DNA of 64,000 nt from Thiothrix sp. UBA5583 (GTDB taxonomy: Bacteria > Pseudomonadota > Gammaproteobacteria > Thiotrichales > Thiotrichaceae): NCBI GenBank assembly GCA_002425225.1, contig DILV01000016.1, forward strand, positions 62,001-126,000, written 5' to 3'. Below the pieces are notes generated by a model. That model saw nothing but the letters and a program-made list of their open reading frames with translations. It was not told where the DNA came from and did not search any database. A program made the translations under genes and the position numbers. Below are positions 1 through 64,000 of the stretch, in pieces. Position 1 is the stretch's first letter, and every line of letters starts with the position of its first letter.

Positions 1-459
1 CGTAAGCGGACGTGCTTGTTTCACCGGGTTTCCCACATACAGATAGCCACTTTCCAGCCGTTTGCCGGGGGGAACTAGGCTACCCGCGCCGATCATCACT
101 TCATCCTCTACTACTGCCCCATCCAGCACGATTGCGCCCATGCCGATCAGACAGCGATTGCCGATGGTACAGGCGTGCAATACCGCGCGATGCCCGATGG
201 TCACTTCATCCCCAATGAGCAGTGGGCGGCCTTCCGGGGTGGAATAGATGCCGCCATGCGTGACATGCAGCACTGAGCCATCCTGCACATTGGTCAGCTT
301 GCCAATGCGGATGTGGTTGATGTCGCCGCGTACTACGGCTGTCGGCCATACCGAAGAGCCTTCGCCCAGCGTGGTTTGCCCGCTCACATAGGCCATCGGG
401 TCAACGTAGGCAGTCGGGTGGATGTCAGGGGTATGGTTTTCAAAGTTCTTGATGGTCAT
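1..459 (-). CDS. Gamma-carbonic-anhydrase-like left-handed beta-helix protein (3' end cut off)
   Basis: 153 residues are visible with no stop before the window edge, so the C-terminus is missing. The sequence has repeated hexapeptide character (for example VRGDINHIRIG and VTIGHRAVLHACTIG) typical of left-handed beta-helix trimers of the gamma-carbonic anhydrase/YrdA/PaaY family. Candidate zinc ligands are His65 or His68, His90 and His95, the usual His triad. Members bind zinc and some hydrate CO2, but many have no proven activity, so the reaction is uncertain. The ATG at 459 overlaps the TGA of the upstream gene as ATGA, implying translational coupling with the zinc deacylase and ligase genes. 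Confidence 0.85.
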   Translation of the reverse strand, partial: MTIKNFENHTPDIHPTAYVDPMAYVSGQTTLGEGSSVWPTAVVRGDINHIRIGKLTNVQDGSVLHVTHGGIYSTPEGRPLLIGDEVTIGHRAVLHACTIGNRCLIGMGAIVLDGAVVEDEVMIGAGSLVPPGKRLESGYLYVGNPVKQARPLT

Positions 460-1478
460 GGCGCACTATCCAAAGGTAAACGTTTCATCAGGTAACACAG
501 GCAATCCTGGCGGATGATGATCTCATCCAAGGTCAGCATCGCGGGCATCAGTGCCTGTTTGAGCCGGATGCTGCTGTGGTCGCGGGTGAAGAAATGTTCC
601 CCGACTTCCACGTTTTCATCATCCCAGGCGTGCAGACGCGCTGTCGGGTGGGTGGTGCTGGCAAATGCCGTTCCGGCGGGCAGTTCCGAGAAATTATACT
701 GGTCGAGTGCAGGCAACAGGTGAATGTCGGCTGCCGGGTCGTTGAAACTGAAGGTATGGTTTTCCGGCAAGGTGACTCGTGCCACAGTCTGGTAAATGTT
801 GATGTCGTGTGCGGGCAGCGGGTGGTCGGGCAATTCCTGCAAATGCAAGGCAGCGTCGAGGAATTCCAGCACATGCTCTACCCCGTGTGCCACGCCCGGT
901 TTGCCGCATTCGATGGTAATTGCCGGGCAATGTTGCGCCATTGCCATCGACTGTACCCCGCGCGGGGTTTCAAAATAGACCACGATGTTGGCGAATAGCC
1001 GTGCCAGTTGCAGCGAACGGTTATCCAGCACATTGACGCAGCCGTAATGCGGGTTTTTGCCGGTGTTATTGTGTACGTCGATGCTAGCAAACATGCCTTT
1101 GCTTGCCATGATGTCGGTCACTTGCTGCATCAGGTGGGTTTCTTCGCAGTCTTCCAGCTCGGTGCTCGGCCACACCCGGTTATAGTCGGGCTGACCTTCC
1201 AGTCGCCGCAGCCCGAACGTCGCTGCTTCAATATTGCCGAAAAATACCGACAGGGAACGTGGCAACGGTTGGCTCTGGTACTTGTGCAGCAATTGCTGGA
1301 TGGCGAAAAAGCCGGTGTCTTCATTGCCATGCAGCAGCACTGAAATGAACAGGCGCGGTTCCCGCCTGCCTTCCAGATGTAGCAGCGTCGGGTTCGGCAG
1401 CAGGGTATGCAGTTCACGCGGGTTTTTCAGCGCGAAAAAGCCTTCCGGCAGGCTTTCCAGTTCGGTCAGTTGCAACAT
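456..1478 (-). CDS. Succinylglutamate desuccinylase/aspartoacylase family zinc hydrolase
   Basis: 340 residues from the chosen ATG at 1478; the frame is open further upstream but that would overlap the preceding gene. The M14-type metal site is visible: His50 and Glu53 in HGNEDTG, His136 in IDVHNNTG, a substrate-site Asn100-Arg101 in DYNRVWP, and a candidate catalytic Glu190 in ITIECGKPG. The family removes acyl groups from amino acids (AstE, aspartoacylase). Here the gene starts 11 nt after a glutamate-cysteine-ligase-like gene and overlaps a gamma-carbonic-anhydrase-like gene, not an ast operon, so the substrate is more likely an acyl or gamma-glutamyl amide linked to that ligase. That last point is inference. 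Confidence 0.85.
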   Translation of the reverse strand: MLQLTELESLPEGFFALKNPRELHTLLPNPTLLHLEGRREPRLFISVLLHGNEDTGFFAIQQLLHKYQSQPLPRSLSVFFGNIEAATFGLRRLEGQPDYNRVWPSTELEDCEETHLMQQVTDIMASKGMFASIDVHNNTGKNPHYGCVNVLDNRSLQLARLFANIVVYFETPRGVQSMAMAQHCPAITIECGKPGVAHGVEHVLEFLDAALHLQELPDHPLPAHDINIYQTVARVTLPENHTFSFNDPAADIHLLPALDQYNFSELPAGTAFASTTHPTARLHAWDDENVEVGEHFFTRDHSSIRLKQALMPAMLTLDEIIIRQDCLCYLMKRLPLDSAP

Positions 1479-1489
1479 GGTGGTGTGTC

Positions 1490-2911
1490 TCAGGTATCCA
1501 GTGCCCAGGTGTGGACAGGGGTGTGAGTATGCTGCAAATGGGCGTAATCCAGCAACAGGCGTTCCACATTGCCTTGCACCTGTTGCAGATGGCGTTGCTG
1601 CCATACTGCCCCGGTTTGCCCGCTTTCGATACGGGCAGCAATGATGCTCAGGTAATGGCGGATGTCGGCATTGTCGATCCCCAATTGTTCCAGCCCTTCT
1701 GCTGCCAGTGGCAACAACTCATCCAGCATCAGGTGTTGTACCGACCATGCTTGCCGGTTCCAGCGCAGGTTTGCCCCCAGCCCCACCCGTGCGGCGTTGT
1801 AGAAATTTTCCCGCGCAGTGGCAAAGGCCATCGGTAACGGTTCCCCGGCACACAGTTGCGCTCCCAGGTATTGGGTCAGACCGTAGAACAGTGCGGCATT
1901 GGCAAGCATGTCGGGAACACTCGGGCCTGCGGGCAGGCTGCGGTGCTCGATGCGGATGTGGGGCTTACCATCCGGGTCGAAACCCACCAGCGGGCGGTTC
2001 CAGCGCCAGGTAACACCGTTGTGCAGGCGCAAATGGGCAAAGCGGCTGGCAGGCTTGTCCTGCACCATCGGTAACAGCACCGGGTAAATTGCCAGATTTT
2101 CCTCGAAACATTCCGCAATGCTCTTGTCGGCAAAACCGGAACCGAAACTGACCCGCGCCGGGTATTCACGCCCGGCATCCACCGCTTGCTCGAACACCGG
2201 AATGCGGGTTTCCTGCCACAAGGAACGCCCGAACAGGAACGGTGAATTGCCTGATACTGCCAGCACGGGTGCAGAGGCAATGATGGCAGCGTTGTAGAAA
2301 TGGTGTGCCGTTTCCGCCGCCACTTGCATGTGTAGCTGGAACGAGGTGGTAGCCGCTTCCAGCATCACGCTGTCGTGGTGGATATGCAGGGATTCCTGCC
2401 CATCAATTTCCAGACGAATAGGCCGCCCGTGGCGTGACTTGAGGATTTCGGCATTCAGCGCATGGTAGCGGTTGGAATCGCTCATGCTCGCCAGGCAGAA
2501 ATCGTCCTGCACACAACTGGGCAGGATGCCGATCAGTAATAGCCTGGCCTTGAGTTGTGCAGCGGTGGTGGTTGCCTGATCCAGCAAGCCGGTCAATGCC
2601 TGTTCAAATTCGCGCAGGGCAACACTGCCCAGTGGGCGTGGCGGGGTATTGAGTTCGATGTTGAAACGTGCCAGCTCGACCGTTGCCAGCGGGTTAGCCA
2701 GCGTTTGCAGAAACGCCTGGTTGCAGGCCAGCGGGCGGTAATGCGGGTCGGTCAGCCAGCCCTCCAACTCGAACCCGCCGACCGCAGAGGCACTGGAAAA
2801 CTCGCCATTTTCCAACATCCGCCGCAACAGCCAAGTTTCAGCCTTCAGCCGTACTGCATATTCACGCCAGTCTTCAGGACTAAAATGATCGTGTGCAATC
2901 TCCTGCCCCAT
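1490..2911 (-). CDS. Glutamate-cysteine ligase family 2 (GCS2/YbdK-type) protein
   Basis: 473 residues, matching the GCS2 family that forms gamma-glutamyl amide bonds with ATP. The N-terminal segment with GGFELEGWL, the ELNTPPRPLG region and the central histidine-rich LHIHHDSVMLEA and QLHMQVAAE segments are typical. Family members supply gamma-glutamylcysteine for glutathione or act on other amines. The gene leads an apparent operon with the zinc deacylase and gamma-carbonic-anhydrase-like protein. Assignment to the family is firm, but whether cysteine is the substrate cannot be read from sequence. Confidence 0.82.
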   Translation of the reverse strand: MGQEIAHDHFSPEDWREYAVRLKAETWLLRRMLENGEFSSASAVGGFELEGWLTDPHYRPLACNQAFLQTLANPLATVELARFNIELNTPPRPLGSVALREFEQALTGLLDQATTTAAQLKARLLLIGILPSCVQDDFCLASMSDSNRYHALNAEILKSRHGRPIRLEIDGQESLHIHHDSVMLEAATTSFQLHMQVAAETAHHFYNAAIIASAPVLAVSGNSPFLFGRSLWQETRIPVFEQAVDAGREYPARVSFGSGFADKSIAECFEENLAIYPVLLPMVQDKPASRFAHLRLHNGVTWRWNRPLVGFDPDGKPHIRIEHRSLPAGPSVPDMLANAALFYGLTQYLGAQLCAGEPLPMAFATARENFYNAARVGLGANLRWNRQAWSVQHLMLDELLPLAAEGLEQLGIDNADIRHYLSIIAARIESGQTGAVWQQRHLQQVQGNVERLLLDYAHLQHTHTPVHTWALDT

Positions 2912-2971
2912 CGCTTACCTCCCGTAGCTTTCCTCTCATTATGCCACGTTCGGTTGCCGGGTGGCTTGATG

Positions 2972-3223
2972 CTAATCAGCCGACAGGTCTTCGTTCGGCG
3001 GTAATTGCAGGAAGAAACCGTTTTCGCGGATCACCCGCATGACTTCGCTGGCTTCCGCCTTGAGCATTAGGTTGCGTTCCGGGGTCAGGTCAAATTCAAA
3101 GGAGAATTCCGGTTCACCGAAGATTTTCAGCAAGCTGGCGGGGATGCGGGTAAACACCCCCTTTTCCGGCAACAACAGGAAGGAGCCGGGTTTGCGACGA
3201 CTGCGGTAGACATGACATTGCAT
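2972..3223 (-). CDS. ycgL: YcgL domain-containing protein
   Basis: 83 residues. The opening CHVYRSRRKPGSFLLL, the middle RIPASLLKIFGEPEFSFEF and the closing GFFLQLPP match the small gammaproteobacterial YcgL family, whose molecular role is unproven. It follows the membrane protein gene with only three bases between them, so the two are probably co-transcribed. The family is close to restricted to Gammaproteobacteria, which helps place the organism. Confidence 0.85.
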   Translation of the reverse strand: MQCHVYRSRRKPGSFLLLPEKGVFTRIPASLLKIFGEPEFSFEFDLTPERNLMLKAEASEVMRVIRENGFFLQLPPNEDLSAD

Positions 3224-3226
3224 GGC

Positions 3227-4024
3227 TTATTCCCCCCCCTGCTTGCGGGTCATGATGGATGCTTCGCGGATGTCTGCCGTCTTGATGTCGAGTGTGACCA
3301 GACCGCCATCCTTGCGCTCTTCTAGGGTGATGTCTGTGCCAGAAGCGGCATTGATCTTGCCTTCGCGCTTGCGCCCGTCTTTTTGTACCAGCCGTATATA
3401 TTTGCCATTGCTGTTGGCAAGCTGGCTAACTTCAATGGATTTGAACACCACATGGTACAAGGCACTGGCAGGTAAATCCTGGGCATCTGCCAATGGTGTG
3501 GCGGGTGTCGTGGCGACGGGGGCTGCCTGGGCTGGTGCTGCCGTTACAGCTACACTAGCGGCAGGCGCAGCCGGTTTGCTGGCAGCAGCGGGGGGTAATT
3601 CCAGCGGGGTGCTTGCCACCGCAGGGGCTGCTGGAACCGGAACTGCTGCCGGAGCCGGTTTGGCTCGTGCTTCCGCCGGGATGTCAATGGTATGGGTAAC
3701 GCTGGCTGCTGGTGCTACTGGTGTGGCACTGGCTGTTTCCGGCGGGGTAATCTGCACGCCCAGTGATTGCGCCTGCTGGTAAAGTTGCTCGTTTGCCCCA
3801 CCAAACCATGCCCCTGCTGCTAGCAAGACGCCGACAAAACCGCTGATCACCCAGCCGGAAACCTTGTGCCACAAGGATGGCAGGGTAAGGATATTGATTC
3901 CCGGCAACAAGGCAATCAGCCCTGTCAGGGGGTGGCGCTGGAAACCGGTAACAACCACCATCAGCCAGCCAATGACAAACAGCAGAATCCCCAACCCCAA
4001 TGCGCCAAGCAGTACGTATTGCAT
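3227..4024 (-). CDS. Membrane protein with Ala/Pro-rich linker, unknown function
   Basis: 265 residues, not recognised. Two hydrophobic segments lie near the N-terminus (about residues 4-26 and 57-75), with a shorter hydrophobic stretch between them. Residues about 95-175 are almost entirely Ala, Pro, Val, Thr and Ser, a flexible spacer. The C-terminal 85 residues are compact and charged (KSIEVSQLANSNGKYIRLV, DITLEERKDGGLVTLDIKTADI) and look like a small beta-rich domain. The layout suggests an inner-membrane anchor with a periplasmic or cytoplasmic domain on a tether. It sits just upstream of ycgL and downstream of speA on the same strand. Confidence 0.7.
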   Translation of the reverse strand: MQYVLLGALGLGILLFVIGWLMVVVTGFQRHPLTGLIALLPGINILTLPSLWHKVSGWVISGFVGVLLAAGAWFGGANEQLYQQAQSLGVQITPPETASATPVAPAASVTHTIDIPAEARAKPAPAAVPVPAAPAVASTPLELPPAAASKPAAPAASVAVTAAPAQAAPVATTPATPLADAQDLPASALYHVVFKSIEVSQLANSNGKYIRLVQKDGRKREGKINAASGTDITLEERKDGGLVTLDIKTADIREASIMTRKQGGE

Positions 4025-4049
4025 CTGATTTCCTGATAAATACTGAGAA

Positions 4050-5957
4050 CTAATCTTCCAGATAAGTATAACCGATCAAACCGGCTTCAATTTCACGCAG
4101 CAGCATTTTTTGCCGTTCGCTATCATCCACCGCTGCCGCCAGTTTGCGCCGACATTGTGCCAGCAAATCCTTTGGCTCGAAATGGATATAGCGCAACAAT
4201 TCGTCGATCGTATCGCCGCGTTCCGGTTCGCTCAAGCGATAGCTGCCATCCGCCAGCAGTTCCACATTGATGGAATCGGTGTCGCCGAACAGGTTGTGCA
4301 AATCGCCGAGGATTTCCTGATACGCACCGAGCATGAAGATGCCCAGCAAATAGGGGATGCCCGGTTTGAGTGAATGTAACGGCAGGGTGCTTTCCAGCCG
4401 CCCGCTTTCCACGTAATGCGATACCGTGCCGTCGGAATCGCAGGTCAGGTCTTGTAGGGTGGCGCGGCGGTCAGGCGTTTCGTGCAGATGGTGTAGCGGC
4501 ATGATCGGGAAAATCTGCTCGATGGCCCAGGCATCCGGCATCGACTGGAACAGCGAGAAATTGCAGAAATACTTGTCTGCCAGTTTTTCCTGTAAGCCGG
4601 TCTGGATTTCCGGGTCGAGTTCGGCAAACTGTCTGCTGCTGGTCAGCAACTTGCGGCAAATGGCGCGGTGGAATTCCTCCGCCTTCGCGCGCTGCTCCAG
4701 ATTGATCGAGCCGTGGGCATACATGCCGTGGGCTTCGTCCAGCCAGTAGGCGGCGTCGTGGTAGATTTCCGACGGTGGCAGCTTGCGTGGGTTGGCGTAC
4801 AGGCGGAACAGGTTGTGCAGGATGGCTGGGTCATCCTCCTGCGGCTCGTGCAAGGCAGGTTCGGTTTCCGGCTGTGGTGGGTCGGTGTCGATCACATTGG
4901 TGATCAGCACGGCATGATGCGCACTCAAACCACGCCCGGATTCGCTGATGAAATCGGGGAACGGCAGGCTGTATTCCTCGCAAATGTCCAGCACGCTGCG
5001 CACGATGGTGTTGGCGTATTCCTGCAAGCTGTAATTGATGGAACAGTCATTGCGTGAACGCGAACCGTCGTAATCCACCCCCAGCCCCCCGCCCACGTCC
5101 ACCACGCGGATGTTGGCGCCCAGGCGGTGCAATTCGGCGAAATAGCGGCTGGCTTCGCGCATTCCGCGCTGGATGTCGCGGATATTGGCAATCTGTGAAC
5201 CCATGTGGAAATGCAACAGTTCCAGGCAATCCAGCTTGCCGTACTGTTGCAGTTGCTCGATCAGGTGCAGGGCTTGCGCGGCGGAAAGACCAAACTTGGA
5301 TTTTTCCCCGCCGGTGTTTTGCCATTTGCCCTTGCCGAGTGAATACAGGCGCACGCGGATGCCGAGCAGCGGCTCGATGCCGAGTTTTGCTGCTTCTTCC
5401 AGTGTTTCCAGCAGTTCGGAAGGTTTTTCCACCACGATGTAGATGCGGTGTCCCATTTGCTTGCCGATCAGGGCAAGACGCAGGTATTCCCGATCCTTGT
5501 AGCCGTTGCAGATGATGGTGCAACCCTGCGGGGCAGTACCCAGCACTGCCATCAGTTCCGGCTTGCTGCCTGCTTCCAGCCCGACCTGTGTGCCGCCACC
5601 CTTGAGGATTTCCTGCACCACGCTGCGCTGCTGATTGACCTTGATCGGGTAAATGGCAGTGTAACGGCTGTGTTGCCCGCAATCGGCAATTGCGTGGTTA
5701 AAGGCGGCTTGCAGACGTTGCACCCGGTCGTGCAACACGTTGGTGAAACGCACCAGTAGCGGGAAGCGCATTCCGTCCTCGTTGTGGACGCGCATGGCAA
5801 GCTGGTGCAGGTCAATCTGCTGCTGACCACCCGGCAGTTGCATCGCCACGTTACCAGCGGTGTTGATGTCGAAATAGCCATCACCCCAGTGCTGGATGTT
5901 GTACAGGCGGCGGGCGGCATCGAGGTTCCAGGTTGGATGGTTAACGGTGTTCGTCAT
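4050..5957 (-). CDS. speA: Biosynthetic arginine decarboxylase
   Basis: 635 residues, the usual size of SpeA, a PLP enzyme converting arginine to agmatine for putrescine and spermidine synthesis. The PLP lysine lies in IYPIKVNQQ near residue 105. LLHFHMGSQI, the phosphate-binding VVDVGGGLGVDYDG and ISESGRG follow in the order of group IV decarboxylases. AGGA precedes the ATG by eight bases. It is followed on the same strand by the membrane protein and ycgL. Confidence 0.95.
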   Translation of the reverse strand: MTNTVNHPTWNLDAARRLYNIQHWGDGYFDINTAGNVAMQLPGGQQQIDLHQLAMRVHNEDGMRFPLLVRFTNVLHDRVQRLQAAFNHAIADCGQHSRYTAIYPIKVNQQRSVVQEILKGGGTQVGLEAGSKPELMAVLGTAPQGCTIICNGYKDREYLRLALIGKQMGHRIYIVVEKPSELLETLEEAAKLGIEPLLGIRVRLYSLGKGKWQNTGGEKSKFGLSAAQALHLIEQLQQYGKLDCLELLHFHMGSQIANIRDIQRGMREASRYFAELHRLGANIRVVDVGGGLGVDYDGSRSRNDCSINYSLQEYANTIVRSVLDICEEYSLPFPDFISESGRGLSAHHAVLITNVIDTDPPQPETEPALHEPQEDDPAILHNLFRLYANPRKLPPSEIYHDAAYWLDEAHGMYAHGSINLEQRAKAEEFHRAICRKLLTSSRQFAELDPEIQTGLQEKLADKYFCNFSLFQSMPDAWAIEQIFPIMPLHHLHETPDRRATLQDLTCDSDGTVSHYVESGRLESTLPLHSLKPGIPYLLGIFMLGAYQEILGDLHNLFGDTDSINVELLADGSYRLSEPERGDTIDELLRYIHFEPKDLLAQCRRKLAAAVDDSERQKMLLREIEAGLIGYTYLED

Positions 5958-5987
5958 GGTATTCCTGCTGCGTGTGGAGGCGCGGTT

Positions 5988-7169
5988 TCAAGGTGTGCAG
6001 GATACTAGGTATGGGGGGGCTTGAGAATGGCAATATTTTTGGTAATCCGCCACTAACGTCAGCACCTCATCAAGCTGCGCTTGTGGCGTATGAAAATGTG
6101 GCGACAAACGGATACCACCACCACGCGGCGCACAAAACACTTTGTTGGTCTGCAAATACCGGAACAGTGTCTCCACATCCTTGCCTGCCGGGCGGAAGGT
6201 AATGATCCCGGAACGGCGTTCTGCACGTACATCACTGAGAATTTCGATTCCCGCTATCGCTTGCAAGCCTGTCAGCAAATGGTCGATATGCCCGGCAAGC
6301 TGTTGCCAGACTGTTTCCATGCCTACTTCCAGCAACAAGCCAAGGCTGGTATTGAGCGCATGGATGCCCAGCATGTTGGGGCTGCCGCATTCAAAACGGC
6401 GTGCGTGTGGATAAGGCTCGCAATGTTCCACGCTGTAATCGTTCATGCCCGCTGCCATGTGCCAACCGTACTGGGTCAGGCTGAGGGTTGCCGCCAGTTC
6501 ACGGCGCACGTACAGCAAACCCAGCCCTTCCGGTGCTAGCATCCATTTGTGCCCATCGGCAGTGGCGAAATCGGCGTTAATGGCTTGTACGTCGAAAGGC
6601 ATTGCCCCCAGTTGCTGGATGGCATCAACACAGAACAGGATGCCGTGCTGGCGGCAAAAACTGCCTATTTTCGCCAGATCCATACGCAAGCCGTCAGCGT
6701 ATTGCACCGCACTGATGCTCAGCAGACGGGTGCGGGCATCACATAAAGCCAGCAGCGCATCTTCCGGCTCACCGCTACAGGCGGTCAGGTCAAGCTGGCG
6801 GAATTCCACCCCCTTGCTTGCCAGCGACGACCAGACAAAACGGTTGGAAGGAAACTCCTGACGGATGCCGACCACATTGTCCCCTGCCCGCCAGTCCAGC
6901 CCGTAGGCGACGAAGGACAAGCCTTCCGAGGTGTTTTTCACCAGGGCAATGTCATCAGCAGCAGGTGCGTTGAACAGGTGCTGGGCTTTGTCGCGCAATT
7001 GCTGTTCCACAGCCAGCCATTGCGGGTAATGCAGCGAACCGTAGCGGGCGTTTTCGGCAGCGAAAGCGCTGACGGCATCCTGTGTTACTTGTGGCCAAGG
7101 GGCAACCGCTGCGTGGTTCAGGTGGATCAGGTGGTGGTGTACGGGGAACTGTTGGCTGAGGTCGAGCAT
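5988..7169 (-). CDS. Class V aminotransferase / cysteine desulfurase-like PLP enzyme
   Basis: 393 residues from the ATG at 7169; the frame runs on upstream but that part reads as non-coding and would enter the glnE promoter region. The N-terminus IHLNHAAVAPW is the typical substrate-loop start of the class V fold. The PLP lysine is in TADGHKWMLAPEG, and the C-terminal RLSPHFHTP matches the family. No clear catalytic cysteine motif of IscS/SufS type is seen, so it may be an aminotransferase, lyase or epimerase-like member rather than a sulfur donor. It is transcribed divergently from glnE. Confidence 0.85.
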   Translation of the reverse strand: MLDLSQQFPVHHHLIHLNHAAVAPWPQVTQDAVSAFAAENARYGSLHYPQWLAVEQQLRDKAQHLFNAPAADDIALVKNTSEGLSFVAYGLDWRAGDNVVGIRQEFPSNRFVWSSLASKGVEFRQLDLTACSGEPEDALLALCDARTRLLSISAVQYADGLRMDLAKIGSFCRQHGILFCVDAIQQLGAMPFDVQAINADFATADGHKWMLAPEGLGLLYVRRELAATLSLTQYGWHMAAGMNDYSVEHCEPYPHARRFECGSPNMLGIHALNTSLGLLLEVGMETVWQQLAGHIDHLLTGLQAIAGIEILSDVRAERRSGIITFRPAGKDVETLFRYLQTNKVFCAPRGGGIRLSPHFHTPQAQLDEVLTLVADYQKYCHSQAPPYLVSCTP

Positions 7170-7259
7170 GGGGCGTGTCCGGGGCAAGGTAACAGGTTGC
7201 CAGTCTAGCGCCTTGTGCCCTGCGTGAACCAGCCCTGTTAGCCAGTGCAGCTTGCCCAT

Positions 7260-7288
7260 TTCCCATGCCCTAATTCGGGGCATATAAT
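7260..7288 (+). promoter_or_regulatory. Predicted sigma-70 promoter of glnE
   Basis: TTCCCA at 7260-7265 and a perfect TATAAT at 7283-7288 are separated by 17 bases. The hexamers lie 32 bases upstream of the glnE ATG at 7320, leaving a short leader. The -35 matches four of six consensus bases. Seen by eye, not tested. Confidence 0.6.
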
Positions 7289-7319
7289 GGCTGGCAAACC
7301 ATCCAAAGCGAGAATAATC

Positions 7320-10037
7320 ATGCCAACCAACGATGCCATCCTCAGCAACAGCCCCTACCTGCAATTCCAGTTCGGGCGGCACCCGGCATGGCAAGCTGCG
7401 AATGAAACCAGCCAGCCCTATGCTGACGGCGAACTGGTGGCAAACATCGTGGCAGAAATCCTCGCCCAGTCTGATTACGACAGCGTATTGCGCAGCGCCC
7501 GCATGATCCGCAACCGTGAAATGGTGCGTATTGCCCAGCGCGACCTGACCGGTATGGCGGAACTTACCGAAACCTTGCGTACCACCTCAGACCTTGCTGA
7601 TGGTCTGGTGGAAGCGGCCTACCAGTGGAGCTACGCCGAACTCAGCGCCAAACACGGCATCCCGCGCAGCCGCAGCGGTGAACAGCAGCAGATGGTGATC
7701 ATCGGCATGGGCAAGCTGGGTGGGCAGGAACTCAACTTTTCCTCTGACATCGACATGATTTTCGCCTTCCCCGAGGCGGGTGCGACGGATGGCAAGCGTG
7801 ATCTCGACAATCAGACTTTTTTCACCCGCGTCGGGCAACGCATGATTGCCATTCTCGGGCAAACAACCGCCGACGGCATTGTGTACCGGGTGGATATGCG
7901 CTTGCGTCCTTTCGGTGAAGTCGGTGCACTGGCACTGTCATTTGATGCGATGGAACACTACTACGAAACCCACGGGCGCGAATGGGAGCGCTACGCCCTG
8001 ATCAAGGCGCGGGTGATGGCAGGCGACAAAACCAACGGTGCGGAACTGATGACGCGGTTGCGCCCGTTCGTGTTTCGTCGTTACCTCGACTACGGTTCGG
8101 TCGAACAGTTGCGCGACATGAAAGCGATGATCAACCGCGAAGCCGAACGCAGGGGCAAGTATCAGGATGTGAAACTCGGCACGGGTGGTATCCGCGAAAT
8201 CGAATTCACGGCACAACTATTTCAGCTCATGCGCGGTGGGCGCATCCCCGAACTGCGTTGTCGCAGCCTGTTACCGACGCTGGATGTATTGCTGGCACAG
8301 CAACTGCTCAGTGCGGAAGAATTCGCGTTATTACGCAGCGCCTACCATTTCCTGCGTCGCACTGAAAACCGCCTGCAAATGTGGAATGACGAACAAACCC
8401 ATTCCCTGCCCGTCACGCCGGAACGTCAGCTTTATCTGGCGCAATCACTGGGTTTTGCCGACTGGGAGAGTTTCTACGCGGAACTCAACCGTCATCAGAT
8501 GGGGGTGGCAGACATTTTCCAGCGCATGTTCGCCCTCGATACCCATAGCAAGGGCAGCCAGCCGCTGCCGGAACACCCCGCGATTCAGGAATTGCTCAAC
8601 AGCCGCCTTTACAACACCCTTACCGATACCGGGCGCAGCCGCCTCAACCGCTTGCTGCCTGCGCTGCTGGATGCCTGCAATGCGCTGGCAGATACCGAAC
8701 AGGCGCTGCAACGCTGCCTGCGGATTGTGCAGAAAATTGCCCCGCGTTCCGGTTACATTGCCATGCTTGCTGATAACCCCGGTGCGCTGGAACAATTCGT
8801 GCGGCTGGTAAATGACAGCCTGTGGGTTACTACCCAGTTGACCGACCACCCCATCCTGCTCGACCAGTTGCTGGATGCTCGCCAGCTCTACACCCCGCTG
8901 GATCGCCAGCAACTCGGTGATGCCCTGCGGCTGGAACTGGAACGGGTCGACCAAGGCGATACCGAACAGGTGATGGAACGCTTGCGCCAGTTCAAGCAGG
9001 CGCAAGTGTTGCGGGTGGCGGCTGCCGACATTACGGGCGTGTTGCCGCTGATGAAGGTTTCTGACCAGTTGACCTGGATTGCCGAAGCGGTGCTGGAAGA
9101 AACCCAGCGGCATGTGTGGGACACGATGGCGCTGCAAACCGGCGTACCAACTTATCTTGCCCCCCCTCCTGCTCCCCTTGCAGGCGAAGGGCTGGTGATG
9201 GGGGGAAATGACGAAGCCATTCTGCAAGAGGCCGGTTTTGCCATCATCGGCTACGGCAAACTGGGCGGGCTGGAACTCGGCTATGGCTCGGATCTGGACA
9301 TCATCTTCCTGCACGACAGCCACGGGCAGGCGCAACAAACCAACGGCAAAAAAGTGCTGGAAAATGCGGTGTTCTACGCGCGTTTTGCCCAGAAAATCAT
9401 TCACACCCTGACCACCTTTACCTCGGCAGGGCGTTTATACGAAACCGACACGCGCCTGCGCCCAAGCGGTGCATCCGGCTTGCTGGTCAGCAGCCTGAAT
9501 GCCTTCCGCACTTATCAGCAGGAAAAAGCCTGGGTGTGGGAACATCAGGCGTTGCTGCGGGCGCGGGTCATTACCGGCTCAGCGGCGTTACGCGCTGGTT
9601 TCGATGCCATCCGCCGCGAAGTGCTGTGCCGCCCGCGTGATACCGCCGAATTGCGCAAGGAAGTCATCACCATGCGCCAGAAAATGTGGGAAAGCCTCGG
9701 CAGCAAAAGCGAATCTGTTTTCAATCTGAAAAAAGACCCCGGCGGCATTACCGATATTGAATTCATGGTGCAGTTCCTGATCCTTGCCCATGCCCATGAA
9801 CACCCGGAACTGGTGGTGTGGAGCGACAATATCCGCCAACTGGAATCCTTGCAGCAAGTGGGTATCCTCAGTGTTGAACAGGCGGATACGCTGGCAGATG
9901 CTTATCGCACCTTGCGTGACCGCATCCACGAACTTTCCTTGCAGGAACAGGATGCCAAGGTGGAAGCCAGCCAGTTTGCCCGCGAGCGCGAGTATGTGCG
10001 GCAAATGTGGGTGGAACTGGTGGAAAGCGGCAAATAG
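7320..10037 (+). CDS. glnE: Bifunctional glutamine synthetase adenylyltransferase/deadenylase
   Basis: 905 residues from the ATG at 7320, chosen because it lies just after the promoter; an upstream in-frame ATG would precede the -10 box. Two nucleotidyltransferase domains are present: IGMGKLGGQELNFSSDIDM near residue 135 (deadenylylation half) and IGYGKLGGLELGYGSDLDI near residue 645 (adenylylation half). GlnE adds or removes AMP on glutamine synthetase in response to PII. The protein is somewhat shorter at the N-terminus than the E. coli enzyme. Just before the second domain, residues about 614-629 are encoded by an extra palindromic repeat (9160-9205) inserted without breaking the frame. 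Confidence 0.95.
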   Translation: MPTNDAILSNSPYLQFQFGRHPAWQAANETSQPYADGELVANIVAEILAQSDYDSVLRSARMIRNREMVRIAQRDLTGMAELTETLRTTSDLADGLVEAAYQWSYAELSAKHGIPRSRSGEQQQMVIIGMGKLGGQELNFSSDIDMIFAFPEAGATDGKRDLDNQTFFTRVGQRMIAILGQTTADGIVYRVDMRLRPFGEVGALALSFDAMEHYYETHGREWERYALIKARVMAGDKTNGAELMTRLRPFVFRRYLDYGSVEQLRDMKAMINREAERRGKYQDVKLGTGGIREIEFTAQLFQLMRGGRIPELRCRSLLPTLDVLLAQQLLSAEEFALLRSAYHFLRRTENRLQMWNDEQTHSLPVTPERQLYLAQSLGFADWESFYAELNRHQMGVADIFQRMFALDTHSKGSQPLPEHPAIQELLNSRLYNTLTDTGRSRLNRLLPALLDACNALADTEQALQRCLRIVQKIAPRSGYIAMLADNPGALEQFVRLVNDSLWVTTQLTDHPILLDQLLDARQLYTPLDRQQLGDALRLELERVDQGDTEQVMERLRQFKQAQVLRVAAADITGVLPLMKVSDQLTWIAEAVLEETQRHVWDTMALQTGVPTYLAPPPAPLAGEGLVMGGNDEAILQEAGFAIIGYGKLGGLELGYGSDLDIIFLHDSHGQAQQTNGKKVLENAVFYARFAQKIIHTLTTFTSAGRLYETDTRLRPSGASGLLVSSLNAFRTYQQEKAWVWEHQALLRARVITGSAALRAGFDAIRREVLCRPRDTAELRKEVITMRQKMWESLGSKSESVFNLKKDPGGITDIEFMVQFLILAHAHEHPELVVWSDNIRQLESLQQVGILSVEQADTLADAYRTLRDRIHELSLQEQDAKVEASQFAREREYVRQMWVELVESGK
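9160..9205 (+). repeat. Palindromic C/G-rich repeat inserted in frame inside glnE
   Basis: The stretch starts with a run of seven C and ends with a run of six G, with an inner CCCTT/AAGGG pair, giving an imperfect inverted repeat. It contains CCCCTCCT and CTCCCCTTG, also found (reverse strand) in the intergenic palindrome at 51937-51975. It encodes an Ala/Pro/Gly-rich peptide just before the second catalytic domain, where E. coli GlnE as I recall it is shorter. Confidence 0.6.
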
Positions 10038-10118
10038 CCGCCGCTTGTCCTGCAACTTGCTGACCAGACAGCCTTTTTCAGTAGAATTGCAGGCATTGAC
10101 CCAACTTCGTGAAACGGT

Positions 10119-10754
10119 ATGCGTATTGGTGTATTTCTGTTGTTATGTGTATGCGGCTTCGCCATGTTGCCTGCCAGTGCGGAAATTTACCGCTGGGTAG
10201 ATGCCGAAGGGCGAGTGATGTATGGCGATGAGCCGCCCGCCAAAAGCAAGGCCAAGCCCATTACCCTGCCAACCCTGACAGTAGCAGATGGTTTCGTGCC
10301 GCAAAAACCCGCGCAAACCGAACCAGCCAAACAGGATGACGCTGCCTACAGTGATTTCAGGATCGAATCGCCTGCCAGCGGTGAAACCATCCGTGCCAAT
10401 GACGGCAACCTGACCGTCAGCATTGCCCTGAAACCGAAACTCAAGGAAGGCGACAGCGTTGCGCTGTATGTGGACAGCAAACAAACCGCTGCTGGTTCTA
10501 GCCTGAGCTTTCCGCTGAGCGAACTTGAGCGGGGGGAACACACCGTGTTCGCTGTGTTGAGCGATGCCAAGGGCAATATTATCCAGAATACCGAAACGGT
10601 TACGTTCAACCTGCAAAAAGGTTCGCAGGAAACCGGCGATAGCAAGGAACTCAGCAACACCGATACCCAGAAAAACCTGCAAGACAACATGTACGGTAGT
10701 TCTACCAAAGCGATGCCATCCACCTTTACTTTCCCCAGCTTGCCCAAGCCGTAA
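10119..10754 (+). CDS. DUF4124 domain-containing exported protein
   Basis: 211 residues. A signal peptide of about 21 residues ends at PASA, followed by EIYRWVDAEGRVMYGDEPP, the hallmark of DUF4124 (aromatic-rich, with a short Asp-Glu-Pro-Pro end). The remaining two thirds resemble an Ig-like or beta-sandwich segment (IESPASGETI, LTVSIALKPKLKEGDSVALYV). Function is unknown; the protein is probably periplasmic. It follows glnE by about 80 bases and may share its transcript. Confidence 0.8.
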   Translation: MRIGVFLLLCVCGFAMLPASAEIYRWVDAEGRVMYGDEPPAKSKAKPITLPTLTVADGFVPQKPAQTEPAKQDDAAYSDFRIESPASGETIRANDGNLTVSIALKPKLKEGDSVALYVDSKQTAAGSSLSFPLSELERGEHTVFAVLSDAKGNIIQNTETVTFNLQKGSQETGDSKELSNTDTQKNLQDNMYGSSTKAMPSTFTFPSLPKP

Positions 10755-10778
10755 GGGTGCTGCTAACGTCGGTGCGGC

Positions 10779-12038
10779 TTAACAGTTAGCCTGAAGGCGA
10801 CGAATTTCCCGGATAAAATGATCCAGCGTCATCAGCCCCCCTTGTTGTGCTGGTGTGTAAGTTGCGTGAATGGCTTGCGGGATAACCAGTTGCAACTGAT
10901 GGGAACGCATTTCCTCGGTCTGGGCAAGGCTGATGGCGGGTTCAAGCGTGACCAGATGCTTGACGGAAATCCGTGCTGCTTCTGACAATACCTGCCGCCA
11001 GCGGTCTTTGCAGGTGGTTTTTGCACCAAGAATACGCAGGTTTTGTGTCGGGAAAACCGGGTTGTGGTAACTGCCGAAGTCCGGGAACAGAAAATCGGGT
11101 TTTGCGTTGTTTTCCGTCACCCTCCCTTTGCCGCGTCCTTGTTCAAAGTGCAAACCATGCAGGCGGAACAGCGTATCCAGATGCCCTTCAAACGCATGGC
11201 CTACCCGTGATTTGCGGCGGTTCTGCACGCTCAGGGAAAAAGCGATGAAAGCATCCACGTCATCGCCATGCTCGCCGAAACCTTCCCGCAGGCGTTGCTG
11301 GACAAAATAACGCTCAAAAATACGGAACAGTTTTTCTTCGCGCTCCATCCATGCCAGCAGGGTTGCATCAGCTTCTGCAACCGCATCCACCTCGTTTTCC
11401 AGTGACTGGCGGGCAAACGCAGAAAACCGGGCAGTCGCGGGGAAACCGTTGTACCCAAACGCTGCCAGCAACCTTGCCAGCCATTCATCATCATCCGGTT
11501 CTGCCCGGAACGCTTCGATCCCCAGATCTTCCAGCAACAGGCGCAGTGGTAACAACAGCCCGGATTTGCTGATGTTACCGGCATTGAAGCCTTTTTCCCT
11601 GACGTTATCAATGCCAAACAGGGCGCGAAGCTGCAATTCCAGGCTACTGTTTGCCGGGGTAAACGCCAGCAGCAGGGAGTTGTCCCGCAGTTTGGCAATC
11701 AGGAAAAAGTCACCCGGATTCAGCAGTTCAGTCACCGGGTTGGACTTGTAGTAAAGGCGGTATTCAGGGCTGCGGTGAGGCTGGTTTTCGCGGCAGTCAT
11801 ACCATGTCACTGCATCCTCAAACATTTCCGGGGTGTCATGTTCGTCTTTCAGGTAAACCATCCGGGCATTGAACACCCGTTTCTCCAATTTTGCGGGTTC
11901 ACCCAGATACTGCTTGAAGCCGACGGATGGCAGCCCACCGATCTCATGCTGGTTGGAGCGCTTGGGGTCGGCATCCACCGCACTGAGGTACTTGGCGGCA
12001 ACCCCTTCACAATAATCGCTGACTTGTTTAGCTGGCAT
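10779..12038 (-). CDS. Type II restriction endonuclease, EcoRII family
   Basis: 419 residues, close to the 404 of EcoRII. The C-terminal catalytic domain is clear: RRKSRVGHAFEGHLDTLF, then KPDFLFPDFGSYH with the catalytic Asp, and ILGAKTTCKDRWRQVLSEA with the PD-(D/E)XK lysine in AKTTCK. The N-terminal 200 residues would be the effector DNA-binding domain of EcoRII, so the protein appears intact. EcoRII cuts before CCWGG. The matching cytosine methyltransferase (Dcm/M.EcoRII type) is 1.4 kb away. The exact site is inferred from family and partner. Confidence 0.88.
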   Translation of the reverse strand: MPAKQVSDYCEGVAAKYLSAVDADPKRSNQHEIGGLPSVGFKQYLGEPAKLEKRVFNARMVYLKDEHDTPEMFEDAVTWYDCRENQPHRSPEYRLYYKSNPVTELLNPGDFFLIAKLRDNSLLLAFTPANSSLELQLRALFGIDNVREKGFNAGNISKSGLLLPLRLLLEDLGIEAFRAEPDDDEWLARLLAAFGYNGFPATARFSAFARQSLENEVDAVAEADATLLAWMEREEKLFRIFERYFVQQRLREGFGEHGDDVDAFIAFSLSVQNRRKSRVGHAFEGHLDTLFRLHGLHFEQGRGKGRVTENNAKPDFLFPDFGSYHNPVFPTQNLRILGAKTTCKDRWRQVLSEAARISVKHLVTLEPAISLAQTEEMRSHQLQLVIPQAIHATYTPAQQGGLMTLDHFIREIRRLQANC

Positions 12039-12123
12039 TTGGCTTTAAACCCTGAAATTTCATATACGAACAAACGATTAACTTTTATACTCTGCTATGA
12101 AGAGGCAACAAAAAGGAAGAAGC

Positions 12124-12735
12124 ATGGCAGGGCAATCACAGGCTGATCAAACTCTTGATCTGGTTTTTGATCAACTTGGTTTACAAGGCAGACCGCCACA
12201 TGAAAAATATGCTGCCATCGAAAATATTATCTTGCAGTTACAGCAAATTAACCAAGAAACACCTATCAACATAAAAACAACAGGTAGCATCAGCGAAAAA
12301 TTGTGCAAGTTTGGCATTCCATCTTCGCTGGAAGAACAGCAACGTGCATTTGGCAAAAATTGGGAATGGGTGGGGGACATGCTATTACCTGGACATCCCT
12401 ATGATATTGCGGTTTCAGTAAAGAGCTTCAAAGCCAAGGAGAGGCTTCTTGCAAGCGGTACAGGCAGCTTGCTTACTCCGACTATTGGATGGGGGCTGTT
12501 TGATGATCCATCCGAATGGTCTGAAGTACGGACAAGAGCATATTTGTATCGAGGATTTATTGCCATTTATATGCCACAAAGAACTTTGGAGGTTGTTTCA
12601 AGAAATTCCATTACTGTCAAAAATATCAACGACAGAGCCTTGTTACGTAGTTTGGCGGACTTTCCATCTGATCTTGAGAATGCCATTTTTTCCGATCAGC
12701 GTCTGTCAGGAAGGCTGGATGTCAGGAAGTTGTAG
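12124..12735 (+). CDS. Putative restriction endonuclease-like protein
   Basis: 203 residues from the ATG at 12124, chosen because AAGGAAG lies just upstream; an in-frame ATG at 12097 has no such site. The central GDMLLPGHPYDIAVSVKSF followed by KAKERLLASGTGSLLTPT has an Asp and a following Ser-X-Lys, the arrangement seen in PD-(D/E)XK nucleases of the Ecl18kI/NgoMIV type. The gene is clearly more AT-rich than the housekeeping genes. It runs opposite to its neighbours inside the R-M island and overlaps the vsr 3' end by 14 bases. No methyltransferase is obviously its own. The nuclease call is inference. Confidence 0.5.
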   Translation: MAGQSQADQTLDLVFDQLGLQGRPPHEKYAAIENIILQLQQINQETPINIKTTGSISEKLCKFGIPSSLEEQQRAFGKNWEWVGDMLLPGHPYDIAVSVKSFKAKERLLASGTGSLLTPTIGWGLFDDPSEWSEVRTRAYLYRGFIAIYMPQRTLEVVSRNSITVKNINDRALLRSLADFPSDLENAIFSDQRLSGRLDVRKL

Positions 12736-13186
12736 ATGTAGGTACTTCCATAAAACATCTTCCAGAGAGAATCCAGTCTGACAGGCAGTCAATCAACACA
12801 TTAATGATGTCAGAACGTCTATAGCGGACGGAACATTCCCAAATAATTCCTACTCGCCACCCAGACTCTTCCAGTTGAGTCCTAACTTGTTTGTCTCGCA
12901 ACCGGTTTCCCTCAATTTTGTTGAGCCAGAACTCCGTTCTGGTCTGTGGAACCTTGAAGTATTTGCACCCTTCATGACCGTGCCAGAAACAGCCGTGGAT
13001 GAAGACAACCGCCTTGTACTTCGGGAAAACCAGATCAGGCTTGCCGGGAAGGTCTTTGGCATGAAGCCGGTAGCGGAAGCCCCGCTTGTGCAGGGCTTTA
13101 CGGATCAGCATTTCGGGTTTGGTATCCTTGCCCCGGATGCCAGACATCATCCGGCTGCGGGTGGCAGGATCAACAATATCCGTCAT
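12722..13186 (-). CDS. vsr: Very short patch repair endonuclease
   Basis: 154 residues. It shows the Vsr signature SRMMSGIRGKDTKPEMLIRKA near the start, PGKPDLVFPKYKAVVFIHG with the catalytic Asp, and CFWHGHEGC with catalytic His and zinc-binding Cys residues. Vsr nicks beside the T of T:G mismatches that arise when 5-methylcytosine deaminates, so it protects the Dcm-type sites. It is placed downstream of the dcm-like gene on the same strand, its usual company. Its ATG abuts the TGA of the preceding small ORF. Confidence 0.95.
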   Translation of the reverse strand: MTDIVDPATRSRMMSGIRGKDTKPEMLIRKALHKRGFRYRLHAKDLPGKPDLVFPKYKAVVFIHGCFWHGHEGCKYFKVPQTRTEFWLNKIEGNRLRDKQVRTQLEESGWRVGIIWECSVRYRRSDIINVLIDCLSDWILSGRCFMEVPTSTTS

Positions 13187-13495
13187 TCAGTGCTGCCGAA
13201 CCCACTCATCCTTGTCTTCATCCCATGTATATCCCTGATAGTTAAACCAAGCTGTTATGCCGATGTCATAGGTTTCTGATTCGCCAATGCTGTTGAACAT
13301 GTCTTCGTAAATGGCTGAAACCTTGGCGCAGGCCGTATCATCCAGCGCCCGTTGCCCAGTTCCGGCCTCTACCTGATCTGCCGGATTATCTTCTGGGTGA
13401 ATGTAGAACCCCAGCTCCAGCATGGCATCCCACCATGCCCGTACACCGGTTGCTGTTTTAGCCGTAAATTCGGGAATCATCTCTGCTGACAACAT
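13187..13495 (-). CDS. Small unknown protein between the Dcm-type methylase and vsr
   Basis: 102 residues, not recognised. The ATG at 13495 is supported by AAGGAAG seven bases upstream. It starts inside the last 38 bases of the methyltransferase gene and its stop abuts the vsr start, so all three are probably translated from one message. It is acidic and aromatic ([44 protein letters not shown]) with no membrane segment. A role as an accessory or inhibitor in the R-M system is only a guess from position. Confidence 0.65.
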
Positions 13496-14792
13496 ATTCT
13501 GCTTCCTTTCCAATATAGGTGAAATTGTCATCCTGATTTGTCCACATATCGGCAATCAGGGGCTTGTTGGTTTGTTGCATTATCCAGGGTTTCATGATGC
13601 GGGCAACCTCGAGGAAGACAGGCATCACCACTGAGTTGCCGAACTGCTTGTATGCCCGCGTATCCGACACCGGAATGCGGAAATCGTCCGGGTAGCCCAT
13701 CAGCCGCGCACACTCTCGCGGAGTCAGGCGGCGCGGGTTTTTGCCGTTGCCCTGCCAGACCAGTATTTCCGAACCATCCTTGTAATAGCGTGCGGAAAGC
13801 GTGCGGGCTACGCTGTCGGTATATACCAGCCCGAAACCAAAACCGTTGCCTTTGGCCTTGTGCTTGTCGGCGTAGTCTTGCAGGTATTTCCACAGGTTGG
13901 GGGTTAAGGTGTACTTGTCCTGCACCTTGCGGTTGGCGTGGTCGAAATAGCGGCCTTCATCGTGTTCCAGCACGGGTTCGCTGCCATCCACACGATGCAG
14001 GATGTTGCCCATCGTGATGCGACCCTTGCCCGGCAGTTGTAGCGCATCCCAGCTAAAGCCGGTGGGTTCGCGGAATCCGACAATGACCGTGCGTTCGCGG
14101 TGCTGGGGTGTCCAGTGCTGCCCGTCAATGGTTGTCCAGTGAACCTGATAACCCAGTTCCTCGCGCAATGTATGCAGGATCACCCGAAAGGTCTGCCCCT
14201 TGTCATGCGATTGCAGGTTCTTGACGTTTTCCAGCAAGAATGCACCGGGGCGTTTAGCCTTGATGATGCGTGCCACGTCGAAAAACAGCGTTCCCTGCGT
14301 TTCGTCCTCGAAACCGTGCGCTCGTCCGAGGGCATTTTTCTTGGAAACACCCGCAATTGAAAATGGCTGGCAGGGGAAACCAGCAAGCAAAACATCATGT
14401 GCCGGAATGTCGTCAGCCGAGACAGCGGTAATATCCCCGGCGATGTGTTGCCCGTCGGCAAAATTGGCATGATAGGTACGCTGGGCATAAGCATCCCATT
14501 CACTGGTGAACACGCAGCGCCCACCATTCAGTTCAAATGCCTTGCGGATGCCGCCAATCCCGGCAAACAGGTCAATGAAGGTGAAATCTCCTTGCCCAGC
14601 CTGTTTGCCAAACGGCATCAGCATCTGTTGCAGGCCGTGCAAAACATAAGGTTTGGGTTCTGTTTCACCCTTTGCCCAGCGCCCAATCGTGCTGGGGTTC
14701 ACACCCAGTTCCTTGGCTATCTCGGAATGCGTGAAATACTGTTCTGCTTCTTCAAGACACCTTAAAACAGCAGACTTCCTTGTATCGTACAT
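13458..14792 (-). CDS. dcm: DNA (cytosine-5-)-methyltransferase, Dcm/M.EcoRII type, with N-terminal HTH
   Basis: 444 residues. Residues about 20-50 ([20 protein letters not shown]) form a helix-turn-helix. The methylase core follows: motif [17 protein letters not shown], motif [10 protein letters not shown] with the catalytic Cys, motif [10 protein letters not shown], motif VIII QHRER and motif X KQFGNSVV. Enzymes of this type methylate the inner C of CCWGG, matching the EcoRII-type nuclease and Vsr nearby. The ATG at 14792 has GGAGAG upstream. In relatives such as M.SsoII the N-terminal HTH represses the methylase's own promoter; an inverted repeat around the promoter here fits that. Confidence 0.92.
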
Positions 14793-14804
14793 GAGACTCT
14801 CCAC

Positions 14805-14848
14805 GGGAAACTTTTTTGCATTTTATGATTATAGTTTCCCTTTGACAA
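14805..14848 (-). promoter_or_regulatory. Promoter and candidate self-operator of the Dcm-type methylase
   Basis: Reading the minus strand, TTGTCA (14843-14848) and TAAAAT (14820-14825) are 17 bases apart, a good sigma-70 promoter. A perfect 7-bp inverted repeat, GGGAAAC at 14805-14811 and GTTTCCC at 14834-14840 on the plus strand, brackets the -10 box and the likely start site. A repressor bound there would block initiation. The encoded methylase carries an HTH and is the obvious candidate. Confidence 0.6.
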
Positions 14849-14883
14849 TCCATTATTCGTTTTTTGTTCGTTACTTGCTGATG

Positions 14884-16152
14884 TCAGGCAAACTTGAATG
14901 TTTGTTGCACTGGCATTCCAGCCGGTAACACTTCATTTCCGCTACACAGTCGGTTCAGAAAATCCACCACTGACAAACCCAGTTCATAGGCCATGTTGGC
15001 AGGCACAGCATTACCAATCTGTTTGTATTGCGAAGTCAATGCGCCTTTGAATTGCCAGTCATCCGGGAAGGTCTGGATACGGGCATATTCGCGCACAGTG
15101 AACGGGCGGGTTTCTTCCGGGTGGCAGCGTTCGGTCTGTTTTTGTGCGGGTGCGCAGGTCAGGGTTAGGCAGGGTTCGTCCCAATGCATCCGCCGTGCCA
15201 TCCCGGTTTTGCCGCCGCCCAAATAGAAACTTTGCAGCATGTAAGCCTTTTGCACATCTTCCGGTAGGTCGCGCCAGTAGCCACCGGGCGGCACTTGTGC
15301 CATGACAGCAGCTTTTTTGGCAGGGTAGGTTTGCCCGGCTGAAACAGGCGCATCGCAGGGGAACAGTTCACCAGCTTTCAGGGCATCTTGCAGTGTGTAG
15401 ATTTTCTGGTAGGGACGAGGCCAGCGGAATTGCACTTTTTCGGCAAGATCATTGCGGATGCCAACCAGCAGCAGGCGTTCACGTTTTTGTGGTACGCGGT
15501 AGAAAATAGCTTTCATCAGGTGTGGCTCAATCAGTGTGTAGCCTAATTCGTCGATGACGGAACGGATATTTTCCAGCGTTTTGCCGTCGTCATGATTGAG
15601 TAATCCGCGCACGTTTTCTGCCATGAACAGCTTGGGGTTGGTTTCCTTGACAGCGCGGGCGAACTCGAAAAACAGTGTGCCACGGGCATCTTCAAAGCCC
15701 ATTTTTTTGCCTGCATAACTGAATGCCTGACAAGGAAAACCACCTGTCACCACATCAATTTGGTCATGGTATGGAGTGAAGTCCAGCTTGCCAATATCAC
15801 CACATTGCACATTCCAGTGGGGGCGGTTGGCTTTTAGGGTGGCGCAGGCATCCTTGTCAATCTCGTTGAGCAGCACCGTTTCCAGCCCTGCTTTTTCCAG
15901 CCCGATAGCCAAGCCACCCGCACCTGCGAACAGTTCGATGGTTTTGTAAGTGTGGTCAGGGGTGATATGGGGGCGGTTGGAATCATCGAAGATGAAGTGC
16001 AGTTCCTCAAACTGTCGCAGTTGCTCTTTCTGGTAATAGCGATAGTTGTTCATGGGGTTGCGGGTTGGGCGCAGCTTCCCACTGTTGTCCCAGCGACGTA
16101 GCGTTTCTTTGGATACACCCAGCATATCGGCAACTTGGGCAACAGAGTACAT
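14884..16152 (-). CDS. DNA (cytosine-5-)-methyltransferase fused to a MerR-type HTH
   Basis: 422 residues. The first 55 residues (SVAQVADMLGVSKETLRRWDNSGKL, then NYRYY) are a MerR-family winged HTH. The methylase domain starts near residue 70 with TIELFAGAGGLAIGLEKAG (motif I), then GGFPCQAFSYAGKK (motif IV), MAENVRGL (VI), VPQKRERLLLVG (VIII) and KQIGNAVP (X). It lies next to an Eco47II-type nuclease, so the pair probably recognises GGNCC; this specificity is inferred from the partner. The fused MerR-like domain may regulate the R-M genes. Confidence 0.88.
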   Translation of the reverse strand: MYSVAQVADMLGVSKETLRRWDNSGKLRPTRNPMNNYRYYQKEQLRQFEELHFIFDDSNRPHITPDHTYKTIELFAGAGGLAIGLEKAGLETVLLNEIDKDACATLKANRPHWNVQCGDIGKLDFTPYHDQIDVVTGGFPCQAFSYAGKKMGFEDARGTLFFEFARAVKETNPKLFMAENVRGLLNHDDGKTLENIRSVIDELGYTLIEPHLMKAIFYRVPQKRERLLLVGIRNDLAEKVQFRWPRPYQKIYTLQDALKAGELFPCDAPVSAGQTYPAKKAAVMAQVPPGGYWRDLPEDVQKAYMLQSFYLGGGKTGMARRMHWDEPCLTLTCAPAQKQTERCHPEETRPFTVREYARIQTFPDDWQFKGALTSQYKQIGNAVPANMAYELGLSVVDFLNRLCSGNEVLPAGMPVQQTFKFA

Positions 16153-16153
16153 A

Positions 16154-16192
16154 TATAACCTTCTATAACCTTACACATGGTTACTGATTATA
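16154..16192 (-). promoter_or_regulatory. Promoter region with repeated TATAACCTT sites before the MerR-fused methylase
   Basis: Minus-strand TATAAT (16187-16192) lies about 35 bases before the ATG at 16152. Between them are two direct copies of TATAACCTT (plus strand, 16154-16162 and 16164-16172) and an inverted GGTTA (16179-16183). Sites downstream of the -10 suit a repressor, possibly the enzyme's own MerR-type domain. No convincing -35 box is seen. Confidence 0.4.
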
Positions 16193-16358
16193 GGTAAGAT
16201 AGGGCAAGTTTGGCTATAACACAGGTAAAAGGTGCTGGTTTACGCTGACAGAAGGATCTGCATGGTTGAGCATATCGACAAGGAAATCTGTTCGCGCACG
16301 AAGTTGCTCCCCATAGTCAGGCACAGAGGGAGTGTTGGGAGAGTGGGAAGACAACTGG

Positions 16359-17060
16359 TCAGCCAAATGCCTTCTGAAAGAACTTCGAGGCAAATGTCCG
16401 GTCAGTGAAGCGGTATGCCGAACAGTTTTCTATCACATCAGGCAATGCAGCAAACAACTGACCCAAGGCGTCAGGCACACCTGTTGCCAACGCATAGAAT
16501 TTGTAGCCATCAATCTGGCGAATCAGTTCATTTGCAGCGCGAGGCTGTCCGGTCTGGTTGTCGGGCGGCGTGAAAGGTTTGTCATAACGGGCGGTTGATT
16601 TGGGGATAACTTCAACGTAATAACCTGTAAACCCTTTGTATTGATGGCCTTTGGTCATGACTGACCGCTCCATCAGATCGTAAACTTTGACTTTATCCGA
16701 ACCTTTAACGGTGTTGTGCTTGTTTTTGATTTCGGCAATGATTTTTCTGTCAGGACAAACGACATCCACTACTCCACCCGTACCTAAATCCTCCCAGCCG
16801 GAAATATTGCCAATAATGGTTTGATGGAAAGTACCAACATGATTTTGCAGCGTTTTCTGGGCTTGCCGGTTTTTCTCACCTACCAGCCATGCTTGTTCGT
16901 CTACTTGGAACCCTGACATTTCAAACAGTACCGCGAATGGGTCAATGACATTGCGGTTGAAGCCTTTATCCGCTTTCTTGCGTGCATCAACCGCTACATC
17001 CAGCAGGTTTTTGACGGCATTGGTTAGAACTTCATCGGAAATAAAACTGAGTATGGGCAT
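16359..17060 (-). CDS. Type II restriction endonuclease, Eco47II-like
   Basis: 233 residues, close to the family length. Recognisable segments are GNISGWEDLGTGGVVDVV, the catalytic IIAEIKNKHNTVKGSDKVKVYD with the (D/E)XK motif in EIK, GFTGYYVEVIPK, and IRQIDGYKFYALATG. Eco47II and Sau96I cut GGNCC. It sits upstream of the MerR-fused methyltransferase on the same strand with about 200 bases between. The family call is from memory of conserved segments; the cut site is inferred. Confidence 0.75.
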   Translation of the reverse strand: MPILSFISDEVLTNAVKNLLDVAVDARKKADKGFNRNVIDPFAVLFEMSGFQVDEQAWLVGEKNRQAQKTLQNHVGTFHQTIIGNISGWEDLGTGGVVDVVCPDRKIIAEIKNKHNTVKGSDKVKVYDLMERSVMTKGHQYKGFTGYYVEVIPKSTARYDKPFTPPDNQTGQPRAANELIRQIDGYKFYALATGVPDALGQLFAALPDVIENCSAYRFTDRTFASKFFQKAFG

Positions 17061-17142
17061 AAACGATTACCTGTATCAAATGTAATCTGAATTTATCACA
17101 AGTATGCAATATGGTCGTGAACTCCAGCAGTAAAAGTTGTAC

Positions 17143-17823
17143 TCAATGCCGCGTCCCAAAAATCGCCGTACCAATCCTCACCAGTGTTGCCCCTTCCGCT
17201 ATCGCTGCTTCCATATCATCGGTCATGCCCATTGACAGCGTATCCAGCGCAAAGCCTTGTGTAATCAGTTGTTCCTGCAATTCCCTGACCTGGGCAAACA
17301 CGGCACGTTGCCGCCCAAAGTCGTGCTCCGGGGCAGGAATTGCCATCAGCCCGCGCAAGCGCAGCCCCGGCAATGCCGCCACTTGTTCTGCCAGTTCCGC
17401 CAATTCGTGTGGGGCAACGCCGGACTTGTTGTTTTCGTTGCTGATGTTGACCTGCAAACACAGGTTGATGTCGGGAGTATTGTCAGGTTTTTGTTCGCTG
17501 AGGCGCTGGGCGATTTTGAAACGGTCAACCGAATGTACCCAGCGGGCAGTAGCTGCAATCTGGCGGGTTTTGTTGGACTGGATCGGGCCGATGAAATGCC
17601 ATTCGATGCCATACCCCAGCAGTTCGTGGGCTTTTTCCACCATTTCCTGCACGTAATTTTCGCCGAATAAAATCTGCCCGCCAGCCAGAGCCTGACGGAT
17701 GGCACTGGCAGGATGCATCTTGCTGACAGCCAGCAGTTGCACACTGCCTGCGGGACGCTGGAAACGTTGCTCGGCAGTGCGGATACGTTCACCGATTGTC
17801 AGGAGATTTTCACGGATTGTCAT
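17143..17823 (-). CDS. yggS: YggS family pyridoxal-phosphate homeostasis protein
   Basis: 226 residues from the ATG at 17823; the frame is open further but would overlap pilT. It has the alanine-racemase-like fold of PLPBP/YggS: PLP lysine in LLAVSKMHP near residue 36, LFGENYVQE, WHFIGPIQSNKTR, LCLQVNISNENNKSG and LSMGMTDDMEAAIAEG. The protein binds PLP without known catalysis and buffers vitamin B6 and amino acid pools. It is divergent from pilT, the common gammaproteobacterial order. Confidence 0.95.
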   Translation of the reverse strand: MTIRENLLTIGERIRTAEQRFQRPAGSVQLLAVSKMHPASAIRQALAGGQILFGENYVQEMVEKAHELLGYGIEWHFIGPIQSNKTRQIAATARWVHSVDRFKIAQRLSEQKPDNTPDINLCLQVNISNENNKSGVAPHELAELAEQVAALPGLRLRGLMAIPAPEHDFGRQRAVFAQVRELQEQLITQGFALDTLSMGMTDDMEAAIAEGATLVRIGTAIFGTRH

Positions 17824-17884
17824 GGTGTGTGCTAATTTTCCGGGTAATACAAAAATTATAACCCCTAAACGCGAACAACCGACA

Positions 17885-18919
17885 ATGGACATTACCCAAC
17901 TGCTGGCCTTTGGCGTGAAAAACAATGCTTCCGACCTGCATCTGTCGGGCGGGATGCCGCCGATGATCCGGGTGGATGGCGAAATGCGCAAGATCAACCT
18001 GCCGGTGCTGGAACACAAACAGGTTCACGCACTGGTTTACGACATCATGAACGACTACCAGCGCAAGCAGTATGAGGAATACTGGGAATGCGACTTTTCG
18101 TTTGAAATCCCCGGTGTGGCGCGGTTTCGTGTGAATGCTTTCAACCAGAACCGGGGTGCGGGTGCGGTGTTCCGTACCATTCCCAGCAAGGTGTTGACGC
18201 TGGAACAGCTCAATGCCCCCAATATTTTCCGCCAGATTGCCGAACAGCCACGCGGGCTGGTGTTGGTGACAGGGCCGACTGGCTCCGGCAAATCCACCAC
18301 ACTGGCGGCGATGATCGACTACAAGAATGACACCGATTACGGGCATATCCTCACCATCGAAGACCCGATCGAATTCGTCCACCAAAGCAAGAAAAGCCTG
18401 GTCAACCAACGTGAAGTCCACCGGGATACCCGAGGGTTTGAGGCTGCGTTGCGTTCCGCCCTGCGTGAAGACCCGGATACCATTCTGGTTGGGGAAATGC
18501 GTGACCTGGAAACTATCCGTCTCGCCCTGACGGCGGCTGAAACCGGGCATCTGGTGTTTGGCACGCTGCACACCACTTCCGCCCCGAAAACCATCGACCG
18601 TATCGTCGACGTGTTCCCGGCAGCGGAAAAGGAAATGGTGCGGGCGATGCTGTCCGAATCGTTGCAGGCGGTCATTTCCCAGACCCTGCTGAAAAAGAAA
18701 GGCGGCGGACGGGTCGCCGCGCACGAAATCCTGATTGGAACCCGCGCTATCCGCAACCTGATCCGCGAAAACAAGATTGCACAGATGCGTTCCGCCATGC
18801 AGACCGGGCAGACGGAAGGCATGATGACCCTCGACCAGTCACTGAAAACACTGGTGGTGAAAGGGCTGGTCGACCGCAATGATGCCCGCCGCAAAGCCGA
18901 TAACCCGGATTCCATTTAA
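17885..18919 (+). CDS. pilT: Type IV pilus retraction ATPase PilT
   Basis: 344 residues from the ATG at 17885, the canonical PilT size; the frame is open upstream into yggS. Features in order: ASDLHLSGG, GPTGSGKSTT (Walker A, near residue 135), the Asp box ILTIEDPIEFVH, Walker B ILVGEMRDLETI, the His box GHLVFGTLHTTSA, and the C-terminal AIRNLIREN motif specific for PilT. The hexameric motor disassembles pili for twitching and DNA uptake. It is followed 14 bases later by pilU. Confidence 0.96.
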   Translation: MDITQLLAFGVKNNASDLHLSGGMPPMIRVDGEMRKINLPVLEHKQVHALVYDIMNDYQRKQYEEYWECDFSFEIPGVARFRVNAFNQNRGAGAVFRTIPSKVLTLEQLNAPNIFRQIAEQPRGLVLVTGPTGSGKSTTLAAMIDYKNDTDYGHILTIEDPIEFVHQSKKSLVNQREVHRDTRGFEAALRSALREDPDTILVGEMRDLETIRLALTAAETGHLVFGTLHTTSAPKTIDRIVDVFPAAEKEMVRAMLSESLQAVISQTLLKKKGGGRVAAHEILIGTRAIRNLIRENKIAQMRSAMQTGQTEGMMTLDQSLKTLVVKGLVDRNDARRKADNPDSI

Positions 18920-18933
18920 CAGGAAGGTGACCC

Positions 18934-20088
18934 ATGGATCGTGATTCTGCCGTCAGCTATGTCCACAAACTGCTGGCGACCATGTTGGAAAAGAAAGCAT
19001 CCGACCTGTACATCACCGCTGATGCTGCCCCTTCCGCCAAGGTTGACAGCGAAGTCGTGCCATTAACCACCCAACCCCTCAACGAAATCAACGCGCGGAT
19101 GCTGGTACGTTCCATCATGAACGACCGCCAGTTGAGGCAGTTTGAGGAGGACATGGAATGCAACTTTTCCATCAGTTTGCCGGGCAAGGCACGATTCCGG
19201 GTGAATGCCTTTACCCAGCGCGGTTGTTCGGGCATGGTGCTGCGCCATATTCCGACCGAGATTCCCGATTTCAAAAGCCTGTATCTGCCGCCGATCTTGC
19301 GGGACATTGCCATGACCAAGCGTGGGTTGGTGATCATTGTCGGGGCAACCGGCTCGGGCAAATCCACCACACTGGCGTCGATGGTGGATTACCGCAACCA
19401 GCATTCCAAAGGGCATATTGTCACCATCGAAGACCCGATTGAATTTGTCCACCAGCACAAGGGCTGCCTGATTACCCAGCGAGAAATCGGTGTGGATACC
19501 GCCAGTTATGAAATCGCCATGAAAAATACCCTGCGGCAAGCACCCGACGTGATCCTGCTGGGGGAAATCCGCGACCGCGCCGCGATGGATTACGCGATTG
19601 CCTATGCGGAAACCGGGCATTTGTGCCTGTCGACCTTACACGCCAACAGCACCAACCAGGCGCTGGATCGCATCATCAACTTTTTCCCGGAAGAGCGCCG
19701 CCACCAGTTACTGATGGATTTATCCCTCAACCTCAAGTCGGTGGTGTCCCAGCGCTTGGTGCGCAAGGCCAAGGGTGAGGGGCGTTTGCCTGCGGTGGAA
19801 GTGATGATCAACACCCCGCTGATGGCAGACCTGATCCTCAAAGGCGATGTACCGGGCATCAAGGATTTGACCTCCAAATCACGCGAGCATGGCATGAGGA
19901 CATTCGACCAGGCGCTGTTCGACCTGATCGAAGCCCGTCAGATCACAGTACACGAAGGCTTGCGCCATGCCGATTCACAAAACGATTTGCGCCTCAAACT
20001 CAAGCTGCAAAGCCGTTTCGCCAAAGACAACGACTTTTTCAAAGGGTTGGACAACATGGCAATCGAACCGATGGAGAATGGTAAATGA
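18934..20088 (+). CDS. pilU: PilT/PilU family type IV pilus ATPase (PilU)
   Basis: 384 residues. It has GATGSGKSTT (Walker A), IVTIEDPIEFVHQHKG, TLRQAPDVILLGEIRD (Walker B), GHLCLSTLHANSTNQALDR and FFPEERRHQLLMDLSLNLK, all characteristic of PilU. It lacks the AIRNLIRE motif of PilT. PilU cooperates with PilT in force generation. AGGAAGGTGA precedes the ATG. It overlaps the next ATPase gene by ATGA, so the three motors form one operon. Confidence 0.93.
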   Translation: MDRDSAVSYVHKLLATMLEKKASDLYITADAAPSAKVDSEVVPLTTQPLNEINARMLVRSIMNDRQLRQFEEDMECNFSISLPGKARFRVNAFTQRGCSGMVLRHIPTEIPDFKSLYLPPILRDIAMTKRGLVIIVGATGSGKSTTLASMVDYRNQHSKGHIVTIEDPIEFVHQHKGCLITQREIGVDTASYEIAMKNTLRQAPDVILLGEIRDRAAMDYAIAYAETGHLCLSTLHANSTNQALDRIINFFPEERRHQLLMDLSLNLKSVVSQRLVRKAKGEGRLPAVEVMINTPLMADLILKGDVPGIKDLTSKSREHGMRTFDQALFDLIEARQITVHEGLRHADSQNDLRLKLKLQSRFAKDNDFFKGLDNMAIEPMENGK

Positions 20089-21242
20089 CGGCACTGACCG
20101 AAGCAGACCTGCGCATTACCCCGCTGCTGCACATGATGGTGAAACAGGGGGCATCCGACCTGTATCTGACGACTGGGGCGCACGCTTCCATCAAGGTACG
20201 CGGGCAATTGCGTCGCATCAGCCGCGAGCCGATGAAGCCGGGCAATATCCGCCAGCTTGCTGAAGAGATTCTGACGCGCTCGGAAATCGAAGCCTTTTTC
20301 GCCAACCGTGAACTGAACAAGGGATTTTCCCTGAAAGGCGTGGGGCGCTTCCGCATGAATTTCTATTTTCAGCGCGGGGAAGTGTCGATGGTGATCCGCC
20401 ATATCCGTTCCGACATCCGCGCCCCGCATGAGCTGAACCTGCCGGAAGTGCTCAAGGATCTGGTGATGCGCAAGGAAGGCTTGCTGCTGTTTGTGGGTTC
20501 TACCGGCTCGGGCAAATCCACCTCGATGGCGTCCCTGATCCAATTCCGCAACGAACGCCATTGCGGGCATATCCTCACCATTGAAGACCCGATCGAATAC
20601 ACCTTCCGCCACGGGCAATCCATCGTCGGGCAGCGTGAAATCGGCTTCGATACCTTGAGTTACGCCAATGCCATGCGCGAAGCCATGCGCGAAGCCCCTG
20701 ACATGATCATGGTCGGGGAAATCCGCGATACCGAAACCATGAATGCGGCACTGGGCTTTGCCGACACCGGGCATCTGGTGCTCTCGACCCTGCACGCCAC
20801 CAACGTTATCCAAGCGCTGGAACGTATCCTCTACCTGTTCCCGAATGAGGACAAAAACCGCATCCTGATGGATTTGTCCCTCAACCTGCGCGGTATCGTT
20901 GCCCAACGGCTGATCCCTGATGAACAGGATGGCTTGCATCTGGCTGCCGAAGTGCTGATCAACACCCCGTATGTGTCGGAACTGATCCGCAAGGGGCAGT
21001 TCAGCGACCTCAAGGATGTGGTCGTCAAAGGGGTTAGTGACGGGATGCAAACGTTCGATCAGGCGCTTTACCAGCTCTATACTGACAACAGGATCAGCCG
21101 TGCCATTGCGCTGGAATACGCCAGTTCACGCAATGACCTGGAATGGCAAATCAATTTTGGTGCAGGTGATAACCTGCAAATCGCTCAGGAAATGCCACCG
21201 ATTACCGAAACAGCGGCGGTTGCCGAAGCGGTGGCGGCTTAA
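20085..21242 (+). CDS. Third PilT/PilU-family ATPase (PilU paralogue)
   Basis: 385 residues. All motor motifs are intact: GSTGSGKSTS, ILTIEDPIEYTF, MIMVGEIRDTETM, GHLVLSTLHATNVIQALER and LFPNEDKNRILMDLSLNL. It resembles PilU more than PilT but differs throughout, so it is an old duplicate, not a recent copy. The start overlaps the pilU stop as ATGA. The C-terminal 30 residues are Ala/Glu-rich. It may give a specialised retraction mode; this is inference. Its 3' end overlaps bioD by four bases, convergently. Confidence 0.9.
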   Translation: MTALTEADLRITPLLHMMVKQGASDLYLTTGAHASIKVRGQLRRISREPMKPGNIRQLAEEILTRSEIEAFFANRELNKGFSLKGVGRFRMNFYFQRGEVSMVIRHIRSDIRAPHELNLPEVLKDLVMRKEGLLLFVGSTGSGKSTSMASLIQFRNERHCGHILTIEDPIEYTFRHGQSIVGQREIGFDTLSYANAMREAMREAPDMIMVGEIRDTETMNAALGFADTGHLVLSTLHATNVIQALERILYLFPNEDKNRILMDLSLNLRGIVAQRLIPDEQDGLHLAAEVLINTPYVSELIRKGQFSDLKDVVVKGVSDGMQTFDQALYQLYTDNRISRAIALEYASSRNDLEWQINFGAGDNLQIAQEMPPITETAAVAEAVAA

Positions 21243-21889
21243 AGCTGCAACAGGGGAATACTGCATCGTTCCCGCAAGTCGGCAAGGTTATCCATGCCAG
21301 CAGGTACGCTGGCTTGCTGGCGGTTAAGGATGATGCCTGCCACTGTCAGGTTGCGCCGCTGGGCTGCCTCAATGGTGAGTAATACATGGTTGAGGCAACC
21401 TACTCTGTCTTCTGTTACCAGTATCACTGGCAAGCCCAGCCATTCCGCCAGATCGGCATTCAGCCCGTCTTCTGCCAGCGGTGAATAGAAACCCCCTGCG
21501 CCTTCCACGAACAGAAATTGCCCTGCTTGCACATGGGCAAGACAGGCTGCTGCCAGACCGCCCAGCGTCAGGGTCTTGCCTGCCAGTCGGGCAGCACGTG
21601 GCGGGGCAAGCGCTGCCTGCAAGCGGTTAGCGCATACCTGTTGCGGGTCAGCACCGGCTGCTTGCGCCAGTTGCCAGGTGTCGGTTTGGGTAACGTCTTC
21701 TGCCCAGCCGGATTCGGCAGGTTTACGCGGCGCTATTTCCAGCCCGTGTTGACGCAAGACCTGGATCAGGCGGATTCCCACCCAGGTTTTGCCAACGCCG
21801 GTATCCGTGCCGGTCATGAACAGGCCGGGAGCTTGCAACAAGCCGGTTTGTGTAAGCCATGCACCCCATTCCAGGCAAAGTGTCTGCAT
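21239..21889 (-). CDS. bioD: Dethiobiotin synthetase
   Basis: 216 residues. It has the P-loop MTGTDTGVGKTWVGIRL near residue 25, RKPAESGW, ALAPPRAARLAG, FLFVEGAGGFYSPL and VILVTEDRVGCLNHVLLT, all standard for BioD, which closes the ureido ring of biotin using ATP and CO2. About 20 extra residues precede the P-loop compared with many BioD proteins. The start abuts the stop of the MFS gene, so both are probably on one message. No other bio gene is in the window. Confidence 0.93.
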   Translation of the reverse strand: MQTLCLEWGAWLTQTGLLQAPGLFMTGTDTGVGKTWVGIRLIQVLRQHGLEIAPRKPAESGWAEDVTQTDTWQLAQAAGADPQQVCANRLQAALAPPRAARLAGKTLTLGGLAAACLAHVQAGQFLFVEGAGGFYSPLAEDGLNADLAEWLGLPVILVTEDRVGCLNHVLLTIEAAQRRNLTVAGIILNRQQASVPAGMDNLADLRERCSIPLLQL

Positions 21890-23068
21890 TCAAGCCTCCA
21901 TCCCTTGTTTCGCCACATAATGTGCCACCCACATCAGGATTCCGCCAGTCACCGTGATAGCTGACGCCAGCATGAGGGGCAGGTTGAAATTGCCCTGTTG
22001 TTCCGCCATCCAGCCCGCTACCGCCGGGCCGATGATTTGCGCCACCCCGAAACAGGCGGTCAGCAAACCCATCAGGCGGGTAGGTCGGGAACCTCCCAGT
22101 TTACCGCCATACATCAGAACCATCGACACAATCCCCATGAATGTTCCGCCAAACAGTAATGCCCCCAGCATGGCAGCTACTTCCGAGGTGCTGATCACCG
22201 GCAGGACAACACCTACTGCCTGTACCAGATAGGCAAGGGTCAGGGCGCGGAATTCTCCGATCCGCTGCGCCAGTTGCGCCCATAACCAGCAGGAAGGGGC
22301 TGCCGCCAACCCGACCACTACCCAGGCGTAATCCCCCAGATGTGGAAGCAGTGTTCCCTTGTGCAGGATAGACACCAGAAAAGTGGCGCTGATGACATAA
22401 CCGACACCCTCACAAAAATACGCCAGCGCAATCAGGCTGATCAACCACTTGAAAGCCTTGTGCGGTACGGCAGTGTCAATCGCTACTTGCTTGTGCGGAT
22501 GCAGTTGCCACGGTGAAAACAGCAAGCCCGGCAAACCCAGCAACAGGATCAGGATGCCACTGCTGATCCACAGACCCTGCCAGCTCTGAAAGTGCTGCAA
22601 GCCCAGTACCCACAAGGCTCCCAGCACAATGCCCAGCCCGATCCCCGCAAAATGGATGCTCAGCGCAGTGGAACTGTGGCGTGGGTTAATTGCCAGCATC
22701 ATCAGCCCGGAACCGATTACCATGCCCCCTGCACTTGCCAGACCACTGAAAAAACGCAGAAATAATTGCGTGGTATCATGCAGGCTGATACCCATACCGA
22801 TATTGCTCAAAGCTGCGAGTAATATCGCCAACCGGAACAGTCTGCGCTTGGTATCAATGGTGTGAATGAACATGGCAATTAGTGCGCCGCACAAATAGCC
22901 CACGTAATTGGCGGATGCCAGCAAACCGGCCCAATCCTCACCAAACCCAAGCTGGGTCTGCATCAGCGGCAACAGGGGGGTGTATATGAAACGTGCAATG
23001 CCAAAGGTTGAGATCAGACCCAACATGCCAACTGCCAATGCCCAGCGTTCCTGTTTGTTCAGCGTCAT
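21890..23068 (-). CDS. YbfB/YjiJ family MFS transporter
   Basis: 392 residues with about 12 hydrophobic helices. The N-terminal GIARFIYTPLLPLMQTQLGF and NYVGYLCGAL, and later FAGIGLGIVLGALWVLGL, are characteristic of the YbfB/YjiJ branch of the major facilitator superfamily, whose substrates are unknown. It lies directly upstream of bioD with no intergenic space. An inner-membrane exporter of small molecules is likely; a link to biotin precursors would rest on position alone. Confidence 0.88.
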   Translation of the reverse strand: MTLNKQERWALAVGMLGLISTFGIARFIYTPLLPLMQTQLGFGEDWAGLLASANYVGYLCGALIAMFIHTIDTKRRLFRLAILLAALSNIGMGISLHDTTQLFLRFFSGLASAGGMVIGSGLMMLAINPRHSSTALSIHFAGIGLGIVLGALWVLGLQHFQSWQGLWISSGILILLLGLPGLLFSPWQLHPHKQVAIDTAVPHKAFKWLISLIALAYFCEGVGYVISATFLVSILHKGTLLPHLGDYAWVVVGLAAAPSCWLWAQLAQRIGEFRALTLAYLVQAVGVVLPVISTSEVAAMLGALLFGGTFMGIVSMVLMYGGKLGGSRPTRLMGLLTACFGVAQIIGPAVAGWMAEQQGNFNLPLMLASAITVTGGILMWVAHYVAKQGMEA

Positions 23069-23281
23069 GTATACCTCGTTGCATTAGGGTTAACCCTTAA
23101 AAAACAAGCACAAATAATTAAAAAATATATAAGTCATGTTACTTACCGACCCAAAAAGATAATGATAAATTCATTTTATTGATATGAACCTTCGGTTAAT
23201 CAATTGCGACCCACGATGAGCACCAAGGGTTTGGGGCGGTAACAACAAGATAATCTCAAGACTTGCCTGGTAATAACAACG

Positions 23282-23800
23282 ATGAATATGAAAAAAACAA
23301 CACTGACTTCCAGTGTTGGTGGGGGCTTTCTCCTCTGGACAGCACTGACATTTGCGCAAGACTGCCAGCTCAATCAACCTGCAACCACGCCTGATCAGCG
23401 TTTTGTTGATCATCGCAATGGTACTGTCAGCGACACCCAAACGGGTCTCATGTGGAAAAAATGTCTCGAAGGCCAACAGGCGATTGCCTGCTATGGCAGA
23501 CCGAGCCAGATGTCGTGGGAATCCGCCGCACAACAGGCGCAACTGGTTAGTGCTCAGCGTTTTGCAGCCCAGGACGGCTGGCGGCTTCCTACTGTAAATG
23601 AGCTTGGCAGCCTGATTGAAAAGACGTGCAGCAACCCTTCCATCAACCTGAATATCTTCCCCAATACACCTGCCCTCAGCGTCTGGACGATGGAGCAGTC
23701 TGGTGCCAACGCCTGGAGTGTGGACTTCAGCAATGGTCGCCCGTTCCAGAGTCTGCTGGCGGGGGGCAAGTATGTCCGTCTGGTGCGTGACGCGCGGTAA
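23282..23800 (+). CDS. DUF1566 (Lcl C-terminal-like) exported protein
   Basis: 172 residues. A signal peptide of about 25 residues ends at TFA. The mature part has the DUF1566 pattern: NGTVSDTQTGLMWKKC, SWESAAQQA, DGWRLPTVNELGSLIE, then VWTMEQSGANAWSVDFSNG and KYVRLVRD. Such domains occur in surface or periplasmic proteins, including an Legionella adhesin. There are four cysteines in the mature part. A good hairpin terminator follows 94 bases downstream. Confidence 0.8.
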   Translation: MNMKKTTLTSSVGGGFLLWTALTFAQDCQLNQPATTPDQRFVDHRNGTVSDTQTGLMWKKCLEGQQAIACYGRPSQMSWESAAQQAQLVSAQRFAAQDGWRLPTVNELGSLIEKTCSNPSINLNIFPNTPALSVWTMEQSGANAWSVDFSNGRPFQSLLAGGKYVRLVRDAR

Positions 23801-23893
23801 GCGCCTGCACCTGACCACCTGATACTGGTCGCTGGTTTCGGTGACATCCCGCATCCCCTGTGGATAAGTCGAAGCCAGCGCCAGTATACCCTT

Positions 23894-23919
23894 AACGGCA
23901 AGGCCCTCACCTTGCCGTT
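23894..23919 (+). terminator. Hairpin terminator after the DUF1566 gene
   Basis: AACGGCAAGG (23894-23903) and CCTTGCCGTT (23910-23919) form a perfect 10-bp stem with loop CCCTCA, followed by ATCTTTA. The T-run is short, so termination strength is uncertain. Confidence 0.65.
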
Positions 23920-23925
23920 ATCTTT

Positions 23926-23994
23926 ACGCCTATCGACAAGGTGATGGCGGCGCAGAGCGGTCTGGTGGAGATAAAGCAATATGTATTACGTTAG
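23926..23994 (+). pseudogene. Relic of an rtcB 3' end, upstream copy
   Basis: Translated in frame, this stretch reads TPIDKVMAAQSGLVEIKQ and then stops at TAG 23992-23994. The intact rtcB C-terminus reads KPIDKVMAAQSDLVEVLH. Nothing else of rtcB is recognisable upstream, where the DUF1566 terminator begins. It is therefore a fragment of a former rtcB copy or a recombination scar. It ends two bases before the putative enhancer of the intact rtcB. With the preceding gene end at 23800, the 362-base gap to rtcB holds the terminator, this relic and the regulatory sites. Confidence 0.65.
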
Positions 23995-23995
23995 G

Positions 23996-24018
23996 ATAGA
24001 TTATTATCTTTAGGGATA
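23996..24018 (+). promoter_or_regulatory. Putative upstream activator site of rtcB
   Basis: ATAGATT, two bases, TATCTTTA, two bases, GATA. The same arrangement occurs at 36385-36407 before the second sigma-54 promoter; 19 of 23 bases agree. Its end is 91 bases before the -24 GG, typical enhancer spacing. It contains inverted AGAT/ATCT half-sites. The likely ligand is an RtcR-type sigma-54 activator, not encoded in this window. Confidence 0.6.
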
Positions 24019-24072
24019 GTAATGTCTGAAAGGTACGTTCTGCGATATTCGGAAAAACCAAGTTTTATTTGT

Positions 24073-24089
24073 TATCTATCAGTTAGATA
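24073..24089 (+). promoter_or_regulatory. Inverted repeat close to the rtcB promoter
   Basis: TATCTA and TAGATA separated by five bases form a perfect dyad 20 bases upstream of the -24 element. The half-sites resemble those of the 23-nt upstream site. A wider dyad GTTATCT...AGATAAC encloses it and ends just before the promoter. It could be a second activator site or an accessory factor site. Confidence 0.4.
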
Positions 24090-24107
24090 GCTGGTGACAG
24101 ATAACGC

Positions 24108-24123
24108 TGGCACACCCCTTGCA
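24108..24123 (+). promoter_or_regulatory. Sigma-54 promoter of rtcB
   Basis: TGGCACACCCCTTGCA fits the RpoN consensus closely, with GG (24109-24110) and GC (24121-24122) ten bases apart. Transcription should start near 24133, 30 bases before the rtcB ATG. In E. coli and Salmonella rtcBA is also sigma-54 dependent and activated by RtcR. The identical 16 bases recur at 36496-36511. Confidence 0.85.
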
Positions 24124-24162
24124 ATATATTAAGCATCACTAACGACAAGCAAGGAACACACC

Positions 24163-25395
24163 ATGAGCACTACCGCTACTTCCTACGAAGTCCTCCATGA
24201 AGCTGGTCACGCGCCTGTTAAGGCGTGGACAAAAGGCGTGCCTTTCGACGACAACTCCAAAAAACAATTGCTGAACATTGCCAAGATGCCGTTTATTCAC
24301 CAGTGGGTGGCGGCGATGCCGGATGTGCATCTGGGCAAAGGTGCGACGATTGGCAGCGTGATTCCAACCGTGGGGGCGATTATTCCGGCGGCGGTGGGGG
24401 TGGATTTGGGCTGCGGGATGATGGCGGCGAAAACCACCCTGACCGCCGCCGATTTGCCCGATTCCTTGGAGGCAATGCGCAGCAAGATTGAGCAAGTGGT
24501 TCCGCATGGGCGCGTGGCGACTCGCGGTCAGCGCGATACCGGCAGTTGGGGTGATCCGCCGGACGATGTGCTGGAAAAATGGCTGGGTTTGAGCGCGGGT
24601 TTCCAGCGCTTGTGCGAGAAACATCCGTTCCTGAAAAACACCAATAACCTGAAGCACTTGGGGACGCTGGGGACGGGCAACCATTTCATCGAGGTGTGTC
24701 TGGATGAAACCCAAACCGTGTGGGTGATGTTGCACAGCGGGTCACGCGGGGTCGGCAATGCCATCGGTACGCACTTTATCGAGCAGGCGAAAAAGGACAT
24801 GGAACGCTATTTCATCAACCTGCCGGATAAGGATTTGGCGTACATCCCCGAAGGTAGCCCGCATTTCCGCGACTACGTAGAGGCAGTGGCGTGGGCGCAG
24901 GATTTCGCGCAAGCCAACCGCGAGCTGATGATGGCGCGTACTTTGCAGGCGATCCGCGAGGTGTTGCCGACCCCGTTCACGGCGGACGTGGAGGCGGTGA
25001 ATTGCCACCACAACTACATCAGCCGCGAACACCATTACGGCAAGGATGTGTGGGTGACGCGCAAAGGCGCGGTGAGTGCGCAACAAGGTCAGCTTGGGAT
25101 TATTCCGGGCAGCATGGGGGCGAAATCGTTCATCGTGCGCGGGCTGGGTAATGCCGAAAGTTTTTGCAGTTGCAGCCACGGCGCGGGGCGCGTGATGTCA
25201 CGTACTGAGGCCAAACGCCGCGTGTCGCTGGATGAGCATAAGCTCGCCGTTGCCGGGGTGGAATGCCGCGTGGATGAAGCGGTGATTGATGAAACGCCAT
25301 CGGCTTACAAGCCGATTGATAAAGTGATGGCGGCGCAGAGTGATTTGGTGGAGGTGCTGCATACGTTGAAGCAGGTGGTGTGTGTGAAGGGGTGA
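24163..25395 (+). CDS. rtcB: RNA-splicing ligase RtcB
   Basis: 410 residues. RtcB joins RNA 2',3'-cyclic phosphate or 3'-phosphate to 5'-OH ends with GTP and Mn2+. Visible features are GVDLGCGMMA with the metal-binding Cys, SGSRGVGNAIG, NCHHNYISREHHYG with metal-binding histidines, GSMGAKSFIV, and SCSHGAGRVMSR, which carries the histidine that becomes guanylylated. The C-terminus reads AYKPIDKVM. All key residues are present, so it should be active. No rtcA or rtcR lies in the window. Fragments of its 3' end occur at 23926 and 35109. Confidence 0.95.
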   Translation: MSTTATSYEVLHEAGHAPVKAWTKGVPFDDNSKKQLLNIAKMPFIHQWVAAMPDVHLGKGATIGSVIPTVGAIIPAAVGVDLGCGMMAAKTTLTAADLPDSLEAMRSKIEQVVPHGRVATRGQRDTGSWGDPPDDVLEKWLGLSAGFQRLCEKHPFLKNTNNLKHLGTLGTGNHFIEVCLDETQTVWVMLHSGSRGVGNAIGTHFIEQAKKDMERYFINLPDKDLAYIPEGSPHFRDYVEAVAWAQDFAQANRELMMARTLQAIREVLPTPFTADVEAVNCHHNYISREHHYGKDVWVTRKGAVSAQQGQLGIIPGSMGAKSFIVRGLGNAESFCSCSHGAGRVMSRTEAKRRVSLDEHKLAVAGVECRVDEAVIDETPSAYKPIDKVMAAQSDLVEVLHTLKQVVCVKG

Positions 25396-25437
25396 GGAAT
25401 GCAGTCGTTTTTTTGATCTAAAAAACTTACAATAAGC

Positions 25438-28400
25438 ATGTTTGTCGTGGATATAAGTGGTGCTTTTATGGATAGGCAAGGATGGTTGGCAAGGTTTCTT
25501 CTACGGGTGCGTGCAACTCAACCTGATGGGCGACCACTGTATGCTTACCAGTGCTCTGACAAGAAATATAACGAACTAACCACGCTAATCCAGCAAGAAA
25601 TTTTGCCTACTTGCAGGAACAATAATTCAAAACTCCAATCATTTGCTGCCCTGTTTTGCCTATATGCAGCCGAAACTTTTCGTCGAAAGCATACTGACGG
25701 GGCGTGGACTTGGGAAACGGTATTCACCCCTCTTGACATTGATTCCCGTCACTGTGACCGCAACATGGATACTTGGGCGAGAATTTGGGTAGAACAGGGG
25801 CTGAAAACATGGAAAAGGCCATTAATACGCTATCAAGAGGGCAAGGGCAATCGAGCCTTCCTTGTCACCATTGCCTGTGAAGGTGGTTTGCCCCTTAACT
25901 TGCTGCACAAACAGAACGCCAACCTAACCCAGTTTTTCCGTTCCGTGCTGGAGCAGTATCATGCGCGAAGGTTTGGCGGGGTGGATGTGGCAGAACAGAT
26001 TGCCAATCAGCGTTCGTTCTTGCTGCCGAGCAGTTTGCGGCAGGATGTTGTGTTCCGGTTGGCAGGTGAATTGATTGCCCAAGTGACAGCCTTACAACAA
26101 CGGGTGGGTGATGCACCTGACCCCATTGTAGCGTTAGACCACTTGAATGGAGAATGGCGTAAACAACTACCGCTCAGTTTGGAGAATGACGCTGCCAAAG
26201 TCCTGCTGACCGGGTTAGTCCGCCAGTCTGGTGAGCTTGTCAGGAATGCTACTGCCCGTGTGTTGTGGCGGGGTTGCTTACAGGAATCCTTACAGGGTTG
26301 GCAGGTGTGGAAGCTGCTGGATTTTCCCGAAAGGCTGAGTGATGAACAGATGGCTTCTTTGTTGGCATCTACGGAATCATCATCTGCACCACGTTTCAGG
26401 ATGGTGCTACAAACGCCAGAAGGCAGTGACACAGTGGCATTACTGACCTTGCACCAACAACATGAACGTAACTTTTATCGCCGTGAGTGGTTACACCGTG
26501 CCGGGACTGTCAGGTTGGATAGTGGTCGGGTTGGTTTACCCCACAAGATTCTGTTAAGTGCTGCGAATGTCAGTTATTCAGTTCCTGTCCATAATGATGA
26601 GCCGTGGGGAGATCTGCCGTGGGTATTTGTTGGTGGGGAAACCGACGGCAAATGGGAATGGCTGACCGAAGGTTCCGCCAAAACCAAGCAGGAAATTGCC
26701 TTGGTGGCTGTGACTGGCGGTTTTTCCCCGGCAGTGGTAAATGGCGGGGAAGCCTTGATAGTTGGTTCCATCCCGTCAATTGGACGTACTTTATACAGAG
26801 TGACAGGTGAAGCCAGGTTCCATTCGTCAACAGGTGATAGTTATTTTGTCCGTTGCCGAGCTGAAACAGACTCGGATGAGAGTTACAGGCTGGACGGCAA
26901 TACAGTCTTTGAAGCATTGAATGAGCAGCTTATATTCCAAGGGCTTCCCCGCATCAAAGCAACCACACAAACACAACCGATATACGAACCCAAAGGCAAA
27001 GTGCAATGGCGTCCTTTTTATGAGGCTGGTACGTGGCGCACGGGTGAGGCAGGTTGCTGTGGTAGGGTTTGGCTTCGCTTTATAGATGAATCAGGCGCGG
27101 AGCGCCTCCGGCGGCAAGCAGACATTGTGCCTCGTGCGTTCCATATCACACGCACAGTAGGATCGAATCTTGCCGCAGGCAGCTATCGGCTTCGCAGTGT
27201 TGATCATGCCCATGTTTTAAGTCCAGCCAAGCCTGTTATAGAAGTCCAGCCTATGGGTGATGGCATCCAGTTGTCTTGTCCTTTCATCCACGATGCCAGC
27301 CTTGAACCTATCCGTTTGCGTTTGGCGTGGTCGGGGGCGGAACCATTTGAAATGATGTTGCCCTATCCACAGCGTGGTGCAGTATTTACGTTTGACGGCA
27401 AAATCCTGCCTGACCATTCCGTAGTGCCATTGGGGCGTTTGGGTGGTCTGCAATTGCTCATTCAAGACCAAACTGATAGCGGCAGATTTGCCTTGGATGT
27501 TGCTTTGGAAGGCAGCACCCTTGGGTTCAAACAAAAGTTGCCACCACTGCAACGCGGCAGTTTACAATTTTTGCTGGATAGTGAACGTGACAGGCTTACC
27601 TCATTGCTGGCAAGCACTCATACGAAAGATATATCAGTAAAAATTCAGGTCATGTCGGGTGGAAGTTGCCTTGCAACCGTCGTCGTAGCCCGCTTTGATG
27701 TGGCGATGCAGCCAGACCGGAAGCAATGTCTTGTAAGCATCAGCGATAAATCTCTGCAACGGCTGGGTGATGGTTGGCAATCCCGCATCCGCATGGAAAT
27801 GATTCCCTTGTGGAATCCCGGCAGTGAACCCATTTCTCTCACAACTATTGAAGGAAATGATGCAGTTTGGGGGATTCCTTCCGATTTGTCGCCTGGGCCT
27901 TGGTGGATTATCGGAAGGGATGGCAATTGGGCACGGTTTCGTCCGTTGCTGTGGACTGCCAGAAATGTTGAGGAAGGAACAGATATTGCTGCGGAGGAAG
28001 ATGCACCATCCCTTGAGGCAATTATTAAAATTGTGGATGAACAACAGCGTAAACAACACCTCCATAATTTAATGCAGGCTTTGGGCGGCAATCCTGAACA
28101 TCCAGACTGGGAATTGATCACCATCTATATAGGGCTTTCCAGCGAATTTCCACCTAGTACGTTGGATGTATTGACCCATTTGGTGGAGCATCCCGCAACC
28201 TTGGTTTTATTGCTACTGAAATCCAATGAGGATGACTTTAATAGAATTTGGTCACTGTCAGAGCAAATGCCTTTCTCATGGAGCTTAATTTCAGCAAAGA
28301 CATGGGCAGACACAGCCCATTTGTACTACAGCTCGCTGCGAAATTCGTTGGCGGCATTTGATTGGGGTGAACAAACGGTTGAGGATAGCTTCAAGCAGTT

Positions 28401-28857
28401 CTATCGGCAGATGACCGAACAGCGTCCGTCATGGCTACCTTTGGGTGACTGGCTTCAGGAACAGTTATTTCCTAAAGCCCCCGTCAATGGAACTAGCTTG
28501 CTTTGGCAGGCAAGGTTAAGGGGTGATGTCCAGCTAAAAGAGATCATTAGGCAAAACGAAGAAGGCTTGCAGGGACGACACAATGCTGATGAGCAATGGC
28601 CTGTCAGTAACGAAGTGATGAAATTGGTTAACCATTTAGAAGAATTTCATCGCTACCAGCGCCTAAACAATCATTTGCGCCCAGTCCGTTGCGCCCCCTT
28701 CGTGGCGGCATACATCTGCCTCAATGGAATTGAACCGTCCTCTCTATTGGTTTACGAACTAAGGCTTATACGTGCCTTTGATCCAGAATGGTTCTTTGAA
28801 ACTTACCGCATTGCCATGGCACTAGGATTGGCTAACTATCTAAAGGAGAAGCGTTGA
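25438..28857 (+). CDS. druH: Druantia type III DruH-like protein (STY4851/ECs_5259 family)
   Basis: 1139 residues; an in-frame ATG at 25468 (MDRQGWLARFLLRV) is an equally good start, and neither has a strong ribosome site. It belongs, from memory of the family, to the large STY4851/ECs_5259 proteins that always precede a giant DUF1998 helicase. No enzymatic motif, membrane segment or zinc cluster is seen. The N-terminal PDGRPLYAYQCSD and a long beta-rich middle (about residues 330-850) are the main visible traits. The TGA is followed directly by the GTG of the helicase gene, so the two are translationally linked. Base composition is more AT-rich than the flanking core genes. The defence role is inferred. 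Confidence 0.75.
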   Translation: MFVVDISGAFMDRQGWLARFLLRVRATQPDGRPLYAYQCSDKKYNELTTLIQQEILPTCRNNNSKLQSFAALFCLYAAETFRRKHTDGAWTWETVFTPLDIDSRHCDRNMDTWARIWVEQGLKTWKRPLIRYQEGKGNRAFLVTIACEGGLPLNLLHKQNANLTQFFRSVLEQYHARRFGGVDVAEQIANQRSFLLPSSLRQDVVFRLAGELIAQVTALQQRVGDAPDPIVALDHLNGEWRKQLPLSLENDAAKVLLTGLVRQSGELVRNATARVLWRGCLQESLQGWQVWKLLDFPERLSDEQMASLLASTESSSAPRFRMVLQTPEGSDTVALLTLHQQHERNFYRREWLHRAGTVRLDSGRVGLPHKILLSAANVSYSVPVHNDEPWGDLPWVFVGGETDGKWEWLTEGSAKTKQEIALVAVTGGFSPAVVNGGEALIVGSIPSIGRTLYRVTGEARFHSSTGDSYFVRCRAETDSDESYRLDGNTVFEALNEQLIFQGLPRIKATTQTQPIYEPKGKVQWRPFYEAGTWRTGEAGCCGRVWLRFIDESGAERLRRQADIVPRAFHITRTVGSNLAAGSYRLRSVDHAHVLSPAKPVIEVQPMGDGIQLSCPFIHDASLEPIRLRLAWSGAEPFEMMLPYPQRGAVFTFDGKILPDHSVVPLGRLGGLQLLIQDQTDSGRFALDVALEGSTLGFKQKLPPLQRGSLQFLLDSERDRLTSLLASTHTKDISVKIQVMSGGSCLATVVVARFDVAMQPDRKQCLVSISDKSLQRLGDGWQSRIRMEMIPLWNPGSEPISLTTIEGNDAVWGIPSDLSPGPWWIIGRDGNWARFRPLLWTARNVEEGTDIAAEEDAPSLEAIIKIVDEQQRKQHLHNLMQALGGNPEHPDWELITIYIGLSSEFPPSTLDVLTHLVEHPATLVLLLLKSNEDDFNRIWSLSEQMPFSWSLISAKTWADTAHLYYSSLRNSLAAFDWGEQTVEDSFKQFYRQMTEQRPSWLPLGDWLQEQLFPKAPVNGTSLLWQARLRGDVQLKEIIRQNEEGLQGRHNADEQWPVSNEVMKLVNHLEEFHRYQRLNNHLRPVRCAPFVAAYICLNGIEPSSLLVYELRLIRAFDPEWFFETYRIAMALGLANYLKEKR

Positions 28858-31800
28858 GTGACTACCCCCAAACTTTTCTATGCCACTTTGGCAGAGCAAT
28901 TGACCAACCGGGCTAGCCGCTCTGTTTTGGGTTTGACCGGATTCCGTAACGATGCCCTACGTAACTACCTTGATGAACAATTCAGGCAGAAGCCGGGTAT
29001 GGCAGGTGCTTTGCTAGCCGATCCAGTGTTTGAAGCCACTTTTGGTTGGAAACAATCCGCACAACAAATGCGGGACTTGGGAGGAACACTGCTTAATTCC
29101 CAATTATTGGCAGCACTGGACAAACCAGAAAAGAAGCATACAACGGAAGACTACGCTTTCCCGCTGGAAAGGCATCCTTACCAACACCAGTTGGAGGCGT
29201 GGAGCAATTTGCTACAGGAAAACCCACGACGTTCCGTTTTAGTGAGCAGCGGAACAGGCTCAGGTAAAACGGAATGCTTTCTTGTGCCAATCCTCAACGA
29301 CTTGGTGAATGAAGTCGAGCAAAAGAAAAACGCCTCTTTGACAGGGATTCGGGCGTTGTTCCTCTACCCACTGAATGCGCTCATCAAAAGCCAAAAAGAC
29401 CGCTTGGTGGCATGGTCAGAACCCTTCGGTGGTAAGCTGAGATTTTGCCTCTACAACGGCGATACACCAGAAAATAACAAAAAGAATGACTGGAAATGCG
29501 AGGTTGCCACCCGTGACACCTTGCGCAACAACCCGCCACCTATTCTGGTAACAAACACCACTATGCTGGAATACATGTTAGTTCGGGATAAAGATCGACT
29601 TATCATCGAACAATCACAAGGTAAACTGCGCTGGATTGTTATTGACGAAGCTCACACGTATCTAGGTTCTCAGGCCGCAGAGTTGACCTTGTTATTACGC
29701 CGTGTTCTTCATGCCTTTGGATGCAAACCGACCGATGTACATTTTGTTGCAACTTCTGCAACCTTGGGCGATAACAGCGAGGCATCCAAACAACACCTTG
29801 CCAAATTCCTAGCTGATATTGCTGGAGCCTCAGTCTCCCAAATCTCAGTAGTCACTGGTGAGCGTGAAGTGCCAGAACTGCCTGACAATCTACTGAATCA
29901 GAAGGAACAGCGTCCTTCTTTGCAAAAACTCTGGGAGATGTCGGCTGCTGACAAATTTGATGCTTTAGCAAAAGACCCCGTTACTCGTAAATTACGTACC
30001 CAGTTGATAGGCGGGGCTAACAAGCTAAGTACCTTGACGGAATCCTTGTACGGTAACAGCCCCGCCGAAAATGATTGGCGCACGACACTGGCATTAATCG
30101 ACTGTTGCACTCAGGCCAATAAAAAAATCGACACAGAATCCACCCCATTTTTACCGTTGCGGGGACATTTCTTCCAGCGCACGTTGAATGGCATTTGGGC
30201 TTGCTCTAACAATCATTGCCAAGGTCGCTCAGGTACACAGTTGGACAGTGATAAGTGGTCATTTGGGGCAATCTTTTTGGAGCGTAGGCAACACTGCCCT
30301 CACTGCGAAAGTCCTGTTTTTGAACTGGTGCAATGTGGTGAATGTGGTTCCGAATACTTGGCAGCCGATGAAAAGCATGAAGATGGTAAAGAATGGTTGC
30401 GGCCTCGCCAATCCTTTCAGGATGAAGATGAATTTCAACAAGAATTAGAAGTCCCGGAAGATGAAGATACTGAGCTAGCTTCAACATCACCTAGGCATTC
30501 GGCTCAACTAAAACGTTTGCTGACCAGCAGTGCGCTATCAACAAGTAGTACGTCATCAATAAGAACCATATCGTTATCCTCGGCAGGTCAGGTGGATGGG
30601 ACAGATATTAAAAAATTCACCGTCTATTTGACTGATGATGATAATGAATGCCCTTTTTGTCATGCCAAAAAAGAACTTCACGATACCCCATTATGTCGCT
30701 CCGTTCGAGTTGGTGCGCCATTTATGTTAAGTACAGCGATTCCAACATTGCTTGAACCGCTCTCTCCGATGAAAGGTAGTGAGCCACGCCCGCTAGATGG
30801 CAGGAGGTTGATTACTTTTACCGATAGTCGCCAAGGTACAGCCCGTTTTGCAGCCAAATTGCAGCAGGATAGCGAACGGGATTATGTACGGAGTCTCATT
30901 TATCATTATTTGGCTGATAGTGCGAATACAACTACGGCATCTGCTTCTGATAAAGATGACTTACTGAAGCGAATAGAAGAATTGGAGAAAATTGTAAAAT
31001 CAAGTCCAATTCTAAAACCCACACTAGAAGCAGAAAAATCAAAATATGAGGCTCTTAACAAGAACTCATTGGGGCAACTAGCATGGCAAAAAATGGAGGA
31101 AAAATTACTGCTAACTGACGATGTTGATCGTTGGTTGCTAAGTGATCTTAAAAAACTGACTTTTGAACAATTTTCCAAGGATAGGGAATATGCAAGATTA
31201 TGCTTGTTACGGGAGTTTTTTGCGCGGCCTAAGCGGCAACTGTCGCTAGAAGGACTGGGACTAACTCAGTTGATCTATCCCAAACTATTCAAATCAGAGC
31301 CTAGTACACTTTTCAAAAGTCTAAATGTCAATAAGGCAGAATGGCAAACATTGTTACAGGTGGCAGTTGATTATTTATTAAGAACTGGTGGTTCTACGAT
31401 TAATGTCACACGTGAATATGCCCGCTGGCTAGGTTATCCTGCTCGTCCAATGTTTATTCTTAAACCGGGCGAACAAAGAAAATCTCCTAAAATTCAGCGT
31501 TATTGGCCATCTAGTAAGCAGATTTTATTCTATAGAAACCGTTTGGCAAGGTTGCTGGCCTATGCTTTCAAACTGGACTTTGAACAGAAAGAGCATGTCG
31601 CACGACTGGATGAAATGCTATCAGACATCTGGAATGGCATCTTTGTTATATTGAGCAAATCTGCTGATGGTTATTATCTAGACCTTGATGAACAAGCCGA
31701 ACTATCCCAAGTCAACGAGGCTTGGTTATGTCCCGTAACCCGCCGCGTACTCCCGGTGGCCTTTCGTGGCATTACACCTTACTTGCCATTTAATCCCAAA

Positions 31801-34800
31801 GATGCAGAATTAGTTATCTGTCAGAAAGTCACTATTCCTATTGTTCCCTCTGCATTCCCGAATGATGTGGCATCCATCAACGACTGGCTTGAAAATAATC
31901 CCGACATAATCAAGTTGAGACAGCTAGGCATTTGGTCTGATGTAAATGATCGTATTGTTAAATTTAGTCGCTACTGGCGAGCAGCAGAGCATTCGGCGCA
32001 AATTTCAGGCAATGATTTGACCCGACGTACCGATAGTTTCAAAGAAGGTAAAATCAATCTTCTGAGTTGCTCTACAACCATGGAAATGGGGGTGGACATT
32101 GGTGGTTTGAGTGCTGTTGCGATGAATAATGTACCACCTCACCCCGCTAATTTTTTACAGCGTGCGGGGCGTGCTGGACGAAGAGGGGAAACGGCAGCGG
32201 TCAGCTTTACTTTGTGTAAAGCAACTCCACACGGAGAGGCGATTTTCCATAACCCACTCTGGCCTTTTACAACACAATTGGCTATGCCAAAAGTTGCTCT
32301 GCAAAGCGAACCCATCGTACAACGTCACATCAACTCTTTGGTGTTATCCGAGTTCCTGGCTGAACGTACTAACGATACTGTAAATAGGCTAACACTAACT
32401 AGTGGGTGGTTTTTTGAATCAGCATCTGAAGAAAACTCTGCTTTATACGAGGTATTTAAGAATTGGTGTCTACAGGAAGCGCATAAGAAACCTTCCATTA
32501 ATGAGGGATTGGTCAGCTTGACTAAGCATTCTATCCTGCAAGGTCGTGAGGTAGCCTATTTGCTGGAGCGTTCCTGTGAAATGCTAGATAGAACTGCTGC
32601 CCGCTGGCTGGTTGATCTCAATGCGTTGATTGAACAGCGAGAACTAGTCAAAACCAGCAAAGGCAATAGCAAACCTGAACAGGCACTGGATTTGCAACTG
32701 GATCGGTTGCGCGGCGAATATTTGCTGGGTGTGTTAGCCACACTCGGCTTCTTGCCGGGTTATGGTTTTCCGACAAATGTTGTCCCTTTCATTACCACAA
32801 CAGCAGAGGACTTGGAGCACAAGAAAAAAGCAAAGAATGAACGCGAGGACAATCGGGCAAAACGGGCTGGTTATCCAAGTCGTAACCTTGCCGTCGCCAT
32901 CCGTGACTACGCACCGGGTACAGATACCGTGCTGGATGGGCGTGTATACCGCAGTCAAGGCGTAACTCTGAACTGGCAATTGCCTGCCGAAGTGGAAACT
33001 GCCCCTAAAATCCAAGCATTGAGATATGTCTGGCGGTGTGATTCTTGTGGCAATAATGGGATACGTCCAGTTAAACCCGACTCTTGCCCGCACTGTGGAG
33101 AAACCAATACGAGCAAAATAACCACTAGCCAGTTTCTACAACCTGCCGGATTTGCCGTCGGAATACGGCATAAAGTGCATAATAACGTTACCACTCCTCA
33201 ATACATCCCTGTACGCGATCCGATGATTTCGTTACGTCACGCTGACTGGATGGCATTACCAAATCCACAATTTGGGCGTTACCGCAGCAGTAACCAAGGG
33301 CATCTTTTCCATCACTCTGATGGTCTGCATGGGAAAGGTTATTCTGTGTGTCTGGTTTGTGGCTGGGCTGATTCCGTGACCGTTGAGGGTGAAGAAATAA
33401 AACGTGCTGCCAGCTTAGAGAACCACCGCCGATTACGAGGTGGTAAAAACGATGATAGGGAAACAGCCTGTCCCGGCAATGACCGTGATTGGGCGATTAA
33501 AGATGGGTTGCTGCTGGGTGTATCAACACAAACTGAAGTATTTGAACTCCAATTGTGGGATGAGCAAGGCAAAGGCATTAATCAAGTCGTTGCTCATACT
33601 TTGGCTGTGGCGTTCAGGCGTGCATTATGTATGGAACTGGGTATTGAGGAGTCAGAAGTCGGTGCATTCGCATCCCAACGCAGGGATCAAGGGAGATTAC
33701 CTACTTACTCCATTTACCTGTACGACACGGCAACAGGTGGTGCAGGTTATTCCACCCAAGCGGTAGCATTGCTTGATACGCTGTTTAAACGTGTTCATGA
33801 AAGTGTCTTACCATGTCCAAAAGAATGCGATAGTGCTTGCCAAGCCTGCCTGCTGACCTATGATACTCAGCACCATGTTGATCATTTGAACCGTCATGAG
33901 GCAAACACCTTGTTGGAAAGTGGTTTGCTCCATTCAATGGTTTTACCGGAGGCATTAAGGGTATTTGGTGCAGCAACGAAATTTGAACTGGAGCCGCTGG
34001 CGTTAGCCCTAAACCGTGAATGGCAACACCATGACTTCAAGGAGGTCAGGATTTACTTCGGGGGGGATGTTTCCTTATGGGAACCTCTGGCTTGGCGGTT
34101 AAGACATGACCTAATTCGTTTGCGGGAAACTGGGACACTCGTGCGATTTGTATTAACTTCATCCATGCTCCAGCAACTGGAGGCTAGCCAAAAGAGTGAG
34201 CTTAATGCCCTCATTACCTTTATCGGTGCAGAGGTGTATATGGGGGAAATAGGTAGCACACCCAATACTCCCGTTGTAATGGAAACTGGTGGTCAGGATG
34301 AGAGCATCCGTTGGGCTGCTAGCCATCCAGATGCACTTGCCCCGACTCCTGCGTGGGGTGTTACAGGTTATGCAGGCAGCCAATTTGTCAGGACTCATCT
34401 TACTACTGCATTACCTGCCATCCATTCAAGTTGGCAAAAGGTTGAACCTACCGCATTGCATCCAAGCATTCCCGCTGGTACTACCGAACTTGTCATCACG
34501 GATCAGTTCAACGGCGCATCCACTTTGTTTGGCAAGCAGGCATGGCAGGCGGTTTGTGACAACATACCAGCATTGGCAAAGCAGCTTGCCAGTGGTGCAC
34601 CATTAGTGGAGGTACGATATTCTGATAGGTATTTGCGCTCCCCTTTGATGTTGCTGCTACTCAATAGTTTGTTGCAAGGTTTAGGGCAATATACTGGCGG
34701 TTTGGTGAAAGCAACCTGCGTTACAGTCGTAACCTCACAACTTAATGACAACAGGAGCGGATACCCTAGACTGCTGCATCATGATTGGCTGGAAGATGGG

Positions 34801-35100
34801 GAACGCCGCCAAGTTGCCGAACGCTTGTTTAAGATCAACTTGCCTCATTTTGAATGGTTATCGAAAGAAAATAAGCAACTGCCCCACGCTCGTGAATTGG
34901 AATTGGTATGGAAAGATACCCGCTGGCTTGTCCGTTTAGATCAAGGTGTTGGTTATTGGGGATTACAACGTTACGTGCGTTCAGATTTTCCATTTGACCA
35001 AGCTGTTCAGGAACAAGTCAAATTCTTGCACAGCCGAGGTTTCCAAGTTGAACAAATGGATAAACGACATCCGACTTATTGGTACTTCAGGCAGCAATAA
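28858..35100 (+). CDS. druE: Druantia-type giant helicase DruE (DEAD/DEAH, DUF1998)
   Basis: 2080 residues, starting with GTG immediately after the druH stop; AAGGAGAAGC in the druH end serves as ribosome site. Superfamily 2 helicase motifs: SSGTGSGKTEC (Walker A, near residue 130), VIDEAHTYLGSQ (DEAH, near 262), VATSATLG (near 297), and TTMEMGVDIGG with QRAGRAGRRGE (near 1070-1110). Cysteine pairs near 450-500, 597-613 and 1394-1415 suggest zinc ribbons. The DUF1998 cysteine cluster CPKECDSACQACLLTY lies near 1655. The last 400 residues contain VEVRYSDRYLRSPLML and may be a phospholipase-D-like or related domain; this is tentative. With DruH this is the two-gene make-up of Druantia type III anti-phage systems. 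Confidence 0.85.
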   Translation: MTTPKLFYATLAEQLTNRASRSVLGLTGFRNDALRNYLDEQFRQKPGMAGALLADPVFEATFGWKQSAQQMRDLGGTLLNSQLLAALDKPEKKHTTEDYAFPLERHPYQHQLEAWSNLLQENPRRSVLVSSGTGSGKTECFLVPILNDLVNEVEQKKNASLTGIRALFLYPLNALIKSQKDRLVAWSEPFGGKLRFCLYNGDTPENNKKNDWKCEVATRDTLRNNPPPILVTNTTMLEYMLVRDKDRLIIEQSQGKLRWIVIDEAHTYLGSQAAELTLLLRRVLHAFGCKPTDVHFVATSATLGDNSEASKQHLAKFLADIAGASVSQISVVTGEREVPELPDNLLNQKEQRPSLQKLWEMSAADKFDALAKDPVTRKLRTQLIGGANKLSTLTESLYGNSPAENDWRTTLALIDCCTQANKKIDTESTPFLPLRGHFFQRTLNGIWACSNNHCQGRSGTQLDSDKWSFGAIFLERRQHCPHCESPVFELVQCGECGSEYLAADEKHEDGKEWLRPRQSFQDEDEFQQELEVPEDEDTELASTSPRHSAQLKRLLTSSALSTSSTSSIRTISLSSAGQVDGTDIKKFTVYLTDDDNECPFCHAKKELHDTPLCRSVRVGAPFMLSTAIPTLLEPLSPMKGSEPRPLDGRRLITFTDSRQGTARFAAKLQQDSERDYVRSLIYHYLADSANTTTASASDKDDLLKRIEELEKIVKSSPILKPTLEAEKSKYEALNKNSLGQLAWQKMEEKLLLTDDVDRWLLSDLKKLTFEQFSKDREYARLCLLREFFARPKRQLSLEGLGLTQLIYPKLFKSEPSTLFKSLNVNKAEWQTLLQVAVDYLLRTGGSTINVTREYARWLGYPARPMFILKPGEQRKSPKIQRYWPSSKQILFYRNRLARLLAYAFKLDFEQKEHVARLDEMLSDIWNGIFVILSKSADGYYLDLDEQAELSQVNEAWLCPVTRRVLPVAFRGITPYLPFNPKDAELVICQKVTIPIVPSAFPNDVASINDWLENNPDIIKLRQLGIWSDVNDRIVKFSRYWRAAEHSAQISGNDLTRRTDSFKEGKINLLSCSTTMEMGVDIGGLSAVAMNNVPPHPANFLQRAGRAGRRGETAAVSFTLCKATPHGEAIFHNPLWPFTTQLAMPKVALQSEPIVQRHINSLVLSEFLAERTNDTVNRLTLTSGWFFESASEENSALYEVFKNWCLQEAHKKPSINEGLVSLTKHSILQGREVAYLLERSCEMLDRTAARWLVDLNALIEQRELVKTSKGNSKPEQALDLQLDRLRGEYLLGVLATLGFLPGYGFPTNVVPFITTTAEDLEHKKKAKNEREDNRAKRAGYPSRNLAVAIRDYAPGTDTVLDGRVYRSQGVTLNWQLPAEVETAPKIQALRYVWRCDSCGNNGIRPVKPDSCPHCGETNTSKITTSQFLQPAGFAVGIRHKVHNNVTTPQYIPVRDPMISLRHADWMALPNPQFGRYRSSNQGHLFHHSDGLHGKGYSVCLVCGWADSVTVEGEEIKRAASLENHRRLRGGKNDDRETACPGNDRDWAIKDGLLLGVSTQTEVFELQLWDEQGKGINQVVAHTLAVAFRRALCMELGIEESEVGAFASQRRDQGRLPTYSIYLYDTATGGAGYSTQAVALLDTLFKRVHESVLPCPKECDSACQACLLTYDTQHHVDHLNRHEANTLLESGLLHSMVLPEALRVFGAATKFELEPLALALNREWQHHDFKEVRIYFGGDVSLWEPLAWRLRHDLIRLRETGTLVRFVLTSSMLQQLEASQKSELNALITFIGAEVYMGEIGSTPNTPVVMETGGQDESIRWAASHPDALAPTPAWGVTGYAGSQFVRTHLTTALPAIHSSWQKVEPTALHPSIPAGTTELVITDQFNGASTLFGKQAWQAVCDNIPALAKQLASGAPLVEVRYSDRYLRSPLMLLLLNSLLQGLGQYTGGLVKATCVTVVTSQLNDNRSGYPRLLHHDWLEDGERRQVAERLFKINLPHFEWLSKENKQLPHARELELVWKDTRWLVRLDQGVGYWGLQRYVRSDFPFDQAVQEQVKFLHSRGFQVEQMDKRHPTYWYFRQQ

Positions 35101-35108
35101 AAAATGGG

Positions 35109-35173
35109 AGCATGATGGCGGCGTGGAGAGACTTGGTGGAAGTGCTGCATATGCTAAAGCAAGAGGTGTGTAG
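35109..35173 (+). pseudogene. Relic of an rtcB 3' end after the Druantia-like module
   Basis: Just nine bases after the druE stop, a stretch encodes MMAAWRDLVEVLHMLKQEVC, clearly akin to the RtcB C-terminus VMAAQSDLVEVLHTLKQVVC. Over 35115-35171 versus 25327-25383 I count 47 identical bases of 57. There is no upstream rtcB sequence, so only the end of the gene is left. The two-gene helicase module is thus bracketed by the true rtcB end and this diverged copy. Confidence 0.75.
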
Positions 35174-35185
35174 AAAGGCTAAAAA

Positions 35186-35659
35186 TCATTCTCCTGCCAA
35201 GCGTAGCGCCTCAGTTACCACCACGTCGCTGAGATACAGATTTGCCTGTTGGATAATCATCGCATAGGGCTTGATTGCCGAAATCAGCCCTTTTTCCTTG
35301 GCACGTAATAATAGTCCTAAGCTGCCGATAGCTTTAATGGCATTGAGTAATGCTACTTTTTTGGCGCGTTGATCATCAATCAACAAGTGCTGGGCATTCA
35401 GGCGCTTGTACAAAGCCATTGCTTGTAATTCGCCCGCACCAAGCCCGTTAGCGGTGATGACTAAAGCAGACAAATCAACATCTACCGTTTTGTCACTCAG
35501 GTAGGCTCGCAGTTTTTCAGCGGCGGGCTTGCCTGCAATAACACATTCTTCAAACACCGCACGCGGCACACGGACTTGTTGATAAAGCGCGTCCAACAAG
35601 TGCAATCCATTGCATACTGCCAATGCAACCAAGGCAGAACTATCCGCTACAATAATCAT
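35186..35659 (-). CDS. DUF3368 PIN-like toxin of a UPF0175/DUF3368 pair
   Basis: 157 residues. It starts IIVADSSALVALA with the first PIN-domain Asp, has a conserved acidic GLGAGELQAMAL with Glu, and LLIDDQRAKKVA with the paired Asp residues, together forming a four-acid PIN-type nuclease site. DUF3368 proteins of this kind are encoded after UPF0175 proteins. Its ATG overlaps the partner's TGA. PIN toxins usually cut RNA, often tRNA or mRNA; the target here is unknown. Placement beside an RNA-ligase locus is suggestive only. Confidence 0.8.
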   Translation of the reverse strand: MIIVADSSALVALAVCNGLHLLDALYQQVRVPRAVFEECVIAGKPAAEKLRAYLSDKTVDVDLSALVITANGLGAGELQAMALYKRLNAQHLLIDDQRAKKVALLNAIKAIGSLGLLLRAKEKGLISAIKPYAMIIQQANLYLSDVVVTEALRLAGE

Positions 35660-35907
35660 AAATCGCGCAATGCCTCCAACTCCGCTTCGAGTTCACCGGG
35701 TTCGTAGTGGATGACAGGGATTTTGTGTTTGGCGCATTCTTCGTAAAAGCGGTAGCGGTCTACGCCTGCAAACTCACAGGCAAATCCAGCGGATATTTTC
35801 CCCACCTGAAACATGGCGAGAGCCGCGTACAGCTTGATTTGCTTGGCAAGTTCGGGAAGCGTGTAGTCCAACCCGAATTGTTCAGGGACATCGAGTGTAA
35901 CCTGCAT
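35656..35907 (-). CDS. UPF0175 family antitoxin-like protein
   Basis: 83 residues from the ATG at 35907; GAGGTG seven bases upstream supports it over the GTG at 35916. The segment YTLPELAKQIKLYAALAMFQVGKIS followed by GFACEFAGVDRYRFYEECAKH is a helix-turn-helix-like core typical of UPF0175. The acidic tail GELEAELEAL probably contacts the toxin. It is the first gene of a two-gene toxin-antitoxin operon, overlapping the DUF3368 gene as ATGA. Confidence 0.8.
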   Translation of the reverse strand: MQVTLDVPEQFGLDYTLPELAKQIKLYAALAMFQVGKISAGFACEFAGVDRYRFYEECAKHKIPVIHYEPGELEAELEALRDL

Positions 35908-35942
35908 TTCTAACACCTCGGTTAGCGTTTTTCATGAACTCA

Positions 35943-36380
35943 TCATAGCGGTTCAGGCTCGGATTCCGCAATGTGGTTAGGTGCACACGGATACAGCGTG
36001 ATATACATACCCATCCCCAAAGCGGTCATGCGACTCAGCGTTGCATGGGTTAGCTCATTCCTGACACGCGCCCCATCACCACATTGATAGCCAATGTCCA
36101 ATGTTTTGCTCATGCAAGCGTCCCAAATGGCACGGGCTGAAGCATCCAGTGCTTCGATAGCATTGAGCATGGCTACAATGGTCAGTTCAGGTTCGCGCAG
36201 GTGCAATGCCTCGTCAGCCGCCTCATTGACTTCCAACGTTGCATACCATTTGCCGTCATCGCCAACCCCAGCGTGCAATGAATAAAAGCCACTGGTTTCC
36301 AATGCCTGCACCAGAAGCGTCAAATCCTGCTCGGCAATCAGGTCAAGGTCGGTGTTGAGATAGTGGGTTGTTTCTTTCAT
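35943..36380 (-). CDS. Unknown 145-residue protein divergent from the slipin operon
   Basis: 145 residues, not assigned to a named domain. It opens ETTHYLNTDLDLIAEQDLT and has a regular alternation of helical and strand-like parts, with LYATLEV-like (WYATLEVNEAADEAL), MLNAIEALDASARAIWDAC and DIGYQCGD segments; no signal peptide or membrane helix. It faces the upstream activator site and sigma-54 promoter of the slipin/tRNA-like transcript, its ATG lying four bases from that site. I recall similar unnamed proteins near band 7 and RtcB genes but cannot confirm this. A role in RNA repair is a hypothesis. Confidence 0.65.
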   Translation of the reverse strand: MKETTHYLNTDLDLIAEQDLTLLVQALETSGFYSLHAGVGDDGKWYATLEVNEAADEALHLREPELTIVAMLNAIEALDASARAIWDACMSKTLDIGYQCGDGARVRNELTHATLSRMTALGMGMYITLYPCAPNHIAESEPEPL

Positions 36381-36384
36381 GAAA

Positions 36385-36407
36385 ATAGATTCCTATCTTT
36401 ATAGATA
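36385..36407 (+). promoter_or_regulatory. Putative upstream activator site of the tRNA-like/slipin transcript
   Basis: ATAGATT, two bases, TATCTTTA, two bases, GATA, matching the rtcB site at 23996-24018 in 19 of 23 positions. The inner TATCT/AGATA half-sites are a perfect dyad here. It ends 90 bases before the -24 GG, against 91 for rtcB. It also abuts the start of the divergent 145-residue gene and could repress or activate it. Confidence 0.6.
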
Positions 36408-36495
36408 CACAGGTTCATCATCTGGTTTTCTCTTTAAAAACCAATTACCCATATAAACCCAATAATTTTAATAGTTTAAAAAACAACAACCAACT

Positions 36496-36511
36496 TGGCA
36501 CACCCCTTGCA
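36496..36511 (+). promoter_or_regulatory. Sigma-54 promoter of the tRNA-like/slipin transcript
   Basis: TGGCACACCCCTTGCA, identical in all 16 bases to the rtcB promoter. GG is at 36497-36498 and GC at 36509-36510. The expected start is near 36521, giving a leader of about 475 bases before the slipin ATG. The 617-base stretch from 36381 to 36997 has no protein gene but holds this promoter, its activator site and the structured RNAs listed next. Confidence 0.85.
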
Positions 36512-36541
36512 TTACCATTCACGACTTTCGTTACTCGTGGA

Positions 36542-36559
36542 GCAGGTTCAAATACCTGC
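36542..36559 (+). ncRNA. T-arm-like hairpin at the start of the slipin leader
   Basis: GCAGG and CCTGC form a 5-bp stem enclosing TTCAAATA, which contains the tRNA T-loop sequence TTCAAAT but has eight bases in place of seven. It lies about 20 bases after the predicted start. No matching D-arm or acceptor was found, so it may be a third, degenerate tRNA-like part or a coincidence. Confidence 0.35.
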
Positions 36560-36611
36560 CTGACGCGCCCACCACTGGTGTACCCGCGTATCTGTTTCAG
36601 AAGTCCCCAAC

Positions 36612-36674
36612 GCAGCTATAGCTCAGTGGTAGAGCAACCGCAAGGTGGTCATGGGTTCGAGCCCCATTAGCTGC
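36612..36674 (+). ncRNA. tRNA-like RNA 1, anticodon arm replaced by a GCAA hairpin
   Basis: 63 nt. Acceptor GCAGCTA pairs fully with TAGCTGC. TA, then D-arm GCTC/GAGC with loop AGTGGTA (conserved GG). The T-arm ATGGG/CCCAT with loop TTCGAGC is perfect. Where a tRNA has a 17-nt anticodon arm there is only ACC-GCAA-GGT, a 3-bp stem with a GNRA loop. No CCA is encoded. It cannot decode, yet the T- and D-arm features that tRNA enzymes recognise are kept. It is transcribed from the sigma-54 promoter ahead of the slipin gene. Confidence 0.75.
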
Positions 36675-36677
36675 TCC

Positions 36678-36745
36678 TTACCATAGCTCATTTGGTAGAG
36701 CACTTGATTTGATCAAGCTGTAGTGGGTTCGACTCCCACTGGTAA
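36678..36745 (+). ncRNA. tRNA-like RNA 2, shortened anticodon loop
   Basis: 68 nt, three bases after the first element. Acceptor TTACCA/TGGTAA (6 bp), TA, D-arm GCTC/GAGC with loop ATTTGGTA, arm CTTGA-TTTGA-TCAAG with a 5-nt loop where tRNA has seven, variable CTGTA, and a perfect T-arm GTGGG-TTCGACT-CCCAC. It is two anticodon-loop bases and one acceptor pair short of a tRNA and has no encoded CCA. A normal decoding tRNA is unlikely. It could be a tRNA mimic or a cleavage substrate. Confidence 0.75.
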
Positions 36746-36780
36746 AACTACCCTTTTACGGTAGCCTAGCCCGCAAGGGC
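36742..36780 (+). other. Overlapping alternative hairpins after the tRNA-like pair
   Basis: GTAAAA (36742-36747) can pair with TTTTAC (36754-36759), competing with the acceptor strand of tRNA-like RNA 2. Alternatively CTACC (36748-36752) pairs with GGTAG (36760-36764). A further stem GCCC-GCAA-GGGC follows at 36769-36780. The remaining 200 bases before the slipin ATG are GC-rich with no ORF that I believe and only weak further hairpins, such as CGTG...CACG around 36820. Confidence 0.45.
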
Positions 36781-36997
36781 AAACAACGGCAAACCACCAC
36801 GGTCAACGCCCGACGGCAGTACGTGTTTCGGCACGGATTACCCGACAGCGACGACCAACACCCGCGCCGCCTTGACGGTGGGTCTGCGGGGTGCGAAACC
36901 GCCACTGCTTCGGCTCACGCGGCTTTCCCACCTCGCACAAATCGTCAAGCCTGCACGGGTGTGGGGGAATGCCACCCAATTTTTACAGGACAACGCC

Positions 36998-38161
36998 ATG
37001 TTATTCAAAACCAAAATCATTGTTCCAGAAACACATCGCGGGCTGTTGTTCAAAGACGAACAGTTCGTTGAAATCCTGCCTGCGGGTGTCCACACCTTTT
37101 ACGGCTGGAAAAACCAGTATCGCGTCCAGCAATTCGCCGTTACTGGCAGTGCGCAAACCTTTGTGCCGGATGATGTCGTCAGCCTTGCTGATTTGCACCC
37201 TGAAAAATTCGCGGCGCAAATCCAACGCTGGGAAACCAGCGAACAGGAAGTCGGCTTGCTGTACCAAGACAATGTACTGAAAGACATCAAGCCGCCCGCG
37301 CAACGAGGCGCGTACTGGCAAGGTCAGCGCAGCATCGAAATCCGCAAGCTCGACATCAGCACCGATTTCAAGCTGCCAAAAGCCTTGGCAAGCCAATTGC
37401 TGGCAGCCAAAGACCCCATATTACGGGCGGCGGTGCTCAACGCGATGGCTATTGCCATCATCCCGGAAGGCCATAGCGGTTTTCTGGAAGTTGACGGCGA
37501 ACAGCACGCCATGCTGACAGCGGGTACGCACGTTTGGTGGAGGTTCAACCACACCATCGAAGCAACCCAGTTGGATTGCCGCTTGCAAAACATGGAAGTC
37601 AACGGTCAGGAAATCCTCACTAAAGACCGCGTAGGCTTGCGTATCAACCTTTCCGCCATGTGGCAGATTGTTGACCCGCAGCAAGTCAAAACGGCACTGG
37701 CAGACCACAAGGACTACTTGTACCGCGAACTGCAACTGGCGTTACGCGCCGTGGTTTCCACCCAAACGCTGGACGAATTGCTGGCAGACAAAAACCTGCT
37801 GAACCAATCCATCCAGCAAATAGTTGCGGAAAAAGCGGCCGCTTACGGCATCGACCTGAAAACCGTCGGGGCGCGTGACATCGTATTGCCCGGTGATATG
37901 AAGGCGATTTTGGCGCAAGTCGTCGAAGCCGAAAAACGCGCCGAAGCCAACCTGATTCGCCGCCGCGAAGAAACGCAGGAAACCCGTTCCCTGCACAACA
38001 CCGCCAAGGTCATGGAAGGCAACCCGGTCTTGCTGCGCCTGAAAGAGCTGGAAATCCTCGAAAAGATCACCGGACGCATCAGCACCCTGAATGTCTACGG
38101 CGGTCTGGATGGTGTCATGAACGATCTGGTCAAGCTGACCGACAAGGGCAAAGCCGCGTAA
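36998..38161 (+). CDS. Slipin (SPFH/band 7 family) protein
   Basis: 387 residues from the ATG at 36998, with ACAGGA upstream; the frame is open further but would enter the structured leader. Key segments are IVPETHRGLLFKDEQFVEILPAGVH-type repeats (two such: also IIPEGHSGFLEVDGEQHAML), the SPFH core LTKDRVGLRINLSAMWQIVDP, and a helical C-terminal part VVEAEKRAEANLIRRREETQETR that should form a coiled coil for ring assembly. Unlike membrane slipins it lacks a clear N-terminal membrane helix. Slipins are repeatedly found in RtcB RNA-repair loci; this one shares promoter and activator site with rtcB. Confidence 0.88.
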   Translation: MLFKTKIIVPETHRGLLFKDEQFVEILPAGVHTFYGWKNQYRVQQFAVTGSAQTFVPDDVVSLADLHPEKFAAQIQRWETSEQEVGLLYQDNVLKDIKPPAQRGAYWQGQRSIEIRKLDISTDFKLPKALASQLLAAKDPILRAAVLNAMAIAIIPEGHSGFLEVDGEQHAMLTAGTHVWWRFNHTIEATQLDCRLQNMEVNGQEILTKDRVGLRINLSAMWQIVDPQQVKTALADHKDYLYRELQLALRAVVSTQTLDELLADKNLLNQSIQQIVAEKAAAYGIDLKTVGARDIVLPGDMKAILAQVVEAEKRAEANLIRRREETQETRSLHNTAKVMEGNPVLLRLKELEILEKITGRISTLNVYGGLDGVMNDLVKLTDKGKAA

Positions 38162-38170
38162 CATTGCTAG

Positions 38171-38212
38171 GGGCGAAACATTTTTCGCCCTATAGCCATT
38201 GCTGGCAATGGC
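38171..38212 (+). terminator. Double hairpin after the slipin gene
   Basis: GGGCGAAA-CATT-TTTCGCCC (38171-38190) is a perfect 8-bp stem. GCCATTGC-TG-GCAATGGC (38195-38212) is a second perfect dyad right after it. Neither is followed by a clear T-run, so they may stop exonucleases or act as Rho-type or weak terminators. Confidence 0.5.
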
Positions 38213-38336
38213 AAACCAGTACGGGCTGAAACTGCCGCGTTAGTGTTGGCTACTGTTGCCATCCAACAGTCAGGCGGTACTTGAGTCGGACGGGTAAAAC
38301 CATTAGAAAGGCGCATCAATCAAACGCGGGGTAAGG

Positions 38337-38909
38337 ATGGTTCGTTGGCTGTTGCTGATGAATCTGGTGACAATACTGGCAGGTTGTGCGCAGACACCAC
38401 CAGCAAGCACGGTATCTAGCAACACCAGTACGAATGTCTGTATGCAGCAGGTGCAGGATTTGCAGCGGATTCCGCCTGCGCCCACCAGCCCCACGGATGG
38501 TTTTCGCCGTAACCAGTTGTGTATTGCCGAGCGGGTTTGCAGGCAGCGGGCGGAATTCACCGATCCACGCTGGCTGGATCAGGTGATGCAAGATTTCATC
38601 ACGGCTTACACCCGCAAAACCCTGCACTGGGAGCAATTGCTGGCAAACTGCCAGCAGCGTTCGCCCCTGAATCCGTTACGCAAGCTGCTATGCCAACGCG
38701 AGATGGCGCGTTACCATATTTTCACCGATTTGCGGGCAGCGCTGGATCAGGCCGGATGCGGCACGGATGCTGATTGGCAACGGCTGGAAGGTCATATCAC
38801 TGCCTGTATCGCTGATGCAGGTTATGCCCCGTTGCTGTCGGATTACATCCAGCACCGAGTGGTGAATTACCGCAATCAGGTACGCTGGGCGTGCCAGCAC
38901 CACCAGTAA
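38337..38909 (+). CDS. Hypothetical lipoprotein
   Basis: 190 residues. The N-terminus RWLLLMNLVTILAGCAQ has a lipobox (LAGC), so Cys17 is probably lipidated. The mature part has eight further cysteines (for example NVCMQQVQ, QLCIAERVC, LLANCQQ, LLCQREMA, AGCGTD, ITACIAD, WACQHH), enough for several disulfides in the periplasm. The family was not recognised. It ends two bases before the dctD stop, convergently. Confidence 0.65.
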   Translation: MVRWLLLMNLVTILAGCAQTPPASTVSSNTSTNVCMQQVQDLQRIPPAPTSPTDGFRRNQLCIAERVCRQRAEFTDPRWLDQVMQDFITAYTRKTLHWEQLLANCQQRSPLNPLRKLLCQREMARYHIFTDLRAALDQAGCGTDADWQRLEGHITACIADAGYAPLLSDYIQHRVVNYRNQVRWACQHHQ

Positions 38910-38910
38910 G

Positions 38911-40266
38911 CTACTCGCGGAACTGCCCGCGCTCCAGCCCGTATTTCTTCATCTTGTCCGTCAGTGTTTTGCGCGGCAAATCCAGCGCTTCCATCACCTC
39001 GCGGGTATTGCCCTTGTGGTGGTTGAGCGCCTGTTCGATCAGGGTTTTCTCGAAACACGCCACCTGTTCTGCTAATGACAGCCCTTCCGGTTTCTCGCTC
39101 GACTGCATCAGTGCGGCAAGGTCGAAATTGTAAGCCTCCCCCAGCAACACATAGCGCTCGGCAATATTGCGCAATTCACGGATATTGCCCGGCCAGTCAT
39201 GCCCCAGCAACACATGCAGCGCCTGGCTGTTGAGTGGCGGCACTTCGGTTTCGCACCGCGCTGCCGCCACCAGCACAAAATGTTGGAACAGCAAGGGAAT
39301 GTCTTCGCGCCGCGCCCGCAATGGCGGCACTTCCAGCGTCACCACATTCAGGCGGTAATACAAATCTTTGCGGAATTCTGCCCGTTCCGCCGCTTCCTTT
39401 AAATCCACCTTGGTGGCAGCAATCACGCGAATGTCGAGTGGGATCAGCTTGTTGGAACCCAGCCGCTCAATCTTGCGCTCCTGCAACACCCGCAGCAGCG
39501 GCGCTTGTGTCGATAGCGGCATCCCCTCGATTTCGTCCAGAAACAGCGTGCCGCCGTTGGCATGTTCAAACTTGCCGATACGCTTGGTTTTCGCCCCGGT
39601 GAAAGCCCCCGCCTCATGCCCGAACAGCTCGCTATCGAGCAGGCTTTCAGGAATTGCCGCGCAATTGATTGCCACGTAATTATGGTCGCGGCGCTTGCTC
39701 TGCTCGTGGATGGAACGCGCCACCAGTTCCTTGCCCGTGCCAGTTTCGCCCCACACCAGCACATCGGCGTTGACGTTGGCAATGCGGGTAATCATCTTGC
39801 GCAGGTTCATGATGGCTGGGGTTTGCCCAATGATGCGCGGGCCGGGGCGGGTCTGGTTTTCCAGCGCCTCTTTCAGGGCGCGGTTCTCCAGTGTCAGGCG
39901 GCGTTTGTCGCTGGCGCGTTTCACCACTTCCACCAGTTGGGTGTTGGAAAACGGCTTTTCCAGCAGGTCATAACCGCCCTTGCGGATCGCTGCCACCGCC
40001 GTTGCCACATCGGCATGTCCGCTGATCAGGATCACCGGCAGGTCGCGGTCGATTTTCAGCACCCGTTGCAGTAATTCCAGCCCATCCATCCCCGGCATTC
40101 GGATGTCGGAAATGACCACACCCTCGAATTCGGGGGTGATTTTCGCCAAGGCTTCCGTGGCTGTTGCAAAGGTTTCCACCTCGTAACCTGCCAGCAACAG
40201 CGATTGCGCAGTAGCATCACGTACTGCCTTTTCGTCATCCACCAGAATGATGTTCGCCGTAGTCAT
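38911..40266 (-). CDS. dctD: Sigma-54-dependent response regulator, DctD-like
   Basis: 451 residues. Receiver domain: DDE near 11, phospho-acceptor Asp in VVISDIRMPGMDG near 55, Lys in LEKPFS. The AAA+ domain has GETGTGKELVARSIH (Walker A), GAFTGA (sigma-54 contact loop), GGTLFLDEIEGMP (Walker B) and WPGNIRELRN. A Fis-type HTH ends the protein (NTREVMEALDLPRKTLTDKMKKYG). DctD activates C4-dicarboxylate uptake genes when phosphorylated by DctB. No dicarboxylate transporter gene is in the window, so its target is elsewhere. It overlaps dctB by four bases. Confidence 0.9.
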   Translation of the reverse strand: MTTANIILVDDEKAVRDATAQSLLLAGYEVETFATATEALAKITPEFEGVVISDIRMPGMDGLELLQRVLKIDRDLPVILISGHADVATAVAAIRKGGYDLLEKPFSNTQLVEVVKRASDKRRLTLENRALKEALENQTRPGPRIIGQTPAIMNLRKMITRIANVNADVLVWGETGTGKELVARSIHEQSKRRDHNYVAINCAAIPESLLDSELFGHEAGAFTGAKTKRIGKFEHANGGTLFLDEIEGMPLSTQAPLLRVLQERKIERLGSNKLIPLDIRVIAATKVDLKEAAERAEFRKDLYYRLNVVTLEVPPLRARREDIPLLFQHFVLVAAARCETEVPPLNSQALHVLLGHDWPGNIRELRNIAERYVLLGEAYNFDLAALMQSSEKPEGLSLAEQVACFEKTLIEQALNHHKGNTREVMEALDLPRKTLTDKMKKYGLERGQFRE

Positions 40267-42053
40267 GGCTGGCCTCCCTCGCTGGCCTGTTGCAGGGTCA
40301 GGGTGAAAATCGCCCCACCTTGCGGGGCATTGCGCACGCTCAGATTACCCTGCATGTCTTTGGCAAGTCGATAGGAAATCGACAGGCCCAGCCCCAGCCC
40401 TTTGCCGATGGTCTTGGTGGTGAAGAAGGCTTCAAACACATGCGGCATGGCGGCCTCACTGATACCAGAACCGTTATCACGCACGCTCACCGCCACCTGC
40501 CCATCGGCTTGTTGCAGGGCAATCCAGATGCGCTGTTCGGGCTGTTCCTGTACTGCGTCGGCAGCATTGCTCAGCAGGTTGACCAGAATCTGTTCCAGCC
40601 ACACCAGATCGGCTTGCACGTAACGGGTGTTCTCGGCACGCAACTGTTCCAGCACGATCGGCGTTTGCACCAGTTTGGGCTGCACAATGCTGAGGGCAGA
40701 ATCCAGCGCCCGGTGCAGGTCACAGGTTTCAATCTGCCCGGCACTTTTGCGCGAAAAGGTCTTGAGCTGGCGGGTAATCGCTGCCATGCGCTCGGTCAAG
40801 GCAACGATTTCAGTCAGGTTGCTGCGGGCAATCTCCGGCTTGCCGATGTCGAGGAATTGTGCGGCATTGTCGGCATAGGCGCGGATCGCGGTCAGCGGGT
40901 TGTTGAGTTCGTGGTTGATGCCAGCGGAAAGCTGCCCTAGTGCTGCCATTTTTGCCGCTTGCACCAGTTCTTCCTGGGTACGGCGCAGTTCATGGGTGCG
41001 CTTTTCGACCTTGGCTTCCAGTTCCTCGCGGATATGTTGCTCGTAATCGCGGCGCTGGCGCTGGTTTTTCCACACCGTATACACCAGCAGCAAGGTCAGC
41101 AACAGGATGAAGGCCGCCAGCAAGGTGCTGACCAGGGCTGTACGGCTAACATGGCTCCAGTCGGTCAGGACGTAGACATCCCAGCCCATCAGATTCATGC
41201 TGTGCCGTTGCGCCCAGTAGCTGTTTTCTCCGTAACCGACCCGCTGGGTTTCCAGGCTTGGGTCAATGCGCAAATAATCTGGCAGCAAACCAATCGGCAG
41301 GCGGTCATAACGCTGGTTGGCGTGCAATTCCGCCAGCACTTCCTCGGACAGGGGAAACAGGGATTTCTGCAACCAGTCGCTGTTGCTGGACATGAAGACC
41401 ACGCCGTCATTCCCTACCACCATGAAACTGGCATTTTCCTGCCGCCAGGCACTTTCCTGATTGTTGATGTCGACTTTGGCAACCATGGCCCCTAGAGCCT
41501 TGTGATGCTCATCCGTCACGGCATGTGCAAAATAGTAGCCGCGCTTTTTGGAAGTCGTGCCAAGAGCAAAATAGCGCCCGATTTCCCCGCGCATCGCTTG
41601 CTGGAAATACGGGCGGAAGGCAAAGTTCTTGCCGATGAAAGACGCTTGGGTATTCCAGTTACTGGCTGCGATGGTCAGGCCGTCGGCACGCATCAGGTAC
41701 AGGTCGGAGGTATGCGCAATCCGGTTGGCGGTTGCCAGTAATTGGTTGAGCTGTTGTAGCGTGGCAGAATCCGGGTTGCGGGTAGTAAGCACTGCACGGG
41801 TTTGCGGGTCTTGTGCCAGCAGTTCCGGCAGGTAGCTGTGTTTTTCCAGCTCAGCGTTGAGTTGTCCAACCAGTTGCTGGGTGAGGTACTGGGTTTGTTG
41901 CTGCAAACGCTGGGCTGCGCTTTGTTGCACAGTTTGATAAACGACTAGCAAGGTCAGCCCGGCAAACAGAGCAAACAACCACACCACCGCTGTCCGACTG
42001 GGCGGTAAACGTTTTCCCGGCAAAGCAGATGCGGGGGGCTGGTTGGCTTTCAT
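40263..42053 (-). CDS. dctB: Sensor histidine kinase, DctB-like
   Basis: 596 residues. A membrane helix at about 22-42, a periplasmic double-PAS-type sensor of about 260 residues (SDLYLMRADGLTIAASNW, FAFRPYFQQAMRGEIGRYFALG, and RGYYFAHAV) and a second helix near 300-322 precede a coiled coil. The kinase core has the H-box SAGINHELNNPLTAIRAYADNA, N-box LVNLLSNAADA, and G-boxes VRDNGSGI and KGLGLGLSIS. The sensor layout is that of DctB, which binds C4-dicarboxylates. Cognate with the overlapping dctD. Confidence 0.9.
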   Translation of the reverse strand: MKANQPPASALPGKRLPPSRTAVVWLFALFAGLTLLVVYQTVQQSAAQRLQQQTQYLTQQLVGQLNAELEKHSYLPELLAQDPQTRAVLTTRNPDSATLQQLNQLLATANRIAHTSDLYLMRADGLTIAASNWNTQASFIGKNFAFRPYFQQAMRGEIGRYFALGTTSKKRGYYFAHAVTDEHHKALGAMVAKVDINNQESAWRQENASFMVVGNDGVVFMSSNSDWLQKSLFPLSEEVLAELHANQRYDRLPIGLLPDYLRIDPSLETQRVGYGENSYWAQRHSMNLMGWDVYVLTDWSHVSRTALVSTLLAAFILLLTLLLVYTVWKNQRQRRDYEQHIREELEAKVEKRTHELRRTQEELVQAAKMAALGQLSAGINHELNNPLTAIRAYADNAAQFLDIGKPEIARSNLTEIVALTERMAAITRQLKTFSRKSAGQIETCDLHRALDSALSIVQPKLVQTPIVLEQLRAENTRYVQADLVWLEQILVNLLSNAADAVQEQPEQRIWIALQQADGQVAVSVRDNGSGISEAAMPHVFEAFFTTKTIGKGLGLGLSISYRLAKDMQGNLSVRNAPQGGAIFTLTLQQASEGGQP

Positions 42054-42055
42054 CG

Positions 42056-42652
42056 TCAGGGGTCATGCTCTTTATCAGTGCAGGCGTTGTAGAGCATACC
42101 ACCCGTTGCAAGGTAATGCTTCAGGACTGTTACTGCATCATCACGCAACACATCGGTCAGCACCTCAATGCCGCGTGCGGTCAGGGTTTGTTGCCAGTGG
42201 GCAGGTTTGCTGCCTTCATCAAAGCCGATGGCGCGGGCATCGGCATCACGTGCGCCGCACACTACCCGTTTCACGCCCGACCAAGGGATTGCCCCCAGAC
42301 ACATGGCGCAAGGTTCGCAGGAAGTGACGAGTTCGTGGGTAGGCAAGCCGGGGCTGGCGAGATCGTGGGTTTCCAGTCGTTGTTGAGCCAGTGCCAGTGC
42401 CACCATTTCAGCATGGGCATGGGAACAGTGGCTGGCTACCACGGCGTTGACCCCGACGGCTACCAGCACACCGGAATCACGCTCGAAGACAGCAGCGCCA
42501 AACGGACCACCGCTGCCTTCCGCCACATTGCGGCTGGTAAGGCGGATGACAAATGCCATGCGTGCGGTGACATCCGGGAAACAACTTGCCTCGTGGTGCA
42601 GGAAATCCCCTATCCACGCAGGCAGCAGGGTGTGCAGGTCAAAGATGCTCAT
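42056..42652 (-). CDS. Nucleoside/guanine deaminase family zinc enzyme
   Basis: 198 residues. The cytidine-deaminase-fold zinc motifs are HAEMVAL (with catalytic Glu) and SCEPCAMCLGAI. The GGPFGAAVFE segment, the position of the second motif and the C-terminal GFDEGSKPAHWQQTL are like guanine deaminase/TadA-type proteins. A substrate among guanine, cytosine or a modified base is likely; it is too divergent to call TadA. It starts 26 bases from the rlpA stop and lies upstream of dctB with only two bases between. Confidence 0.75.
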   Translation of the reverse strand: MSIFDLHTLLPAWIGDFLHHEASCFPDVTARMAFVIRLTSRNVAEGSGGPFGAAVFERDSGVLVAVGVNAVVASHCSHAHAEMVALALAQQRLETHDLASPGLPTHELVTSCEPCAMCLGAIPWSGVKRVVCGARDADARAIGFDEGSKPAHWQQTLTARGIEVLTDVLRDDAVTVLKHYLATGGMLYNACTDKEHDP

Positions 42653-42678
42653 ACCCGGAGGGTAGCAGAGCTACCGGC

Positions 42679-43668
42679 TTATTCCAGTATTTCCACTTTG
42701 ACCTTGGCAGTACCGGAACCCAACATGCCGATTTCCCGTGCGGCGGCTTTGGATAAGTCAATCACGCGCCCGTATTTGTGGAAAGCGCCCCGGTCATTGA
42801 CCTTGACTTCCACTGAGCGGTTATTGCGCACATTGGTGACACGCAAACGGCAACCAAACGGCAGGCTGCCGTGGGCGCACGTCAGGTCATCCTGGTCGAA
42901 ACGCTCACCACTGGCGGTGCGTTTGCCGTGGAAACCCGTCCCGTAGTAAGAGGCAGTGCCTACCTGAAACGGTTTGCCTGCCTTGACCGGGTGTTGCACA
43001 AGATCGTCAGCGGCAATGGCTACTGGCTGCTCTTCAGGTTCCTGTGTGGCTTCCGTCCCGTTTGCCAGTGAGTCTGGCATGACGTAATAGTCTTGGGGAT
43101 TTTCACGGGAGGGATGCCAGACGTACTGTTCCTGAACGGCGTTACGTTCGGTGGCTTTGCGGCGGGTAGTGCGGGTGGGGTGTTTGTCCCGGTCGGTGCT
43201 GGCTGAAACTGCGGTTTTGCTGGTTTTGGACTTTTTGCCCGGTTTGTCCTTGTTTTGCTTGTCTTTACTGGCTAGTTTGCCGTGTTTGTCTGATTTTTCT
43301 TCTGCCTTGCCTTTGCGGCTCAGCTTTTTTTCTTCCTGTTTGTCTTTGCGGGTCAAGGTTTTTTCTGCTTTTTTGCCTGTGTCCTTGGCTTGTTTTGCTT
43401 CCTTCTTGCTTTCCTGCTTGGCAGCGACCTGTTTTTTGCTGTTTTTTCGTTCCTTCTGGTCAGCTATTTTTGAGGTTTTCTTCGACTCGGCTTGTTTGTT
43501 GGTTGTTTTTTTATCTGCTTTCTTGGTGCTGACGGTGGACTTTTCAGGGTGTTTGCCTTTGGCTTCGGCAAGGTCAGGCAGTGCTGCCATACTGACCGAT
43601 AACCCCAACAAAACCCCTAAACTCCAGCGTTGTACAGAACTTGCGAAAACATTCGCGGACGGTTTCAT
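42679..43668 (-). CDS. rlpA: RlpA family septal lytic transglycosylase-like protein with Lys-rich segment
   Basis: 329 residues from the ATG at 43668 (TGGAGA upstream). A signal peptide of about 35 residues ends at AEA. Residues about 36-180 are extraordinarily rich in Lys, Ser, Glu and Gln. The C-terminal double-psi beta-barrel is typical of RlpA: GTASYYGTGFHGKRTASGERFD, LTCAHGSLPFGCRLRVTN and VKVNDRGAFHKYGRVIDLSKAAAREIG. RlpA binds or cleaves denuded septal glycan. No SPOR domain is present, so the basic segment may supply cell-wall binding. Confidence 0.85.
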   Translation of the reverse strand: MKPSANVFASSVQRWSLGVLLGLSVSMAALPDLAEAKGKHPEKSTVSTKKADKKTTNKQAESKKTSKIADQKERKNSKKQVAAKQESKKEAKQAKDTGKKAEKTLTRKDKQEEKKLSRKGKAEEKSDKHGKLASKDKQNKDKPGKKSKTSKTAVSASTDRDKHPTRTTRRKATERNAVQEQYVWHPSRENPQDYYVMPDSLANGTEATQEPEEQPVAIAADDLVQHPVKAGKPFQVGTASYYGTGFHGKRTASGERFDQDDLTCAHGSLPFGCRLRVTNVRNNRSVEVKVNDRGAFHKYGRVIDLSKAAAREIGMLGSGTAKVKVEILE

Positions 43669-43802
43669 CCCTATATCTCCAAGTAATAAATACAAGTGAA
43701 GGCAAAGCATAACACGATTGATGACAATGTCGAACAAGTCGGCTAATCTGTAAGTCAAGATGTGTAGGGAAACTTTTTTCCAAAATTAAGTCTATGTTTA
43801 AG

Positions 43803-43878
43803 AGCTATCTGCTAATTTGGGTAGATGGCTAAAGGGCTTTGAGCTTGAGTTTTGGGGCGTCAGCCTCTAGGCTGGACG
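43803..43878 (+). other. Hairpins in the rlpA-dacB intergenic region
   Basis: AGCTATCT and AGATGGCT flank a 12-base spacer around 43803-43830 (one mismatch), and CAGCCT-CT-AGGCTG at 43861-43874, extended outward by GT/AC with a bulge, forms a tight stem. The second lies about 40 bases before the dacB ATG, so it may be in its leader. I see no known riboswitch. Confidence 0.35.
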
Positions 43879-43914
43879 TAAATCTTTGTGTGAAATCACT
43901 GTGAGGACATCACT

Positions 43915-45375
43915 ATGCTGACTTGGCGCATTGCCGCAGCCGTTGCTTTATCCATTTCCATTTCAGCGTGCAGTTCACAACCGGCAGGAACAGCGGAAGA
44001 GGGCTCAACACCGCAGGTTAGCAGGGCTTATGCCAAAGCTGATGTTGCCCAGCATCAAGCACGCGCAACAGCACAGTACCGGGCATCTGCCGGTAATCCT
44101 GCCAGTATCCAGCCAACCCAGTTAAGCGCTGCGGGTGGAGACAAAACCTACCGTGGCCCCGGCAGGCTAGCGCGTTTGCCAGACAGCATTGCAGGCAGTA
44201 TGCGTCAAAGTGGTTTATCGGAACAGAATATGGGCGCGTATGTACGCGCTGCCAATGGTGGGCAGCCGTTACTGACCGCGAATGCGGATATACCCCGCAA
44301 CCCCGCTTCTACCATGAAGCTGGTGACAACTTATTCGGCCTTGGGTGTACTGGGGCCGGATTACCGCTTCCCGACTGAAATCTACACGACTGGCAATCTG
44401 GCGGGCGACACCCTGCAGGGTGATGTTGTCATCAAGGGTTATGGCAACCCGGATTTTCGTGAAGGTGACTTCCGCCAATTGCTGCAAGCCTTGCGGGCGC
44501 GTGGTATCCGCAATGTGGCGGGCAATTTCATCATCGACAAGACCTATTTCAGTGTCGGCAATCAGGCACCGATTGATGAAAATGTCAATGCGGCTTACAA
44601 CGCCCAGCCAGAAGCCCTGCTCTACAACGAACGTGGCAGTTGTTATGAAATCAATCGCGCAGGCCAGATTCAGCGGATTTGTCCGGTTGCCCCGCGCAAT
44701 GCCAATGACCTGAATGCGAACCTGTTTGGTGATTTCTGGAAAATCTGGGTGGGTGAAATGGGCGGTCATCTGAATGGTGGCCTGCAAATCGGCCCAACAC
44801 CGGGTGGGGCGCAACTGGTGCATACCCATCATTCCCAGCCGTTGCGCAACATCATTGTCGAGATCAACAAGGACAGCAACAACGTCATGGCGCGTCAGTT
44901 GCTGTTGAGCATGGGGGCGAAACAGCACGGCGCACCCGGCACAACCCAGAAAGGAGCTGCTGCCGTTGGTCAATGGCTGGAAAGCCGTGGTCTGCGCTTC
45001 TCCAACCTGCGCATTGAAAACGGTTCCGGCCTCAGCCGCTCCGAGCGCATTTCCGCCCGTGAAATGGGTGAAATGCTGGTCGACATCTACAACAGCCCTT
45101 ACCGTGATGAACTGATGGGTTCGATGGCGGTACTGGGGGTGGATGGCACGGTGAAAAACCGTTTGAAGAATCTGGCAGGGCGCGGCAAGTTCAAGACTGG
45201 AACCTTGCGTGATGTGCGGGCACTGGCGGGTTACATTACCGCCGCCAATGGTCAGCCGTATGTGGTTGCCATCCTGCACAACGATGCCAGCGTGCGTGCG
45301 GCTGGCAAGGCCGTGCATGACGATCTGGTGGAATGGGTGTATTTCGGCGGACAGAATGTCGCCAGCGCCTGGTAA
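43915..45375 (+). CDS. dacB: D-alanyl-D-alanine carboxypeptidase/endopeptidase (PBP4 class)
   Basis: 486 residues. The N-terminus has a lipobox (ISAC, Cys19), so it is probably a lipoprotein, unlike the usual soluble PBP4. Class C penicillin-binding motifs: SxxK in [13 protein letters not shown] near residue 125, SxN in [12 protein letters not shown] near 320, and KTG in [11 protein letters not shown] near 420. The enzyme trims pentapeptides and cross-links in peptidoglycan. It is followed by msrA on the same strand. Confidence 0.9.
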
Positions 45376-45407
45376 GCCAGCCCAAGGTTAACGGTGGAGA
45401 CAAGCTC

Positions 45408-46031
45408 ATGTACAAGCAAACTGCGATGCCTGACGCTAGCACTGCCTTACCGGGGCGACCCACTGCCATGCCGGTGGAAAACCGGCATTTCGTCCATGCG
45501 ACTCCGCTCCAGCCCCCGTTTCCCGAGGGGCTGGAGCAAGCCCTGTTCGGGCTGGGCTGTTTCTGGGGGGCGGAACGCAAATTCTGGCAACTACCCGGCG
45601 TTTACACCACAGCGGTAGGCTATGCTGCCGGTTTCACCCCCAACCCGACCTACCGTGAGGTTTGCACCGGCATGACCGGGCACAATGAGGTGGTACTGGT
45701 GGTGTTTGACCCACAACAGGTCAGCTATGCCGGTTTGCTGAAAGTGTTCTGGGAAGCGCATAACCCGACCCAGGGAATGCGTCAGGGTAATGATGTGGGC
45801 ACGCAGTACCGTTCCGGCATTTACACTTTTTCGACACAGCAGCAAAGCGAGGCGGAAGCCAGTTTTGCCCGTTATCAGGTTGCGCTGGCTGCTGCCGGTT
45901 ATGCGCCGATTACCACCGAAATTCTCAGTGCCCCGCCCTTTTACTACGCAGAAGATTACCACCAGCAGTATCTGGCGAAAAATCCCGGTGGTTATTGTGG
46001 GCTGGGTGGAACCGGCGTGACCTGCGGGTAA
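45408..46031 (+). CDS. msrA: Peptide-methionine (S)-S-oxide reductase
   Basis: 207 residues from the ATG at 45408 with GGAGA upstream. The catalytic [10 protein letters not shown] lies near residue 50, with [35 protein letters not shown] and GTQYRSGIY following as in MsrA. The closing [13 protein letters not shown] supplies possible resolving cysteines. It repairs oxidised methionine. The 3' end overlaps the convergent esterase gene by 40 bases. Confidence 0.94.
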
Positions 46032-46843
46032 GTTACCGGTTTTGCTAGAATGCCTGCCAGTACCTGTCCATCCGTGATTCCCATGAAATGGTCGCCAGTG
46101 ACAGGCCATACTTCTGAACGCCCGTGCAGGGCATACACATTGTTCATGTTTTGGCTGTAACGCGGCACAAAAAAGTCAAAACGGTCAGGGCGTGGTTCGT
46201 TGTCACGTACTACCGAAGCATAACGGATAGCCGGGTGTGGCTGGTGGTTCAGCCAGTAGAGGAAATGTCCCGGTTGTTCACGGCGCAGGTCACGGTAAAG
46301 GTCTTCGGCATCATCCATCCACTTGCCGAAGCCTGTCTCACTGGCAAGCATTCCCATCGGTGTATCATTGGCAAGGCAGGCCATGTCGGCTGCCAGCGTA
46401 CCCACATGCGGGGATGCCACTGTTACCAGTGTATCCACGGGTACACTGGCAAAACGGGTCAGCCAGCCACGTGCTACCAGCCCTCCAGCAGAATGCCCAA
46501 CCAGCGTCAGTGGTTCCTGGCGTTCGGCATAAATGCGTTGCAGGTAAGCATCCAGCATTTGTGCTTGCAACATCACGGGTGCACGCGGTGGCAGGTCAAG
46601 GGTGTAGAACACCTTGGTGGGGCGTTGCCTGAGCTGGTAGGTATTGACCGCACCTTGTCGGGTCATGAGGAAATTGCCGCCATCCACCCAGCCATGTTGC
46701 TGCAAGCCCGGTGTGACACCTGCCATGCGCCAGTCCATGCCCTTGCCTTGCAAGCCATGGATTAGCACTGCTGTTTGCGCCCACAAAGAGGCGGGGAATA
46801 GCAATATGACCAATAGCGGGGCTATCCAATAACGGGCTTTCAT
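45992..46843 (-). CDS. Secreted alpha/beta-hydrolase, esterase/lipase type
   Basis: 283 residues. A signal peptide of about 22 residues ends at LWA. Oxyanion region [10 protein letters not shown], the nucleophile elbow [16 protein letters not shown] near residue 115, and a late His in [11 protein letters not shown] fit a lipase-like serine hydrolase. Probably periplasmic or secreted; substrate unknown. It runs toward msrA and overlaps its end. Confidence 0.78.
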
Positions 46844-46915
46844 GTCAACCTCCCTTGTAATCAGACTAGTATGTTAGTAGGTTCTAATATTGATATTACT
46901 GCATCAGGTTCAACC

Positions 46916-47599
46916 ATGACAATCCGTTGTATTGCATTCGATCTTGACGATACCTTGTGGGCTTGCAAGCCGGTCATTGTGCAAGCCGAGCAACGCTTTT
47001 ATGAATGGCTGGCACAGCATTATCCGCGCATTACCGACAACTATTCCCCAGCGGAACTGGTGCAAGACCGGGTGGCTTACATGCGGCAACACCCGAAGTT
47101 GCACCACAATCTGACCCATCTGCGCAAACAATGGATAGCAACACTGGCGCAGGCGCACGCTTACCCGGAGTCCTTGGTGGATGCAGGGTTTGAAGTCTTT
47201 TGGCTGGCTCGCAATGAAGTCACCCTGTTTGATGGGGTGCGGGAGGTGCTGGATTCTCTGGCAGGCCGTTTTGTCACCGGGGTGATCAGCAATGGCAATG
47301 CCAGTGTTCACCACATCGGCATCGGGCATTTGTTTGACTTTGTACATAGCGCGGAAGCAGCCGGGGTTTCCAAACCAGACCCGGAAATTTTCCATCAGGC
47401 ACTCGCCAAGGCCGGGGTGGAGGCACATCAGGCGGTGTATGTGGGGGATGATCCCGTGCGGGATGTGATGGGAGCCGCACATGCCGGTTGGCGTACTGTC
47501 TGGTACAATCCGTCAGGAGAGGAGTGGACAGGTGATGGCAAGCCGGATGCAACGATCAACCATCTTGCTGAACTGGAGTCCATTGTTACAAAATGGTGA
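46916..47599 (+). CDS. HAD family hydrolase
   Basis: 227 residues from the ATG at 46916; the open frame upstream lacks coding character. HAD motif I is IAFDLDDTLW, motif II GVISNGNA, motif III SKPDPEIF, and motif IV YVGDDPVRDVMGA. A helical cap (about residues 20-95) follows motif I, as in YjjG/REG-2-type phosphatases, which remove phosphate from nucleotides or sugars. The substrate is not readable. It lies 110 bases upstream of relA. Confidence 0.85.
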   Translation: MTIRCIAFDLDDTLWACKPVIVQAEQRFYEWLAQHYPRITDNYSPAELVQDRVAYMRQHPKLHHNLTHLRKQWIATLAQAHAYPESLVDAGFEVFWLARNEVTLFDGVREVLDSLAGRFVTGVISNGNASVHHIGIGHLFDFVHSAEAAGVSKPDPEIFHQALAKAGVEAHQAVYVGDDPVRDVMGAAHAGWRTVWYNPSGEEWTGDGKPDATINHLAELESIVTKW

Positions 47600-47708
47600 A
47601 AAACCGCATCAATAATCATAAGGGCTGAATACAGGGTCGTGATAACGACATTTTACATTCGACCATACCGCTATCAAGGACGAAGGCAAAAGAGGAAACG
47701 ACGCTGAC

Positions 47709-49865
47709 ATGCAACATAGTCAGATTGCCAATACCGGATCCCGTACCCGTCAGGCATGGGTTGAACGTTTCTGGGTATCCGAAGACGAGAAAGACCTCTA
47801 CTTGCTGGGAGAGGTCATTGATTCCATTCTGAAATTTCCACCGGCTGAGGATGCCTTGCAGCCATCCTGCCTGGATGTGGCGGAAATCCTGCGTCATCTG
47901 GATTCCGATCAGTCTACCCTGTTGGCGGCCTTGCTTGCAGACAACCGCTTCAACGCGCTGTTGACGCTGGCTGAAGTGGAAAAGCATTACGGCAGCACTA
48001 CCCGCCAGTTGCTGGAAAGCGTGCGCCAGTTGCAAGCCTTCCGTGATTGTATTGATGGTATTGATCCAACCCCGCACGAACGTGCCGAACAGTTGCGGCA
48101 AATGATCCGTGCGGTGATCGGCAACCCGCGTGCGGTACTGATCAAGCTGGCTTGGAACCTGCAAGTGTTGCGCCTGCTGTCACGTCAGGAAATCAGCGAA
48201 ATGCACCGCTGCGTCGCCCGCCTGACGATGGAATCCTACGCGCCCTGGGCCAACCGTTTGGGTGTTAGCCAGATCAAATGGGAACTGGAAGACCTTGCCT
48301 TCCGTTTCCTGCAACCGGATACCTACAAGGCCATCGCCAAGTCGCTGTCTGACAAGCGTATCGAACGCGAGCAGTACATCGCCGATTTCACCGACACCTT
48401 GCGGGATTTACTCAAGGAACACAGCATCAAGGCCGAGGTGTACGGTCGCCCCAAACACATTTACAGCATCTGGAAGAAAAAGCACCGCAAACAAGTGGAA
48501 ATCAGCGAGTTGTACGATCTGCGGGCGGTACGGGTGATGGTGGACGACATCAACACCTGCTACAACGTGCTGGGGCTGGTGCATGACCGTTGGGTGCATA
48601 TCCCCGACGAATACGACGATTATATCGCCAACCGCAAACCCAACGGCTACCAGTCGATCCACACTGTGGTGCTGGGGCCGCAGGGCAAGTATGTGGAAAT
48701 CCAGATCCGTACCCGTGAAATGCACCGTTTCGCCGAACTGGGGATCGCAGCTCACTGGCGTTATAAGGAAGGCGGCAAGTACAACCAGGCAATTGAACGC
48801 GCCATCAACAGTTCCCGGCGGATGCTGGAATCCGGCGAATCCGACACCGACCTGCTGGAGGATTTCCGTACCGAAAACCTTGAGGCACGCATTTTCGTCG
48901 TTACCCCCAAAGGGCAGATGTTTGATTTGCCGGAAGGCGCAACGCCGATTGACTTTGCTTACCATGTCCACACCAGTGTGGGACATCGCTGCCGGGGAGC
49001 CAAGGTCAACGGCAGTATCGTGCCGCTGAATAGTCCACTGTTCAATGGGGCGCAGGTTGAAATCATTACCGGCAAGGAAGAGCGCCCACGTCAGGACTGG
49101 TTGGTCAAGGAACTGGGTTACATCAAGTCTGGCAGTACCCGCCAGAAAATCCGCCAGTGGTTCAGTCAGCAGAACCACGAACAGAACTGCAAGGATGGCG
49201 AACGCCTGTTGGAAAAAGAGCGTCACCTGCTCAACCTCAACAAGCTGGATTACGCCGCGCTGGCGAAACATTTCAACCGTAACAGCGAGCGTGAATTCCT
49301 GATTGCGGTAGGCAAAAATGACATTTCCACCACCCAAGTGCGCCAGTTGCTGGTACGCTCACATGAGCCGGAACTGAAGTTCCGCAAATCCAAAGCGGCG
49401 GAGTCGGGGGCGGGTGATGTCGAAGTACGCGGTGTCAAAAAGCTGTTTACGCAAATGGCAAAGTGCTGCCACCCGGTCAACGGCGACCCGATTGTGGGCT
49501 ATTTGTCACAAGGGCGCGGGGTGATTGTACACCGGGCAGATTGTGCTGAACTGATCAATCTGCGCAAGGAACGGGAAGAACGCATCATTGACGTGACCTG
49601 GGGGAGTCATGCCACCGCTTATATTGCTGATGTGCGCATTTCCACCTTCAACAAGTCCGGGGTACTGGGAGAGGTTGCCAGCCTGCTGGCGAAAGAAAAG
49701 GTCAATATCCAGAGCTTACACACCCGCGATACCAATGACCCCTGTTTCGCCATCATGGACATCGCTCTGGAAATCAAGGATGTGGATCAACTGGGGGATA
49801 TTCTGGAAAAGCTGCTGCAACTGTCTTCCGTGCTGGATGTGCAGCGCAAGGGCGCAGGGAATTGA
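47709..49865 (+). CDS. relA: GTP pyrophosphokinase RelA
   Basis: 718 residues. The N-terminal hydrolase domain lacks the HD motif (LLAALLADNRF stands in its place), as in gammaproteobacterial RelA, so it should be synthetase-only. The synthetase has VYGRPKHIYSIWKKK, ELYDLRAVRVMV and the ExDD-type EYDDYIANRKPNGYQSIHTVV. TGS (RIFVVTPKGQMFDLPEGATP), a zinc-finger region with KCCHPVNGDPIVGY and a C-terminal ACT/RRM domain (VRISTFNKSGVLGEVASLL) follow. RelA makes (p)ppGpp on stalled ribosomes. Confidence 0.95.
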   Translation: MQHSQIANTGSRTRQAWVERFWVSEDEKDLYLLGEVIDSILKFPPAEDALQPSCLDVAEILRHLDSDQSTLLAALLADNRFNALLTLAEVEKHYGSTTRQLLESVRQLQAFRDCIDGIDPTPHERAEQLRQMIRAVIGNPRAVLIKLAWNLQVLRLLSRQEISEMHRCVARLTMESYAPWANRLGVSQIKWELEDLAFRFLQPDTYKAIAKSLSDKRIEREQYIADFTDTLRDLLKEHSIKAEVYGRPKHIYSIWKKKHRKQVEISELYDLRAVRVMVDDINTCYNVLGLVHDRWVHIPDEYDDYIANRKPNGYQSIHTVVLGPQGKYVEIQIRTREMHRFAELGIAAHWRYKEGGKYNQAIERAINSSRRMLESGESDTDLLEDFRTENLEARIFVVTPKGQMFDLPEGATPIDFAYHVHTSVGHRCRGAKVNGSIVPLNSPLFNGAQVEIITGKEERPRQDWLVKELGYIKSGSTRQKIRQWFSQQNHEQNCKDGERLLEKERHLLNLNKLDYAALAKHFNRNSEREFLIAVGKNDISTTQVRQLLVRSHEPELKFRKSKAAESGAGDVEVRGVKKLFTQMAKCCHPVNGDPIVGYLSQGRGVIVHRADCAELINLRKEREERIIDVTWGSHATAYIADVRISTFNKSGVLGEVASLLAKEKVNIQSLHTRDTNDPCFAIMDIALEIKDVDQLGDILEKLLQLSSVLDVQRKGAGN

Positions 49866-49880
49866 GGTTCCCCGCCTGTT

Positions 49881-50876
49881 TTAGAATGACAATGGCAGGG
49901 TAATTTGCTGTCCGCCACGGGTAATGCCGAGTGTCACCTGGGAAGCGCTCGCTGCCCCTTGCAAAGCCTGCATTCCGGCGGCAGGGCTATCCAGTACGGA
50001 ACCATTCACCGTGGTGACAATATCCCCCGGCTGTAAGCCCAATTGGTTGAACAGGGCAGTGTTGCTGCCCGGCATCAGGCGGAAACCGGCAAATTTGCCA
50101 TCCACTTCGTGAGGCTGTGGGCTGGCGACTTCCAGCAGGCGCATGTTGTTGTTCAGGACAGCCTGACGGAATTCACCGAGGTTGGCGGCATCCGAAGACG
50201 GTGGTGCAGGTGGTGGCGGTACGATTCCCGGATCTACCACGGGTTGACCGTCAGGCACAGGGGGTTCTTCTGCCTCAGGGGGGGGCATACCGGGGTGCCC
50301 ATCCATGACAGGTACTTCAACAGTTGGCGGAATGTCCATCATGGGGGGGGCATCAGGTATCCCACCACCTGCACTATTACCACCAGTCTGTTCGATTTTG
50401 GGCAGTTCCAGTTTTTCCAGTTTGTCATTGCGTCGCAAGGTAACATGGGTGGAGAAGATTTCTTCGAGTACCGCTCCCGAGTTGCCGATGGTTTTGCCAA
50501 TGGTGTAGGCTTTTTGTTCACTCCCTTCCTCAATCACCGCATAACCCCGTTTGTCCGGCAAGGCATATACACCTTGAAGCTTCAGGGCAAGTTGGGTGTT
50601 CTGGATGGGTTCGGCAGGTGCTGCTGCTGTTTTGGCAGCCTGCTCACCGAACAGGTGCAGATCCGCAATCTTTGCTCCCAGATCCTGCATGACTTCCGTG
50701 GCATCTGTGACTGGAGGAGGTGCATCCAGACGGGTGACAGGGGCTTGCGCGGGAAAAAACATCCAAAGCAGCCGAGCCAGCAGGAAGCCACACAGGATGA
50801 CCAGCAAGAAGCTGACGTAATCCGGGGAATGATTGACGACACGCTCCAACAAGCGTGACTGCCGGGTTGCTTGCAT
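49881..50876 (-). CDS. gspC: Type II secretion system protein GspC
   Basis: 331 residues from the ATG at 50876, which has AGGA seven bases upstream; a GTG at 50891 is less likely. One membrane helix at about 20-45, then the homology region (LALKLQGVYALPDKRGYAVIEE, KAYTIGKTIGNSGAVLEEIF, VTLRRNDKLEKLELPK), a long Pro/Pro-Gly-rich linker (about 165-225) and a C-terminal PDZ domain (GFRLMPGSNTALFNQLGLQPGDIV). GspC connects the inner membrane platform to the outer membrane secretin. It stands alone without other gsp genes here. Confidence 0.88.
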   Translation of the reverse strand: MQATRQSRLLERVVNHSPDYVSFLLVILCGFLLARLLWMFFPAQAPVTRLDAPPPVTDATEVMQDLGAKIADLHLFGEQAAKTAAAPAEPIQNTQLALKLQGVYALPDKRGYAVIEEGSEQKAYTIGKTIGNSGAVLEEIFSTHVTLRRNDKLEKLELPKIEQTGGNSAGGGIPDAPPMMDIPPTVEVPVMDGHPGMPPPEAEEPPVPDGQPVVDPGIVPPPPAPPSSDAANLGEFRQAVLNNNMRLLEVASPQPHEVDGKFAGFRLMPGSNTALFNQLGLQPGDIVTTVNGSVLDSPAAGMQALQGAASASQVTLGITRGGQQITLPLSF

Positions 50877-50897
50877 GGTTAATTCCTGCACATAAGG

Positions 50898-51914
50898 TTA
50901 AACCTGATAATAATCCCGATACCATTCGACAAAGCGGCGCGTGCCTTCCTCCACCGACATGCTGGGGCGATAACCGACATCCTGCACCAGTGCTTCCACA
51001 TCGGCGTAGGTATCCGGCACATCGCCAGGTTGCAGCGGCAGCAGGTTCAGTTCGGCCTTCATGCCCAGTGCCTTTTCAATCGCGCTGATGTAATCCATCA
51101 ACTCTACCGGGTTCTGGTTGCCGATATTGTAAATCCGCCACGGGGCTTTGCTGGTTCCGGGGTCGGGCGCAGTGCCTCGCCAGTCCGGGTTGGGGCTGGC
51201 AGTATGGTCGAGGGTGCGGATCACGCCTTCCACAATATCGTCGATATAGGTGAAATCGCGGCGGTGCTTGCCGTAGTTGAATACATCAATCGGCTTGCCC
51301 GCCAGGATCGCTTTGGTGAACTTGAACATCGCCATGTCCGGGCGGCTCCACGGCCCATACACGGTGAAGAAACGCAGCCCGGTGGTCGGCAAGCCGTACA
51401 AATGCGAATAGGTATGCGCCATCAGCTCGTTGGCTTTCTTGGAAGCGGCATATAGCGACAACGGGTGATCCACATTGTCATGCACCGAAAACGGCATAGA
51501 CTCATTCGCCCCGTACACCGAACTGGAAGACGCATACACCAGATGCTTGACCCCGTTGTGGCGACAACCTTCCAGAATGTGCGCAAACCCCAGCAGGTTA
51601 CTGTCGACGTAAGCCAGCGGGTTGTCGATGGAATAGCGTACCCCGGCTTGTGCGGCCAGATTCACCACCGCATCCAGCCCTTGTTCGGCAAACAGTTTCG
51701 CCATGCCGTCACGGTCAGCCAGGTCGAGGCGGAAGAAGGTGAACTTGCCCTCACCGGCAGCATCGACCACCCGCTGCAAACGGCGCTCTTTCAGGCTGAC
51801 ATCGTAGTAATCGTTGAAATTGTCGATGCCGACCACTTCATCGCCGCGTTCCAGTAGTTTCAGGGCTAGGTGCATCCCGATAAAACCGGCTGCGCCTGTT
51901 ATTAGTACTCGCAT
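50898..51914 (-). CDS. NAD-dependent sugar-nucleotide epimerase (UDP-glucuronate 4-epimerase-like)
   Basis: 338 residues. Extended SDR fold: [18 protein letters not shown] at the N-terminus, catalytic YAASKKANE (YxxxK) near residue 150, Ser in [12 protein letters not shown], and [19 protein letters not shown], which matches UDP-glucuronate 4-epimerases. The enzyme would supply UDP-galacturonate for surface polysaccharide. It precedes gspC on the same strand by about 20 bases. Confidence 0.85.
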
Positions 51915-51936
51915 AGATTCTCCTGTAAGAAATCTC

Positions 51937-51975
51937 TCCCGGCCTCCTCTGACAAGGGGAGGTTAGGAGGGGTTT
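51937..51975. repeat. Intergenic palindromic repeat related to the glnE element
   Basis: CCTCC (51943-51947) and GGAGG (51958-51962) plus TTAGGAGGGG form an imperfect palindrome between the epimerase and purC. On the minus strand it reads CCCCTCCTAACCTCCCC then TTGTCAG, sharing most of its first half with the glnE insertion. It ends just after the purC stop and could act as its terminator. Confidence 0.5.
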
Positions 51976-51981
51976 CTTCTC

Positions 51982-52881
51982 TCATTTCATCAGTAAATCC
52001 GCCACTTCCCGGTATTTGGCAGCAGTTTTTTCCCGAATTGCGGTCGGCAATTCCGGGCCGGGTGCGGTTTTGCCCCAGTCCAGCGTTTCTAAATAATCGC
52101 GCACAAACTGTTTGTCAAACGATGGCGGACTAATGCCCGGTTGGTACTGATCAGCAGGCCAGAAGCGTGAGGAATCGGGGGTGAGGATTTCGTCGATCAA
52201 CACCAGTTTGCCATCCGCATCCAGCCCGAACTCGAATTTTGTATCGGCAATGATGATGCCACGCTGAAGGGCATAGGCCGCCGCACGGTTATACAGTTCC
52301 AGACTGACGCTACGGATTTGTTCAGCTAATTCCGTGCCGATTTTGTCCTGCATTTCGGCAAAGCTGATATTGATGTCGTGCGTGCCGACATCGGCCTTGG
52401 TGGATGGGGTGAAAATCGGCGCGGGCAAGCGGTCTGCCATTTGCAAACCCGCTGGCAGGCTGATGCCGCAGACTGCGCCGGTTTGCTGATAATCCTTCCA
52501 GCCGGAACCAATCAGGTAGCCGCGTACAATGGCTTCTACCGGTAAGGCTTTCATGCGCTTGACGATAATGCTGCGCCCGTGCAATTGGGTTTTTTCCGCT
52601 GCTGTCAGGGGCAGATCATCCAGCGTTTTGTCGCTCAAATGGTTGGGAATCACGTCGCTGAGCAGGGCAAACCAGAAATTTGCTACCTGGGTGAGAATGA
52701 CGCCTTTCTGTGGAATCGGGTCGGGCATGATGACATCAAACGCAGAGAGCCGATCCGTGGTGACGATCAGCATGTGCTGCGCATCCACCGCGTAAATATC
52801 TCGCACTTTGCCACGTGCGATCAGGGGAAGGGAGGTAATTTGCGTCTCGAAAACAGTCGCAGGGGTATCAGTGCTTGCCAT
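51982..52881 (-). CDS. purC: SAICAR synthetase
   Basis: 299 residues, the longer (yeast ADE1-like) type. Key segments are [84 protein letters not shown] and [12 protein letters not shown]. It condenses CAIR with aspartate in purine synthesis. It is divergent from purE-purK across 84 bases, so the purine genes form a bidirectional cluster. Confidence 0.96.
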
Positions 52882-52928
52882 TGTTGTGTATTGCCATTAT
52901 CAAAATAGTGCGAAAGTAAACATCGCGG

Positions 52929-52934
52929 TATAAT
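52929..52934 (+). promoter_or_regulatory. Candidate -10 box of purE
   Basis: A perfect TATAAT lies 32 bases before the purE ATG. No good -35 hexamer is found at 16-18 bases, which may indicate activator dependence. No PurR-like operator was recognised. Confidence 0.4.
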
Positions 52935-52965
52935 ATCAGATTTTGCAGGAAATAAGGGTAGCAGT

Positions 52966-53466
52966 ATGACCCAGCCCGGTTCAGTAGTCGTCGGTGTTGT
53001 CATGGGCAGTAACAGCGACTGGAATGTGATGTCCAAAGCGGTCGAACAGCTTGAAAAGTTTGGCATTGCCCATGAATACCGGGTGGTTTCTGCCCACCGC
53101 ACCCCTGATTTGCTGTTTGAATATGCCGAAACCGCGCGTAGTCGTGGCCTCCAGTGTATCATCGCGGGTGCAGGTGGCGCGGCGCATTTGCCCGGTATGC
53201 TGGCGGCGAAAACTACCGTGCCGGTGTTGGGTGTGCCCGTCACAACCCGTGCCTTGAGCGGGGTCGATTCCCTCTATTCCATCGTGCAGATGCCCAAGGG
53301 TGTGCCAGTGGCGACGTTTGCGATTGGTGAAGCGGGTGCTGCGAATGCAGCCTTGTTTGCGATTGCGATGCTGGCAAATGCAGACCCTGTGCTTGCCGAA
53401 AAGCTGGCACAATTCCGTGAAGAACAACGGCAACACGCGATGAATATGCCGCTCCCCCCTGAATAA
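52966..53466 (+). CDS. purE: 5-(carboxyamino)imidazole ribonucleotide mutase
   Basis: 166 residues. The class I PurE signatures are [28 protein letters not shown] with catalytic His, [14 protein letters not shown] and [15 protein letters not shown]. PurE converts N5-CAIR to CAIR. AAGGG precedes the ATG. It is followed by purK after 22 bases. Confidence 0.96.
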
Positions 53467-53488
53467 CCCTGATCAGTTTTTGGTTTTT

Positions 53489-54619
53489 ATGACACTACTT
53501 CCCGGATCAACCATCGGTATGCTCGGCGGCGGGCAGCTTGGGCGCATGTTTACTGTTGCAGCCCGCACTCTCGGCTATCACGTGATCGTGCTGGAACCCG
53601 ACCCGCACAGCCCCGCAGGTCAGCTTGCCGATGAACACATCACCGCACCTTACGATGATACGACTGCCCTGACCCTGTTTGGCAAGGCGTGCGATGTCAT
53701 CACCACCGAATTTGAAAACATTCCTGCCACAACCCTGGAATTCCTTGCCCAGTATTGTCCGGTACGCCCGTCTGCCCGTGCGGTGGAAATGGCGCAAGAC
53801 CGGATTGTCGAAAAGGAGTTCGTGCGTGCCTGCGGTTTGTCGCCGGTTCCGTTTGCCGCGATTCGCCAGGCGGAGGATATTGCTGCCGCGCAAGGTTTGG
53901 TCAGTTACCCCGCCATTCTCAAAACCGCCCGACTGGGTTACGACGGTAAAGGGCAGATGACGGTCAATTCCGCCGCAGAAGCCGAAACTGCGTTTGCCGA
54001 ACTGGGCAAGGTAGCGTGTGTGCTGGAACAACGGGTGGCGCTGGAACGCGAGATTTCCGTCATACTCGCTCGTAATACCCTGGGTGAAGTGCGCTGTTTC
54101 CCGGTGGCAGAAAACGAGCATCGCAATGGCATTCTGCATCAGACCATCGTCCCGGCGCGGATTAGCCCGGAACTGGCACAAGCTGCACAGGCTGCGGCTG
54201 CCCGCATGGCTGAGCAACTGGCTTTTGTCGGGGTAATGGCGGTGGAATTTTTTATCACCACACAGGGCGAGCTGCTGGTCAACGAAATGGCTCCGCGTAC
54301 CCACAATAGTGGGCATTACACCCTGGATGCCTGTCTGACTTCGCAATTTGAGCAGCAGGTACGCATGGTGTGTGATCTGCCGTTTGGCGATACTCGTCTG
54401 CTTTCTCCGGTGGTGATGGTCAACCTGCTTGGCGATGTCTGGCATGATGCGCAGCCCGACTGGCTGGCACTGCTGCAAAGCCCGAGTACCAAACTACACC
54501 TGTACGGCAAACGCGAAGCCCGCCCCGGACGCAAAATGGGGCATTACTGCACCCTGGCAGCCCAGACGGAAGATGCTATTAGCGAGGCGGGGCAGATTTT
54601 CCAACAATTGCAAAGGTAA
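53489..54619 (+). CDS. purK: 5-(carboxyamino)imidazole ribonucleotide synthase
   Basis: 376 residues from the ATG at 53489; a TTG nine bases earlier is the alternative. ATP-grasp enzyme: TIGMLGGGQLGRMF, VITTEFENIP, YPAILKTARLGYDGKGQ, FFITTQGELLVNEMAPRTHNSGHYT. It carboxylates AIR with ATP and bicarbonate and hands N5-CAIR to PurE. A ribosome-binding site is weak here, so coupling to purE translation is likely. Confidence 0.95.
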   Translation: MTLLPGSTIGMLGGGQLGRMFTVAARTLGYHVIVLEPDPHSPAGQLADEHITAPYDDTTALTLFGKACDVITTEFENIPATTLEFLAQYCPVRPSARAVEMAQDRIVEKEFVRACGLSPVPFAAIRQAEDIAAAQGLVSYPAILKTARLGYDGKGQMTVNSAAEAETAFAELGKVACVLEQRVALEREISVILARNTLGEVRCFPVAENEHRNGILHQTIVPARISPELAQAAQAAAARMAEQLAFVGVMAVEFFITTQGELLVNEMAPRTHNSGHYTLDACLTSQFEQQVRMVCDLPFGDTRLLSPVVMVNLLGDVWHDAQPDWLALLQSPSTKLHLYGKREARPGRKMGHYCTLAAQTEDAISEAGQIFQQLQR

Positions 54620-54626
54620 GCACCAC

Positions 54627-55004
54627 ATGGACACTCATACAATGATTCTGAAAGTACACGTCATCATCGCCTTGTTGTCGGTGGCGGTTTATGTCATCCG
54701 GGGTTTCTGGATGCTGACCAACAACCCGGCAGTGGCTGGCAAGTCGGCGCTGGTTAGTTCTTCCCTTTCCATGCTGATCCTGCTGGGAACCGGTTTGTGG
54801 ATGACGTTTGTCAGTACCACGCATGGCATTGACAGTTTCACCATCACCAAGGCGCTTGGGCTGGTGGCTTACGTGATTCTGGGGGTAGTGGCGCTGAAAC
54901 CCGGTCTGGGCAAGCCTGTCGCGATCGTCTTGTGGCTGGCTGGGCTGGGTGCATTTGCCTACACCTTCCTGTTTGCCAAACAAATGATTCCGGCGCTGCT
55001 CTGA
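54627..55004 (+). CDS. SirB2 family membrane protein
   Basis: 125 residues from the ATG at 54627, seven bases after purK. Four hydrophobic helices span almost the whole protein. MILKVHVIIALLSVAVYVIRG, LLGTGLWMT and LGLVAYVILGVVALKPG match the SirB2 family, whose role is unknown. The TGA overlaps the next ATG as ATG within TGATG, so it is in the purEK operon. Confidence 0.85.
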   Translation: MDTHTMILKVHVIIALLSVAVYVIRGFWMLTNNPAVAGKSALVSSSLSMLILLGTGLWMTFVSTTHGIDSFTITKALGLVAYVILGVVALKPGLGKPVAIVLWLAGLGAFAYTFLFAKQMIPALL

Positions 55005-55597
55005 TGGCTGATATTCCCTACACTGGCAAGCTGCGCGAAGACCTCCGTTTTGACACGGAGCTTTGCGGGCACACGTTCACCTTTCTGTCTACGTGGGGGA
55101 TTTTTTCCCCGCGTGAAATTGATGATGGCACTGATCTGCTGTTGAAATACCTGCACATCAACCTGACAGACGACTGTTTCGATCTTGGTTGTGGCTACGG
55201 CCCAGTGGGTCTGGCAATGGCGAAACTCGCCCCACAAGGCCAGACCCTGATGGTGGACAAGGATTTCATGGCGGTGGAATACGCCAACCGTAATGCCGCT
55301 TTGAACCAATTACCGAATGCCAAAGCCATGTTGAGCAACGGGTTCCAGCACATCGACAAGGATTTGCGCTTTGATGTGATTGCATCCAACATCCCCGCGA
55401 AAGTCGGCAAGGAAATGATGAGTATCCTGCTGCACGACATGAAAAAGCACCTCAAGCCGGGCGGGCGGGTTTACCTTGTCACCATCAACGGCTTGCGTGA
55501 ATACATGAAGCGCAACCTCAAAGAAACCTTCGGCAACTTCGACAAGTTGAAACAAGGTCAGGCTTATACCGTGTCCTATGCAGAGAAAAACAAATGA
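55004..55597 (+). CDS. Class I SAM-dependent methyltransferase (RsmC-like domain)
   Basis: 197 residues from the ATG at 55004. It opens TFTFLSTWGIFSPREIDDGT, then DCFDLGCGYGPVGLAMAKLA (SAM site), a catalytic ASNIPAK (N-P-P-like) and GGRVYLVTINGL. This is the MTS domain of RsmC/RlmG-type enzymes that methylate guanine or adenine in RNA or DNA. Here Asn-Ile-Pro-Ala replaces Asn-Pro-Pro-(F/Y), so substrate is open. Its stop overlaps the next start as ATGA. Confidence 0.78.
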   Translation: MADIPYTGKLREDLRFDTELCGHTFTFLSTWGIFSPREIDDGTDLLLKYLHINLTDDCFDLGCGYGPVGLAMAKLAPQGQTLMVDKDFMAVEYANRNAALNQLPNAKAMLSNGFQHIDKDLRFDVIASNIPAKVGKEMMSILLHDMKKHLKPGGRVYLVTINGLREYMKRNLKETFGNFDKLKQGQAYTVSYAEKNK

Positions 55598-56304
55598 AAA
55601 CAGGAATTTTGCCGGTCGTATTGCTGGCTGGTTTGCTAGCAGCCTGTGGCGAAGACAAAACGGTTGAAAAGCCAGCCGAACCTGCGTTAGCCAGCAGTGC
55701 GTCTACACCCTCCAGCGCTTTGCCTGCCAATGCGCCTGCTGTCGGCACGCCGATTGCCGAGGTTGCCAAAACGGATGGCAAGCCCAAACAGGATGGTGAA
55801 TTCACTGAAATCGAGTGGGAATCGCTGGAATTACCGGGGCAAGGGCTGGCTGACATCATGCGTAAATACCAGTCGCAAATTGATGCCATTCCTGAAGGCG
55901 ATCCGGCGGAAGATGCGGTGCTGGAAAAAATGCAGGCTGAAATGAATTCCGCCCCTGTCAATCCGGCACTCAACGGCAAGAAAATCAAAATCCCCGGTTT
56001 CATTTCCCCGCTGGAAGTAGATGATGGCAAGGGGATGGTGAAGGAATTTCTGCTCGTGCCGTATTTCGGTGCTTGCATCCACGTACCGCCGCCACCGCTC
56101 AACCAGACCTTGCTGGTCAAGCCACAAGAGGGCAAGAGCATCGGTATGGAACGCATGTATGAGCCAGTCTGGGTGTATGGCACGATTGTGACCGAGCAAA
56201 TTCACACCGATCTGGCTGAAGCGGGCTACCAGATCAGGGATGCGCGCGTAGAAATTTACGACATTGCAGCAGATTCACAGCCTGCGGGCAGCAACAAGCC
56301 GTAG
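55594..56304 (+). CDS. DUF3299 lipoprotein
   Basis: 236 residues. The lipobox LAAC gives lipidated Cys18. After a low-complexity Ala/Ser/Pro linker (about 25-55), the domain has IPGFISPLEVDDGKGMVKEFLLVPYFGACIHVPPPP-like content (a conserved Cys-His pair in GACIHVPPPP) typical of DUF3299, a periplasmic family with possible metal binding through that pair. It is the last gene of the purE operon string. Confidence 0.82.
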   Translation: MKTGILPVVLLAGLLAACGEDKTVEKPAEPALASSASTPSSALPANAPAVGTPIAEVAKTDGKPKQDGEFTEIEWESLELPGQGLADIMRKYQSQIDAIPEGDPAEDAVLEKMQAEMNSAPVNPALNGKKIKIPGFISPLEVDDGKGMVKEFLLVPYFGACIHVPPPPLNQTLLVKPQEGKSIGMERMYEPVWVYGTIVTEQIHTDLAEAGYQIRDARVEIYDIAADSQPAGSNKP

Positions 56305-56306
56305 TT

Positions 56307-56696
56307 TCAGCCTTGCGGATGCGGGATCATGCGTTGCAAGACCTGTTTCCACAACAGCCAGTACAGCAGCACCCCGATGGCATCCGCCACGAAATCGGCG
56401 ACGGAAAACGAGCGCCAGGGGGTGAGGGCTTGCGCTATCTCAATGAAAGCTCCATAAGAGAGTAGTAAAGGTACTTTCCAGTGCCAGAAGCTGCGCAGGC
56501 TTGCCAGATCCAGCAGGGCTGCAAAGCCAAAAAACGACAGGATGTGCATCACCTTGTCGGCGTTGTGGGTTTCCAGTCCGCTGATAGGGAGCAAAGCAAC
56601 CACCGTGCCTGCCAGCAACAGGGCAATATACAGTCGTTTCAACAGGGGTCGGGTTTGCGACAAACTCGATTGCAAGCGTGAGAGGATAGCTTCCAT
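56307..56696 (-). CDS. VanZ-like small membrane protein
   Basis: 129 residues from the ATG at 56696, which has AGGA eight bases upstream. Four hydrophobic segments, with DKVMHILSFFGFAALLDLA and FIEIAQALTPWRSFSVADFVADAIGVLLYW matching the VanZ family fold. Function unknown. Its start codon overlaps that of the divergent ECF-permease-like gene. Confidence 0.8.
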   Translation of the reverse strand: MEAILSRLQSSLSQTRPLLKRLYIALLLAGTVVALLPISGLETHNADKVMHILSFFGFAALLDLASLRSFWHWKVPLLLSYGAFIEIAQALTPWRSFSVADFVADAIGVLLYWLLWKQVLQRMIPHPQG

Positions 56697-57360
56697 GGAT
56701 ATTCCTGCTAGTGTTTTCAACGAAGACTGGTTACTGGTCGCCGGTTTCGTGCTGTTTTTGTTGCTGCTGCGGGCGGGGCGCAGTGCGCCGTGGGCCTATG
56801 TGCGTGAGCATGTGCATGTTTACCTGGGAGCCATTGTGTTTGCAAGTCTGATCTGGATGTTGCGGGCAGGTATCGGTAGCCATCTCACGTTCCATTTTCT
56901 GGGTGCGGTGGTCATGACCCTGATGTTTGGCTGGGAACTGGCACTGCTGGCATTGACCGTGGTGGTGACAATCACCTTCTGGCGACTGGATGCCGGTTTG
57001 CTGGCAGTACCGCTCAACACGCTGGTAATGGGCGGAATCCCGATCCTGATCACGCATTTCCTGCTGCGCTGGAGCCAGCGGCGGCTGCCGACCAATATTT
57101 TCGTATTTGTATTCGTCAATGCTTTTCTGGCGGGGATACTCGGCACGATTGCCGTGGTGGGAGCGGGAAGCCTGTTGCTGTGGCTGACGGAAACTTTTTC
57201 TGCCAGTTACCTGCAATCTTATTATTTGCCGTTCATTCCGCTGCTGATGCTACCGGAAGGCGTAATCAACGGTATGTTGACGGCGATTGTGGTGGTGTAC
57301 AGGCCACAGTTGATTCCGGTGTTTGATGATGCACTCTACTTGCGCAAGCGCGGGGAGTAG
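56695..57360 (+). CDS. Energy-coupling-factor (CbiM-like) transport permease
   Basis: 221 residues from the ATG at 56695, inside CCATGG shared with the divergent VanZ gene; AGAGGA lies eight bases upstream. About six hydrophobic helices. HLTFHFLGAVVMTLMFGWELALL and LPFIPLLMLPEGVINGMLTAIVVVYRP-like content fit the CbiM-type substrate-binding membrane subunit of ECF transporters for cobalt or nickel. The usual N-terminal His motif of CbiM is missing. No ATPase partner is nearby. Confidence 0.75.
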   Translation: MDIPASVFNEDWLLVAGFVLFLLLLRAGRSAPWAYVREHVHVYLGAIVFASLIWMLRAGIGSHLTFHFLGAVVMTLMFGWELALLALTVVVTITFWRLDAGLLAVPLNTLVMGGIPILITHFLLRWSQRRLPTNIFVFVFVNAFLAGILGTIAVVGAGSLLLWLTETFSASYLQSYYLPFIPLLMLPEGVINGMLTAIVVVYRPQLIPVFDDALYLRKRGE

Positions 57361-57479
57361 CCAGTGGTAGCGGCAGGCAATCCATCATACCCGCTGTGAA
57401 TATTGACACCCGCACCCCATTTATCATTTCATTGGCAATACTTGATTAAATTACTAAGGCAATTTGAGGAGATGAAACT

Positions 57480-57779
57480 ATGAGCATTGAACTGCCAGCC
57501 CGTGATGGCGACGGTTACTTGTTGAGCATGGAAGACTGGACACCCGAAATCGGTCAAGCCATGGCGGATGCCGATGGGGTGGAGCTGACGGAGGCCAAGT
57601 GGGAGCAGATCATGAAAGCCCGTGAATATTACGATGATCAGGCTGTGGTTCCACCTATCCGCAAGTTTTCCAAGTACATCAACATGGATCAGAAAGAACT
57701 GTTCGCCATGTGGAAAACCGGCCCAATGAAACCGATCACCAAATACGGTGGTTTGCCCAAGCCAACCGGTTGCGTGTAA
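57480..57779 (+). CDS. TusE/DsrC-family sulfur-relay protein (single-cysteine type)
   Basis: 99 residues. The fold is recognised by DGYLLSMEDWTPEIGQAMA, ELTEAKWEQIMKAREYY and the C-terminal GGLPKPTGCV. The penultimate Cys (CysA) is there, but the second Cys of true DsrC, about eleven residues earlier, is replaced (PITKYGG). That pattern is TusE- or regulator-like (RspA), carrying persulfide for tRNA thiolation or acting as a sensor, rather than the dissimilatory sulfite reductase partner. Confidence 0.88.
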   Translation: MSIELPARDGDGYLLSMEDWTPEIGQAMADADGVELTEAKWEQIMKAREYYDDQAVVPPIRKFSKYINMDQKELFAMWKTGPMKPITKYGGLPKPTGCV

Positions 57780-57786
57780 TTTCTTG

Positions 57787-57812
57787 CAGGGGCGGTTTGT
57801 GAGCCGCCCCTG
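57787..57812. terminator. Hairpin between convergent dsrC-like and flavoprotein genes
   Basis: CAGGGGCGG (57787-57795) and CCGCCCCTG (57804-57812) form a perfect 9-bp stem with an 8-base loop, eight bases after the first gene's stop and four before the convergent gene's. There is no T-run on either side, so bidirectional termination is plausible but not certain. Confidence 0.5.
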
Positions 57813-57815
57813 TCA

Positions 57816-59021
57816 TCACACGCACTGCCCCGCACACCACCCAGATGCCCAGGCCCACTGAAAGTTATACCCTCCCAACCAGCCGGTCACATCCACGGTT
57901 TCCCCGATAAAATACAGCCCCGGCACTTTGCGTGCTTCCATTGTTCTGGAAGATAGCTCGCGGGTATCGACCCCACCCAGGCACACTTCCGCCGTGCGCA
58001 TCCCTTCCGTACCTGTCGGGGTCAATTGCCATGCCTGCAATTGCTGGGCAATAGCCTGCAATGCTTTGCCGCCATACTGCCCCAGCGGGCGGTTGGGGAA
58101 CAATGTTTCACACAAACGCTGTGCCAAACGGCTGGGCAATACTTCCGCCAGTGCAGTTTTCAGTTCGGCTTTGGGGCGTTGTTTTTGCAGGGCTTGTAGC
58201 CACGCCAGTGCATCCCGCCCCGGCAGCAGGTTAATTTCCACCGCCTCACCCTTGTTCCAGTAGGACGAAATTTGCAGCATTGCCGGGCCACTCAGCCCCC
58301 GGTGGGTAAACAGCAGGTTTTCGCGGAACTGACCTGAGCCACAACTGGCTGCCACTTCCGTACTGATGCCTGCCAGCCCTGCAAACAAGCCATCCAGCAT
58401 CTCTTGGCTAAAGGTAAACGGAACCAGTGCGGGTGAAAACGGGATGTTTTTCAGCTCAAACTGTTTGGCAACCCGGATGCCAAAATCGGTAGAACCCATA
58501 CGCGGAATGGAAGGCCCTCCCGTGGCAATGACCAGCGCAGTGGCAGTTTGTGCTCCCTGTGAGGTTTGCACCTGAAAGTGGTTGTCAGTGTGGCTAATGT
58601 CAGACACATCCGTATTCAGGCGCAGCGCAACACCAGCTTCGCAGCATTCGGCCCACAACATGTTCACCACAGCGGGAGCTTTCTGCTCACAAAACAGTTG
58701 CCCCAGTGTCTTTTCTGTCCAACTCAGGTGGTGCTTGCGCATCAGCTCAAGGAAATCCTGCGGTGTAAAACGCGCTAGTGCCGATTTGCAGAAGTGAGGA
58801 TTTTGCGACAGGTATGCCGCCGGGTTGGTATACAGGTTGGTAAAATTGCAACGCCCACCGCCAGAAATCAGGATTTTCTTGCCAACCTTGTCGGCTTTGT
58901 CGAGCAGTAGTACCTGTCGCCCACGTTTGCCTGCTTCGGCAGCACACATTAGGCCAGCCGCGCCTGCGCCGATGATGATAACGTCGTAATGGGGTGTGGA
59001 TGTTTGCATGGGGCGCATCAT
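57816..59021 (-). CDS. NAD(P)/FAD-dependent oxidoreductase, YhiN/HI0933 family
   Basis: 401 residues; ATG at 59021 is followed by another at 59018 and 59009. FAD-binding DVIIIGAGAAGLMCAAEAGKRG, the family-specific LISGGGRCNFTN, ATGGPSIPRMGSTDFG and FIGETVDVTGWLGGYNFQWAWASGW are present. This family of flavoproteins has no settled physiological role. It is convergent with the dsrC-like gene. Confidence 0.9.
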   Translation of the reverse strand: MMRPMQTSTPHYDVIIIGAGAAGLMCAAEAGKRGRQVLLLDKADKVGKKILISGGGRCNFTNLYTNPAAYLSQNPHFCKSALARFTPQDFLELMRKHHLSWTEKTLGQLFCEQKAPAVVNMLWAECCEAGVALRLNTDVSDISHTDNHFQVQTSQGAQTATALVIATGGPSIPRMGSTDFGIRVAKQFELKNIPFSPALVPFTFSQEMLDGLFAGLAGISTEVAASCGSGQFRENLLFTHRGLSGPAMLQISSYWNKGEAVEINLLPGRDALAWLQALQKQRPKAELKTALAEVLPSRLAQRLCETLFPNRPLGQYGGKALQAIAQQLQAWQLTPTGTEGMRTAEVCLGGVDTRELSSRTMEARKVPGLYFIGETVDVTGWLGGYNFQWAWASGWCAGQCV

Positions 59022-59034
59022 AAGCCTTGCCCCT

Positions 59035-59063
59035 GAAATAAAAAAGCCCGCTGGTTAGCGGGC
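59035..59063 (-). terminator. Rho-independent terminator of the 3D-domain gene
   Basis: GCCCGCT-GGTT-AGCGGGC (59046-59063 without flanks) is a perfect 7-bp GC stem; reading the minus strand it is followed by CTTTTTTATTT. It lies 30 bases after the stop of the 3D-domain gene. Confidence 0.85.
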
Positions 59064-59092
59064 TTGGGTCAGTCCTTCAATCGCTCCTGTCA

Positions 59093-59482
59093 CTACCAGT
59101 GAATGGTGACTTTACGGCGTCCCCACTGTTTGGCTGCATGGCGATCCTTACCCATGAAAATGTCGATCTTTTTGCGCCAGCGGGAGTTCATTTTGTCCAG
59201 TACCACGTATTCACCATCGAGTCCCTTGATACGGACTTTATCCCCACGGCTCAAGCCGTGGTGTCTGAGTAGGTCTCTGGAAATAGCGATAGCTTTCATG
59301 CCAGGTGAAAGGCGGTCGCCCCATGCGGCGAGGTCTGGAGTACCATCCGTTTGTGACGGAAGCGAGTTATAAGCGGTTGCGGTAACCTGAAGGCTGTTTG
59401 ACAGCTCTTTTCCTGCGGAAGCAGTGCCGACCATACCAATGGCGAGCGCAACCACGACCAGAAAACGAGGAACAGTAAACAT
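59093..59482 (-). CDS. 3D-domain exported protein
   Basis: 129 residues. A signal peptide of about 23 residues ends at ASA. The mature part has VTATAYNSLPSQTDGTPDLAAWG, IAISRDLLRHHGL, GDKVRIKGLDGEYVVLDKMNSRW and KIDIFMG, the '3D' (Asp-Asp-Asp) beta-barrel as found in MltA and YuiC. Such domains cleave or bind peptidoglycan. The order of conserved Asp residues (Asp in TPDLAAWGD, DKM, KIDIF) suggests the site is intact. Confidence 0.82.
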   Translation of the reverse strand: MFTVPRFLVVVALAIGMVGTASAGKELSNSLQVTATAYNSLPSQTDGTPDLAAWGDRLSPGMKAIAISRDLLRHHGLSRGDKVRIKGLDGEYVVLDKMNSRWRKKIDIFMGKDRHAAKQWGRRKVTIHW

Positions 59483-60024
59483 GATTATATTACCTAAATA
59501 ATTGATATATGAGGATTAAAATTGAATATTTAAGAGGATGATTGAAGGATGGAAACGAAAGTTAGCATATTCTTATATGCTAATGGAAGCTTTTGTTGGT
59601 AACTCTGACGAGTGGTCAGGTTGATTGAGTTTCTATTTTTTACAATTTTCATAAACATTTAATGCATTTCTCCACGGGAACGGCTACCTGCCTGACGGAA
59701 ATGCGCATCCTTTCGCTTCCCGCTTGCAGTAGTTTGAATGCGTTTTTATATAAAAATCAATATATTAACGTAAACAAACAACAACATACGATGAGGGGAG
59801 TTTAGTCCATCACATGGCAAATGTCATTTTTCCATAAGATTTTTTTCGACCAAGGGTATCAGGAGTTTGGCCCTATTTTATTAAAATTCCTTATTAATCA
59901 GTAATTTGTGTTGTTTTTGTGAGACTGGATATTTTTGTGTTGTTTTTTTGCAAAGTCCTTGTGAAAATTAAGGTAAATACGTTTCTGCAACAAGCAAGCC
60001 CTGATTCTTGCTAGAATCCCCGCC
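59483..60024. other. AT-rich 542-base gap, no gene seen
   Basis: No convincing ORF on either strand. A perfect 9-bp inverted repeat, TTAGCATAT-TCTT-ATATGCTAA, lies at 59562-59583. The second half (59740-59990) is strongly AT-rich with long T-runs. The region ends in the promoter of the radical SAM gene. It may contain regulatory DNA or an unrecognised small RNA. Confidence 0.5.
60009..60017 (+). promoter_or_regulatory. Extended -10 box, probable leaderless mRNA start
   Basis: TG, one base, TAGAAT. The hexamer ends seven bases before the ATG at 60025, so transcription should begin at or next to the A of the start codon. No ribosome-binding site lies upstream of that ATG. The expected -35 region is poor, as is normal for extended -10 promoters. 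Confidence 0.5.
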
Positions 60025-61533
60025 ATGCAATCCGACATCATCCTTGCCACCCTGAATGCCCGTTACACCCATGCTTCGCTGGGGCTGCGTTACCTGTATG
60101 CCAATCTGGGTGAATTACAGGCACGCACGCAGATCATGGAATTCACCATTGCCATGCGTCCGCTGGATATTGCCGAGCAACTGCTGGCAGCCAAGCCACG
60201 CATCATTGGTCTTGGCATCTATATTTGGAATATCACCGAAACTACTGCCCTGGTCGAACTGCTCAAAAGTCTCGCTCCTGACCTCTGCATTATTTTGGGG
60301 GGGCCGGAAGTCAGTCATGAAACCGGACAGCAGGCGATTAGCGCATGGGCTGACTATGTGATTACGGGGCCGGGGGATGTCAGCCTGCGCCGCTTGTGCG
60401 AACAGTTGCTGGCAGGGCAAGCACCGCAGCACAAGATCATTGCGGGAGAACAGGTTCCCCTGACACAACTGGTCTTGCCTTACCGTTATTACACAGATGA
60501 AGATTTGCGCACCCGTGCCATTTATGTGGAAGCCTCACGGGGCTGCCCATTCAAGTGCGAATTTTGCCTGTCGGCGCTCGACAAAACGGCTTACCCGTTT
60601 GAATTACAGCGCTTTCTGGCAGAAATGGATGGGTTGTGGCAACGCGGTCTGCGCCAGTTCCGTTTTGTTGACCGTACCTTCAACCTGAAAATCCAGACCA
60701 CTATTGCCATCCTGGATTTTTTTCTGGCACGGCTGGATGCGGAAACCTTCCTGCATTTCGAGCTGATCCCCGACCATCTGCCGGAAGCCCTCAAGGAACG
60801 CATCAGCCGCTTCCCTCCCGGCTCCCTGCAATTTGAAATCGGTATCCAGACTTTCAACCCGGAGGTGCAAACACTGATCAGCCGCAAACAGGACAACGGC
60901 AAATCGGCTGAAAATATCCGCTGGTTACGCCAACATTCCGAGGCACATCTGCACACTGACCTGATTTTTGGTTTGCCGGGGGAAGATTTGTACAGCTTCG
61001 GCGCGGGTTTCGACCGGCTGATTGCCTTGAATCCGCATGAAATTCAGGTGGGTATCCTCAAGCGTCTGCGGGGCACACCCATTATCCGCCATACACAAGC
61101 GTTTGGCATGGTGTACAACCCGCAGCCACCCTACAACATCCTGCAAACTGACCGGGCTGATTTTCAGACTACTCAGCAAATGGGGCGCTTTGCCCGCTAT
61201 TGGGACATGATTGGTAATTCCGGGCGTTTTGAACAGACCTTGCCGTTGTTGCTGGGCACACAACCCTTCAGCCGCTTTTGGGCATTATCGGCATGGATTT
61301 ACCAGCAGGCGCAGCAAACGCACCAGATTGCCCTGCCACGTCTGTTTGTGCTGGTGCATCAGGGCGGGCAGGAAGTGCTGGATATTCCGCAAGCGTCTCT
61401 GGAAAGTGCTTTGCTGGACGATTATGCCCGCACCGGGCAGAAAGGGCAGGTGCCGTTCCTCTCGGAATTTCGCCGTAACAGCCAGCCGGAACGCGCCCTC
61501 AACGCCAACCGGCGGCAACAGCGTCATTTGTAA
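60025..61533 (+). CDS. B12-binding-domain radical SAM protein
   Basis: 502 residues. N-terminal Rossmann-like B12-binding domain (IILATLNARYTHASLGLRYL, IIGLGIYIWN, IILGGPEVSHE). The radical SAM domain has the 4Fe-4S motif ASRGCPFKCEFCLS near residue 180, then FRFVDRTFNL, LQFEIGIQTFN and HTDLIFGLPGEDL. A C-terminal DUF4080-type region follows. These enzymes carry out methylation or rearrangement on unknown substrates. There is no conserved His of the corrinoid DXHXXG type, so B12 may be bound base-off or not at all. Its stop abuts that of the convergent lipoprotein gene. Confidence 0.88.
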   Translation: MQSDIILATLNARYTHASLGLRYLYANLGELQARTQIMEFTIAMRPLDIAEQLLAAKPRIIGLGIYIWNITETTALVELLKSLAPDLCIILGGPEVSHETGQQAISAWADYVITGPGDVSLRRLCEQLLAGQAPQHKIIAGEQVPLTQLVLPYRYYTDEDLRTRAIYVEASRGCPFKCEFCLSALDKTAYPFELQRFLAEMDGLWQRGLRQFRFVDRTFNLKIQTTIAILDFFLARLDAETFLHFELIPDHLPEALKERISRFPPGSLQFEIGIQTFNPEVQTLISRKQDNGKSAENIRWLRQHSEAHLHTDLIFGLPGEDLYSFGAGFDRLIALNPHEIQVGILKRLRGTPIIRHTQAFGMVYNPQPPYNILQTDRADFQTTQQMGRFARYWDMIGNSGRFEQTLPLLLGTQPFSRFWALSAWIYQQAQQTHQIALPRLFVLVHQGGQEVLDIPQASLESALLDDYARTGQKGQVPFLSEFRRNSQPERALNANRRQQRHL

Positions 61534-62337
61534 TCAGGGCTTGCTGCACGTTTCTTTGGCGAAGGTTTCATACATGACAGGCTGTCCGTTCAGGCAAGTC
61601 TCGGTACAGTGACGGTTGAAAGCAGCCGCATCAAAGCCGGGGTAATCCGCCATGCCCGCTACCCCACGCATCAGATAGTCTGCGAAATCAGCCTGCGGGT
61701 CGGTACATTGAGGATCCACATCGCGGTATTCGGCGCAGGCAGTCAAACCATCGGTATGCAGCCACTGGCAGTTTTCATCACCCAGAAATTCCTTGGGAGC
61801 CGCTTCCAGTACAATGTTCAGCTCGTTGCCCAGCAAGACGGCAGTCTTGCGTTTGCCAGCAGCGAAGCCCAGATCCATGATTAGGCTCTTGCCGTCTGCC
61901 CTGATCTTAAGATCTTCAGGGTAGGCGGAGAAAGCATCCTGGGTAATGGTTTGGGGGGCTTTATCCTTTTCCAGCGACAGCAGGTGAAACTGGTCGGTCG
62001 GGCAACCCGTACCGCCACAGTTGGAACCGAACAACACCAGATCGCGCTGATCCTGGGTAATGTACTGATGCAGGGAAAGGTAAAACGCCTCTTCCTGAAA
62101 GACCTGTTTGCCATCCAGCAACAGCGTGTCGGGCGGCATGTCTGGGGTGCTGCGGGTAATTTCCAGTCGGCCGTAACGGGTTTGTACGGTATCGTCTGCC
62201 ACGTCCAGTGGCTTGATCTGGGTTTCCAGCACTTCCACCGGTTTATCAGTTTGTTGCTGAGCCTGTTCCCAGCAACCCGACAAAAGCAACAGCGCGGCGC
62301 AACAGCCCAGCCATGCCAGTGTTTTCAATCTGTCCAT
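61534..62337 (-). CDS. Hypothetical lipoprotein upstream of none, downstream of hipA
   Basis: 267 residues from the ATG at 62337, with GAGG upstream; a TTG six bases earlier is the alternative. The lipobox LLSGC marks lipidation. The mature part contains eight to ten cysteines (NCGGTGC, ENCQWLH, TACAEYR, PQCTDP, HCTETCLNG, ETCSKP), so disulfides are likely. No domain recognised. Nine bases separate it from the hipA stop, so it may be expressed with hipBA though its role seems unrelated. Confidence 0.65.
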   Translation of the reverse strand: MDRLKTLAWLGCCAALLLLSGCWEQAQQQTDKPVEVLETQIKPLDVADDTVQTRYGRLEITRSTPDMPPDTLLLDGKQVFQEEAFYLSLHQYITQDQRDLVLFGSNCGGTGCPTDQFHLLSLEKDKAPQTITQDAFSAYPEDLKIRADGKSLIMDLGFAAGKRKTAVLLGNELNIVLEAAPKEFLGDENCQWLHTDGLTACAEYRDVDPQCTDPQADFADYLMRGVAGMADYPGFDAAAFNRHCTETCLNGQPVMYETFAKETCSKP

Positions 62338-62346
62338 AACCAATCC

Positions 62347-63606
62347 TCATTCAGAATCTTTGCCCATAATGGCAGCTATTCCTTGCTGCCAGACGGCTTG
62401 CATACGTGTACCAATTGCAACAAAGGCAGGATTTTCCTGCTGGTATGCCTGCAATTCAGGTAAGGTGGCCTCCAGCCCGTGCGCTACCCATTCCAGCAAA
62501 CGGTTGGCACGCCGTTCATGGATGTTGCAAAACTGGCGGGCAAACAGCAACAGCGCCTTGCGTTCCGGGAATGCCTTGCTGCCACCAAACAACAGAGCCA
62601 GCGTGTCATTGGGAATATACGGTGTGGTGGAAACAATGTCGAAGGCTGGCGCAAGCCGTACCTCACTTTCCGGGTCATCGTACAGTACCCCAAAGTTTTT
62701 CAGGTGGGCATCACCGTTGCGCACTGCACAGGTTAATGCCAGAGACAGGAAAAACTGTTCCAGCGCCTCGTGTACCCGATGGGGTGAGACAAACTGGCGG
62801 ATGCGGGTGGCAATATCCTGATAACTGCCCACGTATTTGTCATCAGTTGCCAGCCCATTGAGTACGCAAAAGTCCTCGAAACCAAGGTAGCCGCCTTTGC
62901 CATCCAGATCAAAGCGTTTGACGATTAGCAGGTGTCCTTGGGCGGCAAGCTCCACTTCCGGGGTTTCCAGCCCGGCCTTGCGGGCAGCCTGCATACAGAA
63001 ATATTCGTTGGCAGCCAGTTGTGGGAAACGCTCCGGGTTCCATGCCTTGACGATATGGGTGGCATCGCGGTAACTGACTTGCTCCAGTTGCGCGGTGGCT
63101 GCTACGGTTTCCGCATCCCTTACCAGTACTTTGGGTTGTACCCCGGAAATGCCCGAATAGTTGGCGTAACGCTGCATCAGCTCGGTAAACAAACCTTCTG
63201 CCCCTGCATAGGTACGCAGTTCTTGCATGTTCTGGAGTGGCATAGCATCCGGTTCGCTGCCCGCTGGTGCAATGCGAATACGCCCAATCTGGGAATGCCC
63301 GACAATGCCCAGCAAGGCGAGGTCGTCGAAGTTTTGCACGGCTTTCTGGAAACGGTTACGCAGCAGCTCACGCAATTCCCCTTCCGGCAGGTTCATCTGG
63401 AAAATGGGGTGTACGCCTTGCTGGTAGCCGTACTGGTCGGGCATGACCGGCATGGTCAGGGAAACGGCCTGTTGCGGGCGGGCATCGGGCTGGTAGCCAA
63501 ACACATAGGTATGGGCGCGGATGGCACTACGCCCCAGCGTACCGGTACGCTTGCCCTGCACGAAAATGTCCAGTCTGCCGTCATCGGTTTGCGGGTGTTT
63601 GCTCAT
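62347..63606 (-). CDS. hipA: HipA family serine/threonine kinase toxin
   Basis: 419 residues. The N-terminal couple domain ends near 110. The kinase has the ATP-loop-like GVQPKVLVRD, HIVKAW and LLIVKRFD with lysine, the catalytic loop CAVRNGDAHLKNFGVLY with Asp and Asn, and AFDIVST in the place of DFG. HipA kinases phosphorylate tRNA synthetases (GltX in E. coli) and cause dormancy. Its ATG overlaps the hipB stop as ATGA. Confidence 0.9.
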   Translation of the reverse strand: MSKHPQTDDGRLDIFVQGKRTGTLGRSAIRAHTYVFGYQPDARPQQAVSLTMPVMPDQYGYQQGVHPIFQMNLPEGELRELLRNRFQKAVQNFDDLALLGIVGHSQIGRIRIAPAGSEPDAMPLQNMQELRTYAGAEGLFTELMQRYANYSGISGVQPKVLVRDAETVAATAQLEQVSYRDATHIVKAWNPERFPQLAANEYFCMQAARKAGLETPEVELAAQGHLLIVKRFDLDGKGGYLGFEDFCVLNGLATDDKYVGSYQDIATRIRQFVSPHRVHEALEQFFLSLALTCAVRNGDAHLKNFGVLYDDPESEVRLAPAFDIVSTTPYIPNDTLALLFGGSKAFPERKALLLFARQFCNIHERRANRLLEWVAHGLEATLPELQAYQQENPAFVAIGTRMQAVWQQGIAAIMGKDSE

Positions 63607-63875
63607 GGCTTGCCTCCGATCCTGCGCTGGGTGGCTTCATCCACCAGGGTATGCAAGGTGGGGCGGCGGGTAGCCAGCGCTTGGGTGGTCAGTTCAAGCC
63701 CGAGTACCGAACACAATGCCATGACTTTGCGTATGCCTATTTCGTTGATGGTGCCATTTTCAATGCCTGACAGGGTGGCACGGCTCATGCCGACCTGTAC
63801 GCACAGATCGGCTTGGGTCAGGTGACGTTGTTTGCGGGCTGCACGTATGCTTGCGCCCAGTGTTTGCATTGTCAT
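63603..63875 (-). CDS. hipB: HipB-like XRE family antitoxin
   Basis: 90 residues (or 88 from the second ATG at 63869). Classic XRE helix-turn-helix: IRAARKQRHLTQADLCVQVGMSRATLSGIENG. The C-terminal TRRPTLHTLVDEATQRRIGG would contact HipA. HipB neutralises HipA and represses the operon. TGCA-based repeats surround its promoter. Confidence 0.9.
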   Translation of the reverse strand: MTMQTLGASIRAARKQRHLTQADLCVQVGMSRATLSGIENGTINEIGIRKVMALCSVLGLELTTQALATRRPTLHTLVDEATQRRIGGKP

Positions 63876-63910
63876 GCACTATATATAATGCACGGATGGC
63901 GAATATGCAA
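63875..63910 (-). promoter_or_regulatory. hipBA promoter and operator
   Basis: Minus strand: TTGCAT (63905-63910), 17 bases, TATATA (63882-63887). The -10 sits in a dyad TGCAC...TATATATA...ATGCA-like (63875-63892), one mismatch. TGCA occurs five times between 63875 and 63941, suggesting several HipB half-sites. The predicted start falls at the first ATG, so the message may be leaderless or use the second ATG. Confidence 0.6.
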
Positions 63911-63945
63911 AATATGTTTTCTATACAATGCATAAATTGCAGGGG

Positions 63946-64000
63946 TTAGCGGCTGGTACGCCTTGCCAACCATACACCCAGCATAGTCAAACCCATTCCC
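63946..64000 (-). CDS. C-terminal end of a membrane protein, cut by the window edge
   Basis: In the minus strand a frame ends GLTMLGVWLARRTSR and stops at TAA (63946-63948). A hydrophobic segment followed by basic residues is typical of the end of a multi-helix transporter. Only 17 codons are visible, so it cannot be named. Confidence 0.35.
   Translation of the reverse strand, partial: GMGLTMLGVWLARRTSR

What the first reader, a model, noticed from the sequence alone, without database searches (positions are those of the whole stretch)
36612..36745. Pair of tRNA-shaped RNAs without a functional anticodon loop in front of a slipin gene
Both elements fold with perfect D-arm and T-arm and full acceptor stems, yet the first has only a 3-bp, GCAA-capped hairpin in place of the anticodon arm and the second has a 5-nt anticodon loop. 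Neither can decode. They sit three bases apart in a sigma-54 transcript of an RNA-repair locus. Enterobacterial RNA-repair operons encode Y RNAs with a tRNA-like module, so mimicry of tRNA has precedent there, but no Ro60-type gene is seen here. They may titrate damaged-tRNA sensors, act as bait for tRNA-cutting toxins, or be substrates for RtcB or end-processing enzymes.
Basis: partly seen in the sequence, partly recalled or inferred. Interest (0 to 1): 0.85.

Follow-up and report, generated by a model that had tools for sequence, protein, structure and literature searches.

The report
tRNA-mimic RNA of repair operons
In front of a slipin gene of a Thiothrix-like bacterium lies a DNA stretch predicted to make a roughly 455-base structured RNA, matched as a whole by no Rfam family, that carries two tRNA look-alikes whose loops are too short to read codons; relatives of it sit before slipin genes of RNA-repair loci in many bacteria, where it likely works as a tRNA mimic that recruits tRNA-handling repair proteins.

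Summary
The two tRNA-like folds (36612-36675, 36677-36747) are modules of a predicted ~455-nt RNA (36519-36973) between a consensus sigma-54 site and the slipin start. Covariation supports a 5' junction, two tRNA-like bodies and a large 3' domain. A T-arm lies within 700 nt upstream of slipin in 88 of 103 loci (shuffles: mean 0.6, maximum 3). Rfam has no family for the whole RNA. D- and T-arms are conserved; anticodon loops are not. Body 1 lacks a 5-bp/7-nt arm in 50 of 72 parsed cases; body 2 keeps one in 28 of 47, with changing triplets. A separate hairpin (window 36748-36764) carries an anticodon-loop signature, C-U-NNN-A, in 41 of 88 loci (shuffles: mean 0.4, maximum 3). rtcB and this RNA have identical sigma-54 sites; 61 of 80 slipin loci have rtcR and/or rtcB in the DNA fetched. 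Most likely a tRNA-elbow mimic that docks repair proteins (inferred). Boldest reading: a built-in broken-tRNA tripwire. No expression data were available, and three key papers were not held.

The parts
36393..36407 (+). palindrome CTATCTTTATAGATA, candidate upstream activator site (RtcR suspected)
   Evidence: only match in the window with up to 2 mismatches, none in 100 shuffles; TATCT..AGATA-type palindromes before rtcB and before the RNA in several relatives, by eye; binding is inferred
36496..36511 (+). sigma-54 -24/-12 promoter TGGCACACCCCTTGCA
   Evidence: exact consensus; identical copy before rtcB; a strict match lies within 700 nt upstream of slipin in 19 of the 78 loci with enough upstream DNA, window included, against 0.004 per locus in single-base shuffles
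36519..36609 (+). 5' junction domain of the RNA
   Evidence: 14 pairs, 5 with two-sided changes; model R1 matches 36 of 81 sources at E < 0.001, 17 of them its own training sequences, and reaches none of L051-L084
36612..36675 (+). tRNA-like body 1, anticodon arm reduced (3 bp with GCAA, or 5 bp with an AAG triloop)
   Evidence: Rfam tRNA 51.7 bits; covariation in acceptor, D, anticodon and T stems among relatives
36677..36747 (+). tRNA-like body 2, 5-nt (or 3-nt) anticodon loop
   Evidence: Rfam tRNA 54.0 bits; covariation in acceptor, anticodon and T stems; the D stem has no two-sided change
36748..36764 (+). detached anticodon-stem-loop mimic CTACC-CTTTTAC-GGTAG
   Evidence: 7-nt-loop hairpin just after a T-arm unit in 51 of 88 loci; U33 48/51, C32 46/51, A37 45/51, positions 34-36 variable, 25 different stems; shuffle control
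36769..36780 (+). GNRA hairpin GCCC-GCAA-GGGC; in some relatives a similar hairpin is followed by a third T-arm
36788..36973 (+). large 3' domain closed by GGCA/UGCC and adjacent C-G pairs, ending 24 nt before the slipin start codon
   Evidence: 36 pairs, 24 with two-sided changes among 16 sequences, 0 of 500 shuffles on all five measures
36998..38161 (+). slipin (Band_7/SPFH) gene with an N-terminal extension of SPFH1-like beta modules
   Evidence: Pfam PF01145, 104.6 bits; AlphaFold model, mean pLDDT 81.8
24108..24123 (+). identical sigma-54 promoter before rtcB (same regulon suspected)
24163..25395 (+). rtcB, RNA ligase
   Evidence: PF01139 match of 435 bits at G000:C25:86265-87392

Best explanation
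The two elements are modules of a conserved ~455-nt structured RNA, predicted to be the leader of the slipin transcript in an RtcR-type RNA-repair regulon, and the RNA likely works as a tRNA-elbow mimic that docks tRNA-handling repair proteins. Shown by sequence: the covarying multi-domain fold, its place directly before slipin, the conserved D- and T-arms, the unconserved anticodon loops, the detached anticodon-like hairpin and the shared sigma-54 site. Inferred: RtcR switches it on when broken tRNAs accumulate; the T-arm/elbow modules are bound by tRNA-recognising enzymes of the same regulon (RtcB, RlaP, RtcA) or by RNase P/Z; the 5' and 3' domains would hold further partners, slipin being the first candidate. 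This would be the same kind of role that the tRNA-like part of the Y RNA YrlA may have in rsr-yrlBA-rtcBA operons. Docking at the elbow needs no decoding loop, which would explain why that loop is free to shrink or change.
For: Covariation in all three parts. T-arm within 700 nt upstream of slipin in 88 of 103 loci, against a mean of 0.6 and a maximum of 3 in 50 shuffles, 0 on the reverse strand and 0 in the first 700 nt of the slipin genes. The RNA stays before slipin in both gene orders: rtcB before it in 27 and after it in 31 of 80 loci. In 17 close relatives T-loops are 88-90% identical and D-arms 87-90%, anticodon loops 35% and 57% (the first figure is lowered by gaps). Body 1 lacks a 5-bp/7-nt anticodon arm in 50 of 72 parsed cases; tetraloop caps occur in L082, L101 (GAAA), L099 (GCGA) and L102-L104 (UUCG). 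Rsr/Y RNA and slipin/RNA look like alternatives: of 13 RtcR loci 4 have slipin, 3 have Rsr, 6 neither, none both. RlaP relatives lie in 24 and RtcA relatives in 30 of 80 slipin loci.
Against: No expression, processing or binding data were available. The partner is unnamed. Strict linkage to slipin fits a plain cis-acting leader as well. The minimum-energy fold of the window sequence alone does not show the cloverleafs. Body 2 keeps a 5-bp/7-nt arm in 28 of 47 parsed cases. R1 does not reach L051-L084, so a shared 5' domain there rests on a similar motif seen by eye. In an E. coli and a Subdoligranulum-labelled leader only T-arms are seen by eye, but neither R1 nor R2 matches them, so they are weak support. 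19 of 80 slipin loci have neither RtcR nor RtcB in the DNA fetched, some because contigs end.
Confidence: 0.4

Rival explanations
1. Broken-tRNA tripwire: the detached anticodon stem-loop would be cut by the same nucleases that cut tRNA anticodon loops; the 5' fragment, carrying tRNA-like bodies and ending in a 2',3'-cyclic phosphate, would bind the RtcR CARF domain and amplify the response, and RtcB would reseal the leader and restore the slipin message.
For: C32-U33-A37 loop in 41 of 88 loci against a shuffled mean of 0.4 and maximum of 3 in 200 rounds, with 25 different stems and 22 different triplets among the 48 U33 loops. In Salmonella RtcR binds 5' tRNA halves ending in cyclic phosphate, and tRNAs Trp(CCA), Tyr(GUA), Cys(GCA), Phe(GAA) are mostly cut after position 36, apparently between two adenines (PMC7790460, passages); 16 of the 48 U33 loops carry one of these four triplets (noticed after the fact, no control).
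Against: The hairpin was not found in 37 of 88 loci, among them 20 of the 21 loci from L052 to L082 with a T-arm; the exception, L076, lacks the signature. Fragments of the Salmonella YrlA RNA were not detected after DNA damage (PMC7790460, passage). No cleavage data.
Confidence: 0.2
2. Plain cis-acting leader: the RNA folds to control stability, processing (RNase P/Z cuts at the tRNA-like bodies) or translation of the slipin message, without acting in trans.
For: Found only upstream of slipin: the five class-sample R1 hits are all slipin-adjacent (the window and three genomes already in the set are among them). The distance from the 5' domain to the slipin start is 479-520 nt in 17 relatives.
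Against: The 3' domain ends 24 nt before the start codon and does not pair with the Shine-Dalgarno site in the consensus fold. The size and number of modules exceed what a processing leader needs (judgement). Most of the loci were found through slipin, so a bias towards slipin is built in.
Confidence: 0.23
3. Spare tRNA genes for a damage response, as in the stress-induced trn operon of Anabaena, here partly altered.
For: Some slipin loci carry many ARAGORN-called tRNAs in the DNA fetched (L040 18, L041 14, L049 21, one of each being the leader's own). In Anabaena a trcR deletion raises rtcB and a slipin gene, and TrcR represses a 26-tRNA operon (PMC10272220, passages). Body 2 keeps a 5-bp/7-nt arm in 28 of 47 parsed cases.
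Against: 73 of 127 parsed bodies lack such an arm (strict parser, so an upper bound), 33 of the 54 that keep it have U33, and the triplets scatter over 20 kinds. The window's two bodies have no 7-nt loop.
Confidence: 0.05
4. Decayed tRNA genes without function.
For: Degenerate anticodon arms.
Against: Compensatory changes in acceptor, anticodon and T stems and in the flanking domains; T-arms before slipin in 88 of 103 loci against at most 3 in shuffles, including 7 of the 8 sampled genomes outside the window's class.
Confidence: 0.02

Closest known systems
YrlA / bacterial Y RNAs of rsr-yrlBA-rtcBA operons (Rfam RF02553)
   Same: Non-coding RNA with a tRNA-like module in an RtcR-controlled RNA-repair operon.
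   Different: No Rsr relative was found in the slipin loci held; the module here reads as an ordinary-order cloverleaf present in 1-4 copies in a larger RNA; the YrlA score is 30.1 bits against a cut-off of 69 and runs across both bodies.
Transfer RNA (Rfam RF00005)
   Same: Acceptor, D- and T-arms; scores 51.7 and 54.0 bits.
   Different: No 7-nt anticodon loop in the window; part of a structured leader; anticodon triplets not conserved among relatives.
tmRNA
   Same: tRNA-like part within a longer RNA; tmRNA is a reported RtcB target in E. coli (PMC9650030, passages).
   Different: No tmRNA call in the window; tmRNA_permuted 12.9 bits against a cut-off of 47.
Anabaena trn operon with TrcR, rtcB and slipin
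   Same: tRNA genes, rtcB and slipin under one stress control (PMC10272220, passages).
   Different: 26 tRNA genes, a repressor (TrcR) instead of RtcR, genes at separate places.
Vault particle (major vault protein and vault RNA)

Membership tests
functional tRNA gene | cloverleaf with acceptor, D- and T-arms | tested here: met
functional tRNA gene | 7-nt anticodon loop with U33 | tested here: not met
   window loops are 4 (or 3) and 5 (or 3) nt; 73 of 127 parsed bodies lack a 5-bp/7-nt arm
functional tRNA gene | aminoacylation and decoding | not testable with these tools
   no wet data
Y RNA (YrlA) | reaches the Rfam cut-off of RF02553 | tested here: not met
   30.1 bits against 69; three sub-threshold matches in G000 and none over the cut-off
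Y RNA (YrlA) | partner Rsr (TROVE) gene in the locus | tested here: not met
   no PF05731 match in G000; tblastn of one Rsr protein at E <= 1e-5 hit none of the slipin loci held then
Y RNA (YrlA) | Ro60-binding stem and tether to PNPase | not testable with these tools
   -
tmRNA | tmRNA fold with tag-peptide reading frame | tested here: not met
   no ARAGORN tmRNA; tmRNA_permuted 12.9 bits against 47
RtcR-controlled RNA-repair locus | RtcR, RtcB and a sigma-54 promoter in the genome | tested here: met
   RtcR on contig C3, RtcB, two identical sigma-54 sites
RtcR-controlled RNA-repair locus | RtcR binds and activates this promoter | not testable with these tools
   palindromes only

The most novel reading that the evidence does not exclude
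RNA-repair operons carry their own broken-tRNA detector: a leader RNA that takes a tRNA apart into non-decoding bodies and a separate, fast-changing anticodon stem-loop. Toxins or phage-response nucleases that cut tRNA anticodon loops cut this loop too; the released 5' piece, with tRNA-like bodies and a cyclic-phosphate end, drives RtcR, and RtcB mends the leader to let slipin be made.
Probability: 0.17. Interest if true: 0.92.

Novelty: new variant of a known kind. Interest (0 to 1): 0.77.

Why it matters
Slipin is a recurrent, unexplained neighbour of RNA-repair genes in the loci seen here; this work gives it a constant RNA companion with a testable, tRNA-based function. The substrates and signals of bacterial RtcB/RtcR remain an open question, and an operon-encoded RNA that copies tRNA parts, including a free anticodon loop, makes it directly testable. 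A slipin-RlaP locus with a reduced, T-arm-bearing leader is present in about 30% of complete E. coli genomes (1,621 of 5,426), which may allow work in that species if the leader proves related.

Tried and rejected
Rejected: decayed tRNA genes (covariation); YrlA, tmRNA, Plastid-ycf2 and other Rfam families (below cut-offs); one permuted tRNA spanning both bodies, as the YrlA match suggests (the acceptor strands do not pair across bodies; by eye). A vault-like slipin was considered; the N-terminal domain alone gave no Foldseek match at E <= 0.001, and VIA's best rows were SPFH proteins, so it stays a lead. Phage records hold no relative of this slipin at E <= 1e-20.

Literature: searches, 95 of the open PMC library gave no paper describing this RNA in the listings or passages seen; three papers that could hold it (recalled titles: RNA repair in biological conflicts, NAR 2016; 224 candidate structured RNAs, NAR 2017; bacterial Y RNAs mimic tRNAs, RNA 2014) are not held, so prior description is not excluded.

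Selections made before counts: the structural alignments use 17 sequences that I chose from 34 aligned (16 in the 3' part; L027 dropped because its start codon was misplaced). The T-arm parser found none in 15 of 103 loci; 14 of these have an R2 match in the fetched DNA: ten before the first of two tandem slipin copies, L011, L038, a cut-off match in L030, and L070, whose match is a tRNA-Lys nt upstream and may be an ordinary tRNA; L105 ends at the contig edge. Bodies whose acceptor strands the parser did not pair are left out of the 127 (27 of the second units, for example), and some of these have normal-looking loops (L041, L102, L108). The hairpin search looked after every T-arm, took the nearest hairpin within 14 nt, and left out loops with GGT, GGC or TAGCT to avoid D-arms (the same in the shuffles); the 51 include a few misfits such as L076, L094 and L108. 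Some of L091-L112 come from the same genomes as L005-L084, so loci are not independent. Of 15 RtcR-positive genomes 12 were taken (13 loci); one contig-end fragment and two sub-threshold matches were left out. The outputs were cut in display; counts come from the stored results.

Full report
What is there. The window lies in a Thiothrix-like genome: two named Thiothrix slipin relatives are 93-94% identical, and the window is contig C25:62001-126000 of the held genome. At 36612-36675 and 36677-36747 Rfam's tRNA model scores 51.7 and 54.0 bits. The first has, for an anticodon arm, either a three-pair GCAA stub or five pairs with an AAG triloop; the second has a 5-nt (or 3-nt) loop. Neither is the 7-nt loop that tRNAs use to decode (established knowledge). 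Upstream, at 36496, lies an exact sigma-54 site; the same 16 letters occur once more in the window, 39 nt before rtcB, and nowhere else in it without mismatch. RtcR is encoded on another contig, as is a second RtcB.

The elements belong to a larger RNA. A scan for relatives of the slipin gave 80 loci. The upstream DNA of many of them aligns with the window over about 480 nt. With 17 chosen sequences the 5' junction, both tRNA-like bodies and the following hairpins give 62 consensus pairs, 31 of them changed on both sides in at least one sequence; 98.8% of cells pair, against 24-37% when partners are slid. The 3' domain gives 36 pairs in 16 sequences, 24 with two-sided changes, 94% paired. Shuffles of the pairs reach these values in 0 of 500 cases, except the count of pair types in the 5' half (15 of 500). 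A single-sequence energy fold is stable (z -4.43) but does not by itself form the cloverleafs.

Spread. Among 103 slipin loci (window, 80, 22) 88 have a paired GGTTCRA T-arm within 700 nt upstream. The same test gives a mean of 0.6 and a maximum of 3 loci in 50 single-base shuffles, 0 on the reverse strand and 0 in the first 700 nt of the slipin genes. Of the other 15 loci, 14 have an R2 match in the fetched DNA, of which L070 may be an ordinary tRNA. 67 loci show two such T-arms, 11 three, 9 one and 1 four. In a drawn sample of the phylum the slipin occurs in 23 of 398 genomes (E <= 1e-30), eight of them outside the window's class; 19 of the 23 have an ARAGORN or Rfam tRNA call upstream, 3 more a T-arm, and one ends at the contig edge. 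The 5' domain model R1 finds 5 of 369 class genomes, one hit each, all before slipin; three of the other four were already in the set. R1 matches none of L051-L084 at E <= 1, so the 5' domain of those loci, though similar by eye, is not shown to be the same. Two gene orders occur: rtcB upstream in 27 and downstream in 31 of 80 loci.

What varies and what does not. In 17 relatives T-loops are 88-90% identical and D-arms 87-90%, but the anticodon loops only 35% and 57%, the first lowered by gaps. Of 127 bodies parsed, 54 keep a 5-bp/7-nt anticodon arm and 33 of those have U33; the triplets fall into 20 kinds. The loss is mainly in body 1 (50 of 72 parsed); body 2 keeps such an arm in 28 of 47 parsed. 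Tetraloop caps of body 1 type occur in L082 and L101 (GAAA), L099 (GCGA) and L102-L104 (UUCG). In an E. coli leader and in a record labelled Subdoligranulum only T-arms are seen by eye; neither model matches them.

A detached anticodon hairpin. Just after the T-arm units a hairpin with a 7-nt loop was sought; the only condition on the loop was that it should not look like a D-arm. It was found in 51 of 88 loci; position 33 is U in 48, position 32 C in 46, position 37 A in 45, positions 34-36 vary, and 25 different stems occur. C32-U33-A37 together occur in 41 loci; in 200 rounds of dinucleotide shuffling under the same rules the mean is 0.4 and the maximum 3. In the window it is CTACC-CTTTTAC-GGTAG at 36748-36764. 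It was not found in 37 loci, including 20 of the 21 loci from L052 to L082 that have a T-arm; several of these carry a third tRNA-like body, which sometimes keeps a normal loop. Within the 17 close relatives four of its pairs never vary, so the support comes from the wider set.

Setting. Of 13 RtcR loci taken from 12 genomes, 4 contain slipin, 3 contain Rsr, 6 neither and none both. The best YrlA matches beside the three Rsr genes are 92 (over the cut-off), 66 and 38 bits (under it). One genome (G305) has a TROVE match and a slipin RNA on different contigs. RlaP and RtcA relatives lie in 24 and 30 of the 80 slipin loci. In the window's genome the slipin-RNA unit stands 11 kb from rtcB, with a Druantia type III pair between. 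Salmonella work shows that RtcR binds 5' tRNA halves ending in cyclic phosphate and that most cuts lie in anticodon loops (PMC7790460, passages).

How it likely works. The conserved parts are those that tRNA-handling enzymes grip at the elbow (established knowledge); the part the ribosome reads is lost or not kept constant. The best-supported inference is a mimic that docks such enzymes, made when tRNAs are being broken, beside slipin. The free anticodon hairpin suggests a second, bolder function as a cleavable reporter. Both are untested. A plain cis-acting leader cannot be excluded, because the RNA was never seen away from slipin, and most loci were found through slipin.

Known or new. Rfam 15 has no family matching the whole RNA. 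It fails the tests for YrlA, tmRNA and functional tRNA. It works like a Y RNA in its setting, by inference, but is not one by the features tested. Open-library searches found no description, yet three key papers were not held.

Noticed in passing
window 24108-35100: A Druantia type III pair (DruH 25438-28857, DruE 28858-35100) starts 42 nt after rtcB and may share its sigma-54 promoter; a CoCoNuT paper reports Druantia III in RtcR-linked superoperons (PMC11090510, passages).
   Followed up: partly
L130 4463-6916: In E. coli a slipin-RlaP pair between DUF3811 and lysC has a sigma-54-like site and a leader with one T-arm; at least 80% of this leader is found in 1,621 of 5,426 complete E. coli genomes. 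R1 and R2 do not match the leader.
   Followed up: partly
L040, L041, L049: 13-20 further ARAGORN-called tRNAs lie near the slipin RNA in Kangiellaceae and Cellvibrionaceae loci, as if spare tRNAs belonged to the same response.
   Followed up: no
L131 2600-2720: A record labelled Subdoligranulum variabile (Clostridia) carries a 32% identical slipin with a similar 5' motif and two T-arms upstream by eye; label not checked, models do not match.
   Followed up: partly
window 36998-37462: The slipin N-terminus seems to hold repeated SPFH1-like beta modules, and the model shows no N-terminal membrane helix.
   Followed up: partly
L040 4626-4705: Two anticodon-like hairpins in tandem (loops CTGTAAA and CTTTTAA) followed by a unit with a GNRA-type hairpin and a T-arm but no full D-arm.
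   Followed up: no
Pseudomonas aeruginosa, literature: An annotated tRNA gene PA4581.1, numbered near the rtc genes, was among the most increased transcripts in a later isolate (PMC8743555, passage); whether it relates to this RNA is unknown.
   Followed up: no
G000:C25:35337-36875: Two RlaP-family matches lie about 25 kb before the window on the same contig.
   Followed up: no
window 12722-16152: A Vsr-type nicking endonuclease and two cytosine methyltransferases in a row.
   Followed up: no
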